Part shown: positions 1-64,000 of the stretch, one piece after another
Layout: every line of letters begins with the position of its first letter
How positions within the stretch are numbered: position 1 is the stretch's first letter
DNA from: Flammeovirga kamogawensis
GTDB lineage: Bacteria > Bacteroidota > Bacteroidia > Cytophagales > Flammeovirgaceae
Assembly (NCBI RefSeq): GCF_018736065.1
Contig: NZ_CP076130.1
Coordinates: 196,001-260,000, forward strand
Reading direction: 5' to 3'
Length of the DNA stretch: 64,000 bases
The notes under the pieces: model-generated
Database searches by the model: none
Told to the model about the DNA's origin: nothing
Seen by the model: only the letters and a program-made list of their open reading frames with translations
Translations under genes and position numbers: made by a program

Positions 1-341
1 TTCCTTCTAAAGATATATTTAGAAAAATCATGGCCGGGCATTTTGAAGACGATCAGTTGATCATGATTTCTACGCATCAAGTAAGAGATATAGATACAAT
101 AATAGATCATTTGATTGTTATCGATAATGGTGGTGTAATTTACAATGAATCTATTTTTGAGCTAACACAGAAATATGATTTCTTGAAAGTGCAACAATTG
201 AAAATTGCAGATACACTTTATGCAGAACCAATACTAGGAGGTTACAAAACAATTTCTCCTAAACAAGAACAGGAAGATACTCAAGTAGACCTTGAACTAT
301 TTTTCAATGCTTTAATCAATGACTATAAAAAATTTATATAA
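1..341 (+). CDS. ABC transporter ATP-binding protein, C-terminal part (5' end outside window)
   Basis: The reading frame is open from position 3, so the gene starts upstream of the window. The visible ~112 residues are the end of an ABC ATPase: a run of the type LIMISTHQVRD contains the H-loop histidine that follows the Walker B/D-loop region, and after it comes the usual beta-strand LIVIDNGGVI. The last ~60 residues are a poorly conserved tail. The next gene starts one base after the stop and encodes a membrane protein, followed by a YtrA-like GntR regulator, which is the classic layout of a Ytr-type ABC exporter operon. Substrate unknown. Family call is firm; the specific role is inference. 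Confidence 0.85.
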   Translation, partial: PSKDIFRKIMAGHFEDDQLIMISTHQVRDIDTIIDHLIVIDNGGVIYNESIFELTQKYDFLKVQQLKIADTLYAEPILGGYKTISPKQEQEDTQVDLELFFNALINDYKKFI

Positions 342-342
342 G

Positions 343-1146
343 ATGGATAATATATTTAATGCACAAAGGTTTAAACAGTATCTTTCATTAGAATTTACAT
401 ATCAGAAACAGTTAATCTATTATAGTATTTCTTCTGTAATTTTATTTATTGGTTTAGGTTTGTTCTTTATAAGATTTGTGAACGATGAACCAATAACAGA
501 AGATGATTTATTTGGACTTTTTTTAGTTTCTTATGTCATTTTAGCGATAGTAGTTGTAAATCGTTCATTTTTAGCTTTTCGTACTCCAAATCAACTGATT
601 ACGTATTTAACTTTCCCTGTATCTCAGTTTGAAAAGTTTTTATTAGAATATATATCAACTGTAATTGTAGCGGCTTTTTTTGTTCCTGCTTTGATACTTT
701 TTGCCTATATGGTTGAAGGTGAAATTCACCAACTTTTAAACCCGAATATAGGCTATACAGGGTTAGATTTTTTAACCAATGTGATAAAGAAAGGAATGGT
801 TTCACATTCAGAAAGCGAAGCACAAGTAAAAAATGTAGTAGCATTTATTTTATGCCTACTTCCATTAAGTTTAAGCAATGTTATATTTACAGGTAACTCA
901 TTCTTTAAAAAGCTACCTCTAATTAAATCTATTGTATTTACAGGGCTCTATATCACCTTTCATGTTTTCCTTATCTACTTCATTTTTGAAAAAATGAATG
1001 TAGGAGATTATGTTACTAATGATCATCCTCTTTTCTTTTTTAATACTGCTTATTCTGCTGCAATTTTTATCGCAGTATACGTGGTCATTGCTAACGCAGT
1101 GTTTATCTGTAGTAGTTTTTTAAAGTTGAAAGAAAAAGAAATATAA
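343..1146 (+). CDS. ABC transporter permease-like membrane protein
   Basis: 267 residues if started at the ATG at 343, directly behind the stop of the ATPase gene (339-341); an upstream in-frame ATG at 319 would overlap the ATPase and is less likely. I see about six hydrophobic segments (near residues 28-45, 62-80, 100-120, 165-185, 200-220 and 235-258) and no signal peptide. No sequence motif names it by itself; the permease call rests on topology, on the translationally coupled ATPase before it and on the GntR regulator after it. It would form the inner-membrane channel of the transporter. Members of this group in Bacteroidota are usually annotated as hypothetical membrane proteins. Confidence 0.7.
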   Translation: MDNIFNAQRFKQYLSLEFTYQKQLIYYSISSVILFIGLGLFFIRFVNDEPITEDDLFGLFLVSYVILAIVVVNRSFLAFRTPNQLITYLTFPVSQFEKFLLEYISTVIVAAFFVPALILFAYMVEGEIHQLLNPNIGYTGLDFLTNVIKKGMVSHSESEAQVKNVVAFILCLLPLSLSNVIFTGNSFFKKLPLIKSIVFTGLYITFHVFLIYFIFEKMNVGDYVTNDHPLFFFNTAYSAAIFIAVYVVIANAVFICSSFLKLKEKEI

Positions 1147-1147
1147 G

Positions 1148-1516
1148 ATGGAGTTTAAAAACACAAAAAGCATTTTCACCCAAATAGGTGATGATGTAAA
1201 AGATAAAATTATGGAAGGGGAATATAAAGAATCAGGTAAAATACCTTCAACAAGAGAATTGGCAGGGATAGTTGGAGTAAATCCAAATACAACAATAAAA
1301 GCTTATTCGGTATTACAACAAGAAGGTATTATTTACACCCAAAGAGGAAAAGGATACTTTGTAAGTGAAGGTGCCAAAAACATAATTTTAAAAACAAAAA
1401 AAGAGGAGTTTTTTACCGATACTCTACCAGAAACAGTAGAAACTGCCAATAAACTAGGGATATCATTTAATGAACTTCAAAACTATTTAAAAGATTTATA
1501 CCATGAAGAAAAGTAA
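1148..1516 (+). CDS. GntR family transcriptional regulator, YtrA subfamily
   Basis: 122 residues. The N-terminal winged helix-turn-helix of GntR proteins covers about residues 10-75: QIGDDVKDKIMEGEY, then KIPSTRELAGIVGVNPNT, then a wing with QRGKGYFV. Only a short ~45-residue helical C-terminal tail follows, which is the YtrA hallmark rather than a FadR- or HutC-type ligand domain. YtrA proteins commonly repress the ABC transporter operon in which they sit, and this gene lies one base after the permease gene. The stop overlaps the next gene by 14 bases, so the four genes are probably co-transcribed. Autoregulation is likely from family knowledge; the operon promoter lies outside the window. 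Confidence 0.9.
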   Translation: MEFKNTKSIFTQIGDDVKDKIMEGEYKESGKIPSTRELAGIVGVNPNTTIKAYSVLQQEGIIYTQRGKGYFVSEGAKNIILKTKKEEFFTDTLPETVETANKLGISFNELQNYLKDLYHEEK

Positions 1517-2183
1517 TATATACCTGCTCTCAATATTATGTAGCGTTACTTTATTTATTATATCTGGAGCCTTAGTTTCTATTGCAAGAGGAAAGAAAAG
1601 TACAAATGAAAATACTTCCCTTTCATCAGTTCCAGCTTATTCACATATTGTTCTAGAAAATACAAACTATATCATTATTGTGAAAACAGCAGAGAAATTT
1701 GAAATGAAATTAAGTTTAAAAAGTAATACAGAAAATTTTACTATACCTTTTGATATAAAGGGGGATACTTTGTATTTAACCAATATTCCTTCAAACCAAA
1801 AAGATAAAATAAAGTTTGTAGAATTAACTATTCCAATTGATGATCTAGCTATTGAAGCACATAATTCAAGAGTAGATTTAGATAATTATTTAGGGAAATC
1901 GTTACAAATAGAACTAGATCAAGCTGAATTAAATATTTTTAATGCTAGAAAAAAGGGCTTTTCGTCTATAGATATTCAATGTATAAATGGGTCTAGATTT
2001 TATTCTATTTCACAATGTGAAAATCTTCAGTTAGATGTTAGAGCTTCTGAATTTGAGAATTGGAAAGAGGTTAAAATCATAAAAGGGTCTGTAAAAGACA
2101 AATCTTCTGTGATGATTAATAGACCGGGAGAAACAAATTTAGAAAAAGATAAAGATTCAAAAGTTCAATACTTTTATAATTAG
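1503..2183 (+). CDS. Membrane-anchored hypothetical protein, last gene of the ABC/GntR operon
   Basis: 226 residues, beginning inside the 3' end of the GntR gene. Residues 7-28 form one hydrophobic segment (signal anchor or uncleaved signal peptide). The rest is soluble and rich in short alternating hydrophobic beta-strand patterns with phrases such as LTIPIDDLAIEAHNSRVDLDN, resembling the repetitive beta-helix style of DUF2807 'head-GIN' adhesin-like domains, but I cannot confirm membership. It probably acts in the periplasm or on the outer face of the inner membrane. Position in the operon suggests a role with the ABC transporter. A rho-independent terminator follows at 2206-2243. Confidence 0.6.
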   Translation: MKKSNIYLLSILCSVTLFIISGALVSIARGKKSTNENTSLSSVPAYSHIVLENTNYIIIVKTAEKFEMKLSLKSNTENFTIPFDIKGDTLYLTNIPSNQKDKIKFVELTIPIDDLAIEAHNSRVDLDNYLGKSLQIELDQAELNIFNARKKGFSSIDIQCINGSRFYSISQCENLQLDVRASEFENWKEVKIIKGSVKDKSSVMINRPGETNLEKDKDSKVQYFYN

Positions 2184-2205
2184 AAATTAACTTATTTAAG
2201 TTTTA

Positions 2206-2243
2206 AAAAGTGAAACTTCAGAAAGATGAGGTTTCACTTTTTT
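2206..2243 (+). terminator. Rho-independent terminator of the ABC/GntR operon
   Basis: Stem AAAGTGAAAC pairs with GTTTCACTTT across a 14-base loop and is followed by a T-run. It lies 22 bases after the stop of the last operon gene. Confidence 0.85.
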
Positions 2244-2266
2244 GTCATATTGATTTCGAAAGACTC

Positions 2267-2398
2267 TCATAAATAAGGATCCTTAAAAGGAAATGAAGCC
2301 AAAGTCTCCAAAAAATCAATTTCATCCATAAATAATTTATATGTTAAGACATCTTTACTATTTGTTGTCAGAAAAAATAGCCCAAAATTTATAATCAT
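2267..2398 (-). pseudogene. Possible remnant or small ORF, 43 codons, in the 2184-2449 gap
   Basis: On the minus strand an ATG at 2396-2398 opens a 43-codon frame ending with TGA at 2267-2269. The same frame stays open upstream to about 2444, giving near 60 residues with protein-like composition (for example KDVLTYKLFMDEIDFLETL and ASFPFKDPYL at the end). I recognise no family. It may be the C-terminal tail of a lost gene or a chance open frame in AT-rich DNA. The 5' end runs into the start region of the convergently oriented gene at 2450. Confidence 0.25.
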
Positions 2399-2449
2399 GG
2401 TTTTCTTTACTAATTTTGCTTTCTTGAATGTATAGCTAAAGGGAATTTA

Positions 2450-3517
2450 ATGGGAAAGATTAATCATTTGTCGAAATATTTAACTGTAGAATCTGAATCT
2501 AAAGAAGGTGTAGATAAACTATTGGAATATGTGGTATCTAATTGGACTAGTTTTCAGGATCAAGAAGTTGCACCTAATAAGGAAACATCTAATGATTTAA
2601 TTTTAGACTTTCTACAAAAAGTAGATGCTAAGGTTGATAAAGAAGCTCCAAAAGTAGGTTCAGACGAAGAAGAAGATCAAGGAAATCAGGTTTTAACATC
2701 TTTACAAAAACTTACAGATAGAGTTAATAAACAATATGATATTGTTTTAAACCCATATTTTAAGAAAAAATCAATCACTAGTGATCAAGATCGTGAAGTT
2801 GGAATTCAGGATGTTACTAATCTTTTAATTCTGACAGAAGTATTATTGATGCATTATGATTTAGAAGAGGTTGATGAGGACAGTAAGATTGCTATTAAGG
2901 TTTTCTTAGATGGAAAGATAAATCAGAAACCTTTTGGAATTAAAAATTTCATGGCTAAAACAGTTGGGAAGTTTTTAGTACTTGCCAATAATAATTTTAC
3001 TGTTTACGGCGATAAAGAATTAGACAAGAAATTCGATAAGTATAAAAAACAACTACTTTCTGAGGTACTCTTTTTAGTATTTAATGTGAGTTGGTTACCA
3101 AAAGAAAGAACTTATAAAAATACTTTAATTCTTAATTTGCTACAGTGTATAAACCTTGGCGACGAGGTAGATGCATACGGAGATGTGATGTCGAAAGTAT
3201 TATCATATACTCAAAAAATTAAAAATCTAAATCCTAGTATTGTTAGGGAGTGTTCTACTTTCTTTGAGCGTACTTTACCTCAATATTTGGATTGGAAAAA
3301 ATTGGAAATAAAAGATAGAACTTTCAAACAATTGGGTTATGTGGAAGACTATAATATCTTATTTGCCAAAAAATTAGGCTTCTTTACAGTAGATACAATC
3401 CAGAGTAATGGAAATAGTGATATTGTAAGAGCAGGTTACCCTCTTGTAGAGGAGCACTTTGTTTGGGAGAATGTACCAATGGGAGATAAGACAAAAAAGA
3501 AAGTTGTCTATCAATAA
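2450..3517 (+). CDS. Hypothetical cytoplasmic protein, 355 aa
   Basis: No signal peptide or membrane segment. The N-terminal third is acidic (stretch DEEEDQGNQ near residue 75) and the remainder is predicted largely helical, with many leucine/lysine repeats, ending in a short basic tail KTKKKVVYQ. I do not recognise a domain. Charged, helical composition without catalytic-looking motifs suggests a structural or interaction role, but that is only an impression. It is a single-gene unit: terminators precede (2206-2243) and follow (3538-3580) it. The ATG at 2450 is the first in frame and lies behind an AT-rich gap. Confidence 0.6.
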   Translation: MGKINHLSKYLTVESESKEGVDKLLEYVVSNWTSFQDQEVAPNKETSNDLILDFLQKVDAKVDKEAPKVGSDEEEDQGNQVLTSLQKLTDRVNKQYDIVLNPYFKKKSITSDQDREVGIQDVTNLLILTEVLLMHYDLEEVDEDSKIAIKVFLDGKINQKPFGIKNFMAKTVGKFLVLANNNFTVYGDKELDKKFDKYKKQLLSEVLFLVFNVSWLPKERTYKNTLILNLLQCINLGDEVDAYGDVMSKVLSYTQKIKNLNPSIVRECSTFFERTLPQYLDWKKLEIKDRTFKQLGYVEDYNILFAKKLGFFTVDTIQSNGNSDIVRAGYPLVEEHFVWENVPMGDKTKKKVVYQ

Positions 3518-3537
3518 AAAAGTGATCTTATTATTAG

Positions 3538-3580
3538 AAATCCCACCTTCATTATTTATATGAAGGTGGGATTTTTTTTA
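3538..3580. terminator. Bidirectional terminator between convergent genes
   Basis: Fifteen-base perfect stem AAATCCCACCTTCAT / ATGAAGGTGGGATTT with a 7-base loop. T-run on the plus side and an A-run before the left arm serve both the 355-aa gene (plus) and the astacin gene (minus). Confidence 0.9.
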
Positions 3581-3581
3581 T

Positions 3582-4625
3582 CTATGATTTATCAATATAT
3601 TCTACATCACGATGGTTATAACTAATCAATTTTCCGTTTAAATAAACTTCGAATCGAATGGTATAAACACCAAAATCGGAGGGACTGAAAGAGAAATTTG
3701 TGATATTATTATAAACAGTAGTATTGATAATTACTTTTGAAGTATAACCTTCTGTACCCATTCCACCCCAAGTAAAATTAACAATAAAAGGTGCTAATTC
3801 TACAAATACAAACTCAGATGGCGACTCCACATCTATCGTTATTGTAGAACGGTTTTCTACTTCATTTCTATACAAATAATTAATACCATTTATATCCGAT
3901 TTAGTTAGTTGTGTGTTGGTAGAAATAAGTTCTCCATTTCGTTTTTTAAATACAGGGTTGCCAGTTTTGGTAAATGCATGGCTGTTGTAATGCATTATTG
4001 ATTTGTAATCATAACTACCATAAGCAGGATCGACGGCTTCGTTTTGTTTTGTAAAAGCAAAGAAGTAGTTTGTCTTGATATTCTCCCAAAACATTTCAAT
4101 ATAATCATCTCTGTCGCTTCTATTGTGCTCGTGGTGTACACCAAGTGCATGGAAAACCTCATGCAACACTTTATCTTCACCAAAACAACCACTTGTAAGG
4201 TTTATATTTTGATGAACGGGATGCATTCCTAAATGCGAATTACAATCTCCATTTTCAATAAAGTTAAAAGTAATGAGTGGTCCACTTACCATATCAACCT
4301 CTTCAACAAATTTAATTGAAGTGACAGCCATAAGTTGATGTAAAGCACGACGAATATTCTCTTTATGAGAAACAGAACAGTTATTAAAGTTATAATAAAC
4401 AATTCCTTCCGGCCAGATTGTAGGGTTACTAAGTATATTAGAGTAAGTTCTACTTCCGTCTTTTTTTAGTAAAATATCTCCATCATAAATACAATAACCA
4501 TCTTTTTCGTAAGTGGAACCTTCTTGTTCTATTCCGGTTTTAGGAATATCAAAAATGGATTGATCTGTTGTACAACTAATAAATATAAAAGGAAGTGATA
4601 AAAGGATAAGTTTTAGCGTTTTCAT
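3582..4625 (-). CDS. Astacin-like (M12A) zinc metalloprotease lipoprotein
   Basis: 347 residues. A lipoprotein signal peptide ends at the lipobox FISC, making Cys18 the lipidated residue. The zinc-binding site HEVFHALGVHHEHNRSDRD lies at residues 155-173, matching the astacin consensus HExxHxxGxxHExxRxDRD, and the Met-turn SIMHY is at 209-213 with the zinc-ligand tyrosine. No obvious propeptide cysteine switch is needed in astacins; residues 19-70 may act as a short pro-region. The C-terminal ~90 residues (after 255) look like an immunoglobulin/PKD-type beta domain. It is expected to be an extracytoplasmic endopeptidase, like flavastacin of flavobacteria, here membrane anchored. Substrate unknown. 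Confidence 0.92.
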   Translation of the reverse strand: MKTLKLILLSLPFIFISCTTDQSIFDIPKTGIEQEGSTYEKDGYCIYDGDILLKKDGSRTYSNILSNPTIWPEGIVYYNFNNCSVSHKENIRRALHQLMAVTSIKFVEEVDMVSGPLITFNFIENGDCNSHLGMHPVHQNINLTSGCFGEDKVLHEVFHALGVHHEHNRSDRDDYIEMFWENIKTNYFFAFTKQNEAVDPAYGSYDYKSIMHYNSHAFTKTGNPVFKKRNGELISTNTQLTKSDINGINYLYRNEVENRSTITIDVESPSEFVFVELAPFIVNFTWGGMGTEGYTSKVIINTTVYNNITNFSFSPSDFGVYTIRFEVYLNGKLISYNHRDVEYIDKS

Positions 4626-4646
4626 AGGGTTGAAGTATTTAGGTAG

Positions 4647-4736
4647 TTAAAAAGTTAGTATATCATCTTGTCTAAAAGGTGGACCATTACCTTGTTTATA
4701 GATGAACAATTTTAAAGAGTCGAGAAATAATTTCAT
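4647..4736 (-). other. Possible 29-codon small ORF upstream of the astacin gene
   Basis: ATG at 4734-4736, stop at 4647-4649, same strand as the astacin gene and 22 bases before it. The encoded peptide begins MKLFLDSLKLFIYKQGNG and continues PPFRQDDILTF. No clear ribosome binding site. Could be a leader peptide or chance. Coding status is uncertain. Confidence 0.25.
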
Positions 4737-4768
4737 GGTTTTAGGCTTTAATTGATAGTACTCTGTAG

Positions 4769-5311
4769 TTTATAATTACAATATCAAGAATCTCAGAAAA
4801 TATTTTTGAATTTATTTTTTACAATTCAGCAGGACAACAAATGGATGGTGCTATTGGAGTAGATTACCATGGTAAAAAAATACATGAGCTATTTCCAAAC
4901 GTAAATGAATTTGGACTGATCGAAGTACTAGAAAATGTTTTTATTACTGGTAATTCTCAAGAACTAGCCTTAAAAGGTTATAAAGTAAATGATGATATAA
5001 CATTATACAGAACTAATCGAGTTCAAAAATTAAATAATGATTTTCTTGTTTGTACCTATACAGATGAAACGGATAACTACGCTCAATTAGAACTAATAGA
5101 AAAAGAAACGGAGATATTAAAAAAAGCATTTAATTATGCGGCTTTTAAAATAGAAGGTGATTTACTTTTAGCAAATAGTACAATTGATAAAATTATTAAA
5201 ACAGAAGATAACACCTTACAAATTAAAGAAATCAAAAAATATCTTAGTAATATAAGTGATAAAACGAATCGGTTGATGTCAATTTTAGAAAAAGGAGTTA
5301 ATACGAATTAA
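4769..5311 (+). pseudogene. PAS-domain remnant, probably a truncated sensor protein
   Basis: The ATG at 4841 gives 156 residues, but PAS-like sequence starts earlier in the same frame: codons from 4769 read through ISENIFEFIFYNSAGQQ into MDGAIGVDYHGKKIHELFP, so the PAS core is split by the lack of a start codon; a TAG lies in frame at 4766-4768. After the PAS portion (to about residue 85 of the ATG form) comes a coiled-coil helix LELIEKETEILKKAF and a C-terminal helix, where a histidine kinase or other output domain would be expected but is absent. I read it as the leftover of a PAS sensor gene. An intact short PAS protein using a non-ATG start (ATT at 4775) is less likely. Confidence 0.5.
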
Positions 5312-5516
5312 TTTGAAATACGTATAATAAATCTATTTTTTACTTACTGTTGCTTCATTAGAAGTATTATTCTATAACTTTCTAAATGCACTTATAAATT
5401 TCAATTCAAATTTATTAACGCGTAAAATTTACATTTAATAATATTTAATTGTAAATAGTTAAAAACCAATGTACTAACAGATTAATAAACCTAATCAATT
5501 TAAAAAACTACTAATT

Positions 5517-5693
5517 ATGAAAAAGCTAATTATCCTAACACTAATTGTTTTTGTTATTTCAGTAACTGTAGTTGTTGCAGGCTGTAGTGGAATGGAACTT
5601 TGTGGACACAGTTTTACCTATTGTTCTGGCGCTGTAGATGGTAGTAACGAAATGATGCAAGAAATGAATGATTTAATAAATATTTATTGCTAA
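5517..5693 (+). CDS. Small exported cysteine-containing peptide (58 aa), possible lipopeptide
   Basis: ATG at 5517, stop TAA at 5691-5693. Residues 1-21 are a strong signal sequence (two lysines then a hydrophobic stretch), followed by VVAGC, a possible lipobox with Cys23. The mature part has further cysteines at 29, 36 and 58 (last residue), glycines and a Met-rich segment EMMQEMND. It lies in front of a GLPGLI-family gene and an outer-membrane barrel gene on the same strand. Bacteroidota genomes often place short exported peptides near GLPGLI proteins, but I cannot assign this one. Could be a lipoprotein, a bacteriocin-like peptide or a substrate of the neighbours. Confidence 0.55.
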   Translation: MKKLIILTLIVFVISVTVVVAGCSGMELCGHSFTYCSGAVDGSNEMMQEMNDLINIYC

Positions 5694-5816
5694 TTAAATC
5701 ATGCTCTAATGAGAGAAGTAGTTAGAAAAATTATCTGCTTCTCTACATTTAATAAAGTATAAATTTAGTAGTATAATAATTGTATTACAATAATTTTGTA
5801 TATAATTCATCTATCT

Positions 5817-6659
5817 ATGAGAGCATTTGTAATAATCAGTTTGTTTCTTTTGCAGACACAATTACTGTTTTCTCAACAAAGAAAAATAGTTTTAGATAGT
5901 GCTGAAATTGAGTGCTATTACGACCTTAATTTTAAAGAAAGTACTTTAGACTCAAACTACAAAGAGTCGGTTTTTGTATTATTAATTGGTAAAAATCAGA
6001 TATCTAAGTTTACAGAACATGCTAATGAAATCAGAGATTCGGCATTAGATACTTTTGGAATAATTACGAAGGAACAAGGAATGCAAGGAGCTCTGAATTT
6101 TCTTGCTTCTTTACCGCGATCAAAGTTTAAATACTCCATTTTTAAAAGTAATGGCGATTTAGAATTTAATGACCGCCTTTTTGGAGTAAACTATATTTAC
6201 CATGAAAAAGTAGAGAATGCAATGCAATGGGAGTTACATTCTGATAAAAAAATAATAGCCAATTATAGATGTCAAAAAGCAACAGTAAACTATGCAGGTA
6301 GAGACTACGAAGCGTGGTTTACAATGGATGTTCCTATTTCTGAAGGTCCCTATAAATTTACTGGTTTACCAGGTTTAGTTATTGAAGTTTATGACACCAA
6401 TAGGGATTACCATTTTATGCTTACTTATCTACAAAAATATGAACATTATAAACCCATTACAAAGCCTAGAATTTCTGCTTCAGAAGTAACACATCAGAAG
6501 TTTTTAAAAATAAGAGATAAAGCATTTAAAAATATCCGAATAAGTATTCAAAATTCACCTGTGGGAGCTTCAATTACAGAAGATGTGCTAATGCGCTATG
6601 AAAAGAAAATGGCAAGAAAGGATAATCCAATGGAAATCTATAATGAGAAAGCAAATTAA
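5817..6659 (+). CDS. GLPGLI family protein
   Basis: 280 residues from the ATG at 5817; an earlier TTG at 5796 would only lengthen the N-terminus before a normal signal peptide (RAFVIISLFLLQTQLLFSQ). The family signature GLPGLVIEVYD lies at residues 183-193, preceded by the conserved pattern YAGRDYEAWFTMDVPISEGPY split over residues 159-179. GLPGLI proteins are periplasmic or outer-membrane-associated and are typically encoded next to a TonB-receptor-like barrel, as here: the stop overlaps the next gene by 17 bases. Molecular function is unknown; a chaperone or accessory role for the barrel is a reasonable inference. Confidence 0.9.
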   Translation: MRAFVIISLFLLQTQLLFSQQRKIVLDSAEIECYYDLNFKESTLDSNYKESVFVLLIGKNQISKFTEHANEIRDSALDTFGIITKEQGMQGALNFLASLPRSKFKYSIFKSNGDLEFNDRLFGVNYIYHEKVENAMQWELHSDKKIIANYRCQKATVNYAGRDYEAWFTMDVPISEGPYKFTGLPGLVIEVYDTNRDYHFMLTYLQKYEHYKPITKPRISASEVTHQKFLKIRDKAFKNIRISIQNSPVGASITEDVLMRYEKKMARKDNPMEIYNEKAN

Positions 6660-9216
6660 TAGGGTTGCTATTACTTTTGGTTTAGCAATTTTACCAATGC
6701 TAAGTAATGGTCAGTCTCTTATTAGTGGGTATTTGGAAGATGAAAATCAATTACCAATTATAGGTGGAAGTATAGTTCTTTTAAGCAAACAAGATTCTAG
6801 TATTTTAGATTATGCAATTTCTGATGCGGATGGGTATTTTGAAATAAATTCGAGAAGAATAGAAGAGGAGATGTTGTGTATTCGTTTTTTAGGGTTTGAA
6901 ACTAAATTTATACACCTTCAAAGCACAATGTATTTAGGCAAAATCATCTTAGCAACAAAAACCGAAGTTTTACAGGAAGTACTTATCAAAAACCCACCAA
7001 TTGATGTTTTAAATGATACTGTAGAATATTCAATTCAATCTTTTGCTAAACAAAGTGATTATTCATTAGAAGATGTACTGAAGAACATGCCCGGTATAGA
7101 AGTTTCTGAAACTGGTACAATTAAGTATCAGGGAGAGTTGTTAAATAAATTTTATATAGAGGGTGTTGATGTTTTAGAGGGAAAATATGCCTTGGCAACA
7201 AAAAACCTTTCACATGAAAAAATTGCTTCTGTTCAAATCTTAGAGCATCATCAACCAATTGCTATGCTAAGAGGTAAACAAATAAATTATAAACCATCTA
7301 TGAATATCGTATTAAAAGGTACTTCTGTTTTTAATGGTAAAGTGGGTATTTATGGAGGGGTTGATGTACATAAAAAAGGCCTTCTACAATTGAACGTGAC
7401 ACCAATGTTTTTTTCTAAATCTTATCAATTTATTGGGTCTTTACAGTTTGATAATACTGGGAAAGAGATTTCAAATCAATTGGAAATACATACATTTTTT
7501 AAAAGTCCATTTAATAAGGATAATTTTCATTTATATGTTACAGATTACGCTATTCCTTTTCTTAACAAAGAACGAGGTTTATTGAACCAAACTTCTTTAA
7601 GTACAATTAATACAAGTGCTAAAACAAAGAAGGGGAGTATAAAAATTAATGTTGATTATCTCAATGATGAACAACGGCAAGATGTAGAAAATCAGCGTGT
7701 TTATTTTACTACCAATGTAGATACTATTTTAAGGAGTCAGCACAGTGTAAAAGCAATTGATGACCTTTCTGTAAAAGTGATTTATGAGATAAATACAGAA
7801 GAGAAGTATCTCAAAAATACAACCCAATTACAGTACAAAAAAAACAATGAATTTACCCAGGTACTACAATTTTCTGATACTATAAATCAGCCTATTTTAC
7901 AAGAAACAATGAAGATGGGAAATGTCTTAAACGGCAAAGTAAAAGTAAATGAAACAATCTTTTCTGTAAATAGTGAATTGTATAGTAGTACCTCTAATGA
8001 GACTATTCATTTTAATGATACATTAGAGAATTTACATAAGCAATTGATAACAACTAATTACTTAGAAACGAAACAAGAAATTGCCAATAGTTGGTTTATT
8101 GGGCCAATAATGATTGAAAATAAGTTGGGTGTTCAGTATAATCATACACAGTTATTATCCAATATTAATGGAGAGAATAATGCGTATTCATCTACATTAT
8201 TTACTAACAATCAGAATACAGATTTTTTAGAGGGGTACGTTCAAGAACAGTTTACGTACAGTTTTTCAAAAGGACAGATTGATTTAAAATTTCCCATTGC
8301 CTATCAATTTATTAATTTAGAAAATACGCCTCATAACGTTGATCAATCAAAACAGATTTTATTTATTGCACCTAAGCTATTTGTATCATGGGACATTAGT
8401 AATAATTTAACGCTAAAACTAAATAGTAACTTCTCGACTGACCCTCAGTATTCATCAATTTATTACGGGATAATTGTAGAAAACTATACAAGACTAAGTA
8501 AAAATGCTTCGCCTATTTATTGGAATAAGATGCTCTTAAATTCGGGTAATTTGCAGTATAAAAATCCGTCTTTATTGCTTTTTGGTTACATTACTTATAC
8601 CCATAAAATTATATTTAGTGATTATTTAAATGAAGTTCAAATAGGTACTCAAGGAGAGATAATCACTACTTTGATAGATGAGACGAATGAAAAAAAATAC
8701 CAGATATTTAGCATTAATGGGAGTAAGGTAGTGGTTAATAAAGTGTTGTCTGCCTCTTTAAAAATTGATTTTAGCGATACGAAACAAGAACAAATAGTAA
8801 ATAATGAGATTGTTGATTTTAAGTTACAGCAGGTCAAATACACTGGGAAATTAGATCTTTATCCACTTACTTGGTTAAATGTAAATATCTCAGCAAGTAG
8901 AATGATAAACCAGAATGTTACGTATTCTTCCTTATCTACTTTAGATAATTTGAGTTGTGAATTGAATTTAAACTTGGCTGAAAATTTCTTTTCATTTAAT
9001 GTGCACTATATTTTACCGTCAGACTATTCATCAGTTACTTTTTGTGATTTTAAGTATCAGTTTAAACAAAGAAAATATTCGTTTTCTATTGCAGTAAATA
9101 ATGTTTTTAATCAAGAAACATGGGCAATGAAAAACGTCAACTCCTTGTATCAAGAAGATATTGCTTACAAAATTCGTCCTCTTCAAGTAGTAGGAGGTAT
9201 AACCTATAAATTTTGA
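6643..9216 (+). CDS. Outer-membrane beta-barrel protein with carboxypeptidase-like regulatory domain (TonB-dependent receptor-like)
   Basis: 857 residues from the ATG at 6643, chosen because it is followed by a signal peptide (INRVAITFGLAILPMLSNGQ); the upstream in-frame ATG at 6598 lies deep in the GLPGLI gene. Residues ~21-105 form a CarboxypepD_reg-like/DUF4480 fold (ISGYLEDENQLPIIGGSIVLL, DADGYFEI). Residues ~110-210 resemble a plug domain (SLEDVLKNMPGIEVSETGTI, YIEGVD). The remainder is strand-rich with alternating aromatic residues and ends in IRPLQVVGGITYKF, a typical outer-membrane terminal strand. No clear TonB box is visible. It would be the outer-membrane partner of the GLPGLI protein and perhaps of the 58-aa peptide. 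Confidence 0.85.
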   Translation: MRKQINRVAITFGLAILPMLSNGQSLISGYLEDENQLPIIGGSIVLLSKQDSSILDYAISDADGYFEINSRRIEEEMLCIRFLGFETKFIHLQSTMYLGKIILATKTEVLQEVLIKNPPIDVLNDTVEYSIQSFAKQSDYSLEDVLKNMPGIEVSETGTIKYQGELLNKFYIEGVDVLEGKYALATKNLSHEKIASVQILEHHQPIAMLRGKQINYKPSMNIVLKGTSVFNGKVGIYGGVDVHKKGLLQLNVTPMFFSKSYQFIGSLQFDNTGKEISNQLEIHTFFKSPFNKDNFHLYVTDYAIPFLNKERGLLNQTSLSTINTSAKTKKGSIKINVDYLNDEQRQDVENQRVYFTTNVDTILRSQHSVKAIDDLSVKVIYEINTEEKYLKNTTQLQYKKNNEFTQVLQFSDTINQPILQETMKMGNVLNGKVKVNETIFSVNSELYSSTSNETIHFNDTLENLHKQLITTNYLETKQEIANSWFIGPIMIENKLGVQYNHTQLLSNINGENNAYSSTLFTNNQNTDFLEGYVQEQFTYSFSKGQIDLKFPIAYQFINLENTPHNVDQSKQILFIAPKLFVSWDISNNLTLKLNSNFSTDPQYSSIYYGIIVENYTRLSKNASPIYWNKMLLNSGNLQYKNPSLLLFGYITYTHKIIFSDYLNEVQIGTQGEIITTLIDETNEKKYQIFSINGSKVVVNKVLSASLKIDFSDTKQEQIVNNEIVDFKLQQVKYTGKLDLYPLTWLNVNISASRMINQNVTYSSLSTLDNLSCELNLNLAENFFSFNVHYILPSDYSSVTFCDFKYQFKQRKYSFSIAVNNVFNQETWAMKNVNSLYQEDIAYKIRPLQVVGGITYKF

Positions 9217-9220
9217 TTTT

Positions 9221-9529
9221 ATGCTTAAAACAATGATGATATCTATCTTGCTTGTACTACTTTCAGTATCAATTTATGCACAAGAAAAATTAGTAGTAAT
9301 TAAAGAACCTTTTACTATGGGTTTCACGCCCTCAAAAGATGTAGCATTCCGACTTGAAACAGGTACAATTTTAGAGCTTGTCGCCAACGATAATGAAGCT
9401 TATTTTTTAGTAAAACAGTTTACTTATGAAGAGTTTAAAGAACGAACACTGAAAGTTAAAAAAGCAGATGTTGAATTTTATACTACGGTTAGTCAAGATT
9501 CCGTAAGTCAGGTAGAAGGAGGAGAATAG
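9221..9529 (+). CDS. Small secreted hypothetical protein, 102 aa
   Basis: Begins four bases after the barrel gene and probably belongs to the same operon. Residues 1-20 (MLKTMMISILLVLLSVSIYA) are a signal peptide with cleavage before QEK. The mature ~80 residues show alternating strands (FRLETGTILELVANDNEAYFLV) that resemble an SH3-like or OB-like beta barrel, but no family is recognised. It is probably periplasmic or surface exposed. A strong terminator at 9552-9590 closes the operon. Confidence 0.6.
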   Translation: MLKTMMISILLVLLSVSIYAQEKLVVIKEPFTMGFTPSKDVAFRLETGTILELVANDNEAYFLVKQFTYEEFKERTLKVKKADVEFYTTVSQDSVSQVEGGE

Positions 9530-9551
9530 TTGATCTAAATTATAGAGACAG

Positions 9552-9590
9552 CCCCTTTCTATTCCGATATTTTATAATAGAAAGGGGTTT
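9552..9590 (+). terminator. Terminator of the GLPGLI/barrel operon
   Basis: Twelve-base perfect stem CCCCTTTCTATT / AATAGAAAGGGG with a 12-base loop, 22 bases after the last stop; only a short T-run follows. It may also serve the convergent DUF4262 gene. Confidence 0.8.
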
Positions 9591-9603
9591 GTTATCTTAA
9601 TTA

Positions 9604-10356
9604 TTAATCTTCCTCTTCATAATCAGCAAATTCCCAAGGAGCGTGAACGTCTTTTCTGATAGCACTCTGACCATAACTTAGTATATGTACATCATTTAAA
9701 CTTTTATCTTTTTGTACTAAATCTCCGAGAGTGATTGTTTGTACATTTTCAATATCAGGGTGTTCTTCGCTATGGAATTCCCAATCTCCATCATGCGTAT
9801 GGTAAACCCATAAAATAGGATTGCCTTTTAAAGTGTTTTTTGTTGTATAAACTTCTAATTTCTTTTCTTCATAGAATTTAAAATCAGCATTTCTATCTAA
9901 CAAAGGTTGGTTAAATTTCCACTCTTCATCAAATTGTTTGTCCCATGGGAAATGCCCTTGCTTATCTGTCCATACTAATTGAAGAGCAGGGAAATTGGGT
10001 GAATTATCATAGAAATAGCTACAATAATCAAGGCAATTGAAGTAATTGTCTTTTGCGACCTCTACAAATTGTACAGGGTATTTATTAAGAATATCGCTAT
10101 AATCTGTAGCAGTGGTATACGTTGTCTTCTTCTGGATATTCTGACAAATAGTGTTTAAAGCTACTTGCATTACCTCTTTTGGTAACCCGAAAATGATTAC
10201 TTCAGGATGATTATAAGTTTTAAATAATCCAATAGTAAAAGCAAACGAAGGTAGGTAGTCATCTCCATCAATTACACCAAGATGATACCCGTGCTCCTTT
10301 ATATTTTTAGTAATTAATTGTTCTGTTTCTATATCTATAAACTTGTCGATTTCCAT
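9604..10356 (-). CDS. DUF4262 domain-containing protein
   Basis: 250 residues, no signal or membrane segment. The N-terminal ~150 residues match the DUF4262 pattern: IKEHGYHLGVIDGDDYLPSFAFTIGLFKT in two conserved runs, then HPEVIIFGLP and later DKQGHFPWDK. The C-terminal ~90 residues (WVYHTHDGDWEFHSEEHP) form a second conserved block seen in two-domain members that carry a DUF2185-like immunity-type segment, which I can only suggest. DUF4262 proteins have no established activity; some lie in polymorphic toxin neighbourhoods as likely immunity or regulatory proteins. No toxin gene is adjacent here. It is monocistronic. Confidence 0.8.
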   Translation of the reverse strand: MEIDKFIDIETEQLITKNIKEHGYHLGVIDGDDYLPSFAFTIGLFKTYNHPEVIIFGLPKEVMQVALNTICQNIQKKTTYTTATDYSDILNKYPVQFVEVAKDNYFNCLDYCSYFYDNSPNFPALQLVWTDKQGHFPWDKQFDEEWKFNQPLLDRNADFKFYEEKKLEVYTTKNTLKGNPILWVYHTHDGDWEFHSEEHPDIENVQTITLGDLVQKDKSLNDVHILSYGQSAIRKDVHAPWEFADYEEED

Positions 10357-10580
10357 TGCTCTTTTTTTAGAATGAAATCAAATTTAATAGACTAAAGTTA
10401 CAACATCATCTTATTACAGATAAACTTGAGAAGTATTAGCTTATTGGCTATAAATATAATGATAGCTAAAACCTTTCTATCCAATTAATTAGAAAAATTT
10501 TAGCTATTAGTTTTGTATTATTTTTATTAGCTATACTATTCAACTGTGTCAAAATGACAAATAAAGTATGCAATTTTGTC

Positions 10581-10607
10581 TTGAAAATCTATTTGGATAT
10601 ATTTTTG
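10581..10607 (+). promoter_or_regulatory. Candidate Bacteroidota promoter for the 88-aa gene
   Basis: TATTTTTG at 10600-10607 fits the TAnnTTTG -7 element; TTG at 10581-10583 is 16 bases upstream, slightly short of ideal (another TTTTG lies at 10574). It is 46 bases before the ATG at 10654. A second match TAGTTTTG is at 10508-10515 in the same 297-base gap. Confidence 0.35.
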
Positions 10608-10653
10608 TTTAAAAAATAACCATAAAGTATTTAAAAATTAAACAAAAAGTAAA

Positions 10654-10920
10654 ATGGAAATTTATGTCTTTAAGAAAGTAAAAGCAATTATCAAAAGAAA
10701 TTTAGCTCTAGATGGAGAGCTAAAAGAATCAAGCCTATTCGAATACGCTCAAATAAAATATGGGATACGTCCAGGTAGTAATGGTATTTTAGATAATAAC
10801 AATGAAGAAGTTATTGTTGAAACGACTAAAATCAGCTTTAATGAGTTTTATCTTTATTATAAAAGAGCAGATGAATTAACCCAAAATGAGTCCATGGTCC
10901 TTGAACGTTCATTAAAGTAA
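10654..10920 (+). CDS. Hypothetical protein, 88 aa
   Basis: Small soluble protein without signal peptide. Visible pattern: basic N-terminus with KKVKAIIKRNLALDGEL, a short strand region INGILDNN-like, and a C-terminal helix ERSLK. The helical/strand alternation and the VIVETTKISFNEFYLYYKRADEL split motif do not match a family I know. The gene has its own putative promoter and a terminator at 10939-10974, so it is probably a real single gene. The large upstream gap (297 bases) is AT-rich and otherwise featureless. Confidence 0.55.
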   Translation: MEIYVFKKVKAIIKRNLALDGELKESSLFEYAQIKYGIRPGSNGILDNNNEEVIVETTKISFNEFYLYYKRADELTQNESMVLERSLK

Positions 10921-10938
10921 GAAGTTTATATTTTAATT

Positions 10939-10974
10939 GGGATTTGAATATGAGTTTTTCAAATCCCTTTTTTT
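10939..10974. terminator. Terminator between 88-aa gene and VWA gene
   Basis: Nine-base stem GGGATTTGA / TCAAATCCC followed by seven T. It sits between convergent genes; the T-run favours use by the plus-strand gene. Confidence 0.8.
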
Positions 10975-11001
10975 ATAATCCTACATTTGAATATTACCGT
11001 A

Positions 11002-11688
11002 TCAACCTTCTATTTCTAGTTTAAAATCCATTTCAATTATTGCTTCATTTTCAGATGCAGTACGAATGTGTGCTGCTCTTTTGCACATACTTTTAGAAAG
11101 ACTTTCGTTTATTACATGAACACCATCACTATCAGATGTAAAACTATGTGCCATTTCTTTACTGACACCTAATTTTTGGGCTGTTTCTAGTACATCTTGA
11201 TTTGCACCTATAAAAGTAATACTCCATTTTTTCTCTTTAAGTGCATTTATTTTTTTATTAATCTGAGTGATGGTATACTCTTTAGATGCATTTTCTCCAC
11301 CATCTGTCATGATTACTACAACCGGAAATTGAAGAGTATTAGTTGTAGTAATTTTTAGACTTTTCTTCAACTTTTTAATTCCAAAACCAATAGCATCGTG
11401 TAAAGCAGTTAATCCTCTTGGAGGAAACTCATTGCCTGTAAACTTTTGAACTTTACTTGGTTTCTTCCTAAAAACTACCCATTCAATTTCGTCATCAAAT
11501 ACCAATAGAGAAATTGTATATTGTTGTTCTTTATTGTCTCGGTTCAATCTTTTAATGGTAGAAACCTGTTCATTTAGACCATCGATGGTTGCTTTCCAAC
11601 AACTATCCATAGAGCCAGACCTGTCAAGGATTAAAAGGTAGTCTGTTGAAATACATGTTTTTGTGATTGTTTCTTTTACTTTTTGCAT
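11002..11688 (-). CDS. VWA domain-containing protein
   Basis: 228 residues, nearly all one von Willebrand factor A domain. The MIDAS motif DRSGS lies at residues 22-26, the conserved threonine is in the PPRGLTALHDAIGFG segment, and the third metal ligand is in VVIMTDGGENAS. No signal peptide or membrane helix, so it should be cytoplasmic. Stand-alone cytoplasmic VWA proteins of this length are often linked to stress or tellurium-type operons or to MoxR chaperones, but no such gene is adjacent. The neighbour upstream is a divergent WYL-type regulator fragment gene. Function: metal-dependent protein-protein interaction, partner unknown. Confidence 0.88.
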   Translation of the reverse strand: MQKVKETITKTCISTDYLLILDRSGSMDSCWKATIDGLNEQVSTIKRLNRDNKEQQYTISLLVFDDEIEWVVFRKKPSKVQKFTGNEFPPRGLTALHDAIGFGIKKLKKSLKITTTNTLQFPVVVIMTDGGENASKEYTITQINKKINALKEKKWSITFIGANQDVLETAQKLGVSKEMAHSFTSDSDGVHVINESLSKSMCKRAAHIRTASENEAIIEMDFKLEIEG

Positions 11689-11772
11689 CTTACTATCTTT
11701 AGTGATAAATTAATAATTACAATTTTAAACTAGCTTAATGCACTCTATCTGCATTGAGAAAAATAATCTGAT

Positions 11773-12366
11773 ATGCCTGCTAATCTTAATGCATTAATTC
11801 GTTATCGAACAATAAATAACTGTCTACATTCCAATAATTTAGGGTGCAGTTTAGGACTGCTAATTGAACGTTGTTCTGATGCTTTATCAGATGCAAAAGG
11901 GAAAATTATAAGTATTTCTAAAAGAAGTATTCAAGAAGATATTAGAATTCTTAGAAGTGATATTTTAGGTTTTAACGCACCTATAATTTTTGAGGAGGGG
12001 AAATATTTTTACGATCCTAGTTCATACAGCATTTATGAATTACCCATTAGTCATAAAAATACTATTATGGGGTTGATCAATCTTTTGATAGAAGAAAAAG
12101 ATAATATAAAGAGCCAACGAGTTGATGTTTTATTAAAGCAACTTAAGGAGATGGTACAGTTTGAAAAGGAAGAAGAAATGCAGGTGCAAATAAACAGTTC
12201 TCAATCCATACAAATGCCTCTAGAAAATGAAATTGATATGTTAGAGAAGATTGAAGAGAGACCAATTGAAGTGAATAGAAAAAGTAAGAAAGTTCGTGCT
12301 ATGAGTTTCCCATCAATTACAGAGAAGAGTAGTATCTCTTGGGGTGATTTCTTATCAGAATTATAA
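11773..12366 (+). CDS. WYL-family-type transcriptional regulator N-terminal HTH protein lacking the WYL domain
   Basis: 197 residues. The N-terminus MPANLNALIRYRTINNCLH followed by LGLLIERCSDAL and SKRSIQEDIRILRSD matches the helix-turn-helix opening of Bacteroidota WYL regulators, including the linker YDPSSYSIYELPIS. In full-length relatives a WYL ligand-binding domain and WCX tail follow (total about 320-350 residues). Here only a helical stretch rich in Glu/Lys and a unique tail WGDFLSEL follow. The stop codon is clean, so this may be a domain-poor variant, not a frameshift. It lies divergently next to the VWA gene, which it could control. Confidence 0.75.
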   Translation: MPANLNALIRYRTINNCLHSNNLGCSLGLLIERCSDALSDAKGKIISISKRSIQEDIRILRSDILGFNAPIIFEEGKYFYDPSSYSIYELPISHKNTIMGLINLLIEEKDNIKSQRVDVLLKQLKEMVQFEKEEEMQVQINSSQSIQMPLENEIDMLEKIEERPIEVNRKSKKVRAMSFPSITEKSSISWGDFLSEL

Positions 12367-12391
12367 AAAAGAACATTTCTGAATATATAAA

Positions 12392-12431
12392 AAATCCTGT
12401 CAATAAGCTTTGTTGCCTACTGACAGGATTT
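12392..12431 (-). terminator. Terminator of HdeD copy 1
   Basis: Stem AAATCCTGTCA / TGACAGGATTT; loop contains AAGCTTTGTTGCCTAC. Read on the minus strand the hairpin is followed by a T-run. Copies at 13222-13260 (one stem mismatch) and 14050-14089 share the loop sequence. Confidence 0.85.
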
Positions 12432-12454
12432 GGGAGTTTAATCTTCTTAAAAAC

Positions 12455-13027
12455 TTAGTTTTTTGAACCAAACTCGTTTTTTAATTTTTTCAATTTTGCA
12501 GAAACAAAGAACTCAGAGATACCTGTGTTGATTAAAGCAAAACTAGCAATAAATGCAGCAGTCATTCCTGCTAAAGCAATGTTAGAAAGTAAGCAGAAAC
12601 CTAAAAGGACACCTACAATACCAGAGAATAAAATCCATCCCCAGTTGCTTGAATGATCTTTGTATTCAATTGATTTACCGATAGAGTTAAAGCCTTGTAG
12701 CATTACATAAAAACCTAAATAAAGAGGTAAAGTTGTAACAGAAAGTGCAGGGTTTGCAACTAGAATTGCCCCTAAGATAGCAGTGAAAATACCACCTACT
12801 AAAGACCAACCCCAACCAATCATATTTTTTCTATTTATGATAGCCATAATAACTTGTAGTGTTCCCACTATAAGGAAGGTAAAACTAAATATATAAGATA
12901 ATGATACCAAAGTAACTAATGGGTGCATTGCTGACCAAATACCTAAAGCTACAAATAATAACCCTGAGATTAATGGAAGGTACCAATGTTTAATATCAAA
13001 TTTGATTTCGCTGAATAAATTGTTCAT
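12455..13027 (-). CDS. HdeD family (DUF308) membrane protein, copy 1
   Basis: 190 residues with six predicted transmembrane helices starting near residues 15, 40, 72, 97, 130 and 155, as in the HdeD/DUF308 family. Typical phrases are LISGLLFVALGIWSAMHPL and GWSLVGGIFTAILGAILVANP. HdeD in enterobacteria contributes to acid resistance at high cell density; in Bacteroidota the role is unproven. It is the most promoter-distal in position of three near-identical tandem copies, but each copy has its own terminator and upstream region so each is probably transcribed separately. It ends with SKLKKLKNEF-type basic tail followed by GSKN. Differences from copy 2 are scattered and mostly conservative. 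Confidence 0.88.
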   Translation of the reverse strand: MNNLFSEIKFDIKHWYLPLISGLLFVALGIWSAMHPLVTLVSLSYIFSFTFLIVGTLQVIMAIINRKNMIGWGWSLVGGIFTAILGAILVANPALSVTTLPLYLGFYVMLQGFNSIGKSIEYKDHSSNWGWILFSGIVGVLLGFCLLSNIALAGMTAAFIASFALINTGISEFFVSAKLKKLKNEFGSKN

Positions 13028-13221
13028 GATGATGTTTTTTATAAAGTGTTAAATTGTATTTCCTCTTTACTTGAGAGATATATAGTTTAACGCCATTTTT
13101 AATTGTAGTATTTGTAGAATATGATTAATCTATATCATAAAACGATAAAAGTATAAAAACTGTTAATTTTAAGAGTTCTACTAATTCATTTTAATCAATA
13201 AAAAAATCGAAATGCAAAAAA

Positions 13222-13260
13222 AAATCCTGTCAATAAGCTTTGTTGCCTACTAACAGGATT
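13222..13260 (-). terminator. Terminator of HdeD copy 2
   Basis: Same hairpin and loop as for copy 1, but TAACAGG replaces TGACAGG in the right arm, which introduces one mismatch in the stem. Confidence 0.8.
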
Positions 13261-13283
13261 TCTATTTTATTTCTTATTAAAAA

Positions 13284-13856
13284 TTAGTTTTTTGAGTAAA
13301 ACTCGTTTTTTAATTTTTTCAATTTTGCAGAAACAAAGAATTCAGAGATACCTGTATTAATTAAAGCAAAACTAGCAATAAATGCAGTAGTCATACCTGC
13401 TAAAGCAATGTTAGAAAGTAAGCAGAAACCTAAAAGTATACCTACAATACCAGAGAATAAAATCCAACCCCAGTTGCTTGAATGATCTTTGTATTCAATT
13501 GCTTTACCAATAGAATCAAAACCTTGAAACATTACATAAAAACCTAAATAAAGCGGTAAAGTTGTAACAGAAAGTGCAGGGTTTGCTATTAATAATGCAC
13601 CTAGAGCAGCAGTAAAAATTCCTCCAACTAAAGACCAGCCCCAACCAAGCATATTTTTTCTGTTTACAATAGCCATAATAACTTGTAGCGTACCAACCAT
13701 TAAAAATGTAATACTAAATATATAAGATAATGATACTAGTGTTACTAGTGGGTGCATTGCCGACCAAATACCTAAAGCTACAAATAATAATCCTGAGATT
13801 AATGGAAGGTACCAATGCTTAATATCAAATTTGATTTCGCTGAATAAATTGTTCAT
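13284..13856 (-). CDS. HdeD family (DUF308) membrane protein, copy 2
   Basis: 190 residues, same length and start as copies 1 and 3, with six membrane helices. The first 47 residues equal those of the other copies except for one or two changes (SYIFSITFLMVG here against SYIFSFTFLIVG). The upstream 150 bases are nearly identical to those before copy 1, indicating recent duplication or gene conversion between these two. Probably an inner-membrane stress protein. No in-frame damage, so all three copies appear functional, suggesting gene dosage is useful or the array is young. Confidence 0.88.
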   Translation of the reverse strand: MNNLFSEIKFDIKHWYLPLISGLLFVALGIWSAMHPLVTLVSLSYIFSITFLMVGTLQVIMAIVNRKNMLGWGWSLVGGIFTAALGALLIANPALSVTTLPLYLGFYVMFQGFDSIGKAIEYKDHSSNWGWILFSGIVGILLGFCLLSNIALAGMTTAFIASFALINTGISEFFVSAKLKKLKNEFYSKN

Positions 13857-14049
13857 GATGATGTTTTTTATAAAGTGTTAAATTGTATTTCCTCTTTACT
13901 TGAGTGATATATAGATTAACGCCATTTTTAATTGTAGTATTTGTAGAATATGATTAATCTATATCATAAAACGATAAAAGTATAAAAACTGTTAATTTTC
14001 AGAGTTCTACTAATTCATTCTAATCAATATAAAAATTGAAATACAAAAA

Positions 14050-14089
14050 AAATCCTGTCAATAAGCTTTGTTGCCTACTGACAGGATTT
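14050..14089 (-). terminator. Terminator of HdeD copy 3
   Basis: Hairpin AAATCCTGTCA / TGACAGGATTT with the shared loop; precedes a T-run on the minus strand. Confidence 0.85.
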
Positions 14090-14115
14090 AGGTGTTTAAT
14101 CTTCTTTATTAAAAC

Positions 14116-14688
14116 TTAGTTTTTTGAAGTAAACTCGTTTTTTAATTTTTTCAATTTTGCAGAAATAAAGAATTCAGAGATACCTGTATTAATTAAAGCA
14201 AAACTAGCAATAAATGCAGTAGTCATACCTGCTAAAGCAATGTTAGAAAGTAAGCAGAAACCTAAAAGTATACCGACAATACCAGAGAATAAAATCCAAC
14301 CCCAGTTGCTAGATATGTCTTTGTAGTCAATTGCTTTACCGATAGCACTAAAACCTTGAAACATTACATAGAAACCTAAGTAAAGAGGTAAAGTTGTAAC
14401 AGAAAGCACCGGATTTGCAACTAATATTGCACCTAGAGCAGCAGTAAAAATACCACCAACTAATGCCCAACCCCAACCAATTGTACTTTTTCTATTTACA
14501 ATTGCCATAATAACTTGTAGTGTTCCTACAATAAGGAAAGTAAAACTAAATATATAAGATAATGATACTAATGTTACCAATGGATGCATAGCCGACCAGA
14601 TACCTAAAGCGACAAATAATAATCCTGAGATTAATGGAAGGTACCAATGCTTAATATCAAATTTGATTTCGCTGAATAAATTGTTCAT
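14116..14688 (-). CDS. HdeD family (DUF308) membrane protein, copy 3
   Basis: 190 residues and six membrane helices; the most upstream of the three tandem copies. It is the most divergent in the middle (NRKSTIGWGWALVGG, FSAIGKAIDYKDISSNWG) and its upstream region differs from those of copies 1 and 2 after about 60 bases, so it may be the ancestral copy with the original promoter. It is divergent from the RND efflux operon across a 393-base gap. Function as for the family: a membrane protein linked to acid or envelope stress in other bacteria. Confidence 0.88.
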   Translation of the reverse strand: MNNLFSEIKFDIKHWYLPLISGLLFVALGIWSAMHPLVTLVSLSYIFSFTFLIVGTLQVIMAIVNRKSTIGWGWALVGGIFTAALGAILVANPVLSVTTLPLYLGFYVMFQGFSAIGKAIDYKDISSNWGWILFSGIVGILLGFCLLSNIALAGMTTAFIASFALINTGISEFFISAKLKKLKNEFTSKN

Positions 14689-14820
14689 GATGATGTTTTT
14701 TATAAAATTGTTAAAATGTTATTCTTCAATATTTGAGAGATATATACATTAACGGCACCTCTAGAAATAGTATTTGTATGATATGACAAAAAAGTATCAG
14801 ATACTGATAAATAAAATTTA

Positions 14821-14850
14821 TTGAAGATATAGAGATAATATTTAGCTTTG
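14821..14850 (+). promoter_or_regulatory. Candidate promoter for the RND efflux operon
   Basis: TTG at 14821-14823 and TAGCTTTG at 14843-14850 are separated by 19 bases, an exact match to the Bacteroidota -33/-7 consensus. It lies about 230 bases before the TolC start, so a long 5' leader is implied or a second promoter exists closer. Confidence 0.5.
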
Positions 14851-14961
14851 TGCTTTTAACTAGATTCAAGTTACTTTTAGTGGTTCTGTAACTATTATCA
14901 CACAGGCTCTCAATTAAGGAAGATACATTTGTACTATCATCAAACTTTAAAATAAATATAA

Positions 14962-15081
14962 TTACTTATTACTATGTTCTGCATTATTTACACATCCAAA
15001 CTGGATTGCCCTTATTTCTGAGGCATCATATCTATTACATCTTAAATCATAATTACATTCAATTCGCTTATCATATTCTAA
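14962..15081 (-). pseudogene. Possible gene remnant opposite the TolC leader
   Basis: The minus-strand frame from 15081 to the TAA at 14962-14964 reads as protein: YDKRIECNYDLRC, then NRYDASEIRAIQFGC, then VNNAEHSNK. Three cysteines and varied composition look more like a genuine C-terminus than random AT-rich DNA. No start codon is visible; upstream the frame runs into the TolC gene. It may be a decayed gene cut off by the efflux operon. The rest of the 14689-15081 gap holds only the candidate promoter. Confidence 0.3.
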
Positions 15082-16395
15082 ATGAAAAAGAATAGTATTC
15101 TAACAGTTCTTACGCTACTGTTAGCCTTACATAGTTTTGCCCAAGAGAAACTGCTCTCTATGGATGAAGCACTACAATTAGCTATATCTCAGAATAGAGA
15201 CATAGAGCTTAAAGAAGTAGAAGTTAAATCGGCTTTAATGGATTATAAAAAGACAAACAAAGTCTTTTTGCCTAAAATAACTCTTTCAGAAACGGGAGTT
15301 AGTACTAACAATCCACTGAATAGTTTTGGTATTTTATTACAACAAGAGAGAGTTACTGCTGCAGATTTTAATCCAGATAAATTAAACAATCCAGAGGATA
15401 TTTCTAATTGGAATACAAGAGGAGCTATAGAAATGCCTTTATTCAATTTAGATGGTATTTATGGCAGAAAAGCTTCTAAGGAGGTGTATAATGCCAAAAT
15501 TCAAGAAGCAAAAAGATTGCAAGAGTTTATTCTTTTTGAAGTGAAGCAGCATTATTATATGTTGTCGCTAGCAAAAGACCAACAAATTGTTTTAGAAGAA
15601 GCTATTGCTACTGTAGAAGAAGCCATGAAAGTGGTAGAGAATAACAAAGCAAATGGCTATGCAAAGCAGTCTGATGTATTACAAGTAAAAGTGAGAAAGT
15701 TAGACCTACAGTCAAAGTTAGAAGAAGCCAAAGATGGTGTAGCTAGTGTGAACGATTATCTTGTTTATTTACTTCGTTTACCTGAAAATACAACCATAGA
15801 AATTGAAGATAAGCTAACGGCTTTAACTACCAATGTTGCCAAAATAGAACAAGAACATGTATCGCTTGTACGTTCGGATTTAATGGCAATGAATTTTGCT
15901 GTTGAAGCTCAAAAAAACATGTGGAAAATGAACAAATCAAAGTTTGCTCCACGTATTAATGCTTTTGGTCAGTACGATTTTAACGATCAATACATTTTTG
16001 GTACAACAGCACAAAGTTACCTTGTTGGGGTTTCTTTAAGTTGGACAATTTATGATGGTGGTAATCAGATAGCAACATCTCAACAAGCAAAATTAAATTG
16101 GGAGAAAGCGACCTTAAACTTAGAAAAGGAAAAGTCTAAAGCTGACATAGAGCTAAAAAAATCGCAACGTAAAGTTGTCACTGCTAAAACGAGAATAGAG
16201 ATGGCAGAGATGGCGAAAGAAGAAGCACAAGAAAGCTATAGGATTCTGTCGGATCGTTACAGTGTTGGTTTAGAAAAAACACTGGATTTATTAGCTGCCG
16301 AGACAGTGAAATCAGAAAAGGAATTGGCTTATTTAAATGCTGTATTTACGTACAACATGGCTGTTTTCCACTTAGACTTACTTGTACAAGAATAA
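15082..16395 (+). CDS. TolC family outer membrane efflux protein
   Basis: 437 residues: signal peptide 1-20 (ILTVLTLLLALHSFA, then QEK), followed by two OEP repeats of about 190 residues each, beginning at MDEALQLAISQNRDIELKEVEV and, near residue 265, at DLMAMNFAVEAQKNMWKMN. Long amphipathic helices with strand insertions such as LVGVSLSWTIYDGGNQ fit the TolC trimeric beta-barrel/alpha-tunnel. As first gene of a three-gene operon with adaptor and pump it forms the outer-membrane exit duct. The ATG at 15082 follows directly on a stop in the same strand frame; no strong Shine-Dalgarno, as usual for Bacteroidota. Confidence 0.95.
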   Translation: MKKNSILTVLTLLLALHSFAQEKLLSMDEALQLAISQNRDIELKEVEVKSALMDYKKTNKVFLPKITLSETGVSTNNPLNSFGILLQQERVTAADFNPDKLNNPEDISNWNTRGAIEMPLFNLDGIYGRKASKEVYNAKIQEAKRLQEFILFEVKQHYYMLSLAKDQQIVLEEAIATVEEAMKVVENNKANGYAKQSDVLQVKVRKLDLQSKLEEAKDGVASVNDYLVYLLRLPENTTIEIEDKLTALTTNVAKIEQEHVSLVRSDLMAMNFAVEAQKNMWKMNKSKFAPRINAFGQYDFNDQYIFGTTAQSYLVGVSLSWTIYDGGNQIATSQQAKLNWEKATLNLEKEKSKADIELKKSQRKVVTAKTRIEMAEMAKEEAQESYRILSDRYSVGLEKTLDLLAAETVKSEKELAYLNAVFTYNMAVFHLDLLVQE

Positions 16396-16409
16396 TTAAT
16401 ACGCAAACA

Positions 16410-17495
16410 ATGAAAAATCAAAAATATATTATAGCTGCATTTGTATTCTTTTTATCCCTTGGGATATTTACAGGATGTGGGAATTCAACGGAAGAAAAAG
16501 TAGCTACAGCTGTTCAACCTATAGCGGTAAGTACTTATACTATAACAAATGAGGCAATTGCCACAGAAAATTCTTATGCCGCAGAAATTAAAAGTGAGCA
16601 AATAACACAGCTTAGTACAAAATTGATGGGCAGAATTTACAGTTTCAACTTTGAAGCAGGAGATTTAGTACCTAAAGGAAAAGTAATTGCTAGAATTGAA
16701 AGTGCAGGTATTCAGTCATCAAAAGCAAGAATACATGCACAGGTAGAAATGGCAGAAGTGGGCTTGAAGAATGCAGAAAAAGACTTTGAAAGAATTACCA
16801 AGTTACATCAATTAGGAAGTGCTACTGATAAAGAATTAGATGATATCACTACTCATTTCTTATCAGCAAAAGCACAATTAATCTCTGCAAAAAAAGCAGA
16901 AGATGAGGTAAACGCCAACTTATCATATACTTTAATAAAGGCTCCTTATAATGGAGTTATTACTAAAAAATACATGACGGGTGGTGATATGGCAACACCA
17001 GGAATGCCTATTGTTGAGTTTGCTTCAAGTGCATCTTTTAAAGCAATGGCAACAATTCCATCGGCCAAAATAAATCAATTTAAAAAAGGAGAAACAGCCC
17101 ATTTTATTGTAGATGCAAATGGTAAAACATATACAGGTAAAGTGAAAAGAATTGTGCCGTCTGGAGGTTATAATGGAGGGCAATTTAAAGTAGAATTCAC
17201 ATTAGATTCTCAGAAGGGGTTAACTAATGGTTTGTACGCAAAGGTAACTACTGCCCAAGAGGTGACGGAGAAAATACTAGTGCCAACAGAAAGTCTTTAT
17301 GTAAAAGGACAACTTACGGGTTTATTTTTAGTGAACATGCAAAAAGAAGCCTCTCTAACTTGGGTAAGATTAGGTAAAAAATATGGTGATAAAATTGAGG
17401 TTTTATCGGGAGTTCAGTCAGGTGATATTGTAATTACTCCATTACCTACAACTATCTACGATGGCCAACCTGTAAAGTATTCATCTCAAAAATAA
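16410..17495 (+). CDS. RND efflux periplasmic adaptor (membrane fusion protein), lipoprotein
   Basis: 361 residues. Lipobox FTGC gives Cys23 as the lipidated residue. Then a barrel-sandwich/biotinyl-lipoyl half (STKLMGRIYSFNFEAGDLVPKG, residues ~70-92), a helical hairpin (~100-165), the second lipoyl half (LIKAPYNGVITKKYM), a beta-barrel domain and a membrane-proximal domain ending in PLPTTIYDGQPVKY. This is the standard HlyD/MFP plan. It links the inner-membrane pump to TolC in the periplasm. It starts 14 bases after TolC and ends 6 bases before the pump gene, so it is co-transcribed. Confidence 0.95.
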   Translation: MKNQKYIIAAFVFFLSLGIFTGCGNSTEEKVATAVQPIAVSTYTITNEAIATENSYAAEIKSEQITQLSTKLMGRIYSFNFEAGDLVPKGKVIARIESAGIQSSKARIHAQVEMAEVGLKNAEKDFERITKLHQLGSATDKELDDITTHFLSAKAQLISAKKAEDEVNANLSYTLIKAPYNGVITKKYMTGGDMATPGMPIVEFASSASFKAMATIPSAKINQFKKGETAHFIVDANGKTYTGKVKRIVPSGGYNGGQFKVEFTLDSQKGLTNGLYAKVTTAQEVTEKILVPTESLYVKGQLTGLFLVNMQKEASLTWVRLGKKYGDKIEVLSGVQSGDIVITPLPTTIYDGQPVKYSSQK

Positions 17496-17501
17496 TTCGT
17501 T

Positions 17502-20500
17502 ATGCAAAAAGGAATAGCAGGTAAAATTGCAGAGGTGTTTATCAACTCTAAGTTGACCCCTCTTTTAATGTTCGTTTTTATTGGGTTGGGTATCTACGGA
17601 AGTGCTTTAACGCCAAGAGAAGAAGAACCACAAATTGATGTGCCGATTGCCGATTTATTTATCGGTTATCCTGGAGCAACGCCAGAAGAAGTAGAGGCAA
17701 GAATAGCCAAGCCAATAGAAAAAATGGCGGCAAATATTAAAGGGGTGGAGTATGTGTATTCTACTTCTATGAATGAACAAGCAATGGTAATTGTTCAGTT
17801 TTTGGTGGGGCAAGATATTGAGAGAAGTATAGTAAAACTCTATGCAGAACTTGACAAGCACAAAGCAGCAATGCCCAAGGGCGTAACACAGCCTATTATT
17901 AAAGTAAGAGCAATTGACGATGTTCCAGCACTGTCTTTAACTTTCCATAGTAATAAATACGACGATTTTATGCTTAGACGTATCGGTGAAGAAGCAGGAA
18001 CAGAAATAGCAAAAATTAATGATATAGCACAGGTAAAGGTAATTGGAGGAAGAAGCAGAGAAATGCGTGTGGAATTGGACAGAGAGAAAATGAAATCTTT
18101 TAAAGTAGACCCTTTATTAATCTCTCAGCAAATCCAAGCGGCTAACCAACAAATGTCTTCTGGTACTTTTAACCTTGGAAATACTAATTTTTCTGTAAAA
18201 TCGGGTGCATTTTTTAAGAATGTTGATGAGTTAAAACACCTTGTAATTGGAGTAAATAATGGTAATCTTATCTATCTAGATCAAGTAGCCAATATAATTG
18301 ATGGACCTGCTGAACCAATTCAGTATGTGCGTTATGGTAACGGAGTTTCTAGTCCTAAAAAAAGCAGTGGTGATGAGTCTGCAATCACATTATCAATTGC
18401 AAAAAGAAAGGGTGCTGACGCTATGAAATTAGCAGATTTGGTGCTTTCTAAAACAGAACATTTAAAAGAAACTTTAATCCCGAAAGAGGTAGAGGTAGCT
18501 GTAACTAGAAATTACGGCGAAAGTGCTTCGCATAAAGTAAACGAACTTTTAATGCACTTAATTGGGTCGATTATAGCGGTAACAATTGTCGTCGCACTCT
18601 CTATGGGTTGGAGAGGTGGTTTAGTTGTGTTTTTGTCAGTTCCAGTGACATTTGCACTTACGCTTTTCTCTTATTACTTATTGGGTTATACGTTAAATAG
18701 AATTACACTTTTTGCATTGGTTTTTGTAACGGGAATAGTGGTAGATGATAGTATAATTATTGCAGAAAATATGCACCGTCATTTTAAAATGAGGAAGCTT
18801 CCTTTCATGCAAGCTGCATTAGCATCTATCAATGAAGTAGGGAACCCAACAATATTGGCAACATTTACAGTTATCGCCTCAGTGTTACCAATGATTGCCG
18901 TATCTGGAATGATGGGCCCTTACATGAGTCCTATGCCTATTGGTGCTGCATTTGCCATGTTTTTCTCTTTAATTGTAGCATTAGTAATAACACCATTTAT
19001 TGCCTACAGATTATTAAAAGGAGACGCACATAACGAAGAGGAAGTATTTAGAGTGGAGAATACAGTAATCTATAAAGTATATAACAAAACGATGCGTCCG
19101 TTAATTGAGCGTCCTGTATTAAGATGGACGTTTATTGTGAGTATTACCACCATGTTATTAGGATCGCTCTCTATGTTTTATTTTGATATGGTAGTAGTTA
19201 AAATGTTGCCATTTGATAATAAAAATGAGTTTCAAGTTGTTATTGATATGCCTGAAGGAACTCCACTAGAAGAAACCTATCAGGTAACCAAAGAATTGGC
19301 AGCTTATATAAGAAAGCAGCAAGAAGTAGTTGCATATCAAATGTATGTAGGTACATCATCACCAAATACATTTAATGGTTTGGTTAGGCATTATGACTTA
19401 CGTAGAGGACCAAACGTAGCAGATATTCAGGTTAACCTTACAGATAAAAGTACACGTAGTTTGCAAAGCCATGATTTGGCAAAAGCTATGCGACCGGGTA
19501 TTCAAAAATTAGCCACTCAGTTAGGTGCAAATATCAAAGTAGTAGAAGTACCTCCAGGACCTCCGGTTTTGTCTACTTTAGTGGCAGAAATATACGGTCC
19601 AGATTTAAAAGGTCAGGAAAAAGTAGCAGAGCAGGTGTACACTGTTTTTGAAAACTCAAAAGATATTGTAGATGTGGATGCCTACACGGAAGCAGACCAA
19701 ATTGAATACACTTTTGATGTAGACAAAGAAAAAGCAGCTTTGGCAGGTATATCTACTCAGCAGATAGTACATATTATGAATGTGGCTTTACGTGGGTTCA
19801 ACGTTTCAAAAATTGAGGCTCCTAATGAGTATGGAGAAGTAGCCATAAAGTTGGTGTTAAAAGAGACGAATAGAACATCTATAGAAGACCTAAAAAGTAT
19901 CTCTGTAAAATCTATGCAAGGAAAAATGGTAGCTATCGGAGATCTTGTAAAAGTACATCAATCAATTCGTCCGAAAAGTATCTATAGAAAGAACCAAAAG
20001 CGAGTGACGTATGTTGTAGCAGACGTTGCCGGTAAAATGGAGTCGCCTATTTATGCAATGTTAGGTATAGACAGTGATTTGTCTTCTATAATTACACCGA
20101 ATGGAAAAGCTTTAACACAAAATTTTACAGCAGTACCATTTTTTGAAGACGATTATGTATTGAAATGGGATGGTGAATGGCAAATTACCTTTGAGGTATT
20201 TAGAGATTTAGGAGCTGCATTTGCGGTGGTTTTAGTAATTATCTACATGTTAATTGTTGGGTGGTTTCAAGATTTTAAAACTCCAATAGTAATGATGGTA
20301 GCCATACCTCTTGCCATGGTAGGTATTTTAGTAGGCCACTGGATGTTAGGTGCTTTCTTTACGGCTACATCTATGATAGGTGCAATTGCACTGGCAGGGA
20401 TTATGGTTAGAAATTCGGTATTATTAATTGATTTTATCAATATAAAATTAGAAGAAGGAGCACCATTAAAAGAAGCAGTGATAGAAGCAGGAGCTGTTAG

Positions 20501-20684
20501 AACAATGCCAATTTTGTTGACTGCAGGTACAGTAGTAATTGGTGCATTTGTGATCTTATTCGATCCTATTTTTCAAGGACTAGCTATTTCTTTAATGGGA
20601 GGGACAATCGCCTCTACAGCATTAACTTTATTGATAGTACCTTTAGTGTTTTTTATGACTGAAAAGAAGAAGTATCAGGAGTAG
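17502..20684 (+). CDS. RND superfamily efflux pump (AcrB/HAE-1 type inner-membrane transporter)
   Basis: 1060 residues, the usual length. Twelve transmembrane helices are arranged as one, a large periplasmic loop, six, a second large loop, five. The proton-relay aspartate pair is in VTGIVVDDSIIIAENM (about residue 411), and the C-half has GWFQDFKTPIVMMVAIPL and AGIMVRNSVLLIDF. The N-terminus EEEPQIDVPIADLFIGYPG is typical of pumps with wide substrate spectra. A serine/lysine-rich insertion SSPKKSSGDES near residue 287 is a minor oddity. With TolC and the adaptor it makes a tripartite exporter; substrate unknown. No local regulator gene is seen. Confidence 0.95.
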   Translation: MQKGIAGKIAEVFINSKLTPLLMFVFIGLGIYGSALTPREEEPQIDVPIADLFIGYPGATPEEVEARIAKPIEKMAANIKGVEYVYSTSMNEQAMVIVQFLVGQDIERSIVKLYAELDKHKAAMPKGVTQPIIKVRAIDDVPALSLTFHSNKYDDFMLRRIGEEAGTEIAKINDIAQVKVIGGRSREMRVELDREKMKSFKVDPLLISQQIQAANQQMSSGTFNLGNTNFSVKSGAFFKNVDELKHLVIGVNNGNLIYLDQVANIIDGPAEPIQYVRYGNGVSSPKKSSGDESAITLSIAKRKGADAMKLADLVLSKTEHLKETLIPKEVEVAVTRNYGESASHKVNELLMHLIGSIIAVTIVVALSMGWRGGLVVFLSVPVTFALTLFSYYLLGYTLNRITLFALVFVTGIVVDDSIIIAENMHRHFKMRKLPFMQAALASINEVGNPTILATFTVIASVLPMIAVSGMMGPYMSPMPIGAAFAMFFSLIVALVITPFIAYRLLKGDAHNEEEVFRVENTVIYKVYNKTMRPLIERPVLRWTFIVSITTMLLGSLSMFYFDMVVVKMLPFDNKNEFQVVIDMPEGTPLEETYQVTKELAAYIRKQQEVVAYQMYVGTSSPNTFNGLVRHYDLRRGPNVADIQVNLTDKSTRSLQSHDLAKAMRPGIQKLATQLGANIKVVEVPPGPPVLSTLVAEIYGPDLKGQEKVAEQVYTVFENSKDIVDVDAYTEADQIEYTFDVDKEKAALAGISTQQIVHIMNVALRGFNVSKIEAPNEYGEVAIKLVLKETNRTSIEDLKSISVKSMQGKMVAIGDLVKVHQSIRPKSIYRKNQKRVTYVVADVAGKMESPIYAMLGIDSDLSSIITPNGKALTQNFTAVPFFEDDYVLKWDGEWQITFEVFRDLGAAFAVVLVIIYMLIVGWFQDFKTPIVMMVAIPLAMVGILVGHWMLGAFFTATSMIGAIALAGIMVRNSVLLIDFINIKLEEGAPLKEAVIEAGAVRTMPILLTAGTVVIGAFVILFDPIFQGLAISLMGGTIASTALTLLIVPLVFFMTEKKKYQE

Positions 20685-20730
20685 ATTTTTTGATGTCAAG
20701 AAAACATCAATAATGCTCTTTATATAAAGT

Positions 20731-20768
20731 AAAGTAGGTACTTATTAAATTAAGTACCTACTTTTTTT
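20731..20768. terminator. Terminator between RND pump and lipoprotein gene
   Basis: Fourteen-base perfect stem AAAGTAGGTACTTA / TAAGTACCTACTTT with a 6-base loop and T-run. It lies 46 bases after the pump gene; the A-rich left flank also allows use by the convergent lipoprotein gene. Confidence 0.9.
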
Positions 20769-20772
20769 ATAT

Positions 20773-22407
20773 TTAAGGTTTAACAAGTTGCATTACGTTA
20801 TAACCAAAAATTGCATAACCTCCATCGATTTTTAAAAATTCATTATCCGATGTTGCTCTATTCTCAGGTTTAATATCACGAAGGTAGATAGGTGTTTTAA
20901 CTCCTTTTATTGATGTATTATAACCAATAATGTCGTCTTCTTTAGGGTAATTTGCTGGTTTTGGTTGAGCAACTTTACCATTACCTGTTCCAAAAAGATA
21001 ATCATCTAAATCTAAATCAAACTCATGTTCATCTTTACTATGTTCAAAAGTTTTTCCATTAAAATAGAAATATGCAGCTTTACCCTTAATACTCTTTGGT
21101 AGTTTTCCTTTTTCCCATTTATCGGTCACTTTATTATATATTTTGCCTTTACCATCAACAAGAATTGTTCGATCTAATCCAGAAATCCTAAAAGGTGCAA
21201 TATTACTAAACTTTGTATTATCAGCATAATCATCACGTTTAACTACTATACCGTTACTATTTAATTTATTGAATGGTTTATATTCATCTTTAATCATTCG
21301 AACTCCATTTACTATATGAGAAAGAGGATCTAGTCTCAATATAAAAAATGAAGACTGTGTCTTTTCATTTCCTGAAAGAAAGCTTACCTTATATCGCATA
21401 CCATCTTTAACCAGTAGAAGTATAATGTCAGTCACTTCGTTTTTAGAGTCTTTCTGTAATTTAAAATCAATCAAAAGCCATTCATTATGGCCTACAATTT
21501 TATGATTTAGCGGTAATTCTTTGAACGCTTTTCCTTTAAATAATGGTAGAATCTTCTTAGCTAGTTCTATTTTTTCTATTCTTTGATCTTGTTCCATCTT
21601 CTTAATTTTAGCTTCAAGAAGGTTAACTTGTTTAGACAATTTATTAACCTGAATAGTTTGGTCATTAATTGTTTTCTGCAAAATCCCTTTTTCTTTCAGT
21701 AATTCACTGTTATTTGCCTTAGAGGAATTAAGTCTACTTTCCGATGTAGTTAACTTTTGCTGAGTAGCATTTAATTTATTGATGTTTGCTTCTACATCAT
21801 CATTCAACTCTTTTGTTTGCTGCTGAAGATTACCAATAATTATTTTTAGATCTGTATTGCTTATTTGAGATTGATCATTTTCTTGTTCTAGTTGTTTAAT
21901 TAATGCATCTGCATTATTTATTCTTGTAGTAAGTGCATTAATAGTTTTGTCAGAAGCACTTTTATGATTTTCTAAATCATTTACCTTTTTTAGTAAATTA
22001 TTATTTACTGTTGTAGAATTAGAAGTATTGTTATTAATCTTATTAGCTAATTTCTTATTTTCATTTTCTAAGTTATTCTTCTCAACTTCAAGTTGTTTGA
22101 TCTTATTATTGAGATCTGTTGTCGCTTTTCCAGATTTTTGTTGCTGTTTTGAAGCGTCATCTACTAACTGCTGGTTTTTGCTTTCTAGTTGTGAAGATTG
22201 ATCAGATAATAAATCAACTCTTTTCTTCAGTTCATCCTCTTTTTTTGATATAGCATCTAGTTTTGCTTTAAGTACTTTATTCTCATCTGAAGTACTTTTG
22301 TCTTTAACAACTACTTCTTGAATTTCAGTCACTACTTCTTTGTCTTTTTTACAACCAACAAAAAGGGTCGAAAGACAGATTCCAATAACAATAAATTTAT
22401 TTTTCAT
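20773..22407 (-). CDS. Coiled-coil surface lipoprotein, 544 aa
   Basis: Signal peptide with lipobox FVGC (Cys19), followed by KKDKE, a lysine/acidic run that fits the lipoprotein export signal described for surface lipoproteins of Bacteroidota. Residues ~45-280 are a long coiled coil with many Gln/Asn/Lys heptads. The C-terminal ~250 residues are a globular beta-rich domain (GLDRTILVDGKGKIYN, ending DGGYAIFGYNVMQLVKP) that I do not recognise. It is probably anchored in the outer membrane with the coiled coil acting as a stalk. It is monocistronic, convergent to the RND operon. Similar in plan to the lipoprotein at 25167. Confidence 0.7.
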   Translation of the reverse strand: MKNKFIVIGICLSTLFVGCKKDKEVVTEIQEVVVKDKSTSDENKVLKAKLDAISKKEDELKKRVDLLSDQSSQLESKNQQLVDDASKQQQKSGKATTDLNNKIKQLEVEKNNLENENKKLANKINNNTSNSTTVNNNLLKKVNDLENHKSASDKTINALTTRINNADALIKQLEQENDQSQISNTDLKIIIGNLQQQTKELNDDVEANINKLNATQQKLTTSESRLNSSKANNSELLKEKGILQKTINDQTIQVNKLSKQVNLLEAKIKKMEQDQRIEKIELAKKILPLFKGKAFKELPLNHKIVGHNEWLLIDFKLQKDSKNEVTDIILLLVKDGMRYKVSFLSGNEKTQSSFFILRLDPLSHIVNGVRMIKDEYKPFNKLNSNGIVVKRDDYADNTKFSNIAPFRISGLDRTILVDGKGKIYNKVTDKWEKGKLPKSIKGKAAYFYFNGKTFEHSKDEHEFDLDLDDYLFGTGNGKVAQPKPANYPKEDDIIGYNTSIKGVKTPIYLRDIKPENRATSDNEFLKIDGGYAIFGYNVMQLVKP

Positions 22408-22562
22408 ACTTTTTTTTAGTTAAATGAGTCATTATAGAGACATTTACTAGGAAAGGATAAACAGTATAATTGATGTTTATTGACACTATACTTTGGAAGT
22501 GATGGGAGTTGATTTAAAATAATATACCTTTTAACTCCTTTAAAGATTAATTATATTGATCT

Positions 22563-24083
22563 ATGAGTTCCTCAAAAAACAACTATTCTTCTACTCAAAA
22601 ATGGACGTTATTAGCTACAATTTTAGCGTCGTCTTTAGTATTTATAGATGGTACAGCATTAAATGTAGCATTACCTGCTTTGCAACGTGATTTAAATCTA
22701 TCAGGGGCTCAATTATTATGGGTGATAAATGGGTATGCCTTATTTCTTTCAGCACTTTTGCTTTTAGGGGGTGCATTAGGCGATTTATATGGTAGAAATA
22801 AGATTTTTCTTATAGGTTTAGTGCTATTTTCAGTATCGTCTTTATTTTGTGGAATTGCTCAAACGCCCTATCACTTATTGATAGCAAGATCTTTCCAAGG
22901 TATAGGAGGGGCTTTACTCACACCAGGTAGTTTGTCAATTTTAAGTGCTCATTTTGATAATTCAAACAGAGGGCAAGCCATAGGATTATGGTCAACTTTT
23001 AGTGCATTAACAGGTGTATTAGGACCTATACTTGGTGGTTGGTTAGCAGGAATGGGATTATGGAGAATAATTTTCTTTCTTAATATACCACTGTCAATTG
23101 TAGTATTAATTGTTATGCTTACTAAAGTACCAGAGACGAGAAATACTAAGGCTCAAAAATTAGATGGTTGGGGAGCATTATTTGTAGTGCTTGGCTTAAG
23201 TGGATTAACGTATGGTTTTATAGAATCTGCTAGTTTAGGTTTCTTACATCCCATTATACTAAGTTCAGTATTTATTGGCTGTGCATCATTAGTTATTTTT
23301 ATATTTATAGAGCAAAAAAGTAATCACCCCATGATGCCTCTTAGCTTATTTAAATCATCAACATTTAGTGGAGGGAATTTACTTACACTTTTTGTATATG
23401 CACCAATGGGCGGAGTACTTTTCTTTGTCCCTTTAAATCTTATTGATATTCAAGGCTATAGTGAAGTGAAAACAGGTTTGGCAATGTTGCCTATTATTAT
23501 TTGTATTGCCACAATTTCTCCTTTAATGGGTAAATATGTAGATAAAAATGGATACAGAAAACCTTTAATTGCAGGACCTATTATTATCAGCATTGGTTAT
23601 TATTTGTTTTCATTGTGCGGAATAACAAATGGAGAACAGGAATATTGGACTACTTTTTTTCTCCCTTTTTTAATACTAGGAATCGGTATGGGAATTACGG
23701 TAGCTCCTTTAACAACATCTGTAATGGGGTCTGTTTCAGAAGAAAATATTGGAGTAGGTTCTGGCATAAATAATGTAATAGCAAGAGCTGCAAATGTTTT
23801 GGCTGTAGCCTTAATGGGAGCATTGGCTTTGTACCTTTTCACAAATTCTGTAACCGAAGCTGTAAATATGCTGGAACTCACCAAGAATGTAAAACATGAA
23901 ATTCTTTTAGAAGCAGTGAATTTTACAGGAGCAAAAGTCCCATCTGATATACTTATTGATCAAAAAGAAACAATAGAGCAGGTGTATAAAGATGCTTTCG
24001 TTACTGCTTTTAATCAAGTAGTATATATTGCTGTTACCCTTACTTTACTGTCAAGTGTTGTGAGTTATAGAATGATTAAATAG
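22563..24083 (+). CDS. MFS drug-export transporter, DHA2 family (14 TMS)
   Basis: 506 residues with about 14 membrane helices. Motif A-type GGALGDLYGRNKIFLIG lies in the loop after helix 2, and the antiporter motif C region LTGVLGPILGGWLAG is in helix 5, both typical of EmrB/QacA-like proton-coupled exporters. An N-terminal short cytoplasmic segment (SSSKNNYSSTQKW) precedes helix 1. Likely exports a toxic compound or a metabolite. It is a single-gene unit; the stop is only 12 bases from the convergent neighbour, and no adaptor gene adjoins. No TetR-type regulator is seen next to it. Confidence 0.92.
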   Translation: MSSSKNNYSSTQKWTLLATILASSLVFIDGTALNVALPALQRDLNLSGAQLLWVINGYALFLSALLLLGGALGDLYGRNKIFLIGLVLFSVSSLFCGIAQTPYHLLIARSFQGIGGALLTPGSLSILSAHFDNSNRGQAIGLWSTFSALTGVLGPILGGWLAGMGLWRIIFFLNIPLSIVVLIVMLTKVPETRNTKAQKLDGWGALFVVLGLSGLTYGFIESASLGFLHPIILSSVFIGCASLVIFIFIEQKSNHPMMPLSLFKSSTFSGGNLLTLFVYAPMGGVLFFVPLNLIDIQGYSEVKTGLAMLPIIICIATISPLMGKYVDKNGYRKPLIAGPIIISIGYYLFSLCGITNGEQEYWTTFFLPFLILGIGMGITVAPLTTSVMGSVSEENIGVGSGINNVIARAANVLAVALMGALALYLFTNSVTEAVNMLELTKNVKHEILLEAVNFTGAKVPSDILIDQKETIEQVYKDAFVTAFNQVVYIAVTLTLLSSVVSYRMIK

Positions 24084-24095
24084 TCAGACTATTTG

Positions 24096-24995
24096 CTATA
24101 TTTCTACCTTTTCAGTAACAATATACATATTTAACTTACCATTAAAAGACTCCCAATCACTACCAATTTTATTTCTGTAAAAGTGATTTTTACCGCTAGA
24201 TAATGCTGCAGATATTGAAAACCATTTGCTATCTTCTTCTAATTTTTCACTTTCAATCCATTGTAAGCTTATTAAAGCCTTATCTAAATTTTTCTGTAAT
24301 ACAATATTGTATTTTGATACATCAATAGTATACCACTCTTTAAACCCATCTTTTACCTCGAATAGAATATCTTGTTGGTTTATTACATCAGACGGTTTGC
24401 CTTTTGAAATTGTATACAAATTGAAACGAAAACGAATGGTTTTAAATTCATTCCCAGAGATATGAAAACTCAGCGCTTTTACATTACAATCCTCCTTAAT
24501 TGTAATAATTGTTCCTCTTTCTCTTCCTAGTCTATCTTCTATAACCGAATCGCTTGAAGTATAAAAAATACTATGCAGTATAGGTAAAAATGTATGAATT
24601 TTACCCAGCTTTTTCTGACGAGTCTTATCTTCTTTCTTATTTTTCTTCTGACGATAATTGATGACAATATCATTAAGGAGTGTTGTACTAGGGGCTAATT
24701 TTACAATTATATTTTCTTTTTGAAGTGTATCGGTTAGAATTGACTGCTTTGTATATCCAATACAAGAAATTATGCAGGTAGTACTATCTATTTGATGCGA
24801 TTTAGGAATAACGATCAAAAACTCACCATCTAAATTAGAAACAGTACCAATGCTAGATCCTTTAATTCCAACATTTACATAAGGGATTACTTTTCCATTT
24901 TCAGCATTGATTATTTTACCTTTAATTTTTTGCTGTGAGAACGATAGATTAGAGACTATAAAACAAATAGAGATTAAAAGTGCAAACTTGGTCAT
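24096..24995 (-). CDS. Carboxypeptidase-like regulatory domain protein
   Basis: 299 residues. Signal peptide 1-20 (ends NLSFS, then QQKIKGKI). Residues ~22-105 are a CarboxypepD_reg-like domain: INAENGKVIPYVNVGIKGSS and GTVSNLDGEFLIVIP, ending in the usual LNDIVI strand. These domains often open TonB receptors, but here a basic linker (KKNKKEDKTRQKK) and a ~170-residue beta-rich domain follow in place of a barrel. Members of this architecture are common and functionally unassigned in Bacteroidota. Location periplasm or outer surface. Its 3' end almost touches the MFS gene. Confidence 0.82.
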   Translation of the reverse strand: MTKFALLISICFIVSNLSFSQQKIKGKIINAENGKVIPYVNVGIKGSSIGTVSNLDGEFLIVIPKSHQIDSTTCIISCIGYTKQSILTDTLQKENIIVKLAPSTTLLNDIVINYRQKKNKKEDKTRQKKLGKIHTFLPILHSIFYTSSDSVIEDRLGRERGTIITIKEDCNVKALSFHISGNEFKTIRFRFNLYTISKGKPSDVINQQDILFEVKDGFKEWYTIDVSKYNIVLQKNLDKALISLQWIESEKLEEDSKWFSISAALSSGKNHFYRNKIGSDWESFNGKLNMYIVTEKVEI

Positions 24996-25166
24996 AGTTA
25001 CTATTTAATGGTTTTGATAATAGATTAATAGTTAGACCTCCTTCATTTAAAATAAGTTGTAAGATGACTTTTAAATAAACAGATATCGTTAATAGATATC
25101 AATGTCTTTGGCTACTAGTTGATGTAACCTGTCTTTAGAGTACACCAAAACAAAAAGATTAAAACT

Positions 25167-26114
25167 ATGAAAAAGATTATATTACTCTCAGTGTTAGCAT
25201 TTAATGTTTTCTCTTGTAAAGATAAAGAAGAGCCAAAACCTGCGGTTGAAGAGATAGTTAAAAAAGAATTAGTTCAGGTTCAGTCAAATACTTCTGAGGA
25301 AGAAGAAGAAGGTGAGGATCCTATAAATGATAAAATTAATGATGCTGTAGCTAACTCTCCAAAAAATGGAAGTACAGGAACTACCACAAGTGGTTCTACA
25401 ACAATAGTTAAGGCAAATTCTAATACGTCTTCATCTACAAATGGTAATACAACAGGTGGAGTAACTTCTACAGGTTCTACGTCTTTTGTAAATACATCAA
25501 ATTCTACAAATTCGTCTTCAACTCCAAGCACTCCTAAAGTTGAAACTAAAATAATAAAGAGTTCTTCTAATAAAGAGCTTACTGTAACTACAGACCAATA
25601 TTTAGGTTTTGGTATAGCGGATATGTACTTTAACCTTGAGGAAGAAGTTAAAACAGAAAAAGCTGACCTTGAGGCTAAAACAAAACGTTATGAAGCTTTA
25701 AAAGCAGAACGTCAAAAATATGATAAGTTGGCGAATGAGTATATGAATAAAATGTATGCGGCTGATCAAAAAGTAACGGAACTTTACAACCTAAGTAAAG
25801 CAAAATATAATGAGATTAATTCTTTAGTATGGGATGCATCGAACAATGCAGCAGGTTTTGATTGGAATAATTACCATCCAACTAAAGCTCGTCTAGAAAA
25901 AGAAAAAGAGGATTTGGATAATCAGAGAATGCCTTTCTTACAACAAAGAAAAGACTTTGAGAAAAAATATAGAGATAATGAAGCTATAGCAAATAAGTTT
26001 ATTTCTGATATTATCACTCTAGAGATTCAATTGAATAATGAAAATATTCACCATGGTGCTAAAGTTAAAAGATTAAATGATATGATTGCTGAATACGGTA
26101 TTGTAGTAAAGTAA
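25167..26114 (+). CDS. Lipoprotein with Ser/Thr-rich linker and coiled-coil C-terminus
   Basis: 315 residues. Lipobox FSC with Cys17, followed by KDKEEPKP, an acidic/lysine stretch like a surface-export signal. Residues ~75-130 are a low-complexity Gly/Ser/Thr/Asn linker (for example NTSSSTNGNTTGG), residues ~150-300 form a helical domain with heptads (EEEVKTEKADLEAKTKR) interrupted by one Trp-rich loop (VWDASNNAAGFDWNNYHP). Probably an outer-membrane anchored stalked protein. No enzyme motif. The upstream gap of 171 bases carries no clear promoter. Confidence 0.65.
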   Translation: MKKIILLSVLAFNVFSCKDKEEPKPAVEEIVKKELVQVQSNTSEEEEEGEDPINDKINDAVANSPKNGSTGTTTSGSTTIVKANSNTSSSTNGNTTGGVTSTGSTSFVNTSNSTNSSSTPSTPKVETKIIKSSSNKELTVTTDQYLGFGIADMYFNLEEEVKTEKADLEAKTKRYEALKAERQKYDKLANEYMNKMYAADQKVTELYNLSKAKYNEINSLVWDASNNAAGFDWNNYHPTKARLEKEKEDLDNQRMPFLQQRKDFEKKYRDNEAIANKFISDIITLEIQLNNENIHHGAKVKRLNDMIAEYGIVVK

Positions 26115-26137
26115 TTTTTTAAAAAAACTTTAGATTA

Positions 26138-26185
26138 AAAACAGTTACGTTTTAAAGATGATTTATCTTTTTACGTAACTGTTTT
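26138..26185 (+). terminator. Terminator overlapping the 3' end of the AraC gene
   Basis: Perfect 13-base stem AAAACAGTTACGT / ACGTAACTGTTTT. The right arm lies inside the AraC coding sequence (its stop is at 26152-26154 on the minus strand), so the two convergent genes share the hairpin. Confidence 0.7.
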
Positions 26186-27138
26186 GGCGTTATAGCAAAT
26201 TCTTTTTTAAACGTATTAGTAAGATGACTTGCATGCGTAAACCCTAATTGGTCTGCAATTTCTACAATTGGTAAATCGGTGTTTTTTAGCATATTAAATG
26301 CATTGTCTAACCTAGATTTTTTAATAAACTTATGTGGGCTAGTACCAAACACCTTTTTAAAATTACGATGGAGATTAGCTGTACTTACTCCAAATTTTTT
26401 AGTAATATCAGAAATTTCGATATTGATGGAAAGGTCTTCTAAAAGAAAATCTCGAATGGCAATCATCTGATTATAATTGTAATCAGATATTCCGTAGTTT
26501 TCGGATGTAGTAAATCTATTTTTTATCTGAATTAAAAAATGAGTGACCATTTCTAACGATTTTGAAATACTATACCCAATCACACCCTCATCAATTTCTT
26601 GACATTTAAAAAGCTCGTCTATTCCTGCTTTTATTTTTGGAACCATACGTTCATGAAGGATAATTTTTTTATTGGTGCTACTTATTTCATCTAACTGCTT
26701 GTTGGTTAGCGTAGAATAATCATATAATACCTCAAAGTTAATTTTAATAGAAATCATTTCTATATACTGATTAGGCGAAATTACAGTATCAAGAGAATGA
26801 TCTTTATTGTAAAGGATAACTTCGTCAGAACCAAACTCATTGATTGTGAGCGTCTTTTTAATGGGGTCTATAATTGTCTTATTTCTTACGAATTTTATGA
26901 TAATCCAATTCTGTTCACTTTTTAGTTCTTCATAATAGACTTTTTTATTATTTGAGGTTTTAAAAATGGATATCTGAAAACCTGGGAGTAAATCGTAATA
27001 TCCAAAATGGATGAAATCTTCTCCATTTTTACCATTAAACTTAAATTTATTATAAACGGCATCTGGATAATATTTTTTTAAATGCTCGAAGGTTTTACGG
27101 ATATGTCCATCTCTAGAAGGTAAAAGAATATGCTCCAT
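26152..27138 (-). CDS. AraC family transcriptional regulator
   Basis: 328 residues. The N-terminal ~215 residues are a ligand or interaction domain of no recognised type; the C-terminal ~95 residues hold both AraC helix-turn-helix motifs: DITKKFGVSTANLHRNFKKVFGTSPHKFI and, in the second, LPIVEIADQLGFTHASHLTNTFKKEF with the closing ITPKQLRKK. It is divergent from the sulfatase gene across about 200 bases. Paired direct half-sites spaced 21 bases lie there and again before the sulfatase companion gene, the usual layout of AraC-type operators, so this protein probably activates both. The inducer is unknown. Confidence 0.92.
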   Translation of the reverse strand: MEHILLPSRDGHIRKTFEHLKKYYPDAVYNKFKFNGKNGEDFIHFGYYDLLPGFQISIFKTSNNKKVYYEELKSEQNWIIIKFVRNKTIIDPIKKTLTINEFGSDEVILYNKDHSLDTVISPNQYIEMISIKINFEVLYDYSTLTNKQLDEISSTNKKIILHERMVPKIKAGIDELFKCQEIDEGVIGYSISKSLEMVTHFLIQIKNRFTTSENYGISDYNYNQMIAIRDFLLEDLSINIEISDITKKFGVSTANLHRNFKKVFGTSPHKFIKKSRLDNAFNMLKNTDLPIVEIADQLGFTHASHLTNTFKKEFAITPKQLRKKINHL

Positions 27139-27210
27139 TTTTATAGGCGATACAGTGAATTAATTAAGAGAATAGCAATATTATGTTATCTAAATACTAA
27201 AATAGAATAT

Positions 27211-27277
27211 TTGATACTTTTATGCAATTAACCTCTATTTTTGTGTAATAATTATCTTAAAATAGCATCTACATTTG
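27211..27277 (+). promoter_or_regulatory. Putative AraC operator and promoter of the sulfatase gene
   Basis: TTGATAC at 27211, half-site TGCAAT at 27223, second half-site TGTAAT at 27244 (21 bases apart, two helix turns), then TACATTTG at 27270-27277, an exact TAnnTTTG -7 element. The same elements in the same spacing occur at 29791-29857. No -33 TTG at the usual distance, which suits an activator-dependent promoter. Confidence 0.65.
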
Positions 27278-27338
27278 TGATATCAAAAAATAATTGAGGT
27301 GGAACATCTCACCAATTTTAAGAAAAATAGTATCACTT

Positions 27339-29711
27339 ATGAAAACAATTTTTACAACAATTAAGGTCGTCTTATTATTTATTTTTGGAAGTAATATCAA
27401 TTCGTTTGCTCAAGAAATATTGCCTTTCCCAGAAAAAAAATCAAAGAGTAAAGCGGGCGTAAGTATTAAAACATCTACTTATTTAAAATCATCAAAAGAA
27501 GAACATTTAAAAAAGGATGCTCCGAATATTTTAATAATATTAATTGATGATATCGGTGGTGGTACAACTACTACTTTTGGAGGAGAGATAAATACTCCAA
27601 ACCTTACAAGGGTTGCAGATATGGGAGTTTCATATAACCGGTTCCATACTACAGCCATGTGCTCACCCACAAGAGCTTCGATTCTAACTGGTAGAAACCA
27701 CACTAAAGTAGGTAGTGGTCAGGTTGCAGAATTTGCCAATAATTGGGATGGTTACTCTAGCATTATCCCTAAAGAATCTGCAACTATGGCAGAAGTTCTA
27801 AAAGATTACGGTTACAATACAAGTGCTTTTGGTAAGTGGCATAACACTCCTGTAAACGAGACATCAAGTGTTGGTCCTTTTAACCACTGGCCAAATGCGT
27901 ATGGTTTTGATTATTTTTATGGATTCTTAGGGGGAGAAGCAAACCAATACGAACCTAATTTAGTAAGAAATAATACTTATGTAGAACACCCTGAAACTTC
28001 TAGTGGACATGATTATTACCATTTAACGGAAGATTTAACAGATGATGCAATCAAATGGTTAAGAGATCAAAAATCATTCTCTCCAGATAAACCATTCTTT
28101 ATGTATTGGAGTCCAGGTGCTGTACATGGTCCTCATCATGTAACTAGAGAGTGGAGTAAAAAATACGAAGGTAAGTTTGATGACGGTTGGGATAATTACC
28201 GTGAAAGAGTTTTTAAAAGACAAAAAGATATGGGATGGATTCCTGGAAATTCAGTGTTAACAGGCAGGGATTCTACAATGCAGGGTTGGGATGACATTCC
28301 TGATGATCAAAGAGAATTTCAATCTCAATTAATGGAAGTGTTTGCAGGTTTTACAGAACATACAGATTATAATGTAGGTAGAATTATTGATGAATTAGAA
28401 GCTCAAGGTGAATTAGAGAATACATTAATTTTCTATATCTGGGGTGATAATGGTTCCTCATCAGAAGGTCAGAAAGGAACAATTAGTGAGTTATTGTCTT
28501 TAAATGGTATTGAAAGTAATATAGACGATCACATTAAAGCATTAGATGAACTTGGTGGTTTAGAAGTTTTAGGAACAGATAAAGTACACAATATGTATCA
28601 TGCAGGTTGGGCATGGGCAGGGAGCACACCCTATAAAGGTACAAAGTTAACGGCATCATACTTTGGTGGTACTCGTAACCCAATGGTTGTTGCTTGGCCT
28701 AAAAAAATTAATCACGATAGTATTCCTCATACACAGTTTCATCATGTAAATGATATTGTTCCTACAGTTTATGATGTTGTTGGTATTGAAGCACCTCAAG
28801 AAGTTAATGGTGTTACACAAACAGAAATTGATGGAGTTAGTATGGCGTACTCTTTTAATGATGCAGAGGCTGAAGGAACTTTAAAAACACAGTTTTTTGA
28901 TATCATGGGGAGTAGAAGTATTTATTCAGACGGTTGGGTTGCATGTACATTTGGGCCAAGAATTCCTTGGGTACAAGGTGTACCACCAAATATTAAATCC
29001 TGGGAACCTGAGTATGATAGATGGGAATTGTATAACATAAATGAAGATTGGACGGAATCTCAAGATCTATCAGAAAAATACCCTGAAAAGCTTGAAGAAT
29101 TGAAAGAATTATTCCTTGTAGAAGCCACAAAATATGATGATTTACCAATAGGTGGTGGTTTATGGTCAATTATCTATCATCCTGAAGATATGCCAAGAAC
29201 GCCTTATAACGAATGGAATTTTACAGGTAGAATGATCCGTATGCCAGAAGGTATAGCACCAAGGTTAGGTACAATGTCTAACACAGTTGAAATGGACTTA
29301 GAAATTCCTAGAAATTCAAATGGTACAATTTATTCGTTAGGTGATTTTTCTGGAGGGTTAACCTGCTTTATAAAAAATGGCTATTTATATTATGAATATA
29401 ACCTTTTTGAAATTAAACGATTCAGATTTAAATCAGAACAAAAGGTTAAAATGGGTAACGTGAAAATGGAAGTAATTTCTACAATGACCTCTATGCAACC
29501 TAAAGCGGCTATGGATGTTGTGATTAAAATAGATGGAGAAGTTGTTGTAAAAGGGCAAGTGCCAATAACAGCACCAGTAGGTTTTACAGCAAATGATTGT
29601 TTGGATTTAGGTACAGATTTAGGAAGTCCTGTTTCAACAATGTATTATGATAAAGCTCCTTATAAGTTTAATGGCGAAATTATTAAAACAAAGATTTATT
29701 ATACAAAATAA
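27339..29711 (+). CDS. Type I sulfatase (arylsulfatase-like), secreted
   Basis: 790 residues from the ATG at 27339; an in-frame TTG at 27294 adds residues ahead of a normal signal peptide and is unlikely. The FGly maturation motif MCSPTRASILTGR has Cys108 as the residue converted to formylglycine; metal-binding aspartates lie at 70-71 (ILIDDIGGG), and FWGDNGSS-like YIWGDNGSSSEG holds the second metal site. The C-terminal ~200 residues include an all-beta domain seen in large AtsA-like sulfatases. It would remove sulfate from a sulfated ester such as an algal polysaccharide fragment or an aryl sulfate; substrate not deducible. An AraC regulator is divergent and a hairpin follows at 29733-29766. 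Confidence 0.93.
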   Translation: MKTIFTTIKVVLLFIFGSNINSFAQEILPFPEKKSKSKAGVSIKTSTYLKSSKEEHLKKDAPNILIILIDDIGGGTTTTFGGEINTPNLTRVADMGVSYNRFHTTAMCSPTRASILTGRNHTKVGSGQVAEFANNWDGYSSIIPKESATMAEVLKDYGYNTSAFGKWHNTPVNETSSVGPFNHWPNAYGFDYFYGFLGGEANQYEPNLVRNNTYVEHPETSSGHDYYHLTEDLTDDAIKWLRDQKSFSPDKPFFMYWSPGAVHGPHHVTREWSKKYEGKFDDGWDNYRERVFKRQKDMGWIPGNSVLTGRDSTMQGWDDIPDDQREFQSQLMEVFAGFTEHTDYNVGRIIDELEAQGELENTLIFYIWGDNGSSSEGQKGTISELLSLNGIESNIDDHIKALDELGGLEVLGTDKVHNMYHAGWAWAGSTPYKGTKLTASYFGGTRNPMVVAWPKKINHDSIPHTQFHHVNDIVPTVYDVVGIEAPQEVNGVTQTEIDGVSMAYSFNDAEAEGTLKTQFFDIMGSRSIYSDGWVACTFGPRIPWVQGVPPNIKSWEPEYDRWELYNINEDWTESQDLSEKYPEKLEELKELFLVEATKYDDLPIGGGLWSIIYHPEDMPRTPYNEWNFTGRMIRMPEGIAPRLGTMSNTVEMDLEIPRNSNGTIYSLGDFSGGLTCFIKNGYLYYEYNLFEIKRFRFKSEQKVKMGNVKMEVISTMTSMQPKAAMDVVIKIDGEVVVKGQVPITAPVGFTANDCLDLGTDLGSPVSTMYYDKAPYKFNGEIIKTKIYYTK

Positions 29712-29732
29712 AAAATAGTGTAACAGCTATAG

Positions 29733-29766
29733 GGGCTACTTATTGATTTGCAATAGGTAGCCCTTT
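29733..29766 (+). terminator. Terminator after the sulfatase gene
   Basis: Stem GGGCTACTTATTG / CAATAGGTAGCCC (one mismatch), loop of five bases, then TTTT. It separates the sulfatase from its companion gene, consistent with that gene having its own operator. Confidence 0.8.
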
Positions 29767-29790
29767 TATTATGCAATGACAAATATAGAA

Positions 29791-29857
29791 TTGATACGTT
29801 TGTGCAATTATGCTATAAATTCATGCAATAAATAAACAAGATACAGTGTTACTTTTG
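29791..29857 (+). promoter_or_regulatory. Putative AraC operator and promoter of the sulfatase companion gene
   Basis: TTGATAC at 29791, TGCAAT at 29803 and again at 29824 (21 bases apart), TACTTTTG at 29850-29857. From first half-site to -7 element is 47 bases, identical to the copy upstream of the sulfatase gene. Confidence 0.65.
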
Positions 29858-29907
29858 TAGTGTTGAGTTAATGGATAACTCATTACAAAATTATAAAAAA
29901 GATAAAA

Positions 29908-30687
29908 ATGAAAAAAGTTACATTCGTTACCATCATAGTGGTGAGTTTATTAGGGATATTTTTTGGTTACCATAAATTTATAAAACATATACCTCAAGAT
30001 GGAGAGCATACTAAATTTTCCAGAGCAGATAACATCTTAGATTCAAGATATTTAGAGGTTTTAGTTGTTGGAGGAGATGCCATTACCAAAAAACTAATAG
30101 CCAATTGTTACAATACGACTTTATTAAATGGAGAAACAAATGAGAATAGAGATTCTGCACCTCAAAAATTAGTCGATCAATTAAATACAGACGAAATCAC
30201 TGCACAGTTTGGAGCATTCTCCTCTTTTATTAATGGACCAAGAGTATGGTGTTTAGATTGGACAGAGGTGCAAGTAGGAAAAGTAAGAGATTTTAATGGC
30301 TTAAAGGCAAAATGGGTGGCAGCACTAGAATTAGATAATCCAAATAAGTTTTCAAAAAGTAAGCCTCCTTATCAAGTCTCATCTATAGAAAGAAAGACCT
30401 CTTTTGGGATTAATAAGGGTACAGATGTTTTCCTTTTAGAAGATCCAAGAGGAACAGTTTGGTTAATGAAATCGTATAGCTTAAAATTAGACCCAACAAT
30501 GTCTAGAGATAAATTACCGGCATTAATGGCATCACTAAATTTACCTGATGGTTGGAGTTATAGAATTGTTACATTAAAAAAAGACATTGTTTTAAAACCA
30601 TTATCTGGTGTTGCACAAATTATTGCTGATGATAAAGATAATGTCTACGATAGAACAGGAATAGGTTACAGTAATTACAATTTATAA
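29908..30687 (+). CDS. Exported/membrane-anchored hypothetical protein, sulfatase companion
   Basis: 259 residues. Residues 4-24 form a signal anchor (VTFVTIIVVSLLGIFFGYH). The remainder is soluble: blocks such as RYLEVLVVGGDAITKKLIANCYNT, PRVWCLDWTEVQVGKV, TDVFLLEDPRGTVWLMKSYS and LPDGWSYRIVTLKKD look well conserved, and the pattern of short strands suggests a cupin-like or lipocalin-like fold, which I cannot confirm. It shares an operator layout with the sulfatase gene, so it probably works in the same pathway, perhaps in binding or processing the sulfated compound at the periplasmic side. No catalytic motif recognised. Confidence 0.7.
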   Translation: MKKVTFVTIIVVSLLGIFFGYHKFIKHIPQDGEHTKFSRADNILDSRYLEVLVVGGDAITKKLIANCYNTTLLNGETNENRDSAPQKLVDQLNTDEITAQFGAFSSFINGPRVWCLDWTEVQVGKVRDFNGLKAKWVAALELDNPNKFSKSKPPYQVSSIERKTSFGINKGTDVFLLEDPRGTVWLMKSYSLKLDPTMSRDKLPALMASLNLPDGWSYRIVTLKKDIVLKPLSGVAQIIADDKDNVYDRTGIGYSNYNL

Positions 30688-30740
30688 AGTATACTTTATA
30701 GCGTTCTTGCTTTTAAAACAAGGCATTTGAAAATAGGAAT

Positions 30741-30788
30741 AAAAAGTAGATGAGGATTATACTACAAATAATACCTAGTCTACTTTTT
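30741..30788 (+). terminator. Terminator after the sulfatase companion gene
   Basis: Stem AAAAAGTAGA / TCTACTTTTT with a partly paired long loop, followed by T-rich sequence. A TAGCTTTG -7 match at 30809-30816 just after it may start the acetyltransferase gene. Confidence 0.7.
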
Positions 30789-30879
30789 TTAATAATTACG
30801 AAAAGGTGTAGCTTTGTATTAATATGATTACAATAGAAAACGATTGAGTATTCTATATCAATACAATGTCAATAACATT

Positions 30880-31425
30880 ATGCAATTATTAGAAATCAAA
30901 AACCTTAACCCAACCCTACAAAATTCAATTATTGCTGTTTTTCGTTCGTCATTTTCTGATGCAGAAGGAAGTAAAGAAGGCGATACAATTGCAACATTTG
31001 TAGAAGATTTGTTATCCACTACAAAGCAAGATGAATTGCATGTTTTTATAGCTCAGAACGACAAAGAGATTGCAGGAGCAATAGTATTTTCAAAATTTAA
31101 AACAGAAAATAATACTAATGCATTTATATTATCTCCTGTTGCTGTTTTAACAAAATTCCAAGGACAAAAAATTGGACAGAATTTAATTAATTATGCTTTA
31201 GAAGTTTTAAAAAATAATGGGGTCGAAGTTGCCATAACTTATGGAGATCCAAACTTTTATTCTAAAGTAGGCTTTAAACAAATTACTGAAGATATTATTC
31301 AGGCACCACTTAAATTGAGTTTTCCAATTGGATGGTTAGCACAGTCGCTTGTAAGCAATACTTTAGAGGTAATTCCAGGAAAAACAACTTGTGTACCTGC
31401 CTTAAATAAGCAAGAGCTTTGGTAG
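30880..31425 (+). CDS. GNAT family N-acetyltransferase (YhbS-like)
   Basis: 181 residues from the ATG at 30880; a TTG 36 bases upstream is in frame but adds no family sequence. GNAT core motif A is visible as LSPVAVLTKFQGQKIGQNLINYALEVL (acetyl-CoA-binding Q-x-x-G-x-G-type turn, here KFQGQKIGQ), preceded by the strand AGAIVFSKF and followed by AITYGDPNFYSKVGF, the YxkvGF signature. The order and the phrase YGDPNFYSKVGF fit the YhbS-like subgroup. It transfers an acetyl group from acetyl-CoA to an unknown amine. Single gene; terminator at 31450-31490. Confidence 0.92.
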   Translation: MQLLEIKNLNPTLQNSIIAVFRSSFSDAEGSKEGDTIATFVEDLLSTTKQDELHVFIAQNDKEIAGAIVFSKFKTENNTNAFILSPVAVLTKFQGQKIGQNLINYALEVLKNNGVEVAITYGDPNFYSKVGFKQITEDIIQAPLKLSFPIGWLAQSLVSNTLEVIPGKTTCVPALNKQELW

Positions 31426-31449
31426 TTTTTTACTTCTAATTTTATATAA

Positions 31450-31490
31450 AAAAATCCGTTATGATGAAATATAATCATAACGGATTTTTT
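31450..31490. terminator. Bidirectional terminator after the acetyltransferase gene
   Basis: Perfect stem AAAATCCGTTATGAT / ATCATAACGGATTTT with an A-run before and T-run behind, between convergent genes. Confidence 0.9.
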
Positions 31491-31509
31491 GCTTTTTTAT
31501 AGGTTAGTG

Positions 31510-32214
31510 CTAAAGGTTACTTTTTAAGAGATCACCTTTTAATGTTTGATTAAAAGCATGGTTTCCAATAAATGTATTAAGAACTATCTTTTGAAATTCC
31601 TTTCCTTCTATTTCACTTTTATGCTCCCCATTCCTAGAAACCAATATTTTATTTTCTAAAAATGTAATACGAATATGATCACCAATTTTAATTACTTCAT
31701 CAAAAGTAGCAAGAAAGAGTTGAATCTGTTCTTCATTTTCTAGTATCTTACCTTTATTTGCTTGTTTAAAGTATGTTCTAAAACTTTTATCCGTAGAGAT
31801 CAAATTTTGAGGAATTATACCTTCATATTTTTTGATATTATCAACCATATCATCTAGTTGTCCAGATTTAATATGGTCCAAATTTTTCTCATGTACTTTT
31901 TTAATTTCTTTGATAGATTTGTCAGACTGAAATTGATTTGAAGTAATCACCATTTCAATCATTTTCATGTGATCATCATAAATAATTTTGATAGGATCAT
32001 CTGTGCGTTCATAGACATACAACCCGCAAACAAATAGTTTTGAAATACCTTCAGTATGCATTCCATGCCCATTCAATTTAAGGTTTTCATATTCAATGGT
32101 GATAACGTTTGGAAATTCTACATTTTTAAAAAAGTTTACGTTATAGGTCTGTTCTTGAGAGTATACTGCTAGTGTATTTAATAGTATAACAATAGTGGTA
32201 ATTAAATTTTTCAT
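31510..32214 (-). CDS. Chalcone isomerase-like domain protein, secreted
   Basis: 234 residues. Signal peptide 1-19 (ends LAVYS, then QEQTY). The mature protein has the bacterial chalcone-isomerase-like pattern: LNGHGMHTEGISKLFVCGLYV (split here as LNGHGMHTEG and KLFVCGLYVYE), then MKMIEMVITSNQF, a helical middle and the closing GKEFQKIVLNTFIGNHAFNQTLKGDLL. Bacterial members of this fold are usually not flavonoid enzymes; lipid or fatty-acid binding in the periplasm is a common suggestion. The typical eukaryotic catalytic Arg/Tyr/Asn set is not evident. Single gene, convergent with the acetyltransferase. Confidence 0.82.
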   Translation of the reverse strand: MKNLITTIVILLNTLAVYSQEQTYNVNFFKNVEFPNVITIEYENLKLNGHGMHTEGISKLFVCGLYVYERTDDPIKIIYDDHMKMIEMVITSNQFQSDKSIKEIKKVHEKNLDHIKSGQLDDMVDNIKKYEGIIPQNLISTDKSFRTYFKQANKGKILENEEQIQLFLATFDEVIKIGDHIRITFLENKILVSRNGEHKSEIEGKEFQKIVLNTFIGNHAFNQTLKGDLLKSNL

Positions 32215-32456
32215 TAAGAAAATTATGATAGTTTATAGATGTAATATGTTTGTATTCTGAACACAGACTAACAAGCTGATTTTAGCATATTACTATTATT
32301 AATCGTGTATTCGTTACAATTATATGGGGTTTGGTTTCTATTTTTTGATGATGGTCGTCACTAAAATGATTATTCAGTCAATTTTTACTGGACATTTGAA
32401 ATTGTTATAAAACTGCTCAAAGCATTTTAATGAGAGTGGTAGGTGAAGTACAAAAA

Positions 32457-32492
32457 AAGAGTGTACCCATTTTACAGAATACACTCTTCTTT
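32457..32492 (-). terminator. Terminator downstream of the 404-aa lipoprotein gene
   Basis: Stem AAGAGTGTA / TACACTCTT; the A-run left of it is a T-run on the minus strand. The remainder of the 32215-32513 gap shows no gene or promoter match that I can support. Confidence 0.75.
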
Positions 32493-32513
32493 TAAATTAT
32501 ATGATTTAGAGAA

Positions 32514-33728
32514 TTATTTAACCTCTAAGATATATCTTTCATTTCTAGTACCGCTAGCAAGTTTTTTAGCTACAGATCTAGATTTCTTAGTAAAAGGATT
32601 ATATTCTATAGTTTTACTTGAGTCTGTTGGATCTTCCTCAGATGTTGCATAGAATTTATCTTCTAACTTTTCAGAAAATAAAGTAGTAGAAAGTCCTAAC
32701 CAATATTTAGAATCCGTGTCTTCAACATTTTTCAATTCTTCTAAATCTTTTACAGAAGGTCTAGACAAAGCATATGTTTTACCTTTAATAACAATATCTA
32801 CATTACCTTTTTTCCAATCATCAGAAGAAGTAGCATTTTGTATTCTAACTACCTTTCCTGTTTGAGTAGAAGGGTTAGTACTAAAAACTAAAAATTGAGC
32901 ATAAGTATTTCCATCGATTCCATAAATCTGACCAATTTTATATTTATTAGTAGTCTCAAAAGAGGTAACATCAGAAGTAGATGTTTTACCATCAGCAAAT
33001 GTTGTTGTGAATCTTAAATAGTATTTTGATGCAGGATCTAACTTATCAATTGATAACATTACTGCAAATTCACCCGAATTAATCTGATCATTAATTTTCT
33101 TTTTTACCGATCCAGAAAAGTCAGATTTTTTAGAATATTCTACAATAAATTCTGTAGGCTTTTCACCTATAAAAACTGCAGGCGAATACAATACCATAGA
33201 GGTATTACGACCAATAATCATAGTACTCTTAATTTTAGCTATTCGTTGATCTTTATCAATAGTTGTTGGAACTTTATACTCAGTTTCAGTACCATAATGT
33301 CGATCACCATTTTTATCAGTAATAATAGCACTTACAAAATATTTTTCTTCTTTACCTGCCTTAATTTCATAATCAAATTTCTTTACTTGGTCAATAGTAA
33401 TAGTTTTAGTGTATTGAGTGGCCCCTTTTTCTTTTAGTTTTTTATTTATTGAAACAATAATTTCAGCCTTTTGAACATTTTCAGTTAGTGATTTAATTAC
33501 TTCTGTTGATACATCAATGTTTAATAAATTAGAGTTATTAAGCTTATATTCTACAGTATTTATCTTAATGAACTCATCTACATTAATAGTAATTTTAGCT
33601 TTGTCTTCAGAGGTTGTCTTATTTTGAGTTATTTGAATATCATTATCTGGCTTTGGTTCATTATCTTTATTACAAGACAGAAGTGCTACAAATAAACCAA
33701 ATGATGTGATATACTTATTTATTTTCAT
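32514..33728 (-). CDS. Surface lipoprotein with beta-sandwich repeats, 404 aa
   Basis: Signal peptide with lipobox LLSC (Cys19) followed by NKDNEPKPDND, again an acidic/lysine surface-export-like stretch. Residues ~40-150 and ~160-265 look like fibronectin III-like or BIG-like beta-sandwiches (SKYYLRFTTTFADGKTSTSDVTSFET-like strands, quoted as DGKTSTSDVTSF). The last ~140 residues (KIGQIYGIDGNTYAQFLVFS, KTYALSRPSVKDLEEL) form a separate domain. Likely a cell-surface protein of binding function. Low confidence in any role. No neighbour is co-transcribed. Confidence 0.65.
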   Translation of the reverse strand: MKINKYITSFGLFVALLSCNKDNEPKPDNDIQITQNKTTSEDKAKITINVDEFIKINTVEYKLNNSNLLNIDVSTEVIKSLTENVQKAEIIVSINKKLKEKGATQYTKTITIDQVKKFDYEIKAGKEEKYFVSAIITDKNGDRHYGTETEYKVPTTIDKDQRIAKIKSTMIIGRNTSMVLYSPAVFIGEKPTEFIVEYSKKSDFSGSVKKKINDQINSGEFAVMLSIDKLDPASKYYLRFTTTFADGKTSTSDVTSFETTNKYKIGQIYGIDGNTYAQFLVFSTNPSTQTGKVVRIQNATSSDDWKKGNVDIVIKGKTYALSRPSVKDLEELKNVEDTDSKYWLGLSTTLFSEKLEDKFYATSEEDPTDSSKTIEYNPFTKKSRSVAKKLASGTRNERYILEVK

Positions 33729-33861
33729 AATGAGAGTATTTATTGTTTAATTAGGTTGTTCTAAATTTTGTTACAATACCTAGACAGCTAGGCACTTAAA
33801 GTTGACATTAACTGATACTATATTATTGAAAATAATAGCGTTTATTGATAATTATTATCAA

Positions 33862-33891
33862 TTGGGTTTGAGGTAAATAGCATTAACTTTG
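33862..33891 (+). promoter_or_regulatory. Candidate promoter of the GH53 gene
   Basis: TTG at 33862-33864, exactly 19 bases before TAACTTTG at 33884-33891, a full consensus match. It lies 85 bases before the chosen start codon. The phrase TAACTTTGAGAG recurs at 49036 before another lipoprotein gene. Confidence 0.6.
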
Positions 33892-33976
33892 AGAGTTAAT
33901 TTCATTTTCTAAATGAATTTTACAATTACTTAGTGCTACCTTGTAAATAATAAATGGGATGGAACACCTAATCGGA

Positions 33977-35152
33977 ATGAAAAAGAATTACCTAGTATAC
34001 CTTATAGCGGCTTTATATATCCTAAGTGGATGCTGTAAAGATAAATCTCCTTCTAATGAAACAGCACCTTTAGATTTTTATTTTGGAGCTGATCTTTCTT
34101 ATGTAAATCAATTACTTGATAAAGGAGCAACGTACAAACAGAATGGGGAAATAACAGATCCATATTCAATATTTGCAAATGAAGGGACTCATCTTGTACG
34201 GTTTCGTATGTGGAATAATCCTTTATGGACCAAGGAGTTATATGGAGAGGATGGAACACAGATGTATAATGATTTATACGATGTAGCTACCAGTATGCAA
34301 AAAGCAAAAGAGAACAATATGGAGGTGTTGTTAGATTTGCATTATTCTGATACTTGGGCTGACCCTGGAAAACAATATATTCCGAAAGCATGGGAAAATA
34401 TTACTTCAATAGATGTATTAAAAGATTCTGTATATAACTATACATTAGCAACATTAAACTACCTTGAATCTCAAGGGTTGGTACCAGCAATGATACAAAT
34501 TGGTAATGAAACAAATTGCGGTATGATGTATACAGATGCACCACCAAATTTCCCTGAAATTAATGTTTGTAATGGGAATTGGTCAAGTTATAAGTCTGTT
34601 GTAAATAGTGCTATATCTGCAGTTAAACAATTTAATACTACTAAAGGTGTGGCTATTAAAACGGTTCTTCATGTAGCTGATATTAAGAATGTAGATTGGT
34701 GGTTTGAGAATATAACATCGGGAACTGATGCTGTAAATTTTGATATTATAGGCATTTCTTATTACCCACTGTGGCATAAAACAATTCCTTTGTCAGAAGT
34801 TGGAGACAACGTTGCAACAATAAAAGGGAAGTTTAATAAGGAGGTAATGATCGTGGAGGTTGCGTATCCATGGACTTCTGAAGGAAAAGATACAATGCCA
34901 AACCTTTTTGGAGGAGAAGCACCTTTAGAAGGCTATCCTTTTACAGTAGAAGGGCATTTAAAATTGATGACAGATTTATCTAGAGATGTAAAAAATGCTG
35001 GCGCTTTGGGAATAATATACTGGGAACCTGCTTGGATTGCTTACCCAATTAAAACATTGTGGGGTACAGGCTCATCTTGGGAAAATTGTACTTTCTTTGA
35101 TTATAACAACAATGCTTCTTCTAGCTTTGATTATATGAAAGTAGCGTATTAA
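33977..35152 (+). CDS. Glycoside hydrolase family 53 (endo-beta-1,4-galactanase), lipoprotein
   Basis: 391 residues from the ATG at 33977; the ATG at 33959 only adds six residues before a clear lipoprotein signal with ILSGC (Cys19). The (beta/alpha)8 barrel begins with FYFGADLSYVNQLLDKGA and EGTHLVRFRMWNNP, hallmarks of GH53. The acid/base glutamate is in QIGNETNCG (Glu178) and the nucleophile in VMIVEVAYPW (Glu294). The enzyme hydrolyses beta-1,4-galactan, for example arabinogalactan side chains of pectin. Lipid anchoring suggests action at the cell surface or periplasm. It stands alone: no SusC/SusD pair is in sight, so it is not in a classic polysaccharide utilisation locus. Confidence 0.94.
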   Translation: MKKNYLVYLIAALYILSGCCKDKSPSNETAPLDFYFGADLSYVNQLLDKGATYKQNGEITDPYSIFANEGTHLVRFRMWNNPLWTKELYGEDGTQMYNDLYDVATSMQKAKENNMEVLLDLHYSDTWADPGKQYIPKAWENITSIDVLKDSVYNYTLATLNYLESQGLVPAMIQIGNETNCGMMYTDAPPNFPEINVCNGNWSSYKSVVNSAISAVKQFNTTKGVAIKTVLHVADIKNVDWWFENITSGTDAVNFDIIGISYYPLWHKTIPLSEVGDNVATIKGKFNKEVMIVEVAYPWTSEGKDTMPNLFGGEAPLEGYPFTVEGHLKLMTDLSRDVKNAGALGIIYWEPAWIAYPIKTLWGTGSSWENCTFFDYNNNASSSFDYMKVAY

Positions 35153-35220
35153 AGATGTTGACCAACTGAAAATTATTTTGTTTGAAAAGCTACATATTTA
35201 CACATAACGTTATTAGAATA

Positions 35221-35306
35221 TATCATGGTTTTCTCTATATGCATATACTCCATCATTAGCCTACAATTTAAGTAGTGCGCTAATGATGGAGTAATAAACC
35301 GTGATA
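35221..35306. repeat. Nested inverted repeat downstream of the GH53 gene
   Basis: Outer arms TATCATGGTT / AACCGTGATA (one mismatch) enclose perfect inner arms TACTCCATCATTAGC (35246-35260) and GCTAATGATGGAGTA (35279-35293). There is no T-run directly after the inner stem, so it is not a textbook terminator, although it lies between convergent genes and may still end transcripts. Confidence 0.6.
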
Positions 35307-35346
35307 AATTTTATCAAATGTGAGCCTTTTTACTGTCTAATATCCA

Positions 35347-36597
35347 TTATTTTGAAATTGCGACAGAATTTTTTCCTAAAGCGGTGACCTCTCCATTATT
35401 AGTAAAAGAATCTATAACGCCTTGAATATCTAAAGAGGTTACATTATCACCAAGTGTTTGAATTCCATCTTGAAGAATTAACTCTTTTAAATGGCCACCT
35501 TTTACAATACTTACACCATTAGCAGGAATATGAACAAGTTTTCCCAAAATTAATGAGTCACCAGTATTACCTTTAGTCACTAATTTATTTTTAACTTCAA
35601 TTTTACCTACTGGTTTTGAAATTTGAATACCAATTGATCCGTCGCCATTTGTAATAATTTCTTTAAAAAAGGCATCATCAATTGTACCATCGTATTGATT
35701 AAACCCTCTAGCACCAAGTCCAAAAGTTTCTATACTTTCTAATGCACTAAATTTCTTTACATAGCCAAAGTTTACAAAACCAATTCCACTAGGACCGTAA
35801 GAAGTAAGGTTTTTATGAGCAGTCCAATGCGTAACATCACCCCAATTATCAAGTACCATGTCGTTAACACCATAGGTAACAACCTCTCCATAATTGTCAA
35901 TTTTTTCTGCAGTCACTCCCTCAAGAATAAAGAAGCCACCTGTAATTCTATCAGGTAAGCCAAAAGGCAGCATCCCATTAGAATAAATAGCTTCAGAAGA
36001 AATTTCATTTACATTTACTTTACCGCCAGTAGGGCTGTATCCACTTACAAAAATACCACTACCTAAAACAGGAGCATTCTTTCTACCAATACTAATATTT
36101 TTAACTGTGGCAATAATTTTACTTTCAGGGTTGGGGTTAAAATTATAAATTGTAAATGCACCCTGGTATACAACAACACCCATTTTCTGAGGGATTTCTA
36201 CCTGATTTCTAGTATCTGCACTAACAATATCAATATTTATTGCAAAAATATTTGCAAGCATTGTTGTCGATCTAGTAAGTAACTGTACTTGTCCGGTGAC
36301 AGACAAATTACTTAATCTTAATTCGCCTAAATCTTTATCTGTTCCAGCGATATAAATTGCACGTTTATCTTGAGGAGATTGTATTGTAATATTTTCTATC
36401 GTATTCTCTTTTGTCATACCTAGGCCGTCAGAATTTCCAAAGCTAAGTACTCCAAAACCATTATCTGTACCTTTAAGAGTAACCCCTTCTGGCAATAGAA
36501 TACTATTTGGTGAATAGATTGATCCGGTAATTTCAATTTCTTTAGCAGAGCGAGAGTTGATGACTTCTAATAAAGAAGCGAGCGTATTTACTTTCAT
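35347..36597 (-). CDS. Right-handed beta-helix repeat protein, 416 aa
   Basis: No signal peptide, no membrane helix. Nearly the whole chain follows short-strand repeats of the parallel beta-helix kind: EIEITGSIYSPNSILLPEGV, TLKGTDNGFGVLSFGN, then many turns such as VKNISIGRKNAPVLGSGIFVSG and GEVVTYGVNDMVLDNWGDV. Pectate-lyase-like folds have this form, but I see no catalytic Asp/Lys cluster and the lack of a signal suggests a cytoplasmic or unconventionally exported protein. Similar proteins in Bacteroidota are annotated only as hypothetical. Monocistronic. Confidence 0.65.
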   Translation of the reverse strand: MKVNTLASLLEVINSRSAKEIEITGSIYSPNSILLPEGVTLKGTDNGFGVLSFGNSDGLGMTKENTIENITIQSPQDKRAIYIAGTDKDLGELRLSNLSVTGQVQLLTRSTTMLANIFAINIDIVSADTRNQVEIPQKMGVVVYQGAFTIYNFNPNPESKIIATVKNISIGRKNAPVLGSGIFVSGYSPTGGKVNVNEISSEAIYSNGMLPFGLPDRITGGFFILEGVTAEKIDNYGEVVTYGVNDMVLDNWGDVTHWTAHKNLTSYGPSGIGFVNFGYVKKFSALESIETFGLGARGFNQYDGTIDDAFFKEIITNGDGSIGIQISKPVGKIEVKNKLVTKGNTGDSLILGKLVHIPANGVSIVKGGHLKELILQDGIQTLGDNVTSLDIQGVIDSFTNNGEVTALGKNSVAISK

Positions 36598-36814
36598 GAT
36601 ATTTTGTTTAGATGTTAAAATAATGAAACGTTGTTACATTTATAACTACGTACAAATTATAACTAACTATTATCAAAATCTGACTAAAAATTTTAAAAGA
36701 ATGTTTCTCAAAAAGTACACTTTTATTTAGTACTGAAATTGATGTTAATGTATCTGTATTTTATCTACTAAAATTCTGTTAATCAGTATACATACCTAAA
36801 ATAAAAATAATTAT

Positions 36815-36988
36815 ATGACAGCTTCAACATTAGGTTTCCTCTTAGGAATATTAGTTTTTTGCCCATTAGTAGGATATGCAGCACAAAAGAAAGGTAGAAA
36901 CCCTTTTGGATGGGGAATTTCAGCATTCTTCTTTAGTCCGTTAGTAGTTTACCTTATTTTAGTACTTGTTGGTAGAAAAGCAGTATAG
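36815..36988 (+). CDS. Small membrane protein, 57 aa
   Basis: ATG at 36815, TAG at 36986-36988. Two hydrophobic helices (residues 6-22 and 35-54) are separated by a basic/polar turn AAQKKGRNPFGWGISAF. The motif KKGRNPFGWG in a two-helix hairpin is common in small conserved bacterial membrane proteins of the PLDc_N/phage-holin-like size class, without known function. A perfect terminator hairpin follows at 37015-37054, supporting a real transcript. The ~217 bases before it (36598-36814) contain nothing else recognisable. Confidence 0.65.
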   Translation: MTASTLGFLLGILVFCPLVGYAAQKKGRNPFGWGISAFFFSPLVVYLILVLVGRKAV

Positions 36989-37014
36989 ACAGTAGATGAA
37001 GTAATTAAAGATAC

Positions 37015-37054
37015 AATCCCTTGGTGTAGAATGATACACCAAGGGATTTTTTGT
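37015..37054 (+). terminator. Terminator of the 57-aa membrane protein gene
   Basis: Fourteen-base perfect stem AATCCCTTGGTGTA / TACACCAAGGGATT, 6-base loop, then T-run. The rest of the 258-base gap to 37247 shows no feature. Confidence 0.9.
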
Positions 37055-37246
37055 TGGGAGGTACTAAAATGTTCAAATAAACCGTATCATTTTAAAACAA
37101 ATTGATCAAAAATGAACATAAATTTTTAATCTTAAACATAAATATTGTTTTTAATTTATTGAAAATGAACTGTTTAAGTAGTATTGGTTTAATTGTGGAA
37201 TACTTATAAAGTGTCAAATTAATTAACTCAAAAAATTAAGAAAATT

Positions 37247-37675
37247 ATGAAAACTATTATTTCAGGAACATTTATCTCATTATTCATTTTGTTATCTTCA
37301 TTTTCTCCAGTTACAATAGAAGAAGATGCACCAGCAAGTGAAAAAGTTAGTCTTTTAGTTAAAATGGTAAATGATGCCGATAAGCAAGATTGGAACGTAC
37401 TAAATAAGGCAGCTCAGTTTTGTATTAATTGGAATGCGGATTTAGAATTGGCTAAAGAGTGGATAGATAAATCAATAGCTATTTCTGATAACCCTCAAGC
37501 ATACGAAGTACTTGGAGATTACCATTTAAGAAAAGGAGACATCTATAAAGCATATGAAAATTACGCGATAGCTTTAGAAAAAGGGATGTTCACTTTATCG
37601 AAAACAGAATTAGAAAGCATCCAAAGAAAAAATCTAGTATTTGGTAGAAAGATATTAGCAGAAGCAAAGAAATAA
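37247..37675 (+). CDS. Secreted TPR-like protein, 142 aa
   Basis: Residues 1-22 are a signal peptide (FISLFILLSSFSPV). The mature ~115 residues are helical with tetratricopeptide-like repeats: NADLELAKEWIDKSIAISDNPQAYEVLGDYHLRKGDIYKAYENYAIALEKG is the clearest, quoted here only in part as AYEVLGDYHLRKGD and YENYAIALEKG. One and a half repeats are seen, so it may bind a partner peptide in the periplasm. Single gene; a small terminator hairpin AGGGAG / CTCCCT with T-run lies at 37706-37733. Confidence 0.72.
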   Translation: MKTIISGTFISLFILLSSFSPVTIEEDAPASEKVSLLVKMVNDADKQDWNVLNKAAQFCINWNADLELAKEWIDKSIAISDNPQAYEVLGDYHLRKGDIYKAYENYAIALEKGMFTLSKTELESIQRKNLVFGRKILAEAKK

Positions 37676-37705
37676 ATAAGAAAGTAGAGGTTTAAATTAT
37701 ATAGT

Positions 37706-37733
37706 AGGGAGTCTTGTTAGGCTCCCTTTTTTT
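37706..37733 (+). terminator. Terminator of the TPR-like gene
   Basis: Stem AGGGAG(T)C / G(G)CTCCCT around TTGTTA, followed by seven T. Confidence 0.8.
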
Positions 37734-37807
37734 GTTTTAAATTCAGGAAGGAATTTGATAAATTGTTGGTGAATAGATTTTAGACCTAAAAGCTACAACA
37801 ACTGATT

Positions 37808-38752
37808 ATGGAACACGAAGAAACTTTAATGAAACTACCAACTTTTCACCATCCAAAAGAAATGGAGGAGCTATACATGTATTTTAATGATTATGGCTTC
37901 AAAAAAGTAGAACAACTTTTAGAGTTACCTAAAGAGACACTTACAGAAGATTTAAAAAAAGGCATTGAAGATTCCATCATACGTTTTGGTTATTTTACTG
38001 AATTAAATTTAGATGGAAATGGAATAGGAATTGTTTATCATGGCCTACAGATTTTAGCAGAAATAGCTCCTGAATCATCGCAAGAAATTCTTATTAAAGT
38101 ATTTAGTCAATCTAAAGATTACCTCGATTTTTATCTTGATTATGAAATTGTTGATCTTTATACTGTTTGCTACAAAATAGTAGGAAACAACTTATCTCTA
38201 GCGAAGTCTTATTTACTTTCACCCATAATCACTTCATTTGCAAAATCTGCAATGGTAAAAGGTATTTGTGCAATTGCAGTTCACGAACCTGAACGTAGAC
38301 AAGAAGTATTATCTTTTATAGATGAACTGCTTGAAGTGTACATTACATCAACAAATGAAGCAGTAGTAGATTCAAGTCTTAATGCAATGCTTCTTGATGA
38401 AATAAAATATGCTAACCTACATGAATTAGCTCCTTACATTCAAAAACTTTACAAAGCCAACAGAATTGATGAGGAATTTTGTGGGTCTTATGACGAGTAT
38501 ATGAAAAATTCTGAATGTTTTTGCATCAATAAAGACAACTTTAAGGTAAAGTCTCTTTTAGATACTTACAAAGCATTTGGGCCAAATGAGCCATCAACTT
38601 CTAGGGATGATTATACTTTTGAATTTGACGAAAGTTATAGAAAAGAATTTCTTTCTACAGAATATGACAGTATTAGAACAGAACCTAAAGTGGGAAGAAA
38701 TGACCCTTGCTCTTGTGGTAGTGGAAAAAAATACAAGAAGTGTTGTATGTAA
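37808..38752 (+). CDS. DUF1186-type protein with C-terminal SEC-C zinc motif
   Basis: 314 residues. The helical N-terminal ~230 residues resemble DUF1186 repeats (for example IVYHGLQILAEIAPESSQEI, VDSSLNAMLLDEIKYA). The last 20 residues are a SEC-C motif, VGRNDPCSCGSGKKYKKCC, with the CxC...CC zinc ligands; such tails often mediate binding to nucleic acid, SecB or ribosome-related partners in other proteins. No signal peptide. Likely cytoplasmic; function unknown. The neighbour to the right is a broken ATPase on the other strand, where the mosaic region begins. Confidence 0.85.
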   Translation: MEHEETLMKLPTFHHPKEMEELYMYFNDYGFKKVEQLLELPKETLTEDLKKGIEDSIIRFGYFTELNLDGNGIGIVYHGLQILAEIAPESSQEILIKVFSQSKDYLDFYLDYEIVDLYTVCYKIVGNNLSLAKSYLLSPIITSFAKSAMVKGICAIAVHEPERRQEVLSFIDELLEVYITSTNEAVVDSSLNAMLLDEIKYANLHELAPYIQKLYKANRIDEEFCGSYDEYMKNSECFCINKDNFKVKSLLDTYKAFGPNEPSTSRDDYTFEFDESYRKEFLSTEYDSIRTEPKVGRNDPCSCGSGKKYKKCCM

Positions 38753-38865
38753 ATTAGGTGAAGTGTATGTACAATGTCATTCTGATTATAAAAAGGAACA
38801 TCCAATATCAAGAGCCCAGGTTTTAATACTTAGGCTCTTGATACATATAGGTAGATGGATTAAAT

Positions 38866-39342
38866 TCAAGTTCCATTAAAACCCCTTGATTTACTATATA
38901 AAATTGTATGCTCTGCATTTTTTAACTGATTATAAAAAAATGTTTCTCTAATATTTCCAATATCAGGTTGATCTTTCAATGCATACATAAAGTTAGTATT
39001 TTCTAAGTAAATCTTATCGGGTTTCTGGAGTTTACTTATCCCTTTGTTATCAACTTGAAGAAGGTTGATAGTCTTTGCTTTCTCTAACAAATAAATAATA
39101 CTTAAAATGATATCTCTGCTAATATTTAGTTTTTGTGATAACTTAGAAATATTAGGCTTAAATGGGACAGATTTAGCTATTACACCTAAGACTTGTTTGA
39201 TTTCATGTATCTTATTTTGAGATAAGTTTTCAATCTTCGCAAGATCAATCTCAATAACATTATTTAGAGCTGTATTTAATTTGATTAGAAAATCAGGCTC
39301 TGTTGTAAATGGAAAATACCCTTTCTCTAGATATTGACCCAC
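38866..39342 (-). pseudogene. Truncated AAA/DUF4143-type ATPase, internal to C-terminal fragment
   Basis: 158 codons opening with GTG at 39342, on the minus strand. The sequence begins mid-domain (YLEKGYFPF) and carries the helix-turn-helix-like segment LSQKLNISRDIILSIIYLLEKA and the DUF4143 phrase GNIRETFFYNQLKN, features of the C-terminal half of archaeal-type AAA_14 ATPases of about 370-400 residues. Both the Walker A/B half and the final nuclease-like segment are missing. The break coincides with an inverted repeat at 39344-39377 and the Rhs cassette beyond it. I read it as a fragment left by insertion or deletion. Confidence 0.75.
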
Positions 39343-39343
39343 T

Positions 39344-39377
39344 GTTCGTAATGTTAAGCGATAGCGTCATTACGAAC
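39344..39377. repeat. Inverted repeat at the break of the ATPase fragment
   Basis: Perfect 10-base arms GTTCGTAATG (39344-39353) and CATTACGAAC (39368-39377) with a 14-base loop. It lies two bases beyond the point at which the ATPase reading frame loses similarity, marking the left boundary of the Rhs mosaic. Confidence 0.7.
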
Positions 39378-39447
39378 TATATTATTGTTTAAGTTTCCGA
39401 ACTTAAAACAATAAACCAAGCCAATCTACCCAAATAGATTGGCTTGT
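39373..39447 (+). repeat. Rhs-cassette boundary repeat, left copy (with hairpin)
   Basis: The 28-base block 39373-39400 (CGAACTATATTATTG... ending AAGTTTCCGA) is identical to 41319-41346. It is followed by a hairpin AACCAAGCCAATCTA / TAGATTGGCTTG at 39414-39447, which recurs at 41360-41395 and in part at 42578-42616. The Rhs frame opens directly after the hairpin. The block reads as the 3' end of a former upstream immunity gene transcript (terminator) now followed by a displaced Rhs tip. Confidence 0.75.
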
Positions 39448-40968
39448 TTCATCAATCACAATACAGACCGCATTCTAGCCAACGAGCAACCCTTTCTTTC
39501 TCAAGGAGAAAATAATTATTTGTACGATGAAATTGGCAACCTTATCGCCGACAAATCAGAAAAAATACGCATTCATTGGAACCTCCAAGGAAAAGTAGAT
39601 CGCTCAGTACATTATGCCGAAGTTGCAGACTTTATTGATGCCTCAGGGAATGTAAAAACCTCCCCACAATCCCCCGAAAAAACAGTCAGTTACCGCTACG
39701 ATGCAAGTGGCAACCGCATCACCAAAAACGTGCATTATCATGCCAAAGATACGGTAACTAACACCTTGTATGTACGTGATGCCAGCGGTACAATTATGGC
39801 CACCTACAGCGACACATCAAGATACAGCAACCAAGAAATACTCAGCCCCTTGCAAATTGCCGAACTTCCAATTTACGGCAGCAGTCGCCTTGGTCAATAC
39901 ACCCCATCAGTTACTATTCAATCACAATTAGGTTTAGGCCACAGAAGATACGAACTCAGCAACCACCTTGGCAACGTTCTTGTGACGTATTCGGATGCAG
40001 GACACGTTCTTTCATATAGTGATTACTATCCTTTTGGACTGAGTATTACGGCTAGGAGTAGCGGAAGTGAGGGGTATAGGTATGGGTTTAATGGTAAAGA
40101 AAACGATACGGATTTAAGCAGTTCTCAGCTGATACAGGATTATGGCTTTAGGGTATATAATCCAGTGATTGGGAAGTTTTTGAGTGTGGATCCGTTGACG
40201 AAGAGTTATCCGATGTTGACGCCTTATCAATTTGCTAGTAATATGCCAATATGGGCTATTGATTTGGATGGACTAGAAAGATTAATTTATACTAAAAAAA
40301 GATTATATCATGAAGATATAAATAAAAAAATAACATGGTCTGTAGTTGCAAATAGTGGAAGATTACAATGGATGAATGATGTTAATTCTCAGGATGTTAA
40401 ATATGATCATGATACACACGAAGGGGGTGGTCCAATTCCGGAAGGGTCATATTTTATATCATTAGAGAATTCTAATGAAAGAGTGTCTAAAGGTGATAAA
40501 AACTTATCGAATGGATTAGGTTGGGGTAAATATGGAATTCGTTTAGATTATAACCTTTTTCAAGCAGCTAAATTAAAATTATTCTATAATGATAGAAGTG
40601 GTTTTTATCTTCATGAAGATGGTAACCAGAATTTAGAAGGTGGTTTAGGTAGTGGTGGCTGTATTGCATGTACAAAAGGAGGTGATATTTTAAAGGTAAG
40701 AGATCAACTTGTTGAATACCAAAAATCACAATTCAATGCTATTGATGTTGTTGTTGATTATGATTATAAACCCGATTTAAACTATAAAATAAATACTAAA
40801 AGTGATCCTCTTAATTTTAGATCCTCACCTGGAGGAAAAAAAATTGGTACACTTGAAAAAGATAGTTATGTAATTGGCACTGGTAACACAAGAGGAAAGT
40901 GGACTGAAGTGCAAAATAATGATGGAAAAGTGGGTTGGGTAGGAACAGATTATTTAAAGGAAGAGTAA
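39439..40968 (+). CDS. Orphan Rhs tip fragment: Rhs core C-terminus with Tlde1-like toxin and SH3b domain
   Basis: About 505 codons with no proper start: the frame opens at a TTG inside the hairpin and the first Met is far inside. Residues ~10-205 carry YD-type repeats (GENNYLYDEIGNLIA, SYRYDASGNRITK), then the core end YGFNGKEND ... YNPVIGKFLSVDPL and LTPYQFASNMPIWAIDLDGLE, after which Rhs proteins switch to the variable toxin. The tip has PIPEGSYFI, LHEDGNQN and GSGGCIAC (Cys about residue 408), a His/Cys arrangement like Tlde1/DUF2778 or YkuD L,D-transpeptidase folds acting on peptidoglycan, and ends in a bacterial SH3 domain (LNFRSSPGG, KVGWVGTDYL). It is silent unless recombined onto a full rhs gene. 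The toxin class is inferred from motifs. Confidence 0.75.
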   Translation: MACFINHNTDRILANEQPFLSQGENNYLYDEIGNLIADKSEKIRIHWNLQGKVDRSVHYAEVADFIDASGNVKTSPQSPEKTVSYRYDASGNRITKNVHYHAKDTVTNTLYVRDASGTIMATYSDTSRYSNQEILSPLQIAELPIYGSSRLGQYTPSVTIQSQLGLGHRRYELSNHLGNVLVTYSDAGHVLSYSDYYPFGLSITARSSGSEGYRYGFNGKENDTDLSSSQLIQDYGFRVYNPVIGKFLSVDPLTKSYPMLTPYQFASNMPIWAIDLDGLERLIYTKKRLYHEDINKKITWSVVANSGRLQWMNDVNSQDVKYDHDTHEGGGPIPEGSYFISLENSNERVSKGDKNLSNGLGWGKYGIRLDYNLFQAAKLKLFYNDRSGFYLHEDGNQNLEGGLGSGGCIACTKGGDILKVRDQLVEYQKSQFNAIDVVVDYDYKPDLNYKINTKSDPLNFRSSPGGKKIGTLEKDSYVIGTGNTRGKWTEVQNNDGKVGWVGTDYLKEE

Positions 40969-40972
40969 TAAA

Positions 40973-41308
40973 ATGAAGAATCTTAAAATAATAATATTTT
41001 TTTTAATAAATCTATGCTTTTTTAGTTATATGTTTTTACTGATTACTGAAAAAAATAAGATTATTAAGAATTATAAAGACATAAAAGATAAGACGGGTGA
41101 ATTTTATAGCTTAATCCTAAAAGACCAAATATTTAATATAAATCAATTAGAAGGTTTAGATTCCAGTTATGAGGTTGATAAAAAATCTGCATATCATTAT
41201 ATTATTTATCCTCCCCCAAAAATGCTAAATCATGATTTTTTTGGATATGAAATATTAGTTGATTCTTCTGCAAATACACTTATTTATATCGGTTATTTTA
41301 AACCTTAA
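40973..41308 (+). CDS. Candidate immunity protein of the Rhs tip
   Basis: 111 residues, four bases after the Rhs tip stop. Residues 6-24 form one membrane segment or signal anchor (IIIFFLINLCFFSYMFLL). The remaining ~85 residues are soluble and would face the periplasm, which is where a peptidoglycan-targeting Tlde1-like toxin acts, and so is where immunity is required. No homology is recognised. Rhs immunity genes are typically short, unrelated to each other and directly downstream of the toxin tip, as here. The assignment rests on position and topology. Confidence 0.65.
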   Translation: MKNLKIIIFFLINLCFFSYMFLLITEKNKIIKNYKDIKDKTGEFYSLILKDQIFNINQLEGLDSSYEVDKKSAYHYIIYPPPKMLNHDFFGYEILVDSSANTLIYIGYFKP

Positions 41309-41318
41309 TTATATACTG

Positions 41319-41397
41319 CGAACTATATTATTGTTTAAGTTTCCGATTTTATCACAAAAAACCAAGCCAATCTACCTCACATAGATTGGCTTGGTTC
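41319..41397 (+). repeat. Rhs-cassette boundary repeat, right copy (with hairpin)
   Basis: Bases 41319-41346 repeat 39373-39400 exactly. The hairpin AACCAAGCCAATCTA / TAGATTGGCTTGGTT at 41360-41397 is a longer stem than the left copy and could terminate the toxin/immunity transcript. Together the copies form direct repeats about 1.95 kb apart around the tip cassette. Confidence 0.8.
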
Positions 41398-41571
41398 ATT
41401 CATTACATTATAGCCTGAATCTTTCTTTTCACAAAAAAAGCATTAATCAAGGAGAGGATTTGATTAATAAAAGTTCTATGACATTTAGAATAAAAACAGA
41501 ATTTAAAAGTAATTTCTTCTTAACTTTACCCACGGAAATACCATCATTTCCTTCATGAAAAAAGTACAACA

Positions 41572-42486
41572 ATGAAGAATAATTTAATACGTTTTGATTG
41601 GGCAATAAAACGCCTCTTAAGAAATAAGGCGTATCATGTTATTTTAGAGGGATTTCTTTCAGAATTAATGCAGGAAGATCTTACTATAGATAGCATTTTG
41701 GAAAGTGAAGGGAATCAAGAATCCGCTTCAGATAAATTCAATCGTGTTGATATTCTGGTGAAAAATCAAAAAGGAGAATACGTCATTATTGAAGTACAAA
41801 ACCAATTAGAATTCAATTACTTCCAACGTATGCTTTACGGCACATCAAAAGTGCTTACAGAGTATATAAAAGTAGGAGAACCTTATCATAACGTCAAAAA
41901 GGTGTATTCAGTGAATATTGTCTATTTTGATTTAGGACAAGGAGCCGATTATGTTTATCATGGTAAAACTAACTTTGAGGGTATCTATCAGCATGATAAT
42001 TTAGAATTGTCAGGCAAACAAAAAGTATTTTTAGGAGAGGATAAAACACCTTCTGATTTATTTCCTGAATATTATATCATCAAGGTAAATCAATTTGATG
42101 ATGTAGCAAGAAACACCCTTGATGAATGGATTTACTATTTCAAAAACAACGAAATAAAAGACGAATTTAAAGCGAAAGGACTAGAACAAGCGAAAGAAAT
42201 TTTGAAAGTAGATAAAATGACAAAATCGGAACAAGCAAGCTATAAAAACCATATTGTCAATCTTATGGAAGAGGCAAGTAGAGAGCGTACTTTGGAGATG
42301 GAGGCGATTATTAAGGAGAGGGAGATTGGTAAGGAGGAAGGTAAGGAAATTGGTAAAGAAGAAGGAAAAAAAGAGCAAGCGATCGAAACAGCTAAATCTA
42401 TGCTTCAAGATGGATTAGATATTGAAAAAGTAGCATTGTATTCAGGTTTAACAATAGAAGAAGTAGAAGCATTGACTAAAAGATAG
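41572..42486 (+). CDS. Rpn family recombination-promoting nuclease / PD-(D/E)XK transposase-like
   Basis: 304 residues. The Rpn/PDDEXK_2 core is clear: FDWAIKRLLRNKAYHVILEGFLSEL, then the nuclease motif FNRVDILVKNQKGEYVIIEVQNQ (Asp ... Glu-x-Gln) at residues ~61-85, then YNVKKVYSVNIVYFDLG-like text. The C-terminal ~90 residues are the usual Lys/Glu repeat IGKEEGKEIGKEEGKK followed by a helix-turn LQDGLDIEKVALYSGLTIEEVEAL. Rpn proteins promote RecA-independent recombination and are frequent, multi-copy in Bacteroidota. Here it lies between two Rhs hairpins, either as cargo or as an inserted selfish gene. Confidence 0.9.
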   Translation: MKNNLIRFDWAIKRLLRNKAYHVILEGFLSELMQEDLTIDSILESEGNQESASDKFNRVDILVKNQKGEYVIIEVQNQLEFNYFQRMLYGTSKVLTEYIKVGEPYHNVKKVYSVNIVYFDLGQGADYVYHGKTNFEGIYQHDNLELSGKQKVFLGEDKTPSDLFPEYYIIKVNQFDDVARNTLDEWIYYFKNNEIKDEFKAKGLEQAKEILKVDKMTKSEQASYKNHIVNLMEEASRERTLEMEAIIKEREIGKEEGKEIGKEEGKKEQAIETAKSMLQDGLDIEKVALYSGLTIEEVEALTKR

Positions 42487-42577
42487 TGAGAGGATTCCTT
42501 TTTCTAATGTTCTGGATGTTAAGAAAAATCATTCAAGACTAGCATTTTGAAAAAGTTAGTGAATTTTATATTACATA

Positions 42578-42616
42578 AAAACAAGCCAATATATGTGGAG
42601 TTAGATTGGCTTATTT
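42578..42616 (+). repeat. Third, diverged Rhs hairpin
   Basis: AAACAAGCCAAT ... AGATTGGCTTATTT: the same palindromic core CAAGCCAAT/ATTGGCTT as the copies at 39414 and 41360, with a different loop. It again precedes an Rhs fragment. Confidence 0.6.
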
Positions 42617-42636
42617 CATTAAGAAAAATAATCGGT

Positions 42637-42894
42637 TTCGTTTTAAAACCCTTCGCTACAATTCCTCTCTTTAGATTACAGCTACGATCAACTGAACCGC
42701 ATAAAACAAGCGAAAAAAGATGCCGGTACACCTCAAGAAAAGTTGGCTTCTTCTTCCTTTCTCAAGGAGAAAACAATTATTTGTACGATGAAATTGGCAA
42801 TCTTATCGCCGACAAATCAGAAAAGATACGCATTCATTGGAACCTCCAAGGAAAAGTAGATCGCTCAGTACACTATGCCGAAGTAGCAGACTTT
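42637..42894 (+). pseudogene. Decayed Rhs core fragment (second copy)
   Basis: Two frames together carry Rhs sequence. One frame (about 42668-42760) reads LDYSYDQLNRIKQAKKDAGT; the other (42758-42894) reads GENNYLYDEIGNLIADKSEK and HWNLQGKVDRS, so a frameshift lies near 42758. Bases 42758-42894 match 39497-39633 at almost every position (137 bp), after which similarity stops abruptly. No toxin tip or immunity gene follows. The gap 42895-43017 carries only the terminator of the next gene. Confidence 0.85.
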
Positions 42895-42967
42895 TCCTTT
42901 ACCATCGCTTTACTATTACACTTTTCAATAACTCTTCCTTGAAGGTACTGAAAGATGTTAGGCGATT

Positions 42968-43012
42968 AAAAAAAATAGCTTCCCTTCCCTTAAATCAAGT
43001 AGAAGGGAAGCT
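42968..43012 (-). terminator. Terminator of the 834-aa glycosidase gene
   Basis: Stem AGCTTCCCTTC / GAAGGGAAGCT; on the minus strand it is followed by eight T. It begins a few bases past the stop codon. Confidence 0.9.
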
Positions 43013-43017
43013 GATGT

Positions 43018-45522
43018 TTATTGAACTAAAATTTTTACTCGTTTATCATTTCCAAAAGTATCTTTGATGACTAATATATAAGTTCCTTTTTCAAGATTAG
43101 AGATATCTAAACGGTGTTGAGAAAAGAAGGAGTCCGAAAGTATAGACTGCCCCATAATATCATATAATATAAACTCAATTTCGCCTTGTGAATTTCCAGT
43201 TGAAATAGTCACATAATCAGAAGAAGGATTAGGATAAACTTTTATATTAAAGCGATCATTAATGGAATTGAGACGTGCATTACTTTCAATTTCTTGAATA
43301 CTGATATTATCTAACCAAGCTCCACCATTTGCATTTTTAGGTCTCCAAAAACCAATTTTTGCATCTTCATCATTGGTATCCGTAGTGAAGGAAATGCTGT
43401 ATTGTGTGTACTCAGTATCGTAAATATGTTGTTCAAAATACTTAGATCCAGATGAATTCTTAACATGTAATCTTGCAGAAAGTGTTGGGTCTTCTACTTT
43501 AGCATAAAATGTAATTTCATAAGTAGTGTTTGCTTTGGTTTTGAAGAATTGACTACTTCCTCCTGTTCCATCAATTTTCAAAGAAGTTGAACCGCCATAG
43601 GGTATTGCTGTTTCTGTAGTAGTACCTCCGTAATAATCCCAATTTAGTAAACCTTGTTCAAAATCTGGATTTAAGATATAAGCAGTTCTTTTTAAGACGA
43701 TTTGATCTACTAAAGCAGTTGCACCATCACTAGGCGGTAACCATGTCCATACTTTTACTGAATTTGTATTTTCATCTGTGGTAAACATCATATTTTGAAG
43801 AGTATATTCGGTATCATAGATGTCTTTGTTAGTAATGTTTACATTATCTTCATTGGCAACCCCAAGCACTACTTTTTTATTAGCATCTGATGTTTTTACA
43901 TAAGCAGAAATTGTATAAGTAGTAGATGGAGAAACAGTAACCCATTGGTAAGCTGAACCTTTGTCGACCATTTTGAAAGCATTATTTCCTTCATAAGCAT
44001 CAGTACTTGTTGTGGGATTATTCCAAAGTACCCAATTATTTAATCCATTTTCAAAATCACCGTTTATAAGAGCATTCTGTTCAGCCTCTTCTTCTAAGTT
44101 AAAAACGACCATTGTAAGCGAATTAGCTTTTAATGTTGCTTGATAGTTTCCAGAAGTACCTTCCCATAAATAAATAGTAGAAATTTCACCAGGATCATCA
44201 AAACGAACAGCTTCGTTCACAGATAAAATAGTGTGTCCGGTGATGTTAAAATCAGCATTCTTATTATTATCATTTTTATTTAGAAGATAGACATATGCTT
44301 TATTGTCCTTGATAATTGTAGTGGTGAGAATATGACCATCAGCAGCAGAACTTGCTACGACATTACCATCAATAGCATTTTTATAAAGCTCAAACATCTT
44401 TGCAGAAGGACTTGGCATATACTTGTCGTCAGAATTAAGTAATGCTTGGAAATCCGTTGTTGAACTTCCTTTCCATTGTGTTGTCCACATTGATGCTAGT
44501 TCAATACCACCTTGCATAAATTGCATTTGCATTTCTGCTTGAATCAATGTATTTCTAAACTGCGTATGTGTAGGGTTATGGTTATAATCACCAGGGGCAA
44601 CGTTCCATTCTAATGCAGCCAACTTGATATGCGGTTTTCCAAGAGAAGCTGTTAATGTATTAAAGAATTCTATCTCTTCTACAAAAGTACCCCCATCATA
44701 CCATTCAGTTTCATTTTCCATTGGTGTTTTTTCTTTCCATGCCTCCCATGTCGCTACACCCCATTTCCAATACCAATGTACATCTATGTAATCAATATTA
44801 TGTCCACAAGTATTAATAATAGTTGTATAATTAGCCGTGTTTGTACGCACTTTATCGGTCCAGTTGGCAATTAATTTAGCATCAGGAACGAGGGTTTTTA
44901 TAGCTGCGGCATAGATATTCACTTGTTCAGCATAAAGAGAAGCTGTCCATTCACCACCATTTCCATTCGCATCTTTATTATAGCCATTACCATGGTGATA
45001 CGTTTCATTGTCAAGGTAAAAATACCTCACATCAAAGTTTTGATCTATGCAATATTGAATCATATCCAATGCTTCTTGTAGGGCTTCCTCTTCACGATCC
45101 CATTCTAAACCTGAACTCATATTGATACCTAACATTGGTTCTGTACCTGCTGCATTTGTGAGTGTAATGTACTCATCTAAATCCATATAATCTGAAGGGT
45201 CAGCATCAGAACTTCTATTATAGTTAGGGTTCCAGTTATCGATCCAACCAACGCCCGAAAGGTCATTCCAATGGTACATTGTGGCTACTGTTCCTCCTGG
45301 CCAACGTAAGAACCCTGCACCAATATCTTGGTAAAGTTGTGCTACAGAACCATCTGCATAAATGGAGTCCGCTTCTTCAGAATAAACCAATCCATGTCCT
45401 TGGATCATGGGATGAATTATATGTTTTTTTTGATAACTATCAATAGAGATTTGTACTTGTGCGAGAGCGGGAAGAGTTGCCCAAATTGATAGTAAGAGTA
45501 ATGTAATAGTTGTTTTTTTCAT
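43018..45522 (-). CDS. Secreted clan GH-A glycoside hydrolase (GH51/GH39-like) with CBM-like domains and T9SS sorting domain
   Basis: 834 residues. Signal peptide 1-21 (ends LPALA, then QVQIS). The (beta/alpha)8 domain (25-400) contains FLRWPGGTVATMYHW, the likely acid/base Glu173 in YLDNETYHHG and nucleophile Glu305 in LAALEWNVAPG, as in alpha-L-arabinofuranosidase-type or agarase-like GH-A families. A beta-sandwich (to ~475) follows, then two CBM4/9-like modules (LINGDFENGLNNWVLW near 485 and ILNPDFEQGLLNWDYY near 635). Residues ~765-834 are a T9SS type A sorting domain (VYPNPSSDYVTI ... LEKGTYILVI). The exact GH family and substrate are uncertain. It follows the 961-aa enzyme on the same strand. 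Confidence 0.85.
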   Translation of the reverse strand: MKKTTITLLLLSIWATLPALAQVQISIDSYQKKHIIHPMIQGHGLVYSEEADSIYADGSVAQLYQDIGAGFLRWPGGTVATMYHWNDLSGVGWIDNWNPNYNRSSDADPSDYMDLDEYITLTNAAGTEPMLGINMSSGLEWDREEEALQEALDMIQYCIDQNFDVRYFYLDNETYHHGNGYNKDANGNGGEWTASLYAEQVNIYAAAIKTLVPDAKLIANWTDKVRTNTANYTTIINTCGHNIDYIDVHWYWKWGVATWEAWKEKTPMENETEWYDGGTFVEEIEFFNTLTASLGKPHIKLAALEWNVAPGDYNHNPTHTQFRNTLIQAEMQMQFMQGGIELASMWTTQWKGSSTTDFQALLNSDDKYMPSPSAKMFELYKNAIDGNVVASSAADGHILTTTIIKDNKAYVYLLNKNDNNKNADFNITGHTILSVNEAVRFDDPGEISTIYLWEGTSGNYQATLKANSLTMVVFNLEEEAEQNALINGDFENGLNNWVLWNNPTTSTDAYEGNNAFKMVDKGSAYQWVTVSPSTTYTISAYVKTSDANKKVVLGVANEDNVNITNKDIYDTEYTLQNMMFTTDENTNSVKVWTWLPPSDGATALVDQIVLKRTAYILNPDFEQGLLNWDYYGGTTTETAIPYGGSTSLKIDGTGGSSQFFKTKANTTYEITFYAKVEDPTLSARLHVKNSSGSKYFEQHIYDTEYTQYSISFTTDTNDEDAKIGFWRPKNANGGAWLDNISIQEIESNARLNSINDRFNIKVYPNPSSDYVTISTGNSQGEIEFILYDIMGQSILSDSFFSQHRLDISNLEKGTYILVIKDTFGNDKRVKILVQ

Positions 45523-45550
45523 ACTTTGTTATTTTATAGAAAAAGAAAAA

Positions 45551-45591
45551 AGAGCTCTTATAACCACTGGAATAATCAATGGTTATAAGAG
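45551..45591 (-). terminator. Hairpin between the two glycosidase genes
   Basis: Stem CTCTTATAACCA / TGGTTATAAGAG, 12 bases perfect; on the minus strand it is followed by CTCTTTTTTC. It would end or attenuate transcription after the 961-aa gene before the 834-aa gene. Confidence 0.8.
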
Positions 45592-45602
45592 AGTAATAAG
45601 AG

Positions 45603-48488
45603 TTAATCCACTAATAATTTGGCTTGTTTACGATTGTCTGCTTCATCGCTTACAACTAAGATATAAGCACCTTTTTCTAGTTGTGAGACAGAGAGTTGAT
45701 GTGTATTTATGAAAGTACCCGAAAGAATTTCATTCCCAATAATATCATATAAGATATAGGTTTTAATTCCATCCATATTATTGCTTTCAATAGTGACGAT
45801 GTCTGTGGCAGGGTTGGGGTAAACTGAAAGATCTAAAGTTTCCAATAATTCGAATGTATTTTGTCTACCACCACTAGAAGAAATAGATAGATTAACAATA
45901 GCGTCATCACCCATATTTCCCCAACTTGCATTTCTAAATTGGTAATGGAATTTTGTGTTTCCTGTAATTGTTGGTGTATGACTAAAAGTGAAATTGGGAG
46001 CACTTAAGTAGGCAACTTCCGCCCAATTAGCATCATATACATAAATATATTGTGTGGCAGGAGCAGTAGTGAAAATAAATTCTAAAGGACTAGAACTGTT
46101 GTACGTACCACCTTCAACAGGCGTAATCAAAGCATTTACCTGATTGTAAACTGTAATTGTTGTAGATGCTGTATGCTCTCCATCGGCAGAAGTAACAGTA
46201 ATGTTTGCAGTTCCTACACCGATAGCGGTGACTAAACCACTTGCATTTACAATAGCGACAGCGTTATTATTACTGCTCCAACTTACATTCTGATTTGTTG
46301 CATTTGATGGCGTAACACTACCACTTAATTGTAAAGTATTTCCTGTATATAACACATCATTTTGGTCGGAAATAGAAACGCCTGTAACAGCAACTTCACC
46401 TGGATTCGTAGTCACTTCTTCAAAAGAAATATAAGTATTCGAACCTGTAGAAGAAGTAGGGTGCATTTCCACAATTCCACTTGCACCCACTCTTAAACGA
46501 GGATTATCTCCACCTCTAGTGGTTAATCTATAATAAGAAGTACCTGCAACGGCTTCTAAAGACCATTTTGTCCAATCACCTTGAGAGCTTGTTGCTTGCA
46601 TATCAGCTAATGTAGATTGATCTGTACGAATACGAGGATTTGCACCTCCACCAATACAATCAATATGATAAAAACCTGATGTAGATGATTCTGTTAACTG
46701 CCATTGAACTGTTTGATCTGTTGCTGATAAGTTAGTTGTAAAAGCATCTTGCCCACCATTTGCCCCAATTTTCAGGTTATGCGTCGGGCTAATCATGTAG
46801 TAAGTTTTAGAAGTATCAATCGTCTCGTTGTTTCCACTTCCTTCAGTTATAGTAATAGAAACATTTCCTTGTTCTATCTTCACCCAATTGGCATTATTAT
46901 ATTCAAAATGGAACGTAGCGTTTCCTGTACTTGTAGGAACATAATTAAAAGAGAAGTTAGGAGCAGAAAGTGAAGCTATTTCATTCCAATTTTGATCATA
47001 AACATAAATGTATTCTGTAGCTGAATTTGTATCAAAATTGAATTGAATGCCTGTATCTTCGTAAGTTCCCCCTTCAACAGGCGTAACTAAAGCATTTTGT
47101 CCTTCGTCTTTTGTCATTGAAAATACAGTGATAGACGTTGAAGGTAAAGCGTAACTAATTGTATTACTCGTTAAAGTTGAATTATTAAGCTGTGAAACCG
47201 AAGGGTTAGTATCTGATTCATTATTGCCCTTGAATTGCCAAACTTCAGCCGTACTATAACCATTAACAGAACTGATATTTAAGTTAATGTTATTAGAAGA
47301 TGTTTCTTTATTAATTAAGAAAACATTCAAATCACCATTGTTTTTATCATAGGCCGCATAAGCAACTACATCAGCACTACCACTAGAGACTTGTACTAAA
47401 TCATCTTTGATAAATTTTTCCCATAAGGCAAGAGGTTTTGCTACTGCTGTTAAGTTATTTTGATTATCGACTGCATCCCATTTCAAACCACCATAAACTC
47501 CATTTTCATCAGGATACCATCTTGTATTCCATAAGCAGCCATATGCCGTTTTTGAACTTTTGAGGATTTGTCCTATCAAATCAAAATTGATTAAACCTTT
47601 ACCAGTATTATTAGCTAAATCCCAATTACTATCTGTCCAATCTGCATGGTTAAATTCAGAAATAACAGTAGGTAACGTTAAACCTTCATCTACTTTTAAT
47701 AGGTCTACATTAGTACCGTTTTTATAATTGGCATATGATGTACCTCCACCATTAGTATAATTACTGATAGCGATAAAATCGAGTGCATCACCACAAAGAT
47801 TAATTAATTGTTGTGCTTCATGTGCTTTCCAACTCACCCCAATTTGAATAGTAGGATCAACAGCTTTCATTGCGTTAGAATATTCAATTACTTTTGCGGC
47901 TAAAGAATTTACATTAAGAGGGAATTTGGCCCACTGACTTTGTTTGGAATCATGCCACATTTCGTTACCGATTTCCCAATATTTCACATTGTATCCTTTT
48001 GTGATATTAGAATATCTTACCCATTCTGCAGCCATTGTTTTGTTTAAAGTCACCGTATCCCAAATACTCAAAGCCACATTCACATGAGCTTCAGCACCCG
48101 TTTCTTGACATAAAGTCATAAACTCGTCGAAGTTCAATGTAGTTCGTGCACCATCAGCATAACTACCGCTCCAATAGTTTGTAGTAGGGTCTGGGTTTAA
48201 TGGATCAGCAGTCCAAAAAAAGTAATTTGTTTTTTCACCACCTGGGTAGCGTAAACGTTTAGAACCTGTTTCCGTAATTGCAGTGGCAAGTGTTCGACTT
48301 CCTGCAGCTCTGTCTATATCATGGTCAACCCCTGCATTTAGGTTGATGCCATATTTGTTACTTACATCACTAGCAATTGTATTGGAGGTGCTGACATTAA
48401 TGGTAATTTGGGCTTGTGTGTTGAAGGGAGCAGCTATTAGTGCTAAAAGTAGTACTAATAGACATTTAAATTTTGTAGTTTTTTTCAT
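45603..48488 (-). CDS. Large secreted clan GH-A glycoside hydrolase with Big_2 and lectin-like modules and T9SS sorting domain
   Basis: 961 residues. Signal peptide 1-27 (ends FNTQA, then QITIN). The catalytic domain (30-460) has SKRLRYPGGEKTNYFFW, acid/base Glu176 in YWEIGNEMWHD and nucleophile Glu278 in PTVISEFNHADW, pointing to GH51/GH39-like clan GH-A. Next: a ~85-residue module starting NALVTPVEGGTY (466), a ricin-type beta-trefoil-like segment (560-690; TSKTYYMISPTHNLKIGANG), a Big_2 domain (700-780; VTGVSISDQNDVLYTGN), a second copy of the first module (NALITPVEGGTYN, 783), and a T9SS tail (LDLSVYPNPATDIVTI). Surface or extracellular polysaccharide degradation is likely; substrate not known. 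Confidence 0.85.
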   Translation of the reverse strand: MKKTTKFKCLLVLLLALIAAPFNTQAQITINVSTSNTIASDVSNKYGINLNAGVDHDIDRAAGSRTLATAITETGSKRLRYPGGEKTNYFFWTADPLNPDPTTNYWSGSYADGARTTLNFDEFMTLCQETGAEAHVNVALSIWDTVTLNKTMAAEWVRYSNITKGYNVKYWEIGNEMWHDSKQSQWAKFPLNVNSLAAKVIEYSNAMKAVDPTIQIGVSWKAHEAQQLINLCGDALDFIAISNYTNGGGTSYANYKNGTNVDLLKVDEGLTLPTVISEFNHADWTDSNWDLANNTGKGLINFDLIGQILKSSKTAYGCLWNTRWYPDENGVYGGLKWDAVDNQNNLTAVAKPLALWEKFIKDDLVQVSSGSADVVAYAAYDKNNGDLNVFLINKETSSNNINLNISSVNGYSTAEVWQFKGNNESDTNPSVSQLNNSTLTSNTISYALPSTSITVFSMTKDEGQNALVTPVEGGTYEDTGIQFNFDTNSATEYIYVYDQNWNEIASLSAPNFSFNYVPTSTGNATFHFEYNNANWVKIEQGNVSITITEGSGNNETIDTSKTYYMISPTHNLKIGANGGQDAFTTNLSATDQTVQWQLTESSTSGFYHIDCIGGGANPRIRTDQSTLADMQATSSQGDWTKWSLEAVAGTSYYRLTTRGGDNPRLRVGASGIVEMHPTSSTGSNTYISFEEVTTNPGEVAVTGVSISDQNDVLYTGNTLQLSGSVTPSNATNQNVSWSSNNNAVAIVNASGLVTAIGVGTANITVTSADGEHTASTTITVYNQVNALITPVEGGTYNSSSPLEFIFTTAPATQYIYVYDANWAEVAYLSAPNFTFSHTPTITGNTKFHYQFRNASWGNMGDDAIVNLSISSSGGRQNTFELLETLDLSVYPNPATDIVTIESNNMDGIKTYILYDIIGNEILSGTFINTHQLSVSQLEKGAYILVVSDEADNRKQAKLLVD

Positions 48489-48759
48489 TCCGTTTTATGT
48501 TGTGTTAATTATCATAGCAGCTATTTTTAATGCTCACCTTTAAGTTGAATTACAAAGAGATTATTATAAAGAATAGCTTTTTAAGTTATAGTCTGGTTGG
48601 TTTTTCTATAACCATTTCATACAACACAAAACAACACCTTTTTATACTTATTAATAAGCGTAAAAAGATCATTTAATAACACTATTTGAGAATTAGTATC
48701 ACTAAAAAAACTTTACAACTTCAATGCTCAGGTGTTTATTTTTCAAGAATTACTTCGTG

Positions 48760-48913
48760 TTACTTTTTGGTGCGCATATATTTTTTTGGTGTAAATCCAT
48801 ACATTGCTTTGAAACCTCTTGTAAAGTTAAAACTATACGTAAAGCCAGATTTATACATTACATCTTTTACCCTACAGACATTTGCATCTAAATAATTGAA
48901 CTGCTCTTTTTAA
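48760..48913 (-). pseudogene. AraC-type regulator remnant (second helix-turn-helix only)
   Basis: On the minus strand a frame bounded by stops reads DANVCRVKDVMYKSGFTYS and FNFTRGFKAMYGFTPKKYM, the second AraC recognition helix and closing motif (xxFxRxFKxxYGxTPxxY) of AraC or hybrid two-component regulators. The rest of the protein is gone and there is no start codon. It lies in the 591-base gap (48489-49079) upstream of the glycosidase pair; the remainder of that gap shows only a TAACTTTG match at 49036. Confidence 0.8.
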
Positions 48914-49035
48914 TCGAATTTAGATTTATTTCAGTTGGAATTGTTTTAAACCTATGTAATCACTTTTTAAGTGTAGATAAATAATGTGTATTACGTCTAT
49001 TTATGTAAATTATAGTGTTTGTTTTTCCCTATGAT

Positions 49036-49043
49036 TAACTTTG
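49036..49043 (+). promoter_or_regulatory. Candidate -7 element of the 443-aa lipoprotein gene
   Basis: TAACTTTG fits TAnnTTTG and is followed by AGAG as at 33884. The nearest TTG (49019) is only 14 bases upstream, so the -33 match is weak. It is 37 bases before the ATG. Confidence 0.35.
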
Positions 49044-49079
49044 AGAGTAAACCAATTTTAATGAAACTTAAATCAGAAA

Positions 49080-50411
49080 ATGAGTAAAAAACTAATTAGT
49101 ATATTATTTCTGTCTATAATAATGTTGGGCTGTAAAACCATGAAAGAAACAGGCCAGAAGACCTCAAGTATACATGGTGACGTATATAAAATTATAGAAA
49201 AACAATATCAAGGAAGTGAATTATTTGATAGCTATAAAATAGACTATTCAGATGATAAAAGTTATACATCTTATTGGCTACAAAAAAAGAATTTGTTTTA
49301 TAAAAGTGAGCTCACAAATACTAAAGGAAATACGGAGTGGCGTACAGAAAGTAGTTACAATAGCAATGGAGAAATTTTAGAGACAACAATTTATCATAAT
49401 AATAATGTCGAGTCTAAGTTTGTAAATACCATTGAGAATAATAAGGTAGTAGAGACAGCAACCTACAATAGTGAAGGAGAGATTGACTATACAGAATTTA
49501 AAACTTATAATAAGGGTGATTTATCAAATGTGAGACGTGTAGATACAGTAGGGAAAGTATTAAGTACGAGCGATTATATTAGGAAAGATGGAGAGGTTAT
49601 AATGGTGACAGTAAAAGATAGCCTTGATAAAATAAAAGTGATCAAGAGGTATGAAAGAAATGATAAAGGAGAGCTTGTGAAACAAACAACGGAAAAACCT
49701 CAAAATAAAAATACTTCTATTGTCAATTTTAAATACGATTATGATGCAAAAGGTAACTGGATAAGGAAATATATTTTTGATAAAAATTATGAAATCGATA
49801 ACATACAAGTAAGGTATATTACGTATTCTAATGATTTAAATGATAAGAAAATTAACCTTATCGGGAAGTGGTTTGTTTTTGGAACAAAAGAAGAGTGGTT
49901 TATTTTTAATAAAGATAATACAGTAACTGTTGGAAGAGGTGAGAAGGGCAATAGTTTCTCGGGACTTTGGGAGGTAGATAAAGAGAAGCAGATAATTACA
50001 ATTAAAGAATCAACTGATAAAGCGGATGAATTAGTTTTACATTATACGGTAGAAGGTGCTTTAATAAAATTAGAGTATCAAAACTTAGAAAAAATAATGT
50101 TCTTAGAAAGAAGAGAAAAAGTATTTTACAAAGAAGAAACTAAAGAGGAATTTGCGTTTAGAAAATGGTTTATTACTGGCGAAGAAAATAGATGGATTGA
50201 ATTTAAAAGAGACAGTACATTTGAAATACTCGAAGATGGTAATTTTGTAGGTTTTGGTCAATGGTCATTAGATAAAGAGCAAAACACTATTTCTTTAAAT
50301 GATGAGATACAAAAGGAAAATTTAAAGTATACGTATAAGTTTACTAAAAAACACCTTATCTTCTTTACTAACGAAGGGGCAGAAGCTATGAAATTAGTAG
50401 CTCAACAATAA
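49080..50411 (+). CDS. Hypothetical lipoprotein with YD-like and lipocalin-like repeats
   Basis: 443 residues. Lipobox MLGC (Cys18), followed by KTMKETG, which lacks the acidic export pattern, so it may face the periplasm. Residues ~70-250 have repeating beta-hairpin units of the Rhs/MORN kind (SSYNSNGEILETTIYHNNN, KTYNKGDLSNVRRVD, YDYDAKGNWIRKYIF). The C-terminal half holds two similar lipocalin-like units: GKWFVFGTKEEWFIFNKDNT and RKWFITGEENRWIEFKRDST, each followed by a GLWEVDKE/QWSLDKE strand. Function unknown. A terminator with a 10-base stem TGGAGTAGAA / TTCTACTCCA lies at 50421-50459. Confidence 0.7.
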   Translation: MSKKLISILFLSIIMLGCKTMKETGQKTSSIHGDVYKIIEKQYQGSELFDSYKIDYSDDKSYTSYWLQKKNLFYKSELTNTKGNTEWRTESSYNSNGEILETTIYHNNNVESKFVNTIENNKVVETATYNSEGEIDYTEFKTYNKGDLSNVRRVDTVGKVLSTSDYIRKDGEVIMVTVKDSLDKIKVIKRYERNDKGELVKQTTEKPQNKNTSIVNFKYDYDAKGNWIRKYIFDKNYEIDNIQVRYITYSNDLNDKKINLIGKWFVFGTKEEWFIFNKDNTVTVGRGEKGNSFSGLWEVDKEKQIITIKESTDKADELVLHYTVEGALIKLEYQNLEKIMFLERREKVFYKEETKEEFAFRKWFITGEENRWIEFKRDSTFEILEDGNFVGFGQWSLDKEQNTISLNDEIQKENLKYTYKFTKKHLIFFTNEGAEAMKLVAQQ

Positions 50412-50420
50412 GATAAATAG

Positions 50421-50459
50421 TGGAGTAGAATTAATTAGGCTTATTTCTACTCCATTTTT
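50421..50459 (+). terminator. Terminator after the 443-aa lipoprotein gene
   Basis: Stem TGGAGTAGAA / TTCTACTCCA with a 14-base loop, then TTTTTG. It isolates the following cluster from upstream transcription. Confidence 0.85.
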
Positions 50460-50639
50460 GTAGAGGACCTAATACAAACATTCTGTAACTAAAAACGAAA
50501 TACCACTAATCTTTTTGATCTATAAACGATTCAATTTTAAAGGCAAACCTATTTTTTATCAAGTACTTAGGATATTTACAAGCAATATTGATATATTGTG
50601 GTTCTTAATTGCAACTATTACTATCTTAATATTACTACT

Positions 50640-52235
50640 TTGAAAAATTCAACTATTCTTGATGTGGCTATCATCGGGGGAGGTATATCTGGAGTTTATT
50701 CAGCTTGGAGACTTAAAAAATCAGTTACTTACGCATCATCTAAAATTGCTTTGTTTGAACAAAGTAATAGAATTGGGGGAAGGTTGCTTTCTGTAACGCC
50801 TCCTGGAATGCCTAATACACGATGTGAGTTAGGAGGGATGAGATTTCTATCGAATCAAAAATATGTTTCTGGCATAGTAAATTTTTTAGACTTTGAATTA
50901 AAGGATGAAGATGTTTACGAAGAAAATAACATTGCTTATTTAAGAGGTATTCGACTGAGATTTAAAGAGTTAGTTGATAAAGAATTATTACCTTACAATC
51001 TTCAATTTCCAGAACAAGGTAAAACAAGTGATCAGATTCTTAATATCGCATTAGAGTCCATTATACCTGGGGTTACAACAAAAAAAGGAGAAGAGTTAAA
51101 GACTTTTTTACAGCAATATAAAGTAAACGGAAGATATTTATATGAATATGGATTTTGGAATCTATTGTCATTATCACTTAGTAATGAAGCCATAAATTAT
51201 ATAAAGAAAGCAGGTGGTTATGATTCTACTTTCCAAAATTGGAATGCATACGATACAATTGTTTTAAATTTTGATTTAACAGCTACTGACAATTCATATC
51301 ATATGATGGTAGATGGTTATGAACAATTACCAATTACATTAGTTGATCAATTTCTTAATTTAGGTGGTGAAGTAAATATGTTTCATAGCCTAAGCTCGAT
51401 AAATTCTATTTTAATTGAAGGGGAACAATTATTTGAATTAAAGTTTTCTATTAATGGAAGCTCAAAAATAATATATGCTCGTAAAACAATTCTTGCTATG
51501 CCTAAAAGGGCTTTAGAATTGATAGAGCAGAAAGGGAATATCTTCAATAAAGGTAATACCACACTAAATACATTAATGAATGCTGTAACACCTATACCAC
51601 TTTTTAAAATGTTTATTTGTTACCCATACCCATGGTGGGAACAAGTAGGGGTTTCTAAAGGACGTTCTGTTACAGATTTACCTATTCGTCAAACATATTA
51701 TTGGGGAGTTGAAAACCAAACCGAGAATGGTAATAAAGAGAATACAAATGCTGTATTAATGGCATCTTATGATGATGGCGATAGTGTTTACTTTTGGAAA
51801 GGATTAGAAAGTAAGAAAAATGAAAAGCCTTTATTCTTTACTACTCAAGAGCATGCCCATAAAGAAGAAGAAACATCTTTGTGGGAAAAATATAAATCGC
51901 CTGATTTAATGGTGAATTACATGGATGCCCAAATTAAAGAGATGCATGGAGTAAAATATGCTCCAGCACCTTTTGCAGCTTGTTTTAAAGATTGGAGTGA
52001 AGACCCTTATGGTGGTGGCGTTAATTTTTGGAATATAGGTGAGAAAAGTTGGGAAGTTATACCTCGAATAGCAAAACCATTAAATAACATGGATCTTTTT
52101 ATCTGTGGAGAAGCCTATTCTAATGGTCAAGGTTGGGTAGAAGGCGCACTTGAAACTGCTGAGTTAGTACTTCAAGATCATTTTAAATTATCTGCTCCAG
52201 CTTGGATTGAAAAGAAAGAAAATATTGAAAGTTAA
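50640..52235 (+). CDS. FAD-dependent amine oxidase (L-amino-acid/monoamine oxidase family)
   Basis: About 531 residues with the TTG at 50640; there is no in-frame ATG upstream of the Rossmann motif, and the GTG at 50598 would add a poorly conserved tail. The FAD-binding fold is VAIIGGGISGVYSAWRL followed by IALFEQSNRIGGRLL, with the substrate-side ELGGMRFL. The C-terminal FAD motif LFICGEAYSNGQGWVEGALETAE is typical of flavin amine oxidases. Expected reaction: oxidation of an amino acid or amine to the imine/2-oxo acid with H2O2. First gene of a tight three-gene set (KAS III-like, pseudokinase), suggesting a specific metabolite. A second, distinct oxidase lies at 58467. Confidence 0.88.
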   Translation: MKNSTILDVAIIGGGISGVYSAWRLKKSVTYASSKIALFEQSNRIGGRLLSVTPPGMPNTRCELGGMRFLSNQKYVSGIVNFLDFELKDEDVYEENNIAYLRGIRLRFKELVDKELLPYNLQFPEQGKTSDQILNIALESIIPGVTTKKGEELKTFLQQYKVNGRYLYEYGFWNLLSLSLSNEAINYIKKAGGYDSTFQNWNAYDTIVLNFDLTATDNSYHMMVDGYEQLPITLVDQFLNLGGEVNMFHSLSSINSILIEGEQLFELKFSINGSSKIIYARKTILAMPKRALELIEQKGNIFNKGNTTLNTLMNAVTPIPLFKMFICYPYPWWEQVGVSKGRSVTDLPIRQTYYWGVENQTENGNKENTNAVLMASYDDGDSVYFWKGLESKKNEKPLFFTTQEHAHKEEETSLWEKYKSPDLMVNYMDAQIKEMHGVKYAPAPFAACFKDWSEDPYGGGVNFWNIGEKSWEVIPRIAKPLNNMDLFICGEAYSNGQGWVEGALETAELVLQDHFKLSAPAWIEKKENIES

Positions 52236-52239
52236 TACT

Positions 52240-53247
52240 ATGAACCCAAGAATAATTGGGCAGGGCTACAGTGTTCCGACAAAAATAAGGTATAATGATG
52301 ATCCTATTTTTGATACAATTAAAGGTGATAATGGATTGTTTAAAGGATACAAAGAAAGAAGAGTATTACTAAACGATGAGTCTATTTCAGAACATATGGT
52401 TGTGGCTTGTAATAAAGCACTCCAAAATGCTAATATTTGCAGTGATGCTATAGATTATTTTATTGGGTATGGTTCTATATCTACCTATAGAGCACCAAAC
52501 ATAATGGCCAAATGCCATGCAGAACTTAGCTTACCTAGTAATTGTACTATTTTGCCAATTAATAATGAATTTAATCAGGTAAATATAGCAATCATGCTTG
52601 CTTCTAACCTAATAAGTAGTGGTGAGGCAGAGACAATTTTGATTGGTGTAGGTTCTAATTGGACAAAACATGTCGATTATACATCAAGTGCTTGTGTAAG
52701 TGCTTCTGATGCTGCTGCTGCTTTAGTCGTAAGTAAATCTAATGATTCTACTCTTTTTAAATATATAGATTCAGTTTCTATTACAGACACAAATGATTAT
52801 GGAAGTATGTTTAGTTCTTCGGATGTGATAGGTACAAAAAAACTTAATCAACCAATCCTTTCAGATATTAATTTGTATACTTCGCCTTATTTTCATTTAA
52901 CGGAACAAGGGGTAAATGTTTTTAAGGAATTTGGTATGAATAAGCCAATTGAGGCAGTTACAAATTTACTTCAAAGAAATAATTTAACAGCTTCTCAAAT
53001 TACGCTAATATCACATCAAGCGTCATCTGTATTAATGGATTTTTGGGAAAATGGGAACGATCAAATAAAGGGAATTGAACCAAATCAATATATAAATACA
53101 ATACAAGAATATGCTAATATGACTCTAGCTACAGTAGCTTTTAATTTGGCATTTAAATTGAGTGAAATAATAAATAATCACCTTGTACTTTTAACTGTGG
53201 GATTAGACCAGCAAACTACAGCGCTATTATTAACAAGAAATACTTAA
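52240..53247 (+). CDS. KAS III-like (FabH-type thiolase fold) protein lacking the catalytic cysteine
   Basis: 335 residues from the ATG at 52240, four bases after the oxidase; an upstream ATG at 52207 would overlap the oxidase. FabH features: PRIIGQGYSVPTKIR at the start, GEAETILIGVGSNW, SDAAAALVVSKS, catalytic-type His259 in LISHQASSVLMD and Asn293 in YANMTLATVAF. In FabH the active cysteine sits in AACAG at 112; aligned by the surrounding helix (NIAIMLASNLISSG), the position here is Phe111 in INNEFNQ. Condensation via a cysteinyl intermediate is therefore not expected. It could be an acyltransfer/decarboxylase-type variant or a binding protein. No acyl carrier gene is adjacent. Confidence 0.8.
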   Translation: MNPRIIGQGYSVPTKIRYNDDPIFDTIKGDNGLFKGYKERRVLLNDESISEHMVVACNKALQNANICSDAIDYFIGYGSISTYRAPNIMAKCHAELSLPSNCTILPINNEFNQVNIAIMLASNLISSGEAETILIGVGSNWTKHVDYTSSACVSASDAAAALVVSKSNDSTLFKYIDSVSITDTNDYGSMFSSSDVIGTKKLNQPILSDINLYTSPYFHLTEQGVNVFKEFGMNKPIEAVTNLLQRNNLTASQITLISHQASSVLMDFWENGNDQIKGIEPNQYINTIQEYANMTLATVAFNLAFKLSEIINNHLVLLTVGLDQQTTALLLTRNT

Positions 53248-53250
53248 AAT

Positions 53251-56200
53251 ATGACTTCAGACTTATCTTCAACTAGTGTAAAAAATATACAAGAAAATTC
53301 GAATTATAGAATTTGTATTTCTTCAGATAAACAAATACATAAATTATTAAAGTCGAGCCAATACGCTGCTTATATAAAATATGAATCAAATGTATTAGAA
53401 AACCTTAGTTTGCTTGATCAACCTAAATCAGACTTTTCTAATATTGTTTATAGATTTGGTGTTCTTTCTCGATGGGCTGAATTAGATTATGATAGTATTA
53501 GTTTAATAGAAAAGTGTAATTTATCTATCAAATTGATAAATAAGGTAGCAGAAATTCATGCACAGAATAGAATACATTATAATATATCGCCTAATACAGT
53601 TTGTGTAACAGAAGACAATACCATCGAATTAATTGGTTATGAATTAAGTTCTGAAGTAGGGGTAAGCACAGAATCTCAATCTTTATTAATGATTGATGAA
53701 AATAATTGGAATTACATTGCTCCGGAGCAAACAGGTAGGATAAATAGTAAATCGAATTATAAAACTGATCAATACAATGTAGGCATTTGTTTATATGAAT
53801 TATTTACTGGCACATTACCTTTTAAGGGTAAAGATAAACTAGAATTAATTCATGCACATATTGCTTACCAACCAAAATTAGTTCATCATTTAAGTGATGA
53901 ACTTCCACAATTTCTTTCGGAAATAATTAAGAAATTACTTCAAAAATCACCTGACCTTAGATATAATAATTTTAAAGCAATTGTTTCTGATTTAGAGAAA
54001 GTTAGAGACTTTTTTGAAGGGAAGACAAAGAATCTCCCTAAAACAGCAGGAGACGATGATACCAAAATAAAACTTGAAATTCTTGATAAACTATATGGTA
54101 GAAATATAGAGAAAGATAAATTCATAGCAAGTTATCAAAATATGAAAGATAATGGCTTATCTATTTTAGCATTATCTGGAGTATCAGGAATTGGTAAAAC
54201 ATCTTTTATTAGAGAGGCGATATATCAAATCTCTGATGAAAAATTAATTACGATATCAGGTAAATTTGATCAGTTTCAAAGAAATATTCCATATTTAGCA
54301 ATTAGCCAGATCTTAAATAACTTAGCAAGTCAATTTTTATTAAAATCTGATGAAGATATTAATGAATTGAAAGAACTTATTGCTAAAAATATTGGAAATA
54401 ATGGTAAAATATTAACCGAACTATCTTCTGAGTTAAAGCTTGTAGTAGATGATACTGCAGAGCTATCACCTTTAGGTTCATTAGAATCTATCAATAGGTT
54501 TATTTATACGGTAGCTCAGTTTTTAAGAGCAGTTTTAAGTCAGCATCCGTTAATTATTTTCATTGATGATATTCAATGGGCAGACTCATCGTCTATTGTA
54601 TTATTAAATGCAATCATTAATGATTTACAAGATGAACAGTTATTCTTTATTTTTGCGAGTAGAATTGAAGATAACGACTCTTTTAAAAATCTTATTCATG
54701 AAATAAAGGATATCAAAAAGTTAGTACAAGTAGAACTAGGACCACTAGAAGAAAATGATGTACTACAAATGATGGAAGATATTTTTATAGGAACTGATAA
54801 AGGATCTATAAAGAAACTTAGTAAAACTATTATTAGAAATACTGACGGTAATCCTTTTTATGTACGAGAGTTCTTTAATCAGATTATTCAAGATGATAAG
54901 AACATCTATTTTGCTGAAGCAAAAAGGAAGTGGGAAATAGATAATGAACAAATAGAGCAGAGCATGGCAACTGAAAATGTTGCAAATGTGAGCCTTAAAA
55001 AGAAAGATATTCTTTCTGATGAGGTAAATGATCAATTAGCAATTGCTTCGTTATTAGGAAATAGATTTGATGTAGTTATCCTTTCTTCTTTAATTGGGAA
55101 GAAAACTGAAGATGTTATTAAAACATTAAGAGAGACGGTTAAACATAACCTTTTAGTGCCTCTTTCAGATAACTATAAATATTATGATAAGGATGTAAAT
55201 AATAAGGTTGAGTTTCAGTTTATACACGATAAAATTAACCAAACTTATTATAATCATTTACCAGAAGAGAGACAAAATGAGTGGCATCTAAAAATTGCAC
55301 AATTAATCTTATCAGATCCTGAGTTAGAAGATTCTAAGTTAAAGTTAAAAGCGGTAAATCATGCTAATATATGCTCAGAAATAATTAGAGGAAGGTCTGA
55401 TGCTACTAAATATGCAAAATATAATCTAGAAGCAGCAATAACAGCGATAGATAATGCTGCATTCGATTCTGCTAAAAACTTTCTTCTTTTTGCAAAGAAA
55501 TATTTAAACGAAACTCCAACAAGAAAAGATTATATCTTTTGGATTGAAGTTAGATTAAAGTTAGCACAAACTTATTATGCTACTGCAGCTTATGACGATT
55601 GTCTAAAAACAATAAATGAGTGTATTCAATATGCCGAATCAGAAAAGCATATTTATGAAGCAGAATTTAGTAAAATTCAGTTAAACATTGTATTGGGAGA
55701 ATATAGTGAAGCAATTGATTTAATTACTAAAGGACTAAGAAAGAAACGTATAAAGCTAAATAAAAATCCGAAGCAGAAGGATATCATTTTTGGACTTATG
55801 AAAACAAAGTTTTTACTGCGTTCTCATTCGTTGAAAAAGTTAAATAAAATGCCCGATCTAGATAATGAAAGGGCACAACAGCAGTTGCAACTTTTAGGGC
55901 AATGTTTTTTACCAGCTTATATATCACGCCCATTACTATTTCCAATACTTGTTTATAAAGTTATTCAGATTAGTGTGAAGTATGGAAATTCACCAATATC
56001 AGCATTTGGTTTTTCTTGTTACTCATTACTTAACTCAGGAATTGGGCAATTTGATGACGCTAAAAAGTTTGGAGAATTTACAGAAGAATTACAAGCAAAG
56101 TATAATTATAAACCTTTAGAATGCTCTATAGAACAAAATTTAGTATCTTCCTTTTATCCAATTTTTAGGGGGTATAAATCATCTATAGAAAAATCTAATC

Positions 56201-58425
56201 TAGCAATATTATCAGGTTTAGAGTCTGGTGATACATTATTTACAGGTTTGTTACATTTACATAAATCTGCACAATTGTTAGTATCGTCAGAAAATTTAGT
56301 TAAGGTATCTACTGAATTGGCAAAGAGTATTGATGTATGTAATTCTTTATCTGAAGTAAGATCACCTTTATTAAAAGGGATAGCACAAGTTGCTAATTCA
56401 CTTTCTGATCCCTCAAACCCAGAATTTGATTGGGAAGAAATTCATAGTTATTATGAAGAAATTAATAGCCTAGGAGATTTATGTAATTCGTATCTATTTA
56501 AAGGAATAGAATACTTTTACTTAGGAGATTATGAGGCTGCTTATGATACATTAAAAATGGTAAAAAAATCTGAAGATGCCTTAATGGGGGTGTTCTATCA
56601 GAATGAATTTGTTTTCTATTATACACTATCAGTATTATTAAGTAAAGCAAGTACTACTAAAGAGATTAAAGGATGTAAATCTTATATTGCAAGATTAGGT
56701 CAGCTAGCAAAAATTAATGAAAAAGATTTTAGTGTTAAACATGCTTTGTCTTCTCTTTTATTTAAAATTAGAACGAATAAGTCAGCTGATTTAATGGAAA
56801 TAGATGCTTTACTTGATAGAAGTAAAGAGTTTAATCAACCTAACTTATCAGCTCTTTGTGCAGATATTTTACTCTCATTGTATAAAGAAAAATCACAGGC
56901 TACATTATTACAACATTATTATAGAACAGGAATAAAGGCATATAATGCATGGGGAGCAGTAAATGCTTTAGAACACTTTGTAGAACGCCATAATATAATT
57001 GATGGTGATTTATCTGCTGTAGAAAGCCAACCTCAGAATACAACGGTAAATTTAGATCTTAATACTATTCTTAAAGCAACAAATGTAATTGCAAAAGAAT
57101 TATCAGTTGAAAAGCTTTTAGAGTCAATTCTTAAAGTTGCTATAGAAAATGCTGGAGCAAATACCGGATTATTTATTACTAAAGTTGAAAATGAATTGTA
57201 TTTAAAAGCAAAAAGCTTAAATGCAGATTCTAATGAAATTGAGTTAGTAAATATTCCAATCTATAGTATTAAGAATGAATTACCAATTTCTATTATTAAT
57301 GAAGTAATCAATAATAAAAAAGAATTAATTCTTGAAGATGCTATACATGAAAACACCTTCAATAAGAGTGGTTATATCAAATTGCATAATACTAGATCAG
57401 TACTTTGTTATCCAATTCTAGTAAACAATGAAGTTAAAAGTATTATCTATTTAGAAAATAATTTAATAAATGGAGCCTTTACTGAAAAGCACCTCGAAGT
57501 AATTAAAATTCTATCTGCACAAGTAAGTATTTCTTTAGAAAATGCCTATCTCTATCAAACACTGGAAGATAAGGTGAATGAGAGAACGATTGAAATTAGA
57601 CATCAGAAGGATATCATTCAGAAAAGAAATTTAGATATTACGGATAGTATTAAATATGCAAAAAGAATTCAGAGTGCAATTCTACCAATAAAAGAATATG
57701 TAGATAAAGCTTTAACAGACAATTTTATTCTTTACAAACCAAAAGATATTATAGCTGGAGATTTTTATTGGATAGAAGAAATTGATAATCTCGTTCTTTT
57801 TGCAGCAGCAGACTGTACAGGACATGGTGTTCCTGGTGCGATGGTAAGTATTGTTTGTCATAATGCCTTGAACAGAGCAATTAAAGAATATAAACTTAGA
57901 AAACCAGCTGATATTTTAGACAAGGTTAGAGAAATTGTAATAGATTCCTTTTCAACTTCAAGTCAAGATGTAAAAGATGGAATGGATATTTCTCTTTGTG
58001 CACTAGATCGGGATAATATGATATTACAATATGCAGGGGCTTACAATAATCTGCATGTTGTGAAGAATAGAAAAATTATATCTTTTGAAGATACTGTGTA
58101 TTTAGAAGACGATGAAAAGGTAATGATTACCGTAAAAGGAAACCGTCAACCAGTAGGAAGACATAAAAAGACTGTACCATTTACAAATCACGAAGTAAAT
58201 GTAGAGAAGGGAGATATTGTATATGTGTTTTCTGATGGTTTTCCTGATCAATTTGGAGGTCCTAAAAATCAGAAATTCTTAGCTAAATCATTTAAGAAAC
58301 TTCTGTTTGATATAAGTCAGAAACCATTAAGTGACCAGCATGATTTATTAAATTATCGTTTTGAAGAGTGGAAAGGAAAGCAAGCACAAACGGATGACGT
58401 TTGTGTAATTGGTATGAAAATATAA
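53251..58425 (+). CDS. Multidomain signalling protein: pseudokinase, AAA ATPase, TPR-like, GAF and PP2C/SpoIIE phosphatase
   Basis: 1724 residues. N-terminal kinase-like domain (to ~255) with YIAPEQTGRIN and YKTDQYNVGICLYELFTG, but the HRD loop is HYNISPNTV (Asp replaced by Asn111) and DFG is replaced by GYE (129-131), and no glycine-rich loop is seen. An AAA_16-type ATPase follows (Walker A SGVSGIGKTSF near 309-319; Walker B LIIFIDDIQWADSS). Residues ~690-1240 are helical TPR-like repeats, ~1290-1440 a GAF domain (ITKVENELYLKAKSL), then a coiled coil, then PP2C/SpoIIE (1470-1724) with GDFYW (1502), ADCTGHGVPGAM (1518), DGMDIS (1575) and FSDGFPDQFGG intact. So phosphatase output with a dead kinase. 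It starts three bases after the KAS III-like gene. Confidence 0.88.
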   Translation: MTSDLSSTSVKNIQENSNYRICISSDKQIHKLLKSSQYAAYIKYESNVLENLSLLDQPKSDFSNIVYRFGVLSRWAELDYDSISLIEKCNLSIKLINKVAEIHAQNRIHYNISPNTVCVTEDNTIELIGYELSSEVGVSTESQSLLMIDENNWNYIAPEQTGRINSKSNYKTDQYNVGICLYELFTGTLPFKGKDKLELIHAHIAYQPKLVHHLSDELPQFLSEIIKKLLQKSPDLRYNNFKAIVSDLEKVRDFFEGKTKNLPKTAGDDDTKIKLEILDKLYGRNIEKDKFIASYQNMKDNGLSILALSGVSGIGKTSFIREAIYQISDEKLITISGKFDQFQRNIPYLAISQILNNLASQFLLKSDEDINELKELIAKNIGNNGKILTELSSELKLVVDDTAELSPLGSLESINRFIYTVAQFLRAVLSQHPLIIFIDDIQWADSSSIVLLNAIINDLQDEQLFFIFASRIEDNDSFKNLIHEIKDIKKLVQVELGPLEENDVLQMMEDIFIGTDKGSIKKLSKTIIRNTDGNPFYVREFFNQIIQDDKNIYFAEAKRKWEIDNEQIEQSMATENVANVSLKKKDILSDEVNDQLAIASLLGNRFDVVILSSLIGKKTEDVIKTLRETVKHNLLVPLSDNYKYYDKDVNNKVEFQFIHDKINQTYYNHLPEERQNEWHLKIAQLILSDPELEDSKLKLKAVNHANICSEIIRGRSDATKYAKYNLEAAITAIDNAAFDSAKNFLLFAKKYLNETPTRKDYIFWIEVRLKLAQTYYATAAYDDCLKTINECIQYAESEKHIYEAEFSKIQLNIVLGEYSEAIDLITKGLRKKRIKLNKNPKQKDIIFGLMKTKFLLRSHSLKKLNKMPDLDNERAQQQLQLLGQCFLPAYISRPLLFPILVYKVIQISVKYGNSPISAFGFSCYSLLNSGIGQFDDAKKFGEFTEELQAKYNYKPLECSIEQNLVSSFYPIFRGYKSSIEKSNLAILSGLESGDTLFTGLLHLHKSAQLLVSSENLVKVSTELAKSIDVCNSLSEVRSPLLKGIAQVANSLSDPSNPEFDWEEIHSYYEEINSLGDLCNSYLFKGIEYFYLGDYEAAYDTLKMVKKSEDALMGVFYQNEFVFYYTLSVLLSKASTTKEIKGCKSYIARLGQLAKINEKDFSVKHALSSLLFKIRTNKSADLMEIDALLDRSKEFNQPNLSALCADILLSLYKEKSQATLLQHYYRTGIKAYNAWGAVNALEHFVERHNIIDGDLSAVESQPQNTTVNLDLNTILKATNVIAKELSVEKLLESILKVAIENAGANTGLFITKVENELYLKAKSLNADSNEIELVNIPIYSIKNELPISIINEVINNKKELILEDAIHENTFNKSGYIKLHNTRSVLCYPILVNNEVKSIIYLENNLINGAFTEKHLEVIKILSAQVSISLENAYLYQTLEDKVNERTIEIRHQKDIIQKRNLDITDSIKYAKRIQSAILPIKEYVDKALTDNFILYKPKDIIAGDFYWIEEIDNLVLFAAADCTGHGVPGAMVSIVCHNALNRAIKEYKLRKPADILDKVREIVIDSFSTSSQDVKDGMDISLCALDRDNMILQYAGAYNNLHVVKNRKIISFEDTVYLEDDEKVMITVKGNRQPVGRHKKTVPFTNHEVNVEKGDIVYVFSDGFPDQFGGPKNQKFLAKSFKKLLFDISQKPLSDQHDLLNYRFEEWKGKQAQTDDVCVIGMKI

Positions 58426-58431
58426 ATCTAT

Positions 58432-58466
58432 GAGCTCCTCCTTTGTTTAAAAGGAGGAGCTTTTTA
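58432..58466. terminator. Bidirectional terminator between the two halves of the oxidase cluster
   Basis: Stem GAGCTCCTCC / GGAGGAGCTT around TTTGTTTAAA, with T-run on the plus side. It ends the plus-strand operon and, on the other strand, the oxidase/ThDP operon. Confidence 0.85.
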
Positions 58467-60035
58467 TTAAAATCTAAGAATTGCCTCAGTTTCTCTTAAT
58501 GAAGAAATTAAAGCACCTTGAATCCATGCTTGATCAGTAGAACAATGTTCACCTGCAAAAAATAACCTACCTTCTGCCTTTATAGTATCTTGCCATAAAT
58601 TTTCTAGTTGGCCAGGCCATAAAAAAGCAAATGCACCGGCAGACCATTCATAATTGCCCCATACTTGAGATTGATAACCAAGTACCATTCCTTTAGTTTT
58701 TAGTTCAGGATGTAATAATGCTACTTTATCAATTACCACTTCTTTTCTCATTTTATCAGTTAAAGCACCAAGTCTATTAGCATCTTCACCTAATGCATAT
58801 GAAGCTAAAAGGACGCCAGATTTATTTTTGTTTGTACCTTTAATTTTCTTTGGGTGCATTGACATTCCTCCAAAACCACGTACTCTTAAACTCTCATGAA
58901 TATTCTTTGAAGAGTCTACATGATCAGAAGGGTAATATGTCCATCTAGTAATTTCATCAGATAAACTAGCACCGCCAAAAATACCATTTTTTGTTTCCCA
59001 GAAACGTTCTTTACAATGTAAAACAGTTTTAGTTGCAGCAGCATATTTCATTTCTCTAATGGCTCTTTGTTTACCAAAAGAAATACCATCAATTTGGATG
59101 TTTCTAAGAACACTGAAAGGAATTGTACATAAAACAAAATCACATTTCTGAGAGAATTCTTTTCCTTTTTTATCTTTACAAGTTATTTCTACATACTTTT
59201 TAGTATTTACAATTGCTTTAACAACGGTATTGAACTTGATATTTGTTTTCACCTCTGCTTCTAATGCATCAGTAAGTTTACTCATTCCACCAATCACTTC
59301 TTTTAAGCCATCATCAGTGTCAACAATAGTATCACGAATAAACATTGTGATTGATTTATCTCTCCAACCATCGAGTCCAATAAAATTGCCAACAAGTTCA
59401 TTTGCATCTTCACCAACGCAGATTTCATCAATAAATTCACCAAGAGAGGTGTTATTATATTCTTTTAGGCGAGGTGTGGTGATTTTACCTTCGAATAGGT
59501 TTTTTATTTCTTCATCAGTTAATAAAGAGATAAGATGATTTAATGCAGCACCAAAAATTTTAGCTGGAGGCTGATTATTTTCTAACTTTTGGTAATTGGT
59601 TAAATTATATAAAGGAAGTAATTCTTCTCTAATATTTTTAATTTTGACTTTCTTATTCCTGCAATATACATAAGCATCTTGATTTTCGAAGATAGTTACA
59701 AAACGTCTGAGAGAACATTGCATTTCAGCAAGGTAGTGGAGGGTATAATCATGACTTTCAGGAACACGCATTGCACCAAGTTCTCCATAATTATTTTCAG
59801 GGTCATCTTTAAATCTGTAAGTAAAGATCCTACCACCAGTTCTTTCACTTGCTTCAATAATATCCACCGTATGTCCTAATTTTAGTAATTCGTAGGCACT
59901 GACTAAACCAGCTGCACCTGCACCTAAAATTGTGATATGTTTTTTTTCTGATCTCTTACTTGCTGCTCTAATTAAATCTAGTTGTTTCTGAATACTAGTA
60001 TGAGGGTAAGTAAGTGTTGTTTGTGTATTAGCCAT
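58467..60035 (-). CDS. Flavin monoamine oxidase family protein
   Basis: 522 residues. After a ~35-residue helical leader the FAD motif ITILGAGAAGLVSAYELL and DIIEASERTGGRIFTY appear, then YGELGAMRVPESH, and the C-terminal FAD motif LFFAGEHCSTDQAWIQGAL. Closest overall to L-amino-acid oxidase/tryptophan-2-monooxygenase-like flavoproteins; the aspect of the substrate pocket cannot be judged from sequence. The start at 60035 lies two bases after the stop of the ThDP enzyme gene (60038-60040), so the two are translationally coupled. Product of one enzyme (a 2-oxo acid) is a plausible substrate for the other. Confidence 0.88.
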   Translation of the reverse strand: MANTQTTLTYPHTSIQKQLDLIRAASKRSEKKHITILGAGAAGLVSAYELLKLGHTVDIIEASERTGGRIFTYRFKDDPENNYGELGAMRVPESHDYTLHYLAEMQCSLRRFVTIFENQDAYVYCRNKKVKIKNIREELLPLYNLTNYQKLENNQPPAKIFGAALNHLISLLTDEEIKNLFEGKITTPRLKEYNNTSLGEFIDEICVGEDANELVGNFIGLDGWRDKSITMFIRDTIVDTDDGLKEVIGGMSKLTDALEAEVKTNIKFNTVVKAIVNTKKYVEITCKDKKGKEFSQKCDFVLCTIPFSVLRNIQIDGISFGKQRAIREMKYAAATKTVLHCKERFWETKNGIFGGASLSDEITRWTYYPSDHVDSSKNIHESLRVRGFGGMSMHPKKIKGTNKNKSGVLLASYALGEDANRLGALTDKMRKEVVIDKVALLHPELKTKGMVLGYQSQVWGNYEWSAGAFAFLWPGQLENLWQDTIKAEGRLFFAGEHCSTDQAWIQGALISSLRETEAILRF

Positions 60036-60037
60036 GA

Positions 60038-61843
60038 TTAATATGCTTTAAGTTCGCTGTAATAAGGAGGGATTTCTTCTGTATTAATATGAGCAACAAT
60101 TACTTGTGGCTTGTTACTTTCATCGGCTCTTTGAATTGCTGTTTTTAAAGCAGCTTTTGCTTCAGTAATATCAGATACATCATAAGCTTCTGCTCCTAAA
60201 GACTCAGCAAAAAGTTTACAATTAGGGTTCCCAATTTTATAATAATCATCCCAAGATGTTTCAGAAGGATTTTTAGGAGGGAAGAAGTGTGCTTGACCCT
60301 GGCTTACCATTCCTAAATCGTTATCATTTAAAACTATCCAAATTGGTGCTATATTATATTGAATGGCAGTAGTAATTTCGGTACCATGCATCATAAAAGC
60401 TCCATCACCTACAATGGCTAAACATGTTTTATCAGGAGCTCCAAGTTTACCACCAATAACTCCTGCAACGCCAAAACCAAGTGGACCCATACTTAAAGAA
60501 TAATGTATTTGCATAGGAGGGCTTACATTTAAATAATGAAGAGACCATCCAACACAGTTAGCGCAATCACTAAAGATATTTGCATCTTTTGGAATTACCT
60601 CATTAACCACTTGCATTAAAGCTTGAGGGTAAATAGGGTTTTTATCCAGATGCATTTTTTCTGGATGTAAATATGGAGAATGCTTTTCCTTAATATCTTG
60701 TATGAAAGTTAGACGATTTTTAACAGCCTCATTTTGAGGTTTTTCATCTTTATCAGATATATCAATAAGTAAGTCAATAAAAGCCCCAACTTCTGCTATA
60801 ATCCCTCTAGATATAGGAATCCCTCTTCCTATAATACTTTGATCAAGATCAACTTGAATTACATTATGTAAAGACGGGTTTAAATCTTCTTCCCAAGAGT
60901 TAGTTGCTAATTTGCCTAAACTAGAACCTAAAATAACTAAGCAATCAAAATCACCATCTAAATGTTCACCTTTTAAGTAATATTGAGGCCACTCGCATTG
61001 TGCCGCACCAAAATTTCTTAAAGAGAGTTCATCATTTTCAGGGTAAATACCTTTCGCATCAGGCGTTGTCATGATAGGTAATGCATACTTTTTAGCAAAA
61101 GCTTGTACTCTTTGTAGTCTTACGGGATCTTGTAACGCAGCTCTAGAACCGTTTCCTAAAAATAACAAGGGCCTTTTAGCGCTTTTTATTTCATTAAAAG
61201 TAGCTAAAACACTCTTATAATTACAACCGTCGGGCACTGCTCTATAATTAGAAACAGTTCTAGGAAGATCAACATCATCTATCTGCATTGCGACAATATC
61301 ATTAGGTAAGCTAATATGTGCTGCTCTTCTTGGGATACTCCAACAAGTTCTTAAAGCTTGTTGAAAAATAGTAGAGAAGTTAGAACTGTCTGTTACTAAA
61401 CCACTGTACTGATCTGCATTATTATAAATAGCAGAAATATTAAGTTTAGCATCAATACCTTCTTGTAAATAAGCTTTACCAAAATATTTTTGATCAATTT
61501 CTCCTGTTATAGTTAACATTGCAGAGTTATTGGCCTGAGCGTTCATACTTGCTGTAAGAGCATTGGTAGCTCCCGGTCCAGCAGTTACTAATACTACTCC
61601 TAAATTACCTGAAGTTCTATAATATCCTTCAGCAATGTACCCTGCACCTGTTTCTTGTTTGGTAATAATATAATCAAATTCTTTGTTGTTGTTTTTTAAT
61701 GTAGTAATTAAGTTTGCTACGGCTGCACCTGGAATTCCAAAAATCTTTGTGACTCCTTCAAGTCTAAAATAAGCCAAAATTAAGTCAGCTACAGTGATAT
61801 TAGTATTACGCTGTACCAACTTGGAAGTAGAAGAGAATTTCAT
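60038..61843 (-). CDS. ThDP-dependent acetolactate synthase-like enzyme
   Basis: 601 residues, single-subunit size. N-terminal Pyr domain: VADLILAYFRLEGVTKIFGIPG, catalytic glutamate Glu64 in TKQETGAGYIAEG, LVTAGPGATNALT. Middle FAD/nucleotide-like domain, then the PP domain with GDGAFMMHGTEITTAIQYN and IWIVLNDNDLGMVSQGQ. This is the IlvB-like superfamily (acetolactate synthase, pyruvate oxidase, glyoxylate carboligase, decarboxylases). An adjacent small regulatory subunit, expected for housekeeping ALS, is absent, and partners are oxidases, so a specialised oxo-acid ligase or decarboxylase is more likely. The gene precedes the amine oxidase in a two-gene operon. Confidence 0.9.
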   Translation of the reverse strand: MKFSSTSKLVQRNTNITVADLILAYFRLEGVTKIFGIPGAAVANLITTLKNNNKEFDYIITKQETGAGYIAEGYYRTSGNLGVVLVTAGPGATNALTASMNAQANNSAMLTITGEIDQKYFGKAYLQEGIDAKLNISAIYNNADQYSGLVTDSSNFSTIFQQALRTCWSIPRRAAHISLPNDIVAMQIDDVDLPRTVSNYRAVPDGCNYKSVLATFNEIKSAKRPLLFLGNGSRAALQDPVRLQRVQAFAKKYALPIMTTPDAKGIYPENDELSLRNFGAAQCEWPQYYLKGEHLDGDFDCLVILGSSLGKLATNSWEEDLNPSLHNVIQVDLDQSIIGRGIPISRGIIAEVGAFIDLLIDISDKDEKPQNEAVKNRLTFIQDIKEKHSPYLHPEKMHLDKNPIYPQALMQVVNEVIPKDANIFSDCANCVGWSLHYLNVSPPMQIHYSLSMGPLGFGVAGVIGGKLGAPDKTCLAIVGDGAFMMHGTEITTAIQYNIAPIWIVLNDNDLGMVSQGQAHFFPPKNPSETSWDDYYKIGNPNCKLFAESLGAEAYDVSDITEAKAALKTAIQRADESNKPQVIVAHINTEEIPPYYSELKAY

Positions 61844-62221
61844 AAGCTAGTTTTAATAAAAAAATAATTCAAAGCTTACAATTTTGTATAAATTCGTATT
61901 ATTTACAAATATTTACATTTCAAAAGCAAAAAATACTAGCTATAGATTATTTAAATTGATACACCTTGATGTTATAATCAATTACTAGCCATAAAATACT
62001 CTTATAGAGTAGCTAACCCACACTACATAACTCACTATTTACATTTACTTCATTTTCAACCTTAATTGTTCATAATTTTCATCATTTATTAACATTTGAA
62101 AGGATAAAATGAATAGGTATTGTAATCTAGCGTAGATGTAAAGTTCATATGCTCAAAATACCTTTGTGATGTTCATTAGTATTATCAATCTATTAATCGT
62201 ATTTCAAAAAAAACAACTCAA
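61844..62221. other. Intergenic region between the ThDP operon and the TonB receptor gene
   Basis: 378 bases, very AT-rich, divergent genes on both sides. A TACCTTTG match to the -7 element lies at 62159-62166, 56 bases before the receptor start; no TTG at the optimal distance was found. I see no small ORF, RNA or repeat in the rest. Confidence 0.5.
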
Positions 62222-64000
62222 ATGAGCAAACAATTAATTACTTTCTTTTTACTGTTTTTTATAACACAAGTAGTTATGGGACAGTCAACAACATCGGTAT
62301 CTGGTTACATTATTGATGAAGATAATTTATCATTAGCAGGTGCGTCGGTATATTTTAAAGGTTTAGAAAATAGAGGGACAATTTCTGCAACGGATGGTAA
62401 GTTTTTAATGGTAAATATACCTGCTGGAGATTACCAATTACACATTTCTTACTTAGGTTTTGAAACTTTTGAGAAAAATGTGGAATTAATTGAAGGACAA
62501 AATTTAGACCTTGGTAACATCATTTTAAAAGGTAATTTTATTTTAGGAGATGAGGTGGTGATCTTGGGTAGCTCGCAAAGAGGACAGGCAAAGTCTTTAT
62601 CTCAACAAAAAAATAGCGGAAACATTATTAATGTCATTTCATCTGATCAAGTAGGTAAATTTCCTGATGCAAATATTGGTGATGCCATGAAACGTGTGCC
62701 TGGTATTACAATGCAGTATGATATGGGGGAGGCACGTTTTGGTTTAATTAGAGGTACACCTGCTGAACTTTCTTCTGTAACTATTAATGGAGAGCGTGTG
62801 CCTTCTGCTGAAGGAGAAACAAGAGCGGTACAACTAGATCTAATACCTGCAGATATGATTCAATCTATTGAGGTATCTAAGGCAGTTACTCCAGATATGG
62901 ATGCCGATGCAATTGGTGGTTCTGCAAATTTAGTATTACGTTCAGCTCCTGTAGATACTCGTATATCGGGTACGTTAGGTGTTGGTTATAACGCGTTATC
63001 TGAATTACCTGTTTATAATGGAGGTATTGTAATTGGAGATCGATTATTTAATGATAAGTTAGGAATAGTTGTATCTGGATCATATCAAAACAACCAATTA
63101 GGGGCACATAACTACGAAGCTGAATGGAGTAAAAATGAAGATAAAGAAAACGAATTATACCCAGAAGCTTTTGAAATTAGAAAGTACGATGTGCAACGTA
63201 TTCGTCAGTCTGTTTCAGCAAATTTAGATTATAAACTAGGCGATAACTCAAAGATATTCTTTACATCAATGTATAATCACAGAGATGATAAAGAGAATAG
63301 GTTTAAATTAAAATATGATGATATTGAGTACGATACTGAAAGTGGTACATATACATCAAAATTAAAAAGAGAATCTAAGGGGGGAACAAATGGAAAGCCG
63401 AATGATTCAAGAAGATTGGAACGTCAGCAAGCCTATAACTTCACACTTGGGGGAGATCATCTGATTAAAAATCTGGTAAAATTAACATGGTCAGGAACAT
63501 TAGCAAAGGCTTCAGAAGAAAGACCAAATGAGCGTTATAGTGTTTGGGAGCAAAAAGGAGTAACGATCATGAATGATCCTACTAATACAAGAACTCCTAA
63601 CATTAATGCTTACGGGGCGGAGTACGATTATGCTAATTTTGAATTTAAAGAGTATACAGAGGAATTTCAATACACAGAAGAGATGGATAAAAATGCTCGT
63701 CTTGATTTAGAAATCCCATTAAATGAATCAAAAAATAAGAGTATTTTAAAAGTAGGTGGCCGTTACAGAGGAAAGGAAAAAATGCGTAATAACTCATTTA
63801 TAGAATATGATTATGCTGATGGTTTCGTGGGACCTCAAACTCTAGCAGAAACAGACCTTTCGAACGAAACGCCTAATAATTGGATGGCAGGTGACTATAA
63901 AGTAGGAAATTTCCAATCAAAAAATCAGTTAGGTGCTTATGATTTTACAAATACATCTCAGTTTGTAGGAGAAGACAAGCCCGATGAATATTTGGCTGGT
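62222..64000 (+). CDS. TonB-dependent receptor, N-terminal part (3' end outside window)
   Basis: ATG at 62222; frame open to the window end (593 codons). Signal peptide 1-20 (ITFFLLFFITQVVMG, then QSTTS). Residues ~24-105 form a CarboxypepD_reg-like domain (VSGYIIDEDNLSLAGASVYF, ATDGKFLMVNIPAGDYQLHI). The plug follows with VISSDQVGKFPDANIGDAMK, RVPGITMQYD, VTINGERVPSAEG and IPADMIQSIEVSKAVTPDMD, the pattern of the TonB-Xanth-Caul type receptors often used for carbohydrate or complex substrate uptake. Then beta-barrel strands begin. It imports an unknown ligand across the outer membrane using TonB/ExbBD energy. No SusD gene can be seen because the window ends. Confidence 0.93.
   Translation, partial: MSKQLITFFLLFFITQVVMGQSTTSVSGYIIDEDNLSLAGASVYFKGLENRGTISATDGKFLMVNIPAGDYQLHISYLGFETFEKNVELIEGQNLDLGNIILKGNFILGDEVVILGSSQRGQAKSLSQQKNSGNIINVISSDQVGKFPDANIGDAMKRVPGITMQYDMGEARFGLIRGTPAELSSVTINGERVPSAEGETRAVQLDLIPADMIQSIEVSKAVTPDMDADAIGGSANLVLRSAPVDTRISGTLGVGYNALSELPVYNGGIVIGDRLFNDKLGIVVSGSYQNNQLGAHNYEAEWSKNEDKENELYPEAFEIRKYDVQRIRQSVSANLDYKLGDNSKIFFTSMYNHRDDKENRFKLKYDDIEYDTESGTYTSKLKRESKGGTNGKPNDSRRLERQQAYNFTLGGDHLIKNLVKLTWSGTLAKASEERPNERYSVWEQKGVTIMNDPTNTRTPNINAYGAEYDYANFEFKEYTEEFQYTEEMDKNARLDLEIPLNESKNKSILKVGGRYRGKEKMRNNSFIEYDYADGFVGPQTLAETDLSNETPNNWMAGDYKVGNFQSKNQLGAYDFTNTSQFVGEDKPDEYLAG

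Follow-up and report, generated by a model that had tools for sequence, protein, structure and literature searches.

The described systems closest to the locus analysed here are the carbazole and xenocyloin pathways and CAI-1/LAI-1 signalling. In the carbazole pathways (Cqs/Nzs: CqsB7, CqsB3, CqsB1, and CqsB2), an aminotransferase provides the 2-oxo acid, and a KASIII-like enzyme, said to keep its catalytic residues, condenses with acyl-ACP, after which a cyclase acts. XclA is the ThDP enzyme of the xenocyloin pathway of Xenorhabdus (XclA–C). Two KS-like proteins of that pathway perform an acylation after acyloin formation, according to the accessible text of two reports (PMC4425429, PMC4578411). 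In the CqsA/CqsS and LqsA/LqsS systems, the signal is the product of a PLP enzyme and its receptor is a six-TM histidine kinase; hydroxyketones are a known class of autoinducers (PMC3376566). In addition, an excerpt of a further report describes the one-pot conversion of amino acids to acyloins by an LAAO and the ThDP enzyme NzsH (PMC9822442).

Compared by description rather than by sequence, the locus in the window (a 64,000-nucleotide stretch of the Flammeovirga kamogawensis genome) differs from the carbazole pathways in that its 2-oxo acid would come from an oxidase, its KASIII-like protein is Cys-less, its operons hold no further enzyme gene, and a STAND protein is present in addition. It has KS-like proteins in common with the xenocyloin pathway, on the same basis of description, but only one of them, without the Cys, instead of two. 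It resembles CqsA/CqsS and LqsA/LqsS in the class of product predicted and in having genes for synthesis adjacent to one for a receptor-like protein; however, ThDP chemistry and a STAND protein take the place of the PLP enzyme and the kinase, and none of the five window proteins had the Pfam domains of a PLP-dependent synthase or a membrane histidine kinase of the CqsA/LqsA type. The literature searched contained no description of a system composed of these genes, in agreement with the preliminary description of this DNA.

Gene content and catalytic residues of the convergent operons

Five ORFs with gaps of 2–4 nt between neighbouring genes were confirmed within the window. The plus operon comprised an L-amino acid oxidase (LAAO1), a Cys-less KASIII-like protein, and a 1724-aa STAND protein. 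A ThDP enzyme and a further oxidase (LAAO2) were encoded by the minus operon. The Pfam domains of the five proteins were Amino_oxidase (in two), ACP_syn_III, Pkinase with AAA_16, GAF, and SpoIIE, and TPP_enzyme N/M/C. The preliminary description had named two amine oxidases, a FabH-like protein without the active cysteine, a pseudokinase-phosphatase signalling protein, and a ThDP enzyme encoded in two tightly packed convergent operons, and all of these identifications held. It had also placed a bidirectional terminator between the operons. An intrinsic terminator does lie there (58432..58466, plus strand), with a real hairpin at 58432–58462 (−22.1 kcal/mol, z −6.3, equalled by 0 of 200 shuffles), but a good T-run was present on the plus side only. 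Thus, this claim was half supported, and termination in both directions was rejected.

LAAO1 (50640..52235, plus strand) is a predicted FAD-dependent L-amino acid oxidase, the closest solved structure of which is the ancestral LAAO 8jhe (393.9 bits). Its TTG start at 50640 matches that of the homologue in the congeneric genome G003, whereas a mechanical rule gives GTG at 50598. LAAO2 (58467..60035, minus strand; Amino_oxidase, 1.4e-57) was closest in the PDB to 3kve, an L-amino acid oxidase; enzymes of this kind were the best matches of both LAAO1 and LAAO2. The dinucleotide motif, the substrate-carboxylate Arg, and the O2-reactive Lys of LAAOs were found, and the Arg and Lys of LAAO1 were conserved in 15/15 sequences; residue roles were taken from the accessible text of PMC10517122 and transferred through the 8jhe alignment with an offset of 2. 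Where HTAncLAAO2 has W220, the window and G003 have Leu, and the other 13 sequences have Glu. These two groups of LAAO1 therefore probably use different amino acids, and a single substrate was not nameable from the pocket residues. Assignment of LAAO1 as the violacein enzyme VioA, its top NCBIfam match, was rejected because the score of 89.2 bits was well below the cut-off (600).

The KASIII-like protein (52240..53247, plus strand, ATG start) carries Phe111 (codon 52570..52572) at the position of the nucleophilic Cys of FabH, as determined by alignment, while the equivalents of the catalytic His and Asn, His259 (53014..53016) and Asn293 (53116..53118), are retained. Of 18 homologues, 13 had Phe and 5 had Tyr at the nucleophile position, and all kept the His and Asn. 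Since Phe or Tyr replaces the Cys, the protein would be unable to carry an acyl group. Its AlphaFold model (pLDDT 87.9) had the thiolase fold, with PqsD (TM 0.82) and then FabH as top matches and PqsBC chains among the best; the fold is thus common to these enzymes, from which the whole family differs by the lost Cys. The protein scored below the NCBIfam fabH cut-off (82.1 vs 292.1 bits).

The ThDP enzyme (60038..61843, minus strand) belongs to the acetolactate synthase superfamily. It has the three TPP_enzyme domains, the catalytic Glu, and the GDG...N/D metal motif of ThDP carboligases: Glu64 and Asp480 of GDG were present in 17/17 sequences, and position 507 was Asp in 15 and Asn in 2, the distant L042 sequence being omitted from the 18. 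It fell below the NCBIfam acetolactate synthase equivalog cut-off (234.7 vs 538.35 bits). Judged by sequence score alone, its nearest solved relatives were BbmA and CsmA (PDB 8x3x and 8x3z; 342.7 and 220.9 bits), and the best acetolactate synthase scored 198.5; a literature search for the function of BbmA and CsmA found no paper on these enzymes.

Distribution and co-inheritance of the module

Because every locus was found through KASIII, the linkage counts are conditional on that gene. The ThDP, LAAO1, and KASIII genes were contiguous as one operon in 13 loci outside the genus of the window, in Bacteroidota, Acidobacteriota, and Pseudomonadota. A STAND gene stood beside this triad in 12 of the 13, and the contig of the 13th ended there; over all 15 triad loci, KASIII adjoined a large gene for an AAA_16, helical-repeat STAND protein in 14, the contig at L036 being the one that ended. 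In 7/7 Bacteroidota genomes searched, no AAA_16 match besides the cluster STAND reached E<=1e-12. Within the genus, the ThDP, LAAO1, KASIII, and LAAO2 genes had the same distribution, all four being present together in two of nine genomes. The preliminary description had proposed that both operons belong together and that the large protein is a receptor-like regulator; the single operon in other genera and the co-occurrence within the genus bear out the former, and the constant position of the STAND gene next to the enzymes supports the latter in kind. Separation of the operons in most genomes, set beforehand as the case against their unity, was not found; in one congener (G003) both were intact, 47 kb apart. 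The expected co-occurrence of five families, however, applied to the triad and the STAND gene only: LAAO2 was limited to the window genome and G003 (2/14 relatives) and is outside the conserved core of the module.

The four module proteins are co-inherited, as their pairwise distances correlated across 14 loci (r 0.80–0.94; 0 of 5000 permutations as high). L031 and L032 have flanking genes in common and were therefore counted as one site. In Dictyobacter and Nocardioides, ThDP-KASIII pairs occurred without LAAO and without an adjoining AAA_16 gene, so sensing is not required for the chemistry everywhere. The ThDP enzyme (1e-75) and KASIII (1e-25) were each present in only 2 of the 395 genomes of the phylum sample. 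In other phyla, KASIII matches at 1e-25 occurred in 24/256 and 49/249 genomes; these were <=117 bits except in the centres G456 and G454 and in the new G958 (440 bits), and matches up to 117 bits were taken by the score gap as ordinary FabH and left out of the counts. Contigs were scanned with two peptide patterns, which miss relatives without them. The module apparently moves horizontally.

The STAND protein and its exchangeable output

The STAND protein (53251..58425, plus strand) consists of a pseudokinase, an AAA_16 NTPase domain (aa 280–467, 54088..54651), a repeat region, a GAF domain (aa 1284–1430, 57100..57540; Pfam), and a SpoIIE-type phosphatase domain (aa 1515–1723, 57793..58419). 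Walker A and B motifs are present in AAA_16, as in a STAND NTPase, and the protein was the top AAA_16 match in its genome (8.7e-26; runner-up 1.4e-7). The N-terminal domain is designated a pseudokinase because HRD and DFG read HYN and IGY, in the window as in G003, whereas the STAND proteins of L030 and L035 keep both motifs. Helical repeats were predicted by a structural model at L031 only, where they follow an NTPase as in 6mfv, Apaf-1, and CED-4; TM-scores to these were low (0.18–0.30 of the model). The sole NCBIfam match of this L031 protein at 1e-10 was TOMM_kin_cyc (119.7 bits vs a cut-off of 705.75).

The outputs varied: a cyclase in most relatives, a Ser/Thr kinase in two Acidobacteriota, and pseudokinase plus SpoIIE in the window. 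The order cyclase-cyclase-NTPase-repeat resembles that of mammalian soluble adenylyl cyclase. Relative to this cyclase, to other STAND proteins, and to TOMM kinase/cyclase fusions, the proteins described here are distinguished by their tie to three biosynthetic genes and by their differing output domains. The cyclase- and kinase-type proteins shared their predicted C-terminal sensor, aligning over 526 columns at E 7e-76 and over 552 columns at 3e-76, and the best of five control AAA_16 proteins reached 1.4e-5; of six control stretches taken, L079 was dropped because no frame had a Walker motif. At the level of sequence, cyclase and kinase outputs have been swapped on one shared sensor. For the window protein, the C-terminus matched those of the other cluster STANDs at E 7e-8 (G003, 4e-8) with a probability of about 95, above the five controls. 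Its full-length profile score and that of G003 (210 and 196) were within the control range (162–344), and BLAST scored no higher against 12 other cluster STANDs (36–87 bits) than against the controls (48–84 bits). Kinship of the window sensor to those of the other loci is weak and not clear-cut.

Proposed pathway and alternative explanations

It is quite possible, although far from assured, that the window holds two halves of a conserved module that makes and senses a small amino-acid-derived alpha-hydroxyketone (acyloin). In this scheme, of which we infer the substrates, the product, the KASIII step, and the STAND ligand, LAAO1 would oxidise an L-amino acid to a 2-oxo acid, and LAAO2 would also act in the window, probably on a second amino acid. 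The ThDP enzyme would form a hydroxy-keto acid, and the KASIII-like protein, through its kept His/Asn pair (used for decarboxylation), may decarboxylate or tautomerise this unstable product, giving one stereoisomer of the hydroxyketone. Binding of the product by the repeat part of the STAND protein would switch AAA_16 and change the exchangeable output.

The genes might instead form a small cluster for a secondary metabolite (an acyloin- or indole-type antibiotic, pigment, or toxin) with a STAND regulator that answers to amino acid supply, ATP, stress, or the like and not to the product. Related chemistry yields bioactive acyloins, carbazoles, and xenocyloins, as stated in the accessible parts of the reports (PMC9822442, PMC7466098, PMC4425429); the match of the L031 protein to TOMM_kin_cyc, a fused kinase and cyclase found in biosynthetic clusters, and an outer membrane efflux protein upstream at L035 also fit. 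This explanation nevertheless appears less likely, since the STAND gene is found as regularly as the enzyme genes even though its output varies, and no constant exporter or tailoring gene appeared in the flank ORF maps, which differed except at L031/L032 (the Pfam check of nine neighbouring proteins from five loci is a partial test). A KASIII-like acyltransferase or condensing partner of the XclB/XclC or PqsBC type, leading to an O-acylated or chain-extended acyloin, would suit the KS-type acyltransferases reported for xenocyloin in the available excerpts (PMC4425429, PMC4578411) and the PqsD, FabH, and PqsBC chains among the best matches of the predicted fold. The aromatic residue in place of the nucleophilic Cys in 18/18 sequences and the absence of a second KS gene from the operons make such a role improbable.

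STAND proteins and class III cyclases are found in anti-phage defence, where the STAND protein would sense infection and its output, with enzyme-made H2O2 or a metabolite, would stop growth. The sparse, patchy distribution agrees with this, as do matches of the L031 N-terminus to the Pycsar cyclase model PycC (1.2e-9), of the window pseudokinase to 23 PADLOC kinase models (e.g., PD-T4-6), and of LAAO2 to C3a186, described as a desaturase (7.3e-34). We consider defence very unlikely, however, because LAAO1, KASIII, and the ThDP enzyme of the window were without any PADLOC match, the enzymes make up a coherent biosynthetic route, and the ThDP-KASIII pairs mentioned above lack an adjoining AAA_16 gene. 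LAAOs release H2O2 and NH3, and the catalytic residues are retained here; amino acid catabolism with peroxide formation, in which the ThDP enzyme clears 2-oxo acids and the process is matched to amino acid supply by the STAND protein, is hardly credible all the same, as it would predict genes less rare in the phylum sample and leaves the conserved Cys-less KASIII unexplained.

Taken further, and with less assurance, the hydroxyketone module may represent an undescribed signalling class, in which the product of LAAO, ThDP enzyme, and a Cys-less KASIII decarboxylase/tautomerase addresses a dedicated STAND protein, with outputs swapped by lineage and horizontal spread across phyla. To our knowledge, few bacterial STAND proteins have an identified ligand; here, a fixed three-enzyme set is tied to a large STAND protein across three phyla, and the candidate ligand is the product of the neighbouring enzymes, which can therefore be produced and tested. 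The KASIII family, in which the nucleophile position is always aromatic and the His/Asn pair is kept, makes a testable claim of unusual chemistry on the thiolase fold. These features suggest a not yet described bacterial route to make and sense a chemical.

The two convergent operons

The ORF map of the window bore out the five-gene layout of the preliminary description, which had read two convergent operons as one possible cluster for producing and sensing a small molecule. The plus-strand operon contains, in this order, the genes of an L-amino acid oxidase (LAAO1; 50640 or 50598 to 52235; Pfam Amino_oxidase), a FabH-like protein without the nucleophilic cysteine (KASIII; 52240-53247; ACP_syn_III) and a 1724-aa signalling protein (53251-58425; Pkinase-AAA_16-GAF-SpoIIE), here grouped with other large AAA_16 proteins as STAND. 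The minus-strand operon encodes a ThDP enzyme (61843-60038; TPP_enzyme N/M/C) followed by a second oxidase, LAAO2 (60035-58467; Amino_oxidase). The reported gaps of 2-4 nt were confirmed within both operons. The proposed bidirectional terminator held only in part: a 13-bp hairpin (-22.1 kcal/mol, z -6.3) lies between the convergent ends, and a T-run was present on the plus side only.

Taken singly, each enzyme is a new member of a known superfamily. In the PDB, LAAO1 was closest to the ancestral LAAO 8jhe (393.9 bits) and LAAO2 to 3kve (170.5 bits), an L-amino acid oxidase of the snake-venom type. By profile, the ThDP enzyme was nearest to BbmA (342.7 bits), followed by CsmA (220.9) and acetolactate synthase (198.5).

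Elsewhere in the window, three tandem, near-identical genes of 190-aa membrane proteins (12455-14688, minus strand; 573 nt each, about 260 nt between them) were observed, the first copy being assigned to the DUF308 family by Pfam. On the plus strand, at 39439-40968 and 41572-42486, an RHS-like repeat fragment, recognized by eye, is joined to YkuD/Tlde1-like and SH3 domains; the frame has a TTG start and no evident N-terminus, a PDDEXK_2 transposase-family gene is nearby, and the region looks like a polymorphic-toxin remnant.

Distribution and co-inheritance of the enzymes

Among nine genomes of the genus, all four enzymes were carried only by the window genome and a congener, G003, in which both operons are intact on the same contig, 47 kb apart (ThDP-LAAO2 and LAAO1-KASIII-1728-aa protein). 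Among relatives of the window genome, ThDP was detected in 2 of 58 genomes (E<=1e-60), LAAO2 in 2 of 14 (1e-30), LAAO1 in 3 of 38 (1e-20; the third, G021, at 35% identity) and KASIII in 11 of 38 (1e-10); except in the window genome and for a single G003 copy (58% identity), these KASIII matches had 25-29% identity and E values of 9e-13 or weaker. In a phylum sample of 395 genomes, ThDP (1e-75) and KASIII (1e-25) occurred in the same two, the window genome and G176, whereas LAAO1 (1e-40) occurred in seven; thus, LAAO relatives also occur without the other genes of the triad (ThDP, LAAO1, KASIII). Five genomes (G046, G142, G227, G371, and G224; loci L024 and L026-L029) contained LAAO1 relatives of 34-40% identity and no ThDP or KASIII at the thresholds used; two of the open frames were far longer than LAAO1 (706 and 968 aa) and are perhaps fusions. 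G176, whose locus L021 and Flavihumibacter soli L031 are a single record, carries the triad in one operon, convergent with the gene of a 1324-aa cyclase-AAA_16 protein.

A single scan of genome contigs with the KASIII alignment yielded 14 loci, 11 of which had the order ThDP-LAAO1-KASIII (Granulicella, a Terriglobia MAG, Flavihumibacter, Daejeonella, Adhaeribacter, Flavisolibacter, a Chitinophagaceae MAG, Maribellus, Cnuella, Parafilimonas, and a Nevskia MAG). Common flanking gene lengths suggest that the Flavihumibacter (L031) and Daejeonella (L032) loci may share one insertion site. The remaining three contained ThDP and KASIII, with LAAO absent from the stretch examined: Dictyobacter (L041), Mumia (L042), where the ThDP gene is distant and divergently placed, and Nocardioides (L043), where the contig stops 1.2 kb past KASIII. 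In L043 (6428-9993), a 2-isopropylmalate synthase (741.8 bits against a PRK03739 cut-off of 455) directly precedes the ThDP-KASIII pair and is possibly another 2-oxo acid supply for the Cys-less KASIII family. Two more complete sets were found in the Pseudomonadota genome G958 (L075) and on the Rhizobium jaguaris plasmid NZ_CP032695.1 (L076). With the window and G003 included, 15 triads were recovered; the three genes are contiguous in 13 of them and split in two. In Acidobacteriota, KASIII at E<=1e-40 was present in one of 149 genomes, the search centre itself; in Actinomycetota (256 genomes) and Pseudomonadota (249), the KASIII search centres and G958 alone exceeded a background of at most 117 bits. 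The rarity and patchiness of the module across distantly related hosts are consistent with horizontal spread.

The KASIII, ThDP, and LAAO1 trees, several branches of which had poor support, each recovered the window with G003, the two Acidobacteriota loci (L030 and L035), and a group of L033, L034, L036, L038, and L039; L031 and L032 grouped together for KASIII and LAAO1 and were unresolved for ThDP. Pairwise distances of four proteins from 14 loci correlated at r 0.80-0.94 across all six protein pairs, and at r 0.67-0.92 for the 12 loci without the window pair, values that partly reflect shared descent of the hosts; none of 5000 permutations reached them with either set.

The STAND partner

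The KASIII gene adjoins that of a STAND-type protein of 1168-1728 aa in 14 of the 15 triad loci; in the remaining one, L036, the contig ends at this point. The Pfam search covered seven of the 12 STANDs from outside the genus and assigned Guanylate_cyc-AAA_16 to five, one of them (L040) under the cyclase cut-off, and Pkinase-AAA_16 to two (L030 and L035). L032, L038, and L039 had an AAA_16 match at the STAND position, and the STANDs of L075 and L076 were typed by BLAST against other cyclase-type STANDs (464-856 bits). Each of the seven Bacteroidota genomes searched (G447-G453) contained a single AAA_16 match at 1e-12, always in the cluster locus; Granulicella had three and Nevskia two, in each case one at the cluster. 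None of 11 AAA_16 matches in Dictyobacter or eight in Nocardioides was at the ThDP-KASIII pair. The 1724-aa protein was the top AAA_16 match of the window genome (8.7e-26), followed by one at 1.4e-7.

The cyclase- and kinase-type STANDs have a whole C-terminal sensor in common (E 7e-76 and 3e-76 over 526 and 552 columns), compared with 1.4e-5 to 7e-3 over 69-153 columns for five control AAA_16 proteins, indicating that the output domain was swapped on a single sensor among the 12 loci. For the window-type STAND, common origin with this sensor is possible from sequence comparison, as the window and G003 proteins matched it at 7e-8 (403 columns) and 4e-8 (303 columns), respectively. A similar protein may instead have been recruited independently: in full-length comparison with the other STANDs these two were no better than the five controls, and by BLAST the window protein scored 36-87 bits against the 12 STANDs and 48-84 bits against controls. 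The pseudokinase of the window and G003 STANDs lacks the HRD and DFG aspartates, which are both present in L030 and L035.

The structure model of the L031 STAND (pLDDT 90.2, pTM 0.74) was nearest to the TPR STAND protein 6mfv, Apaf-1, and CED-4; the TM-scores were low, and the likeness therefore lies mainly in the NTPase part; the maltose-system complex chain 8bob ranked 14th. The domain order of this protein (11022-14996 of L031) is cyclase-cyclase-NTPase-helical repeat, the order seen in mammalian soluble adenylyl cyclase, with metal-site motifs in cyclase domain 1 and an N..R motif in domain 2.

A putative pathway and its relation to known systems

In the pathway we propose, LAAO would form a 2-oxo acid from an amino acid, which the ThDP enzyme would couple with another such acid; LAAO2, which only the window genome and G003 were seen to carry, may provide a second kind of 2-oxo acid. 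The LAAO1 carboxylate Arg and O2 Lys were present in 15 of 15 sequences, and the positions equivalent to W220 and W482 of HTAncLAAO2 are Leu in the window and G003 (Glu in 13) and Val in all 15, respectively; positions were transferred by our own mapping on the alignment, and residue roles follow PMC10517122. ThDP Glu64 and Asp480 occurred in 17 of 17 sequences, and position 507 was Asp in 15 and Asn in two (L042 left out). PMC9822442 describes joint use of an LAAO and the ThDP enzyme NzsH for acyloin synthesis.

The KASIII model (pLDDT 87.9) had PqsD, FabH, and PqsBC chains as fold matches. At the nucleophile column, Phe was found in 13 and Tyr in five of 18 sequences, and the catalytic His and Asn were each retained in all 18. 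His and Asn drive decarboxylation in the KASIII fold. Judging from these residues, the protein should be unable to hold an acyl group yet keeps those for decarboxylation; we therefore propose it as a decarboxylase or tautomerase, which would turn the ThDP product into a defined hydroxyketone. STAND would be the receptor, a role that best explains a constant neighbour with varying outputs.

In Vibrio and Legionella, hydroxyketones form a known class of autoinducers; PLP enzymes make them there and membrane histidine kinases detect them (PMC3376566). The predicted compound class is thus alike, but no part is in common with the module described here. A search of open-licence papers turned up no description of a system made of these genes. 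We are inclined to doubt the stronger reading, that the module constitutes a new signalling class, while giving it some credence. The synthase and receptor arrangement and acyloin chemistry are known background, of which the module is a variant; its new element is the combination of this enzyme set with a STAND of varying output.
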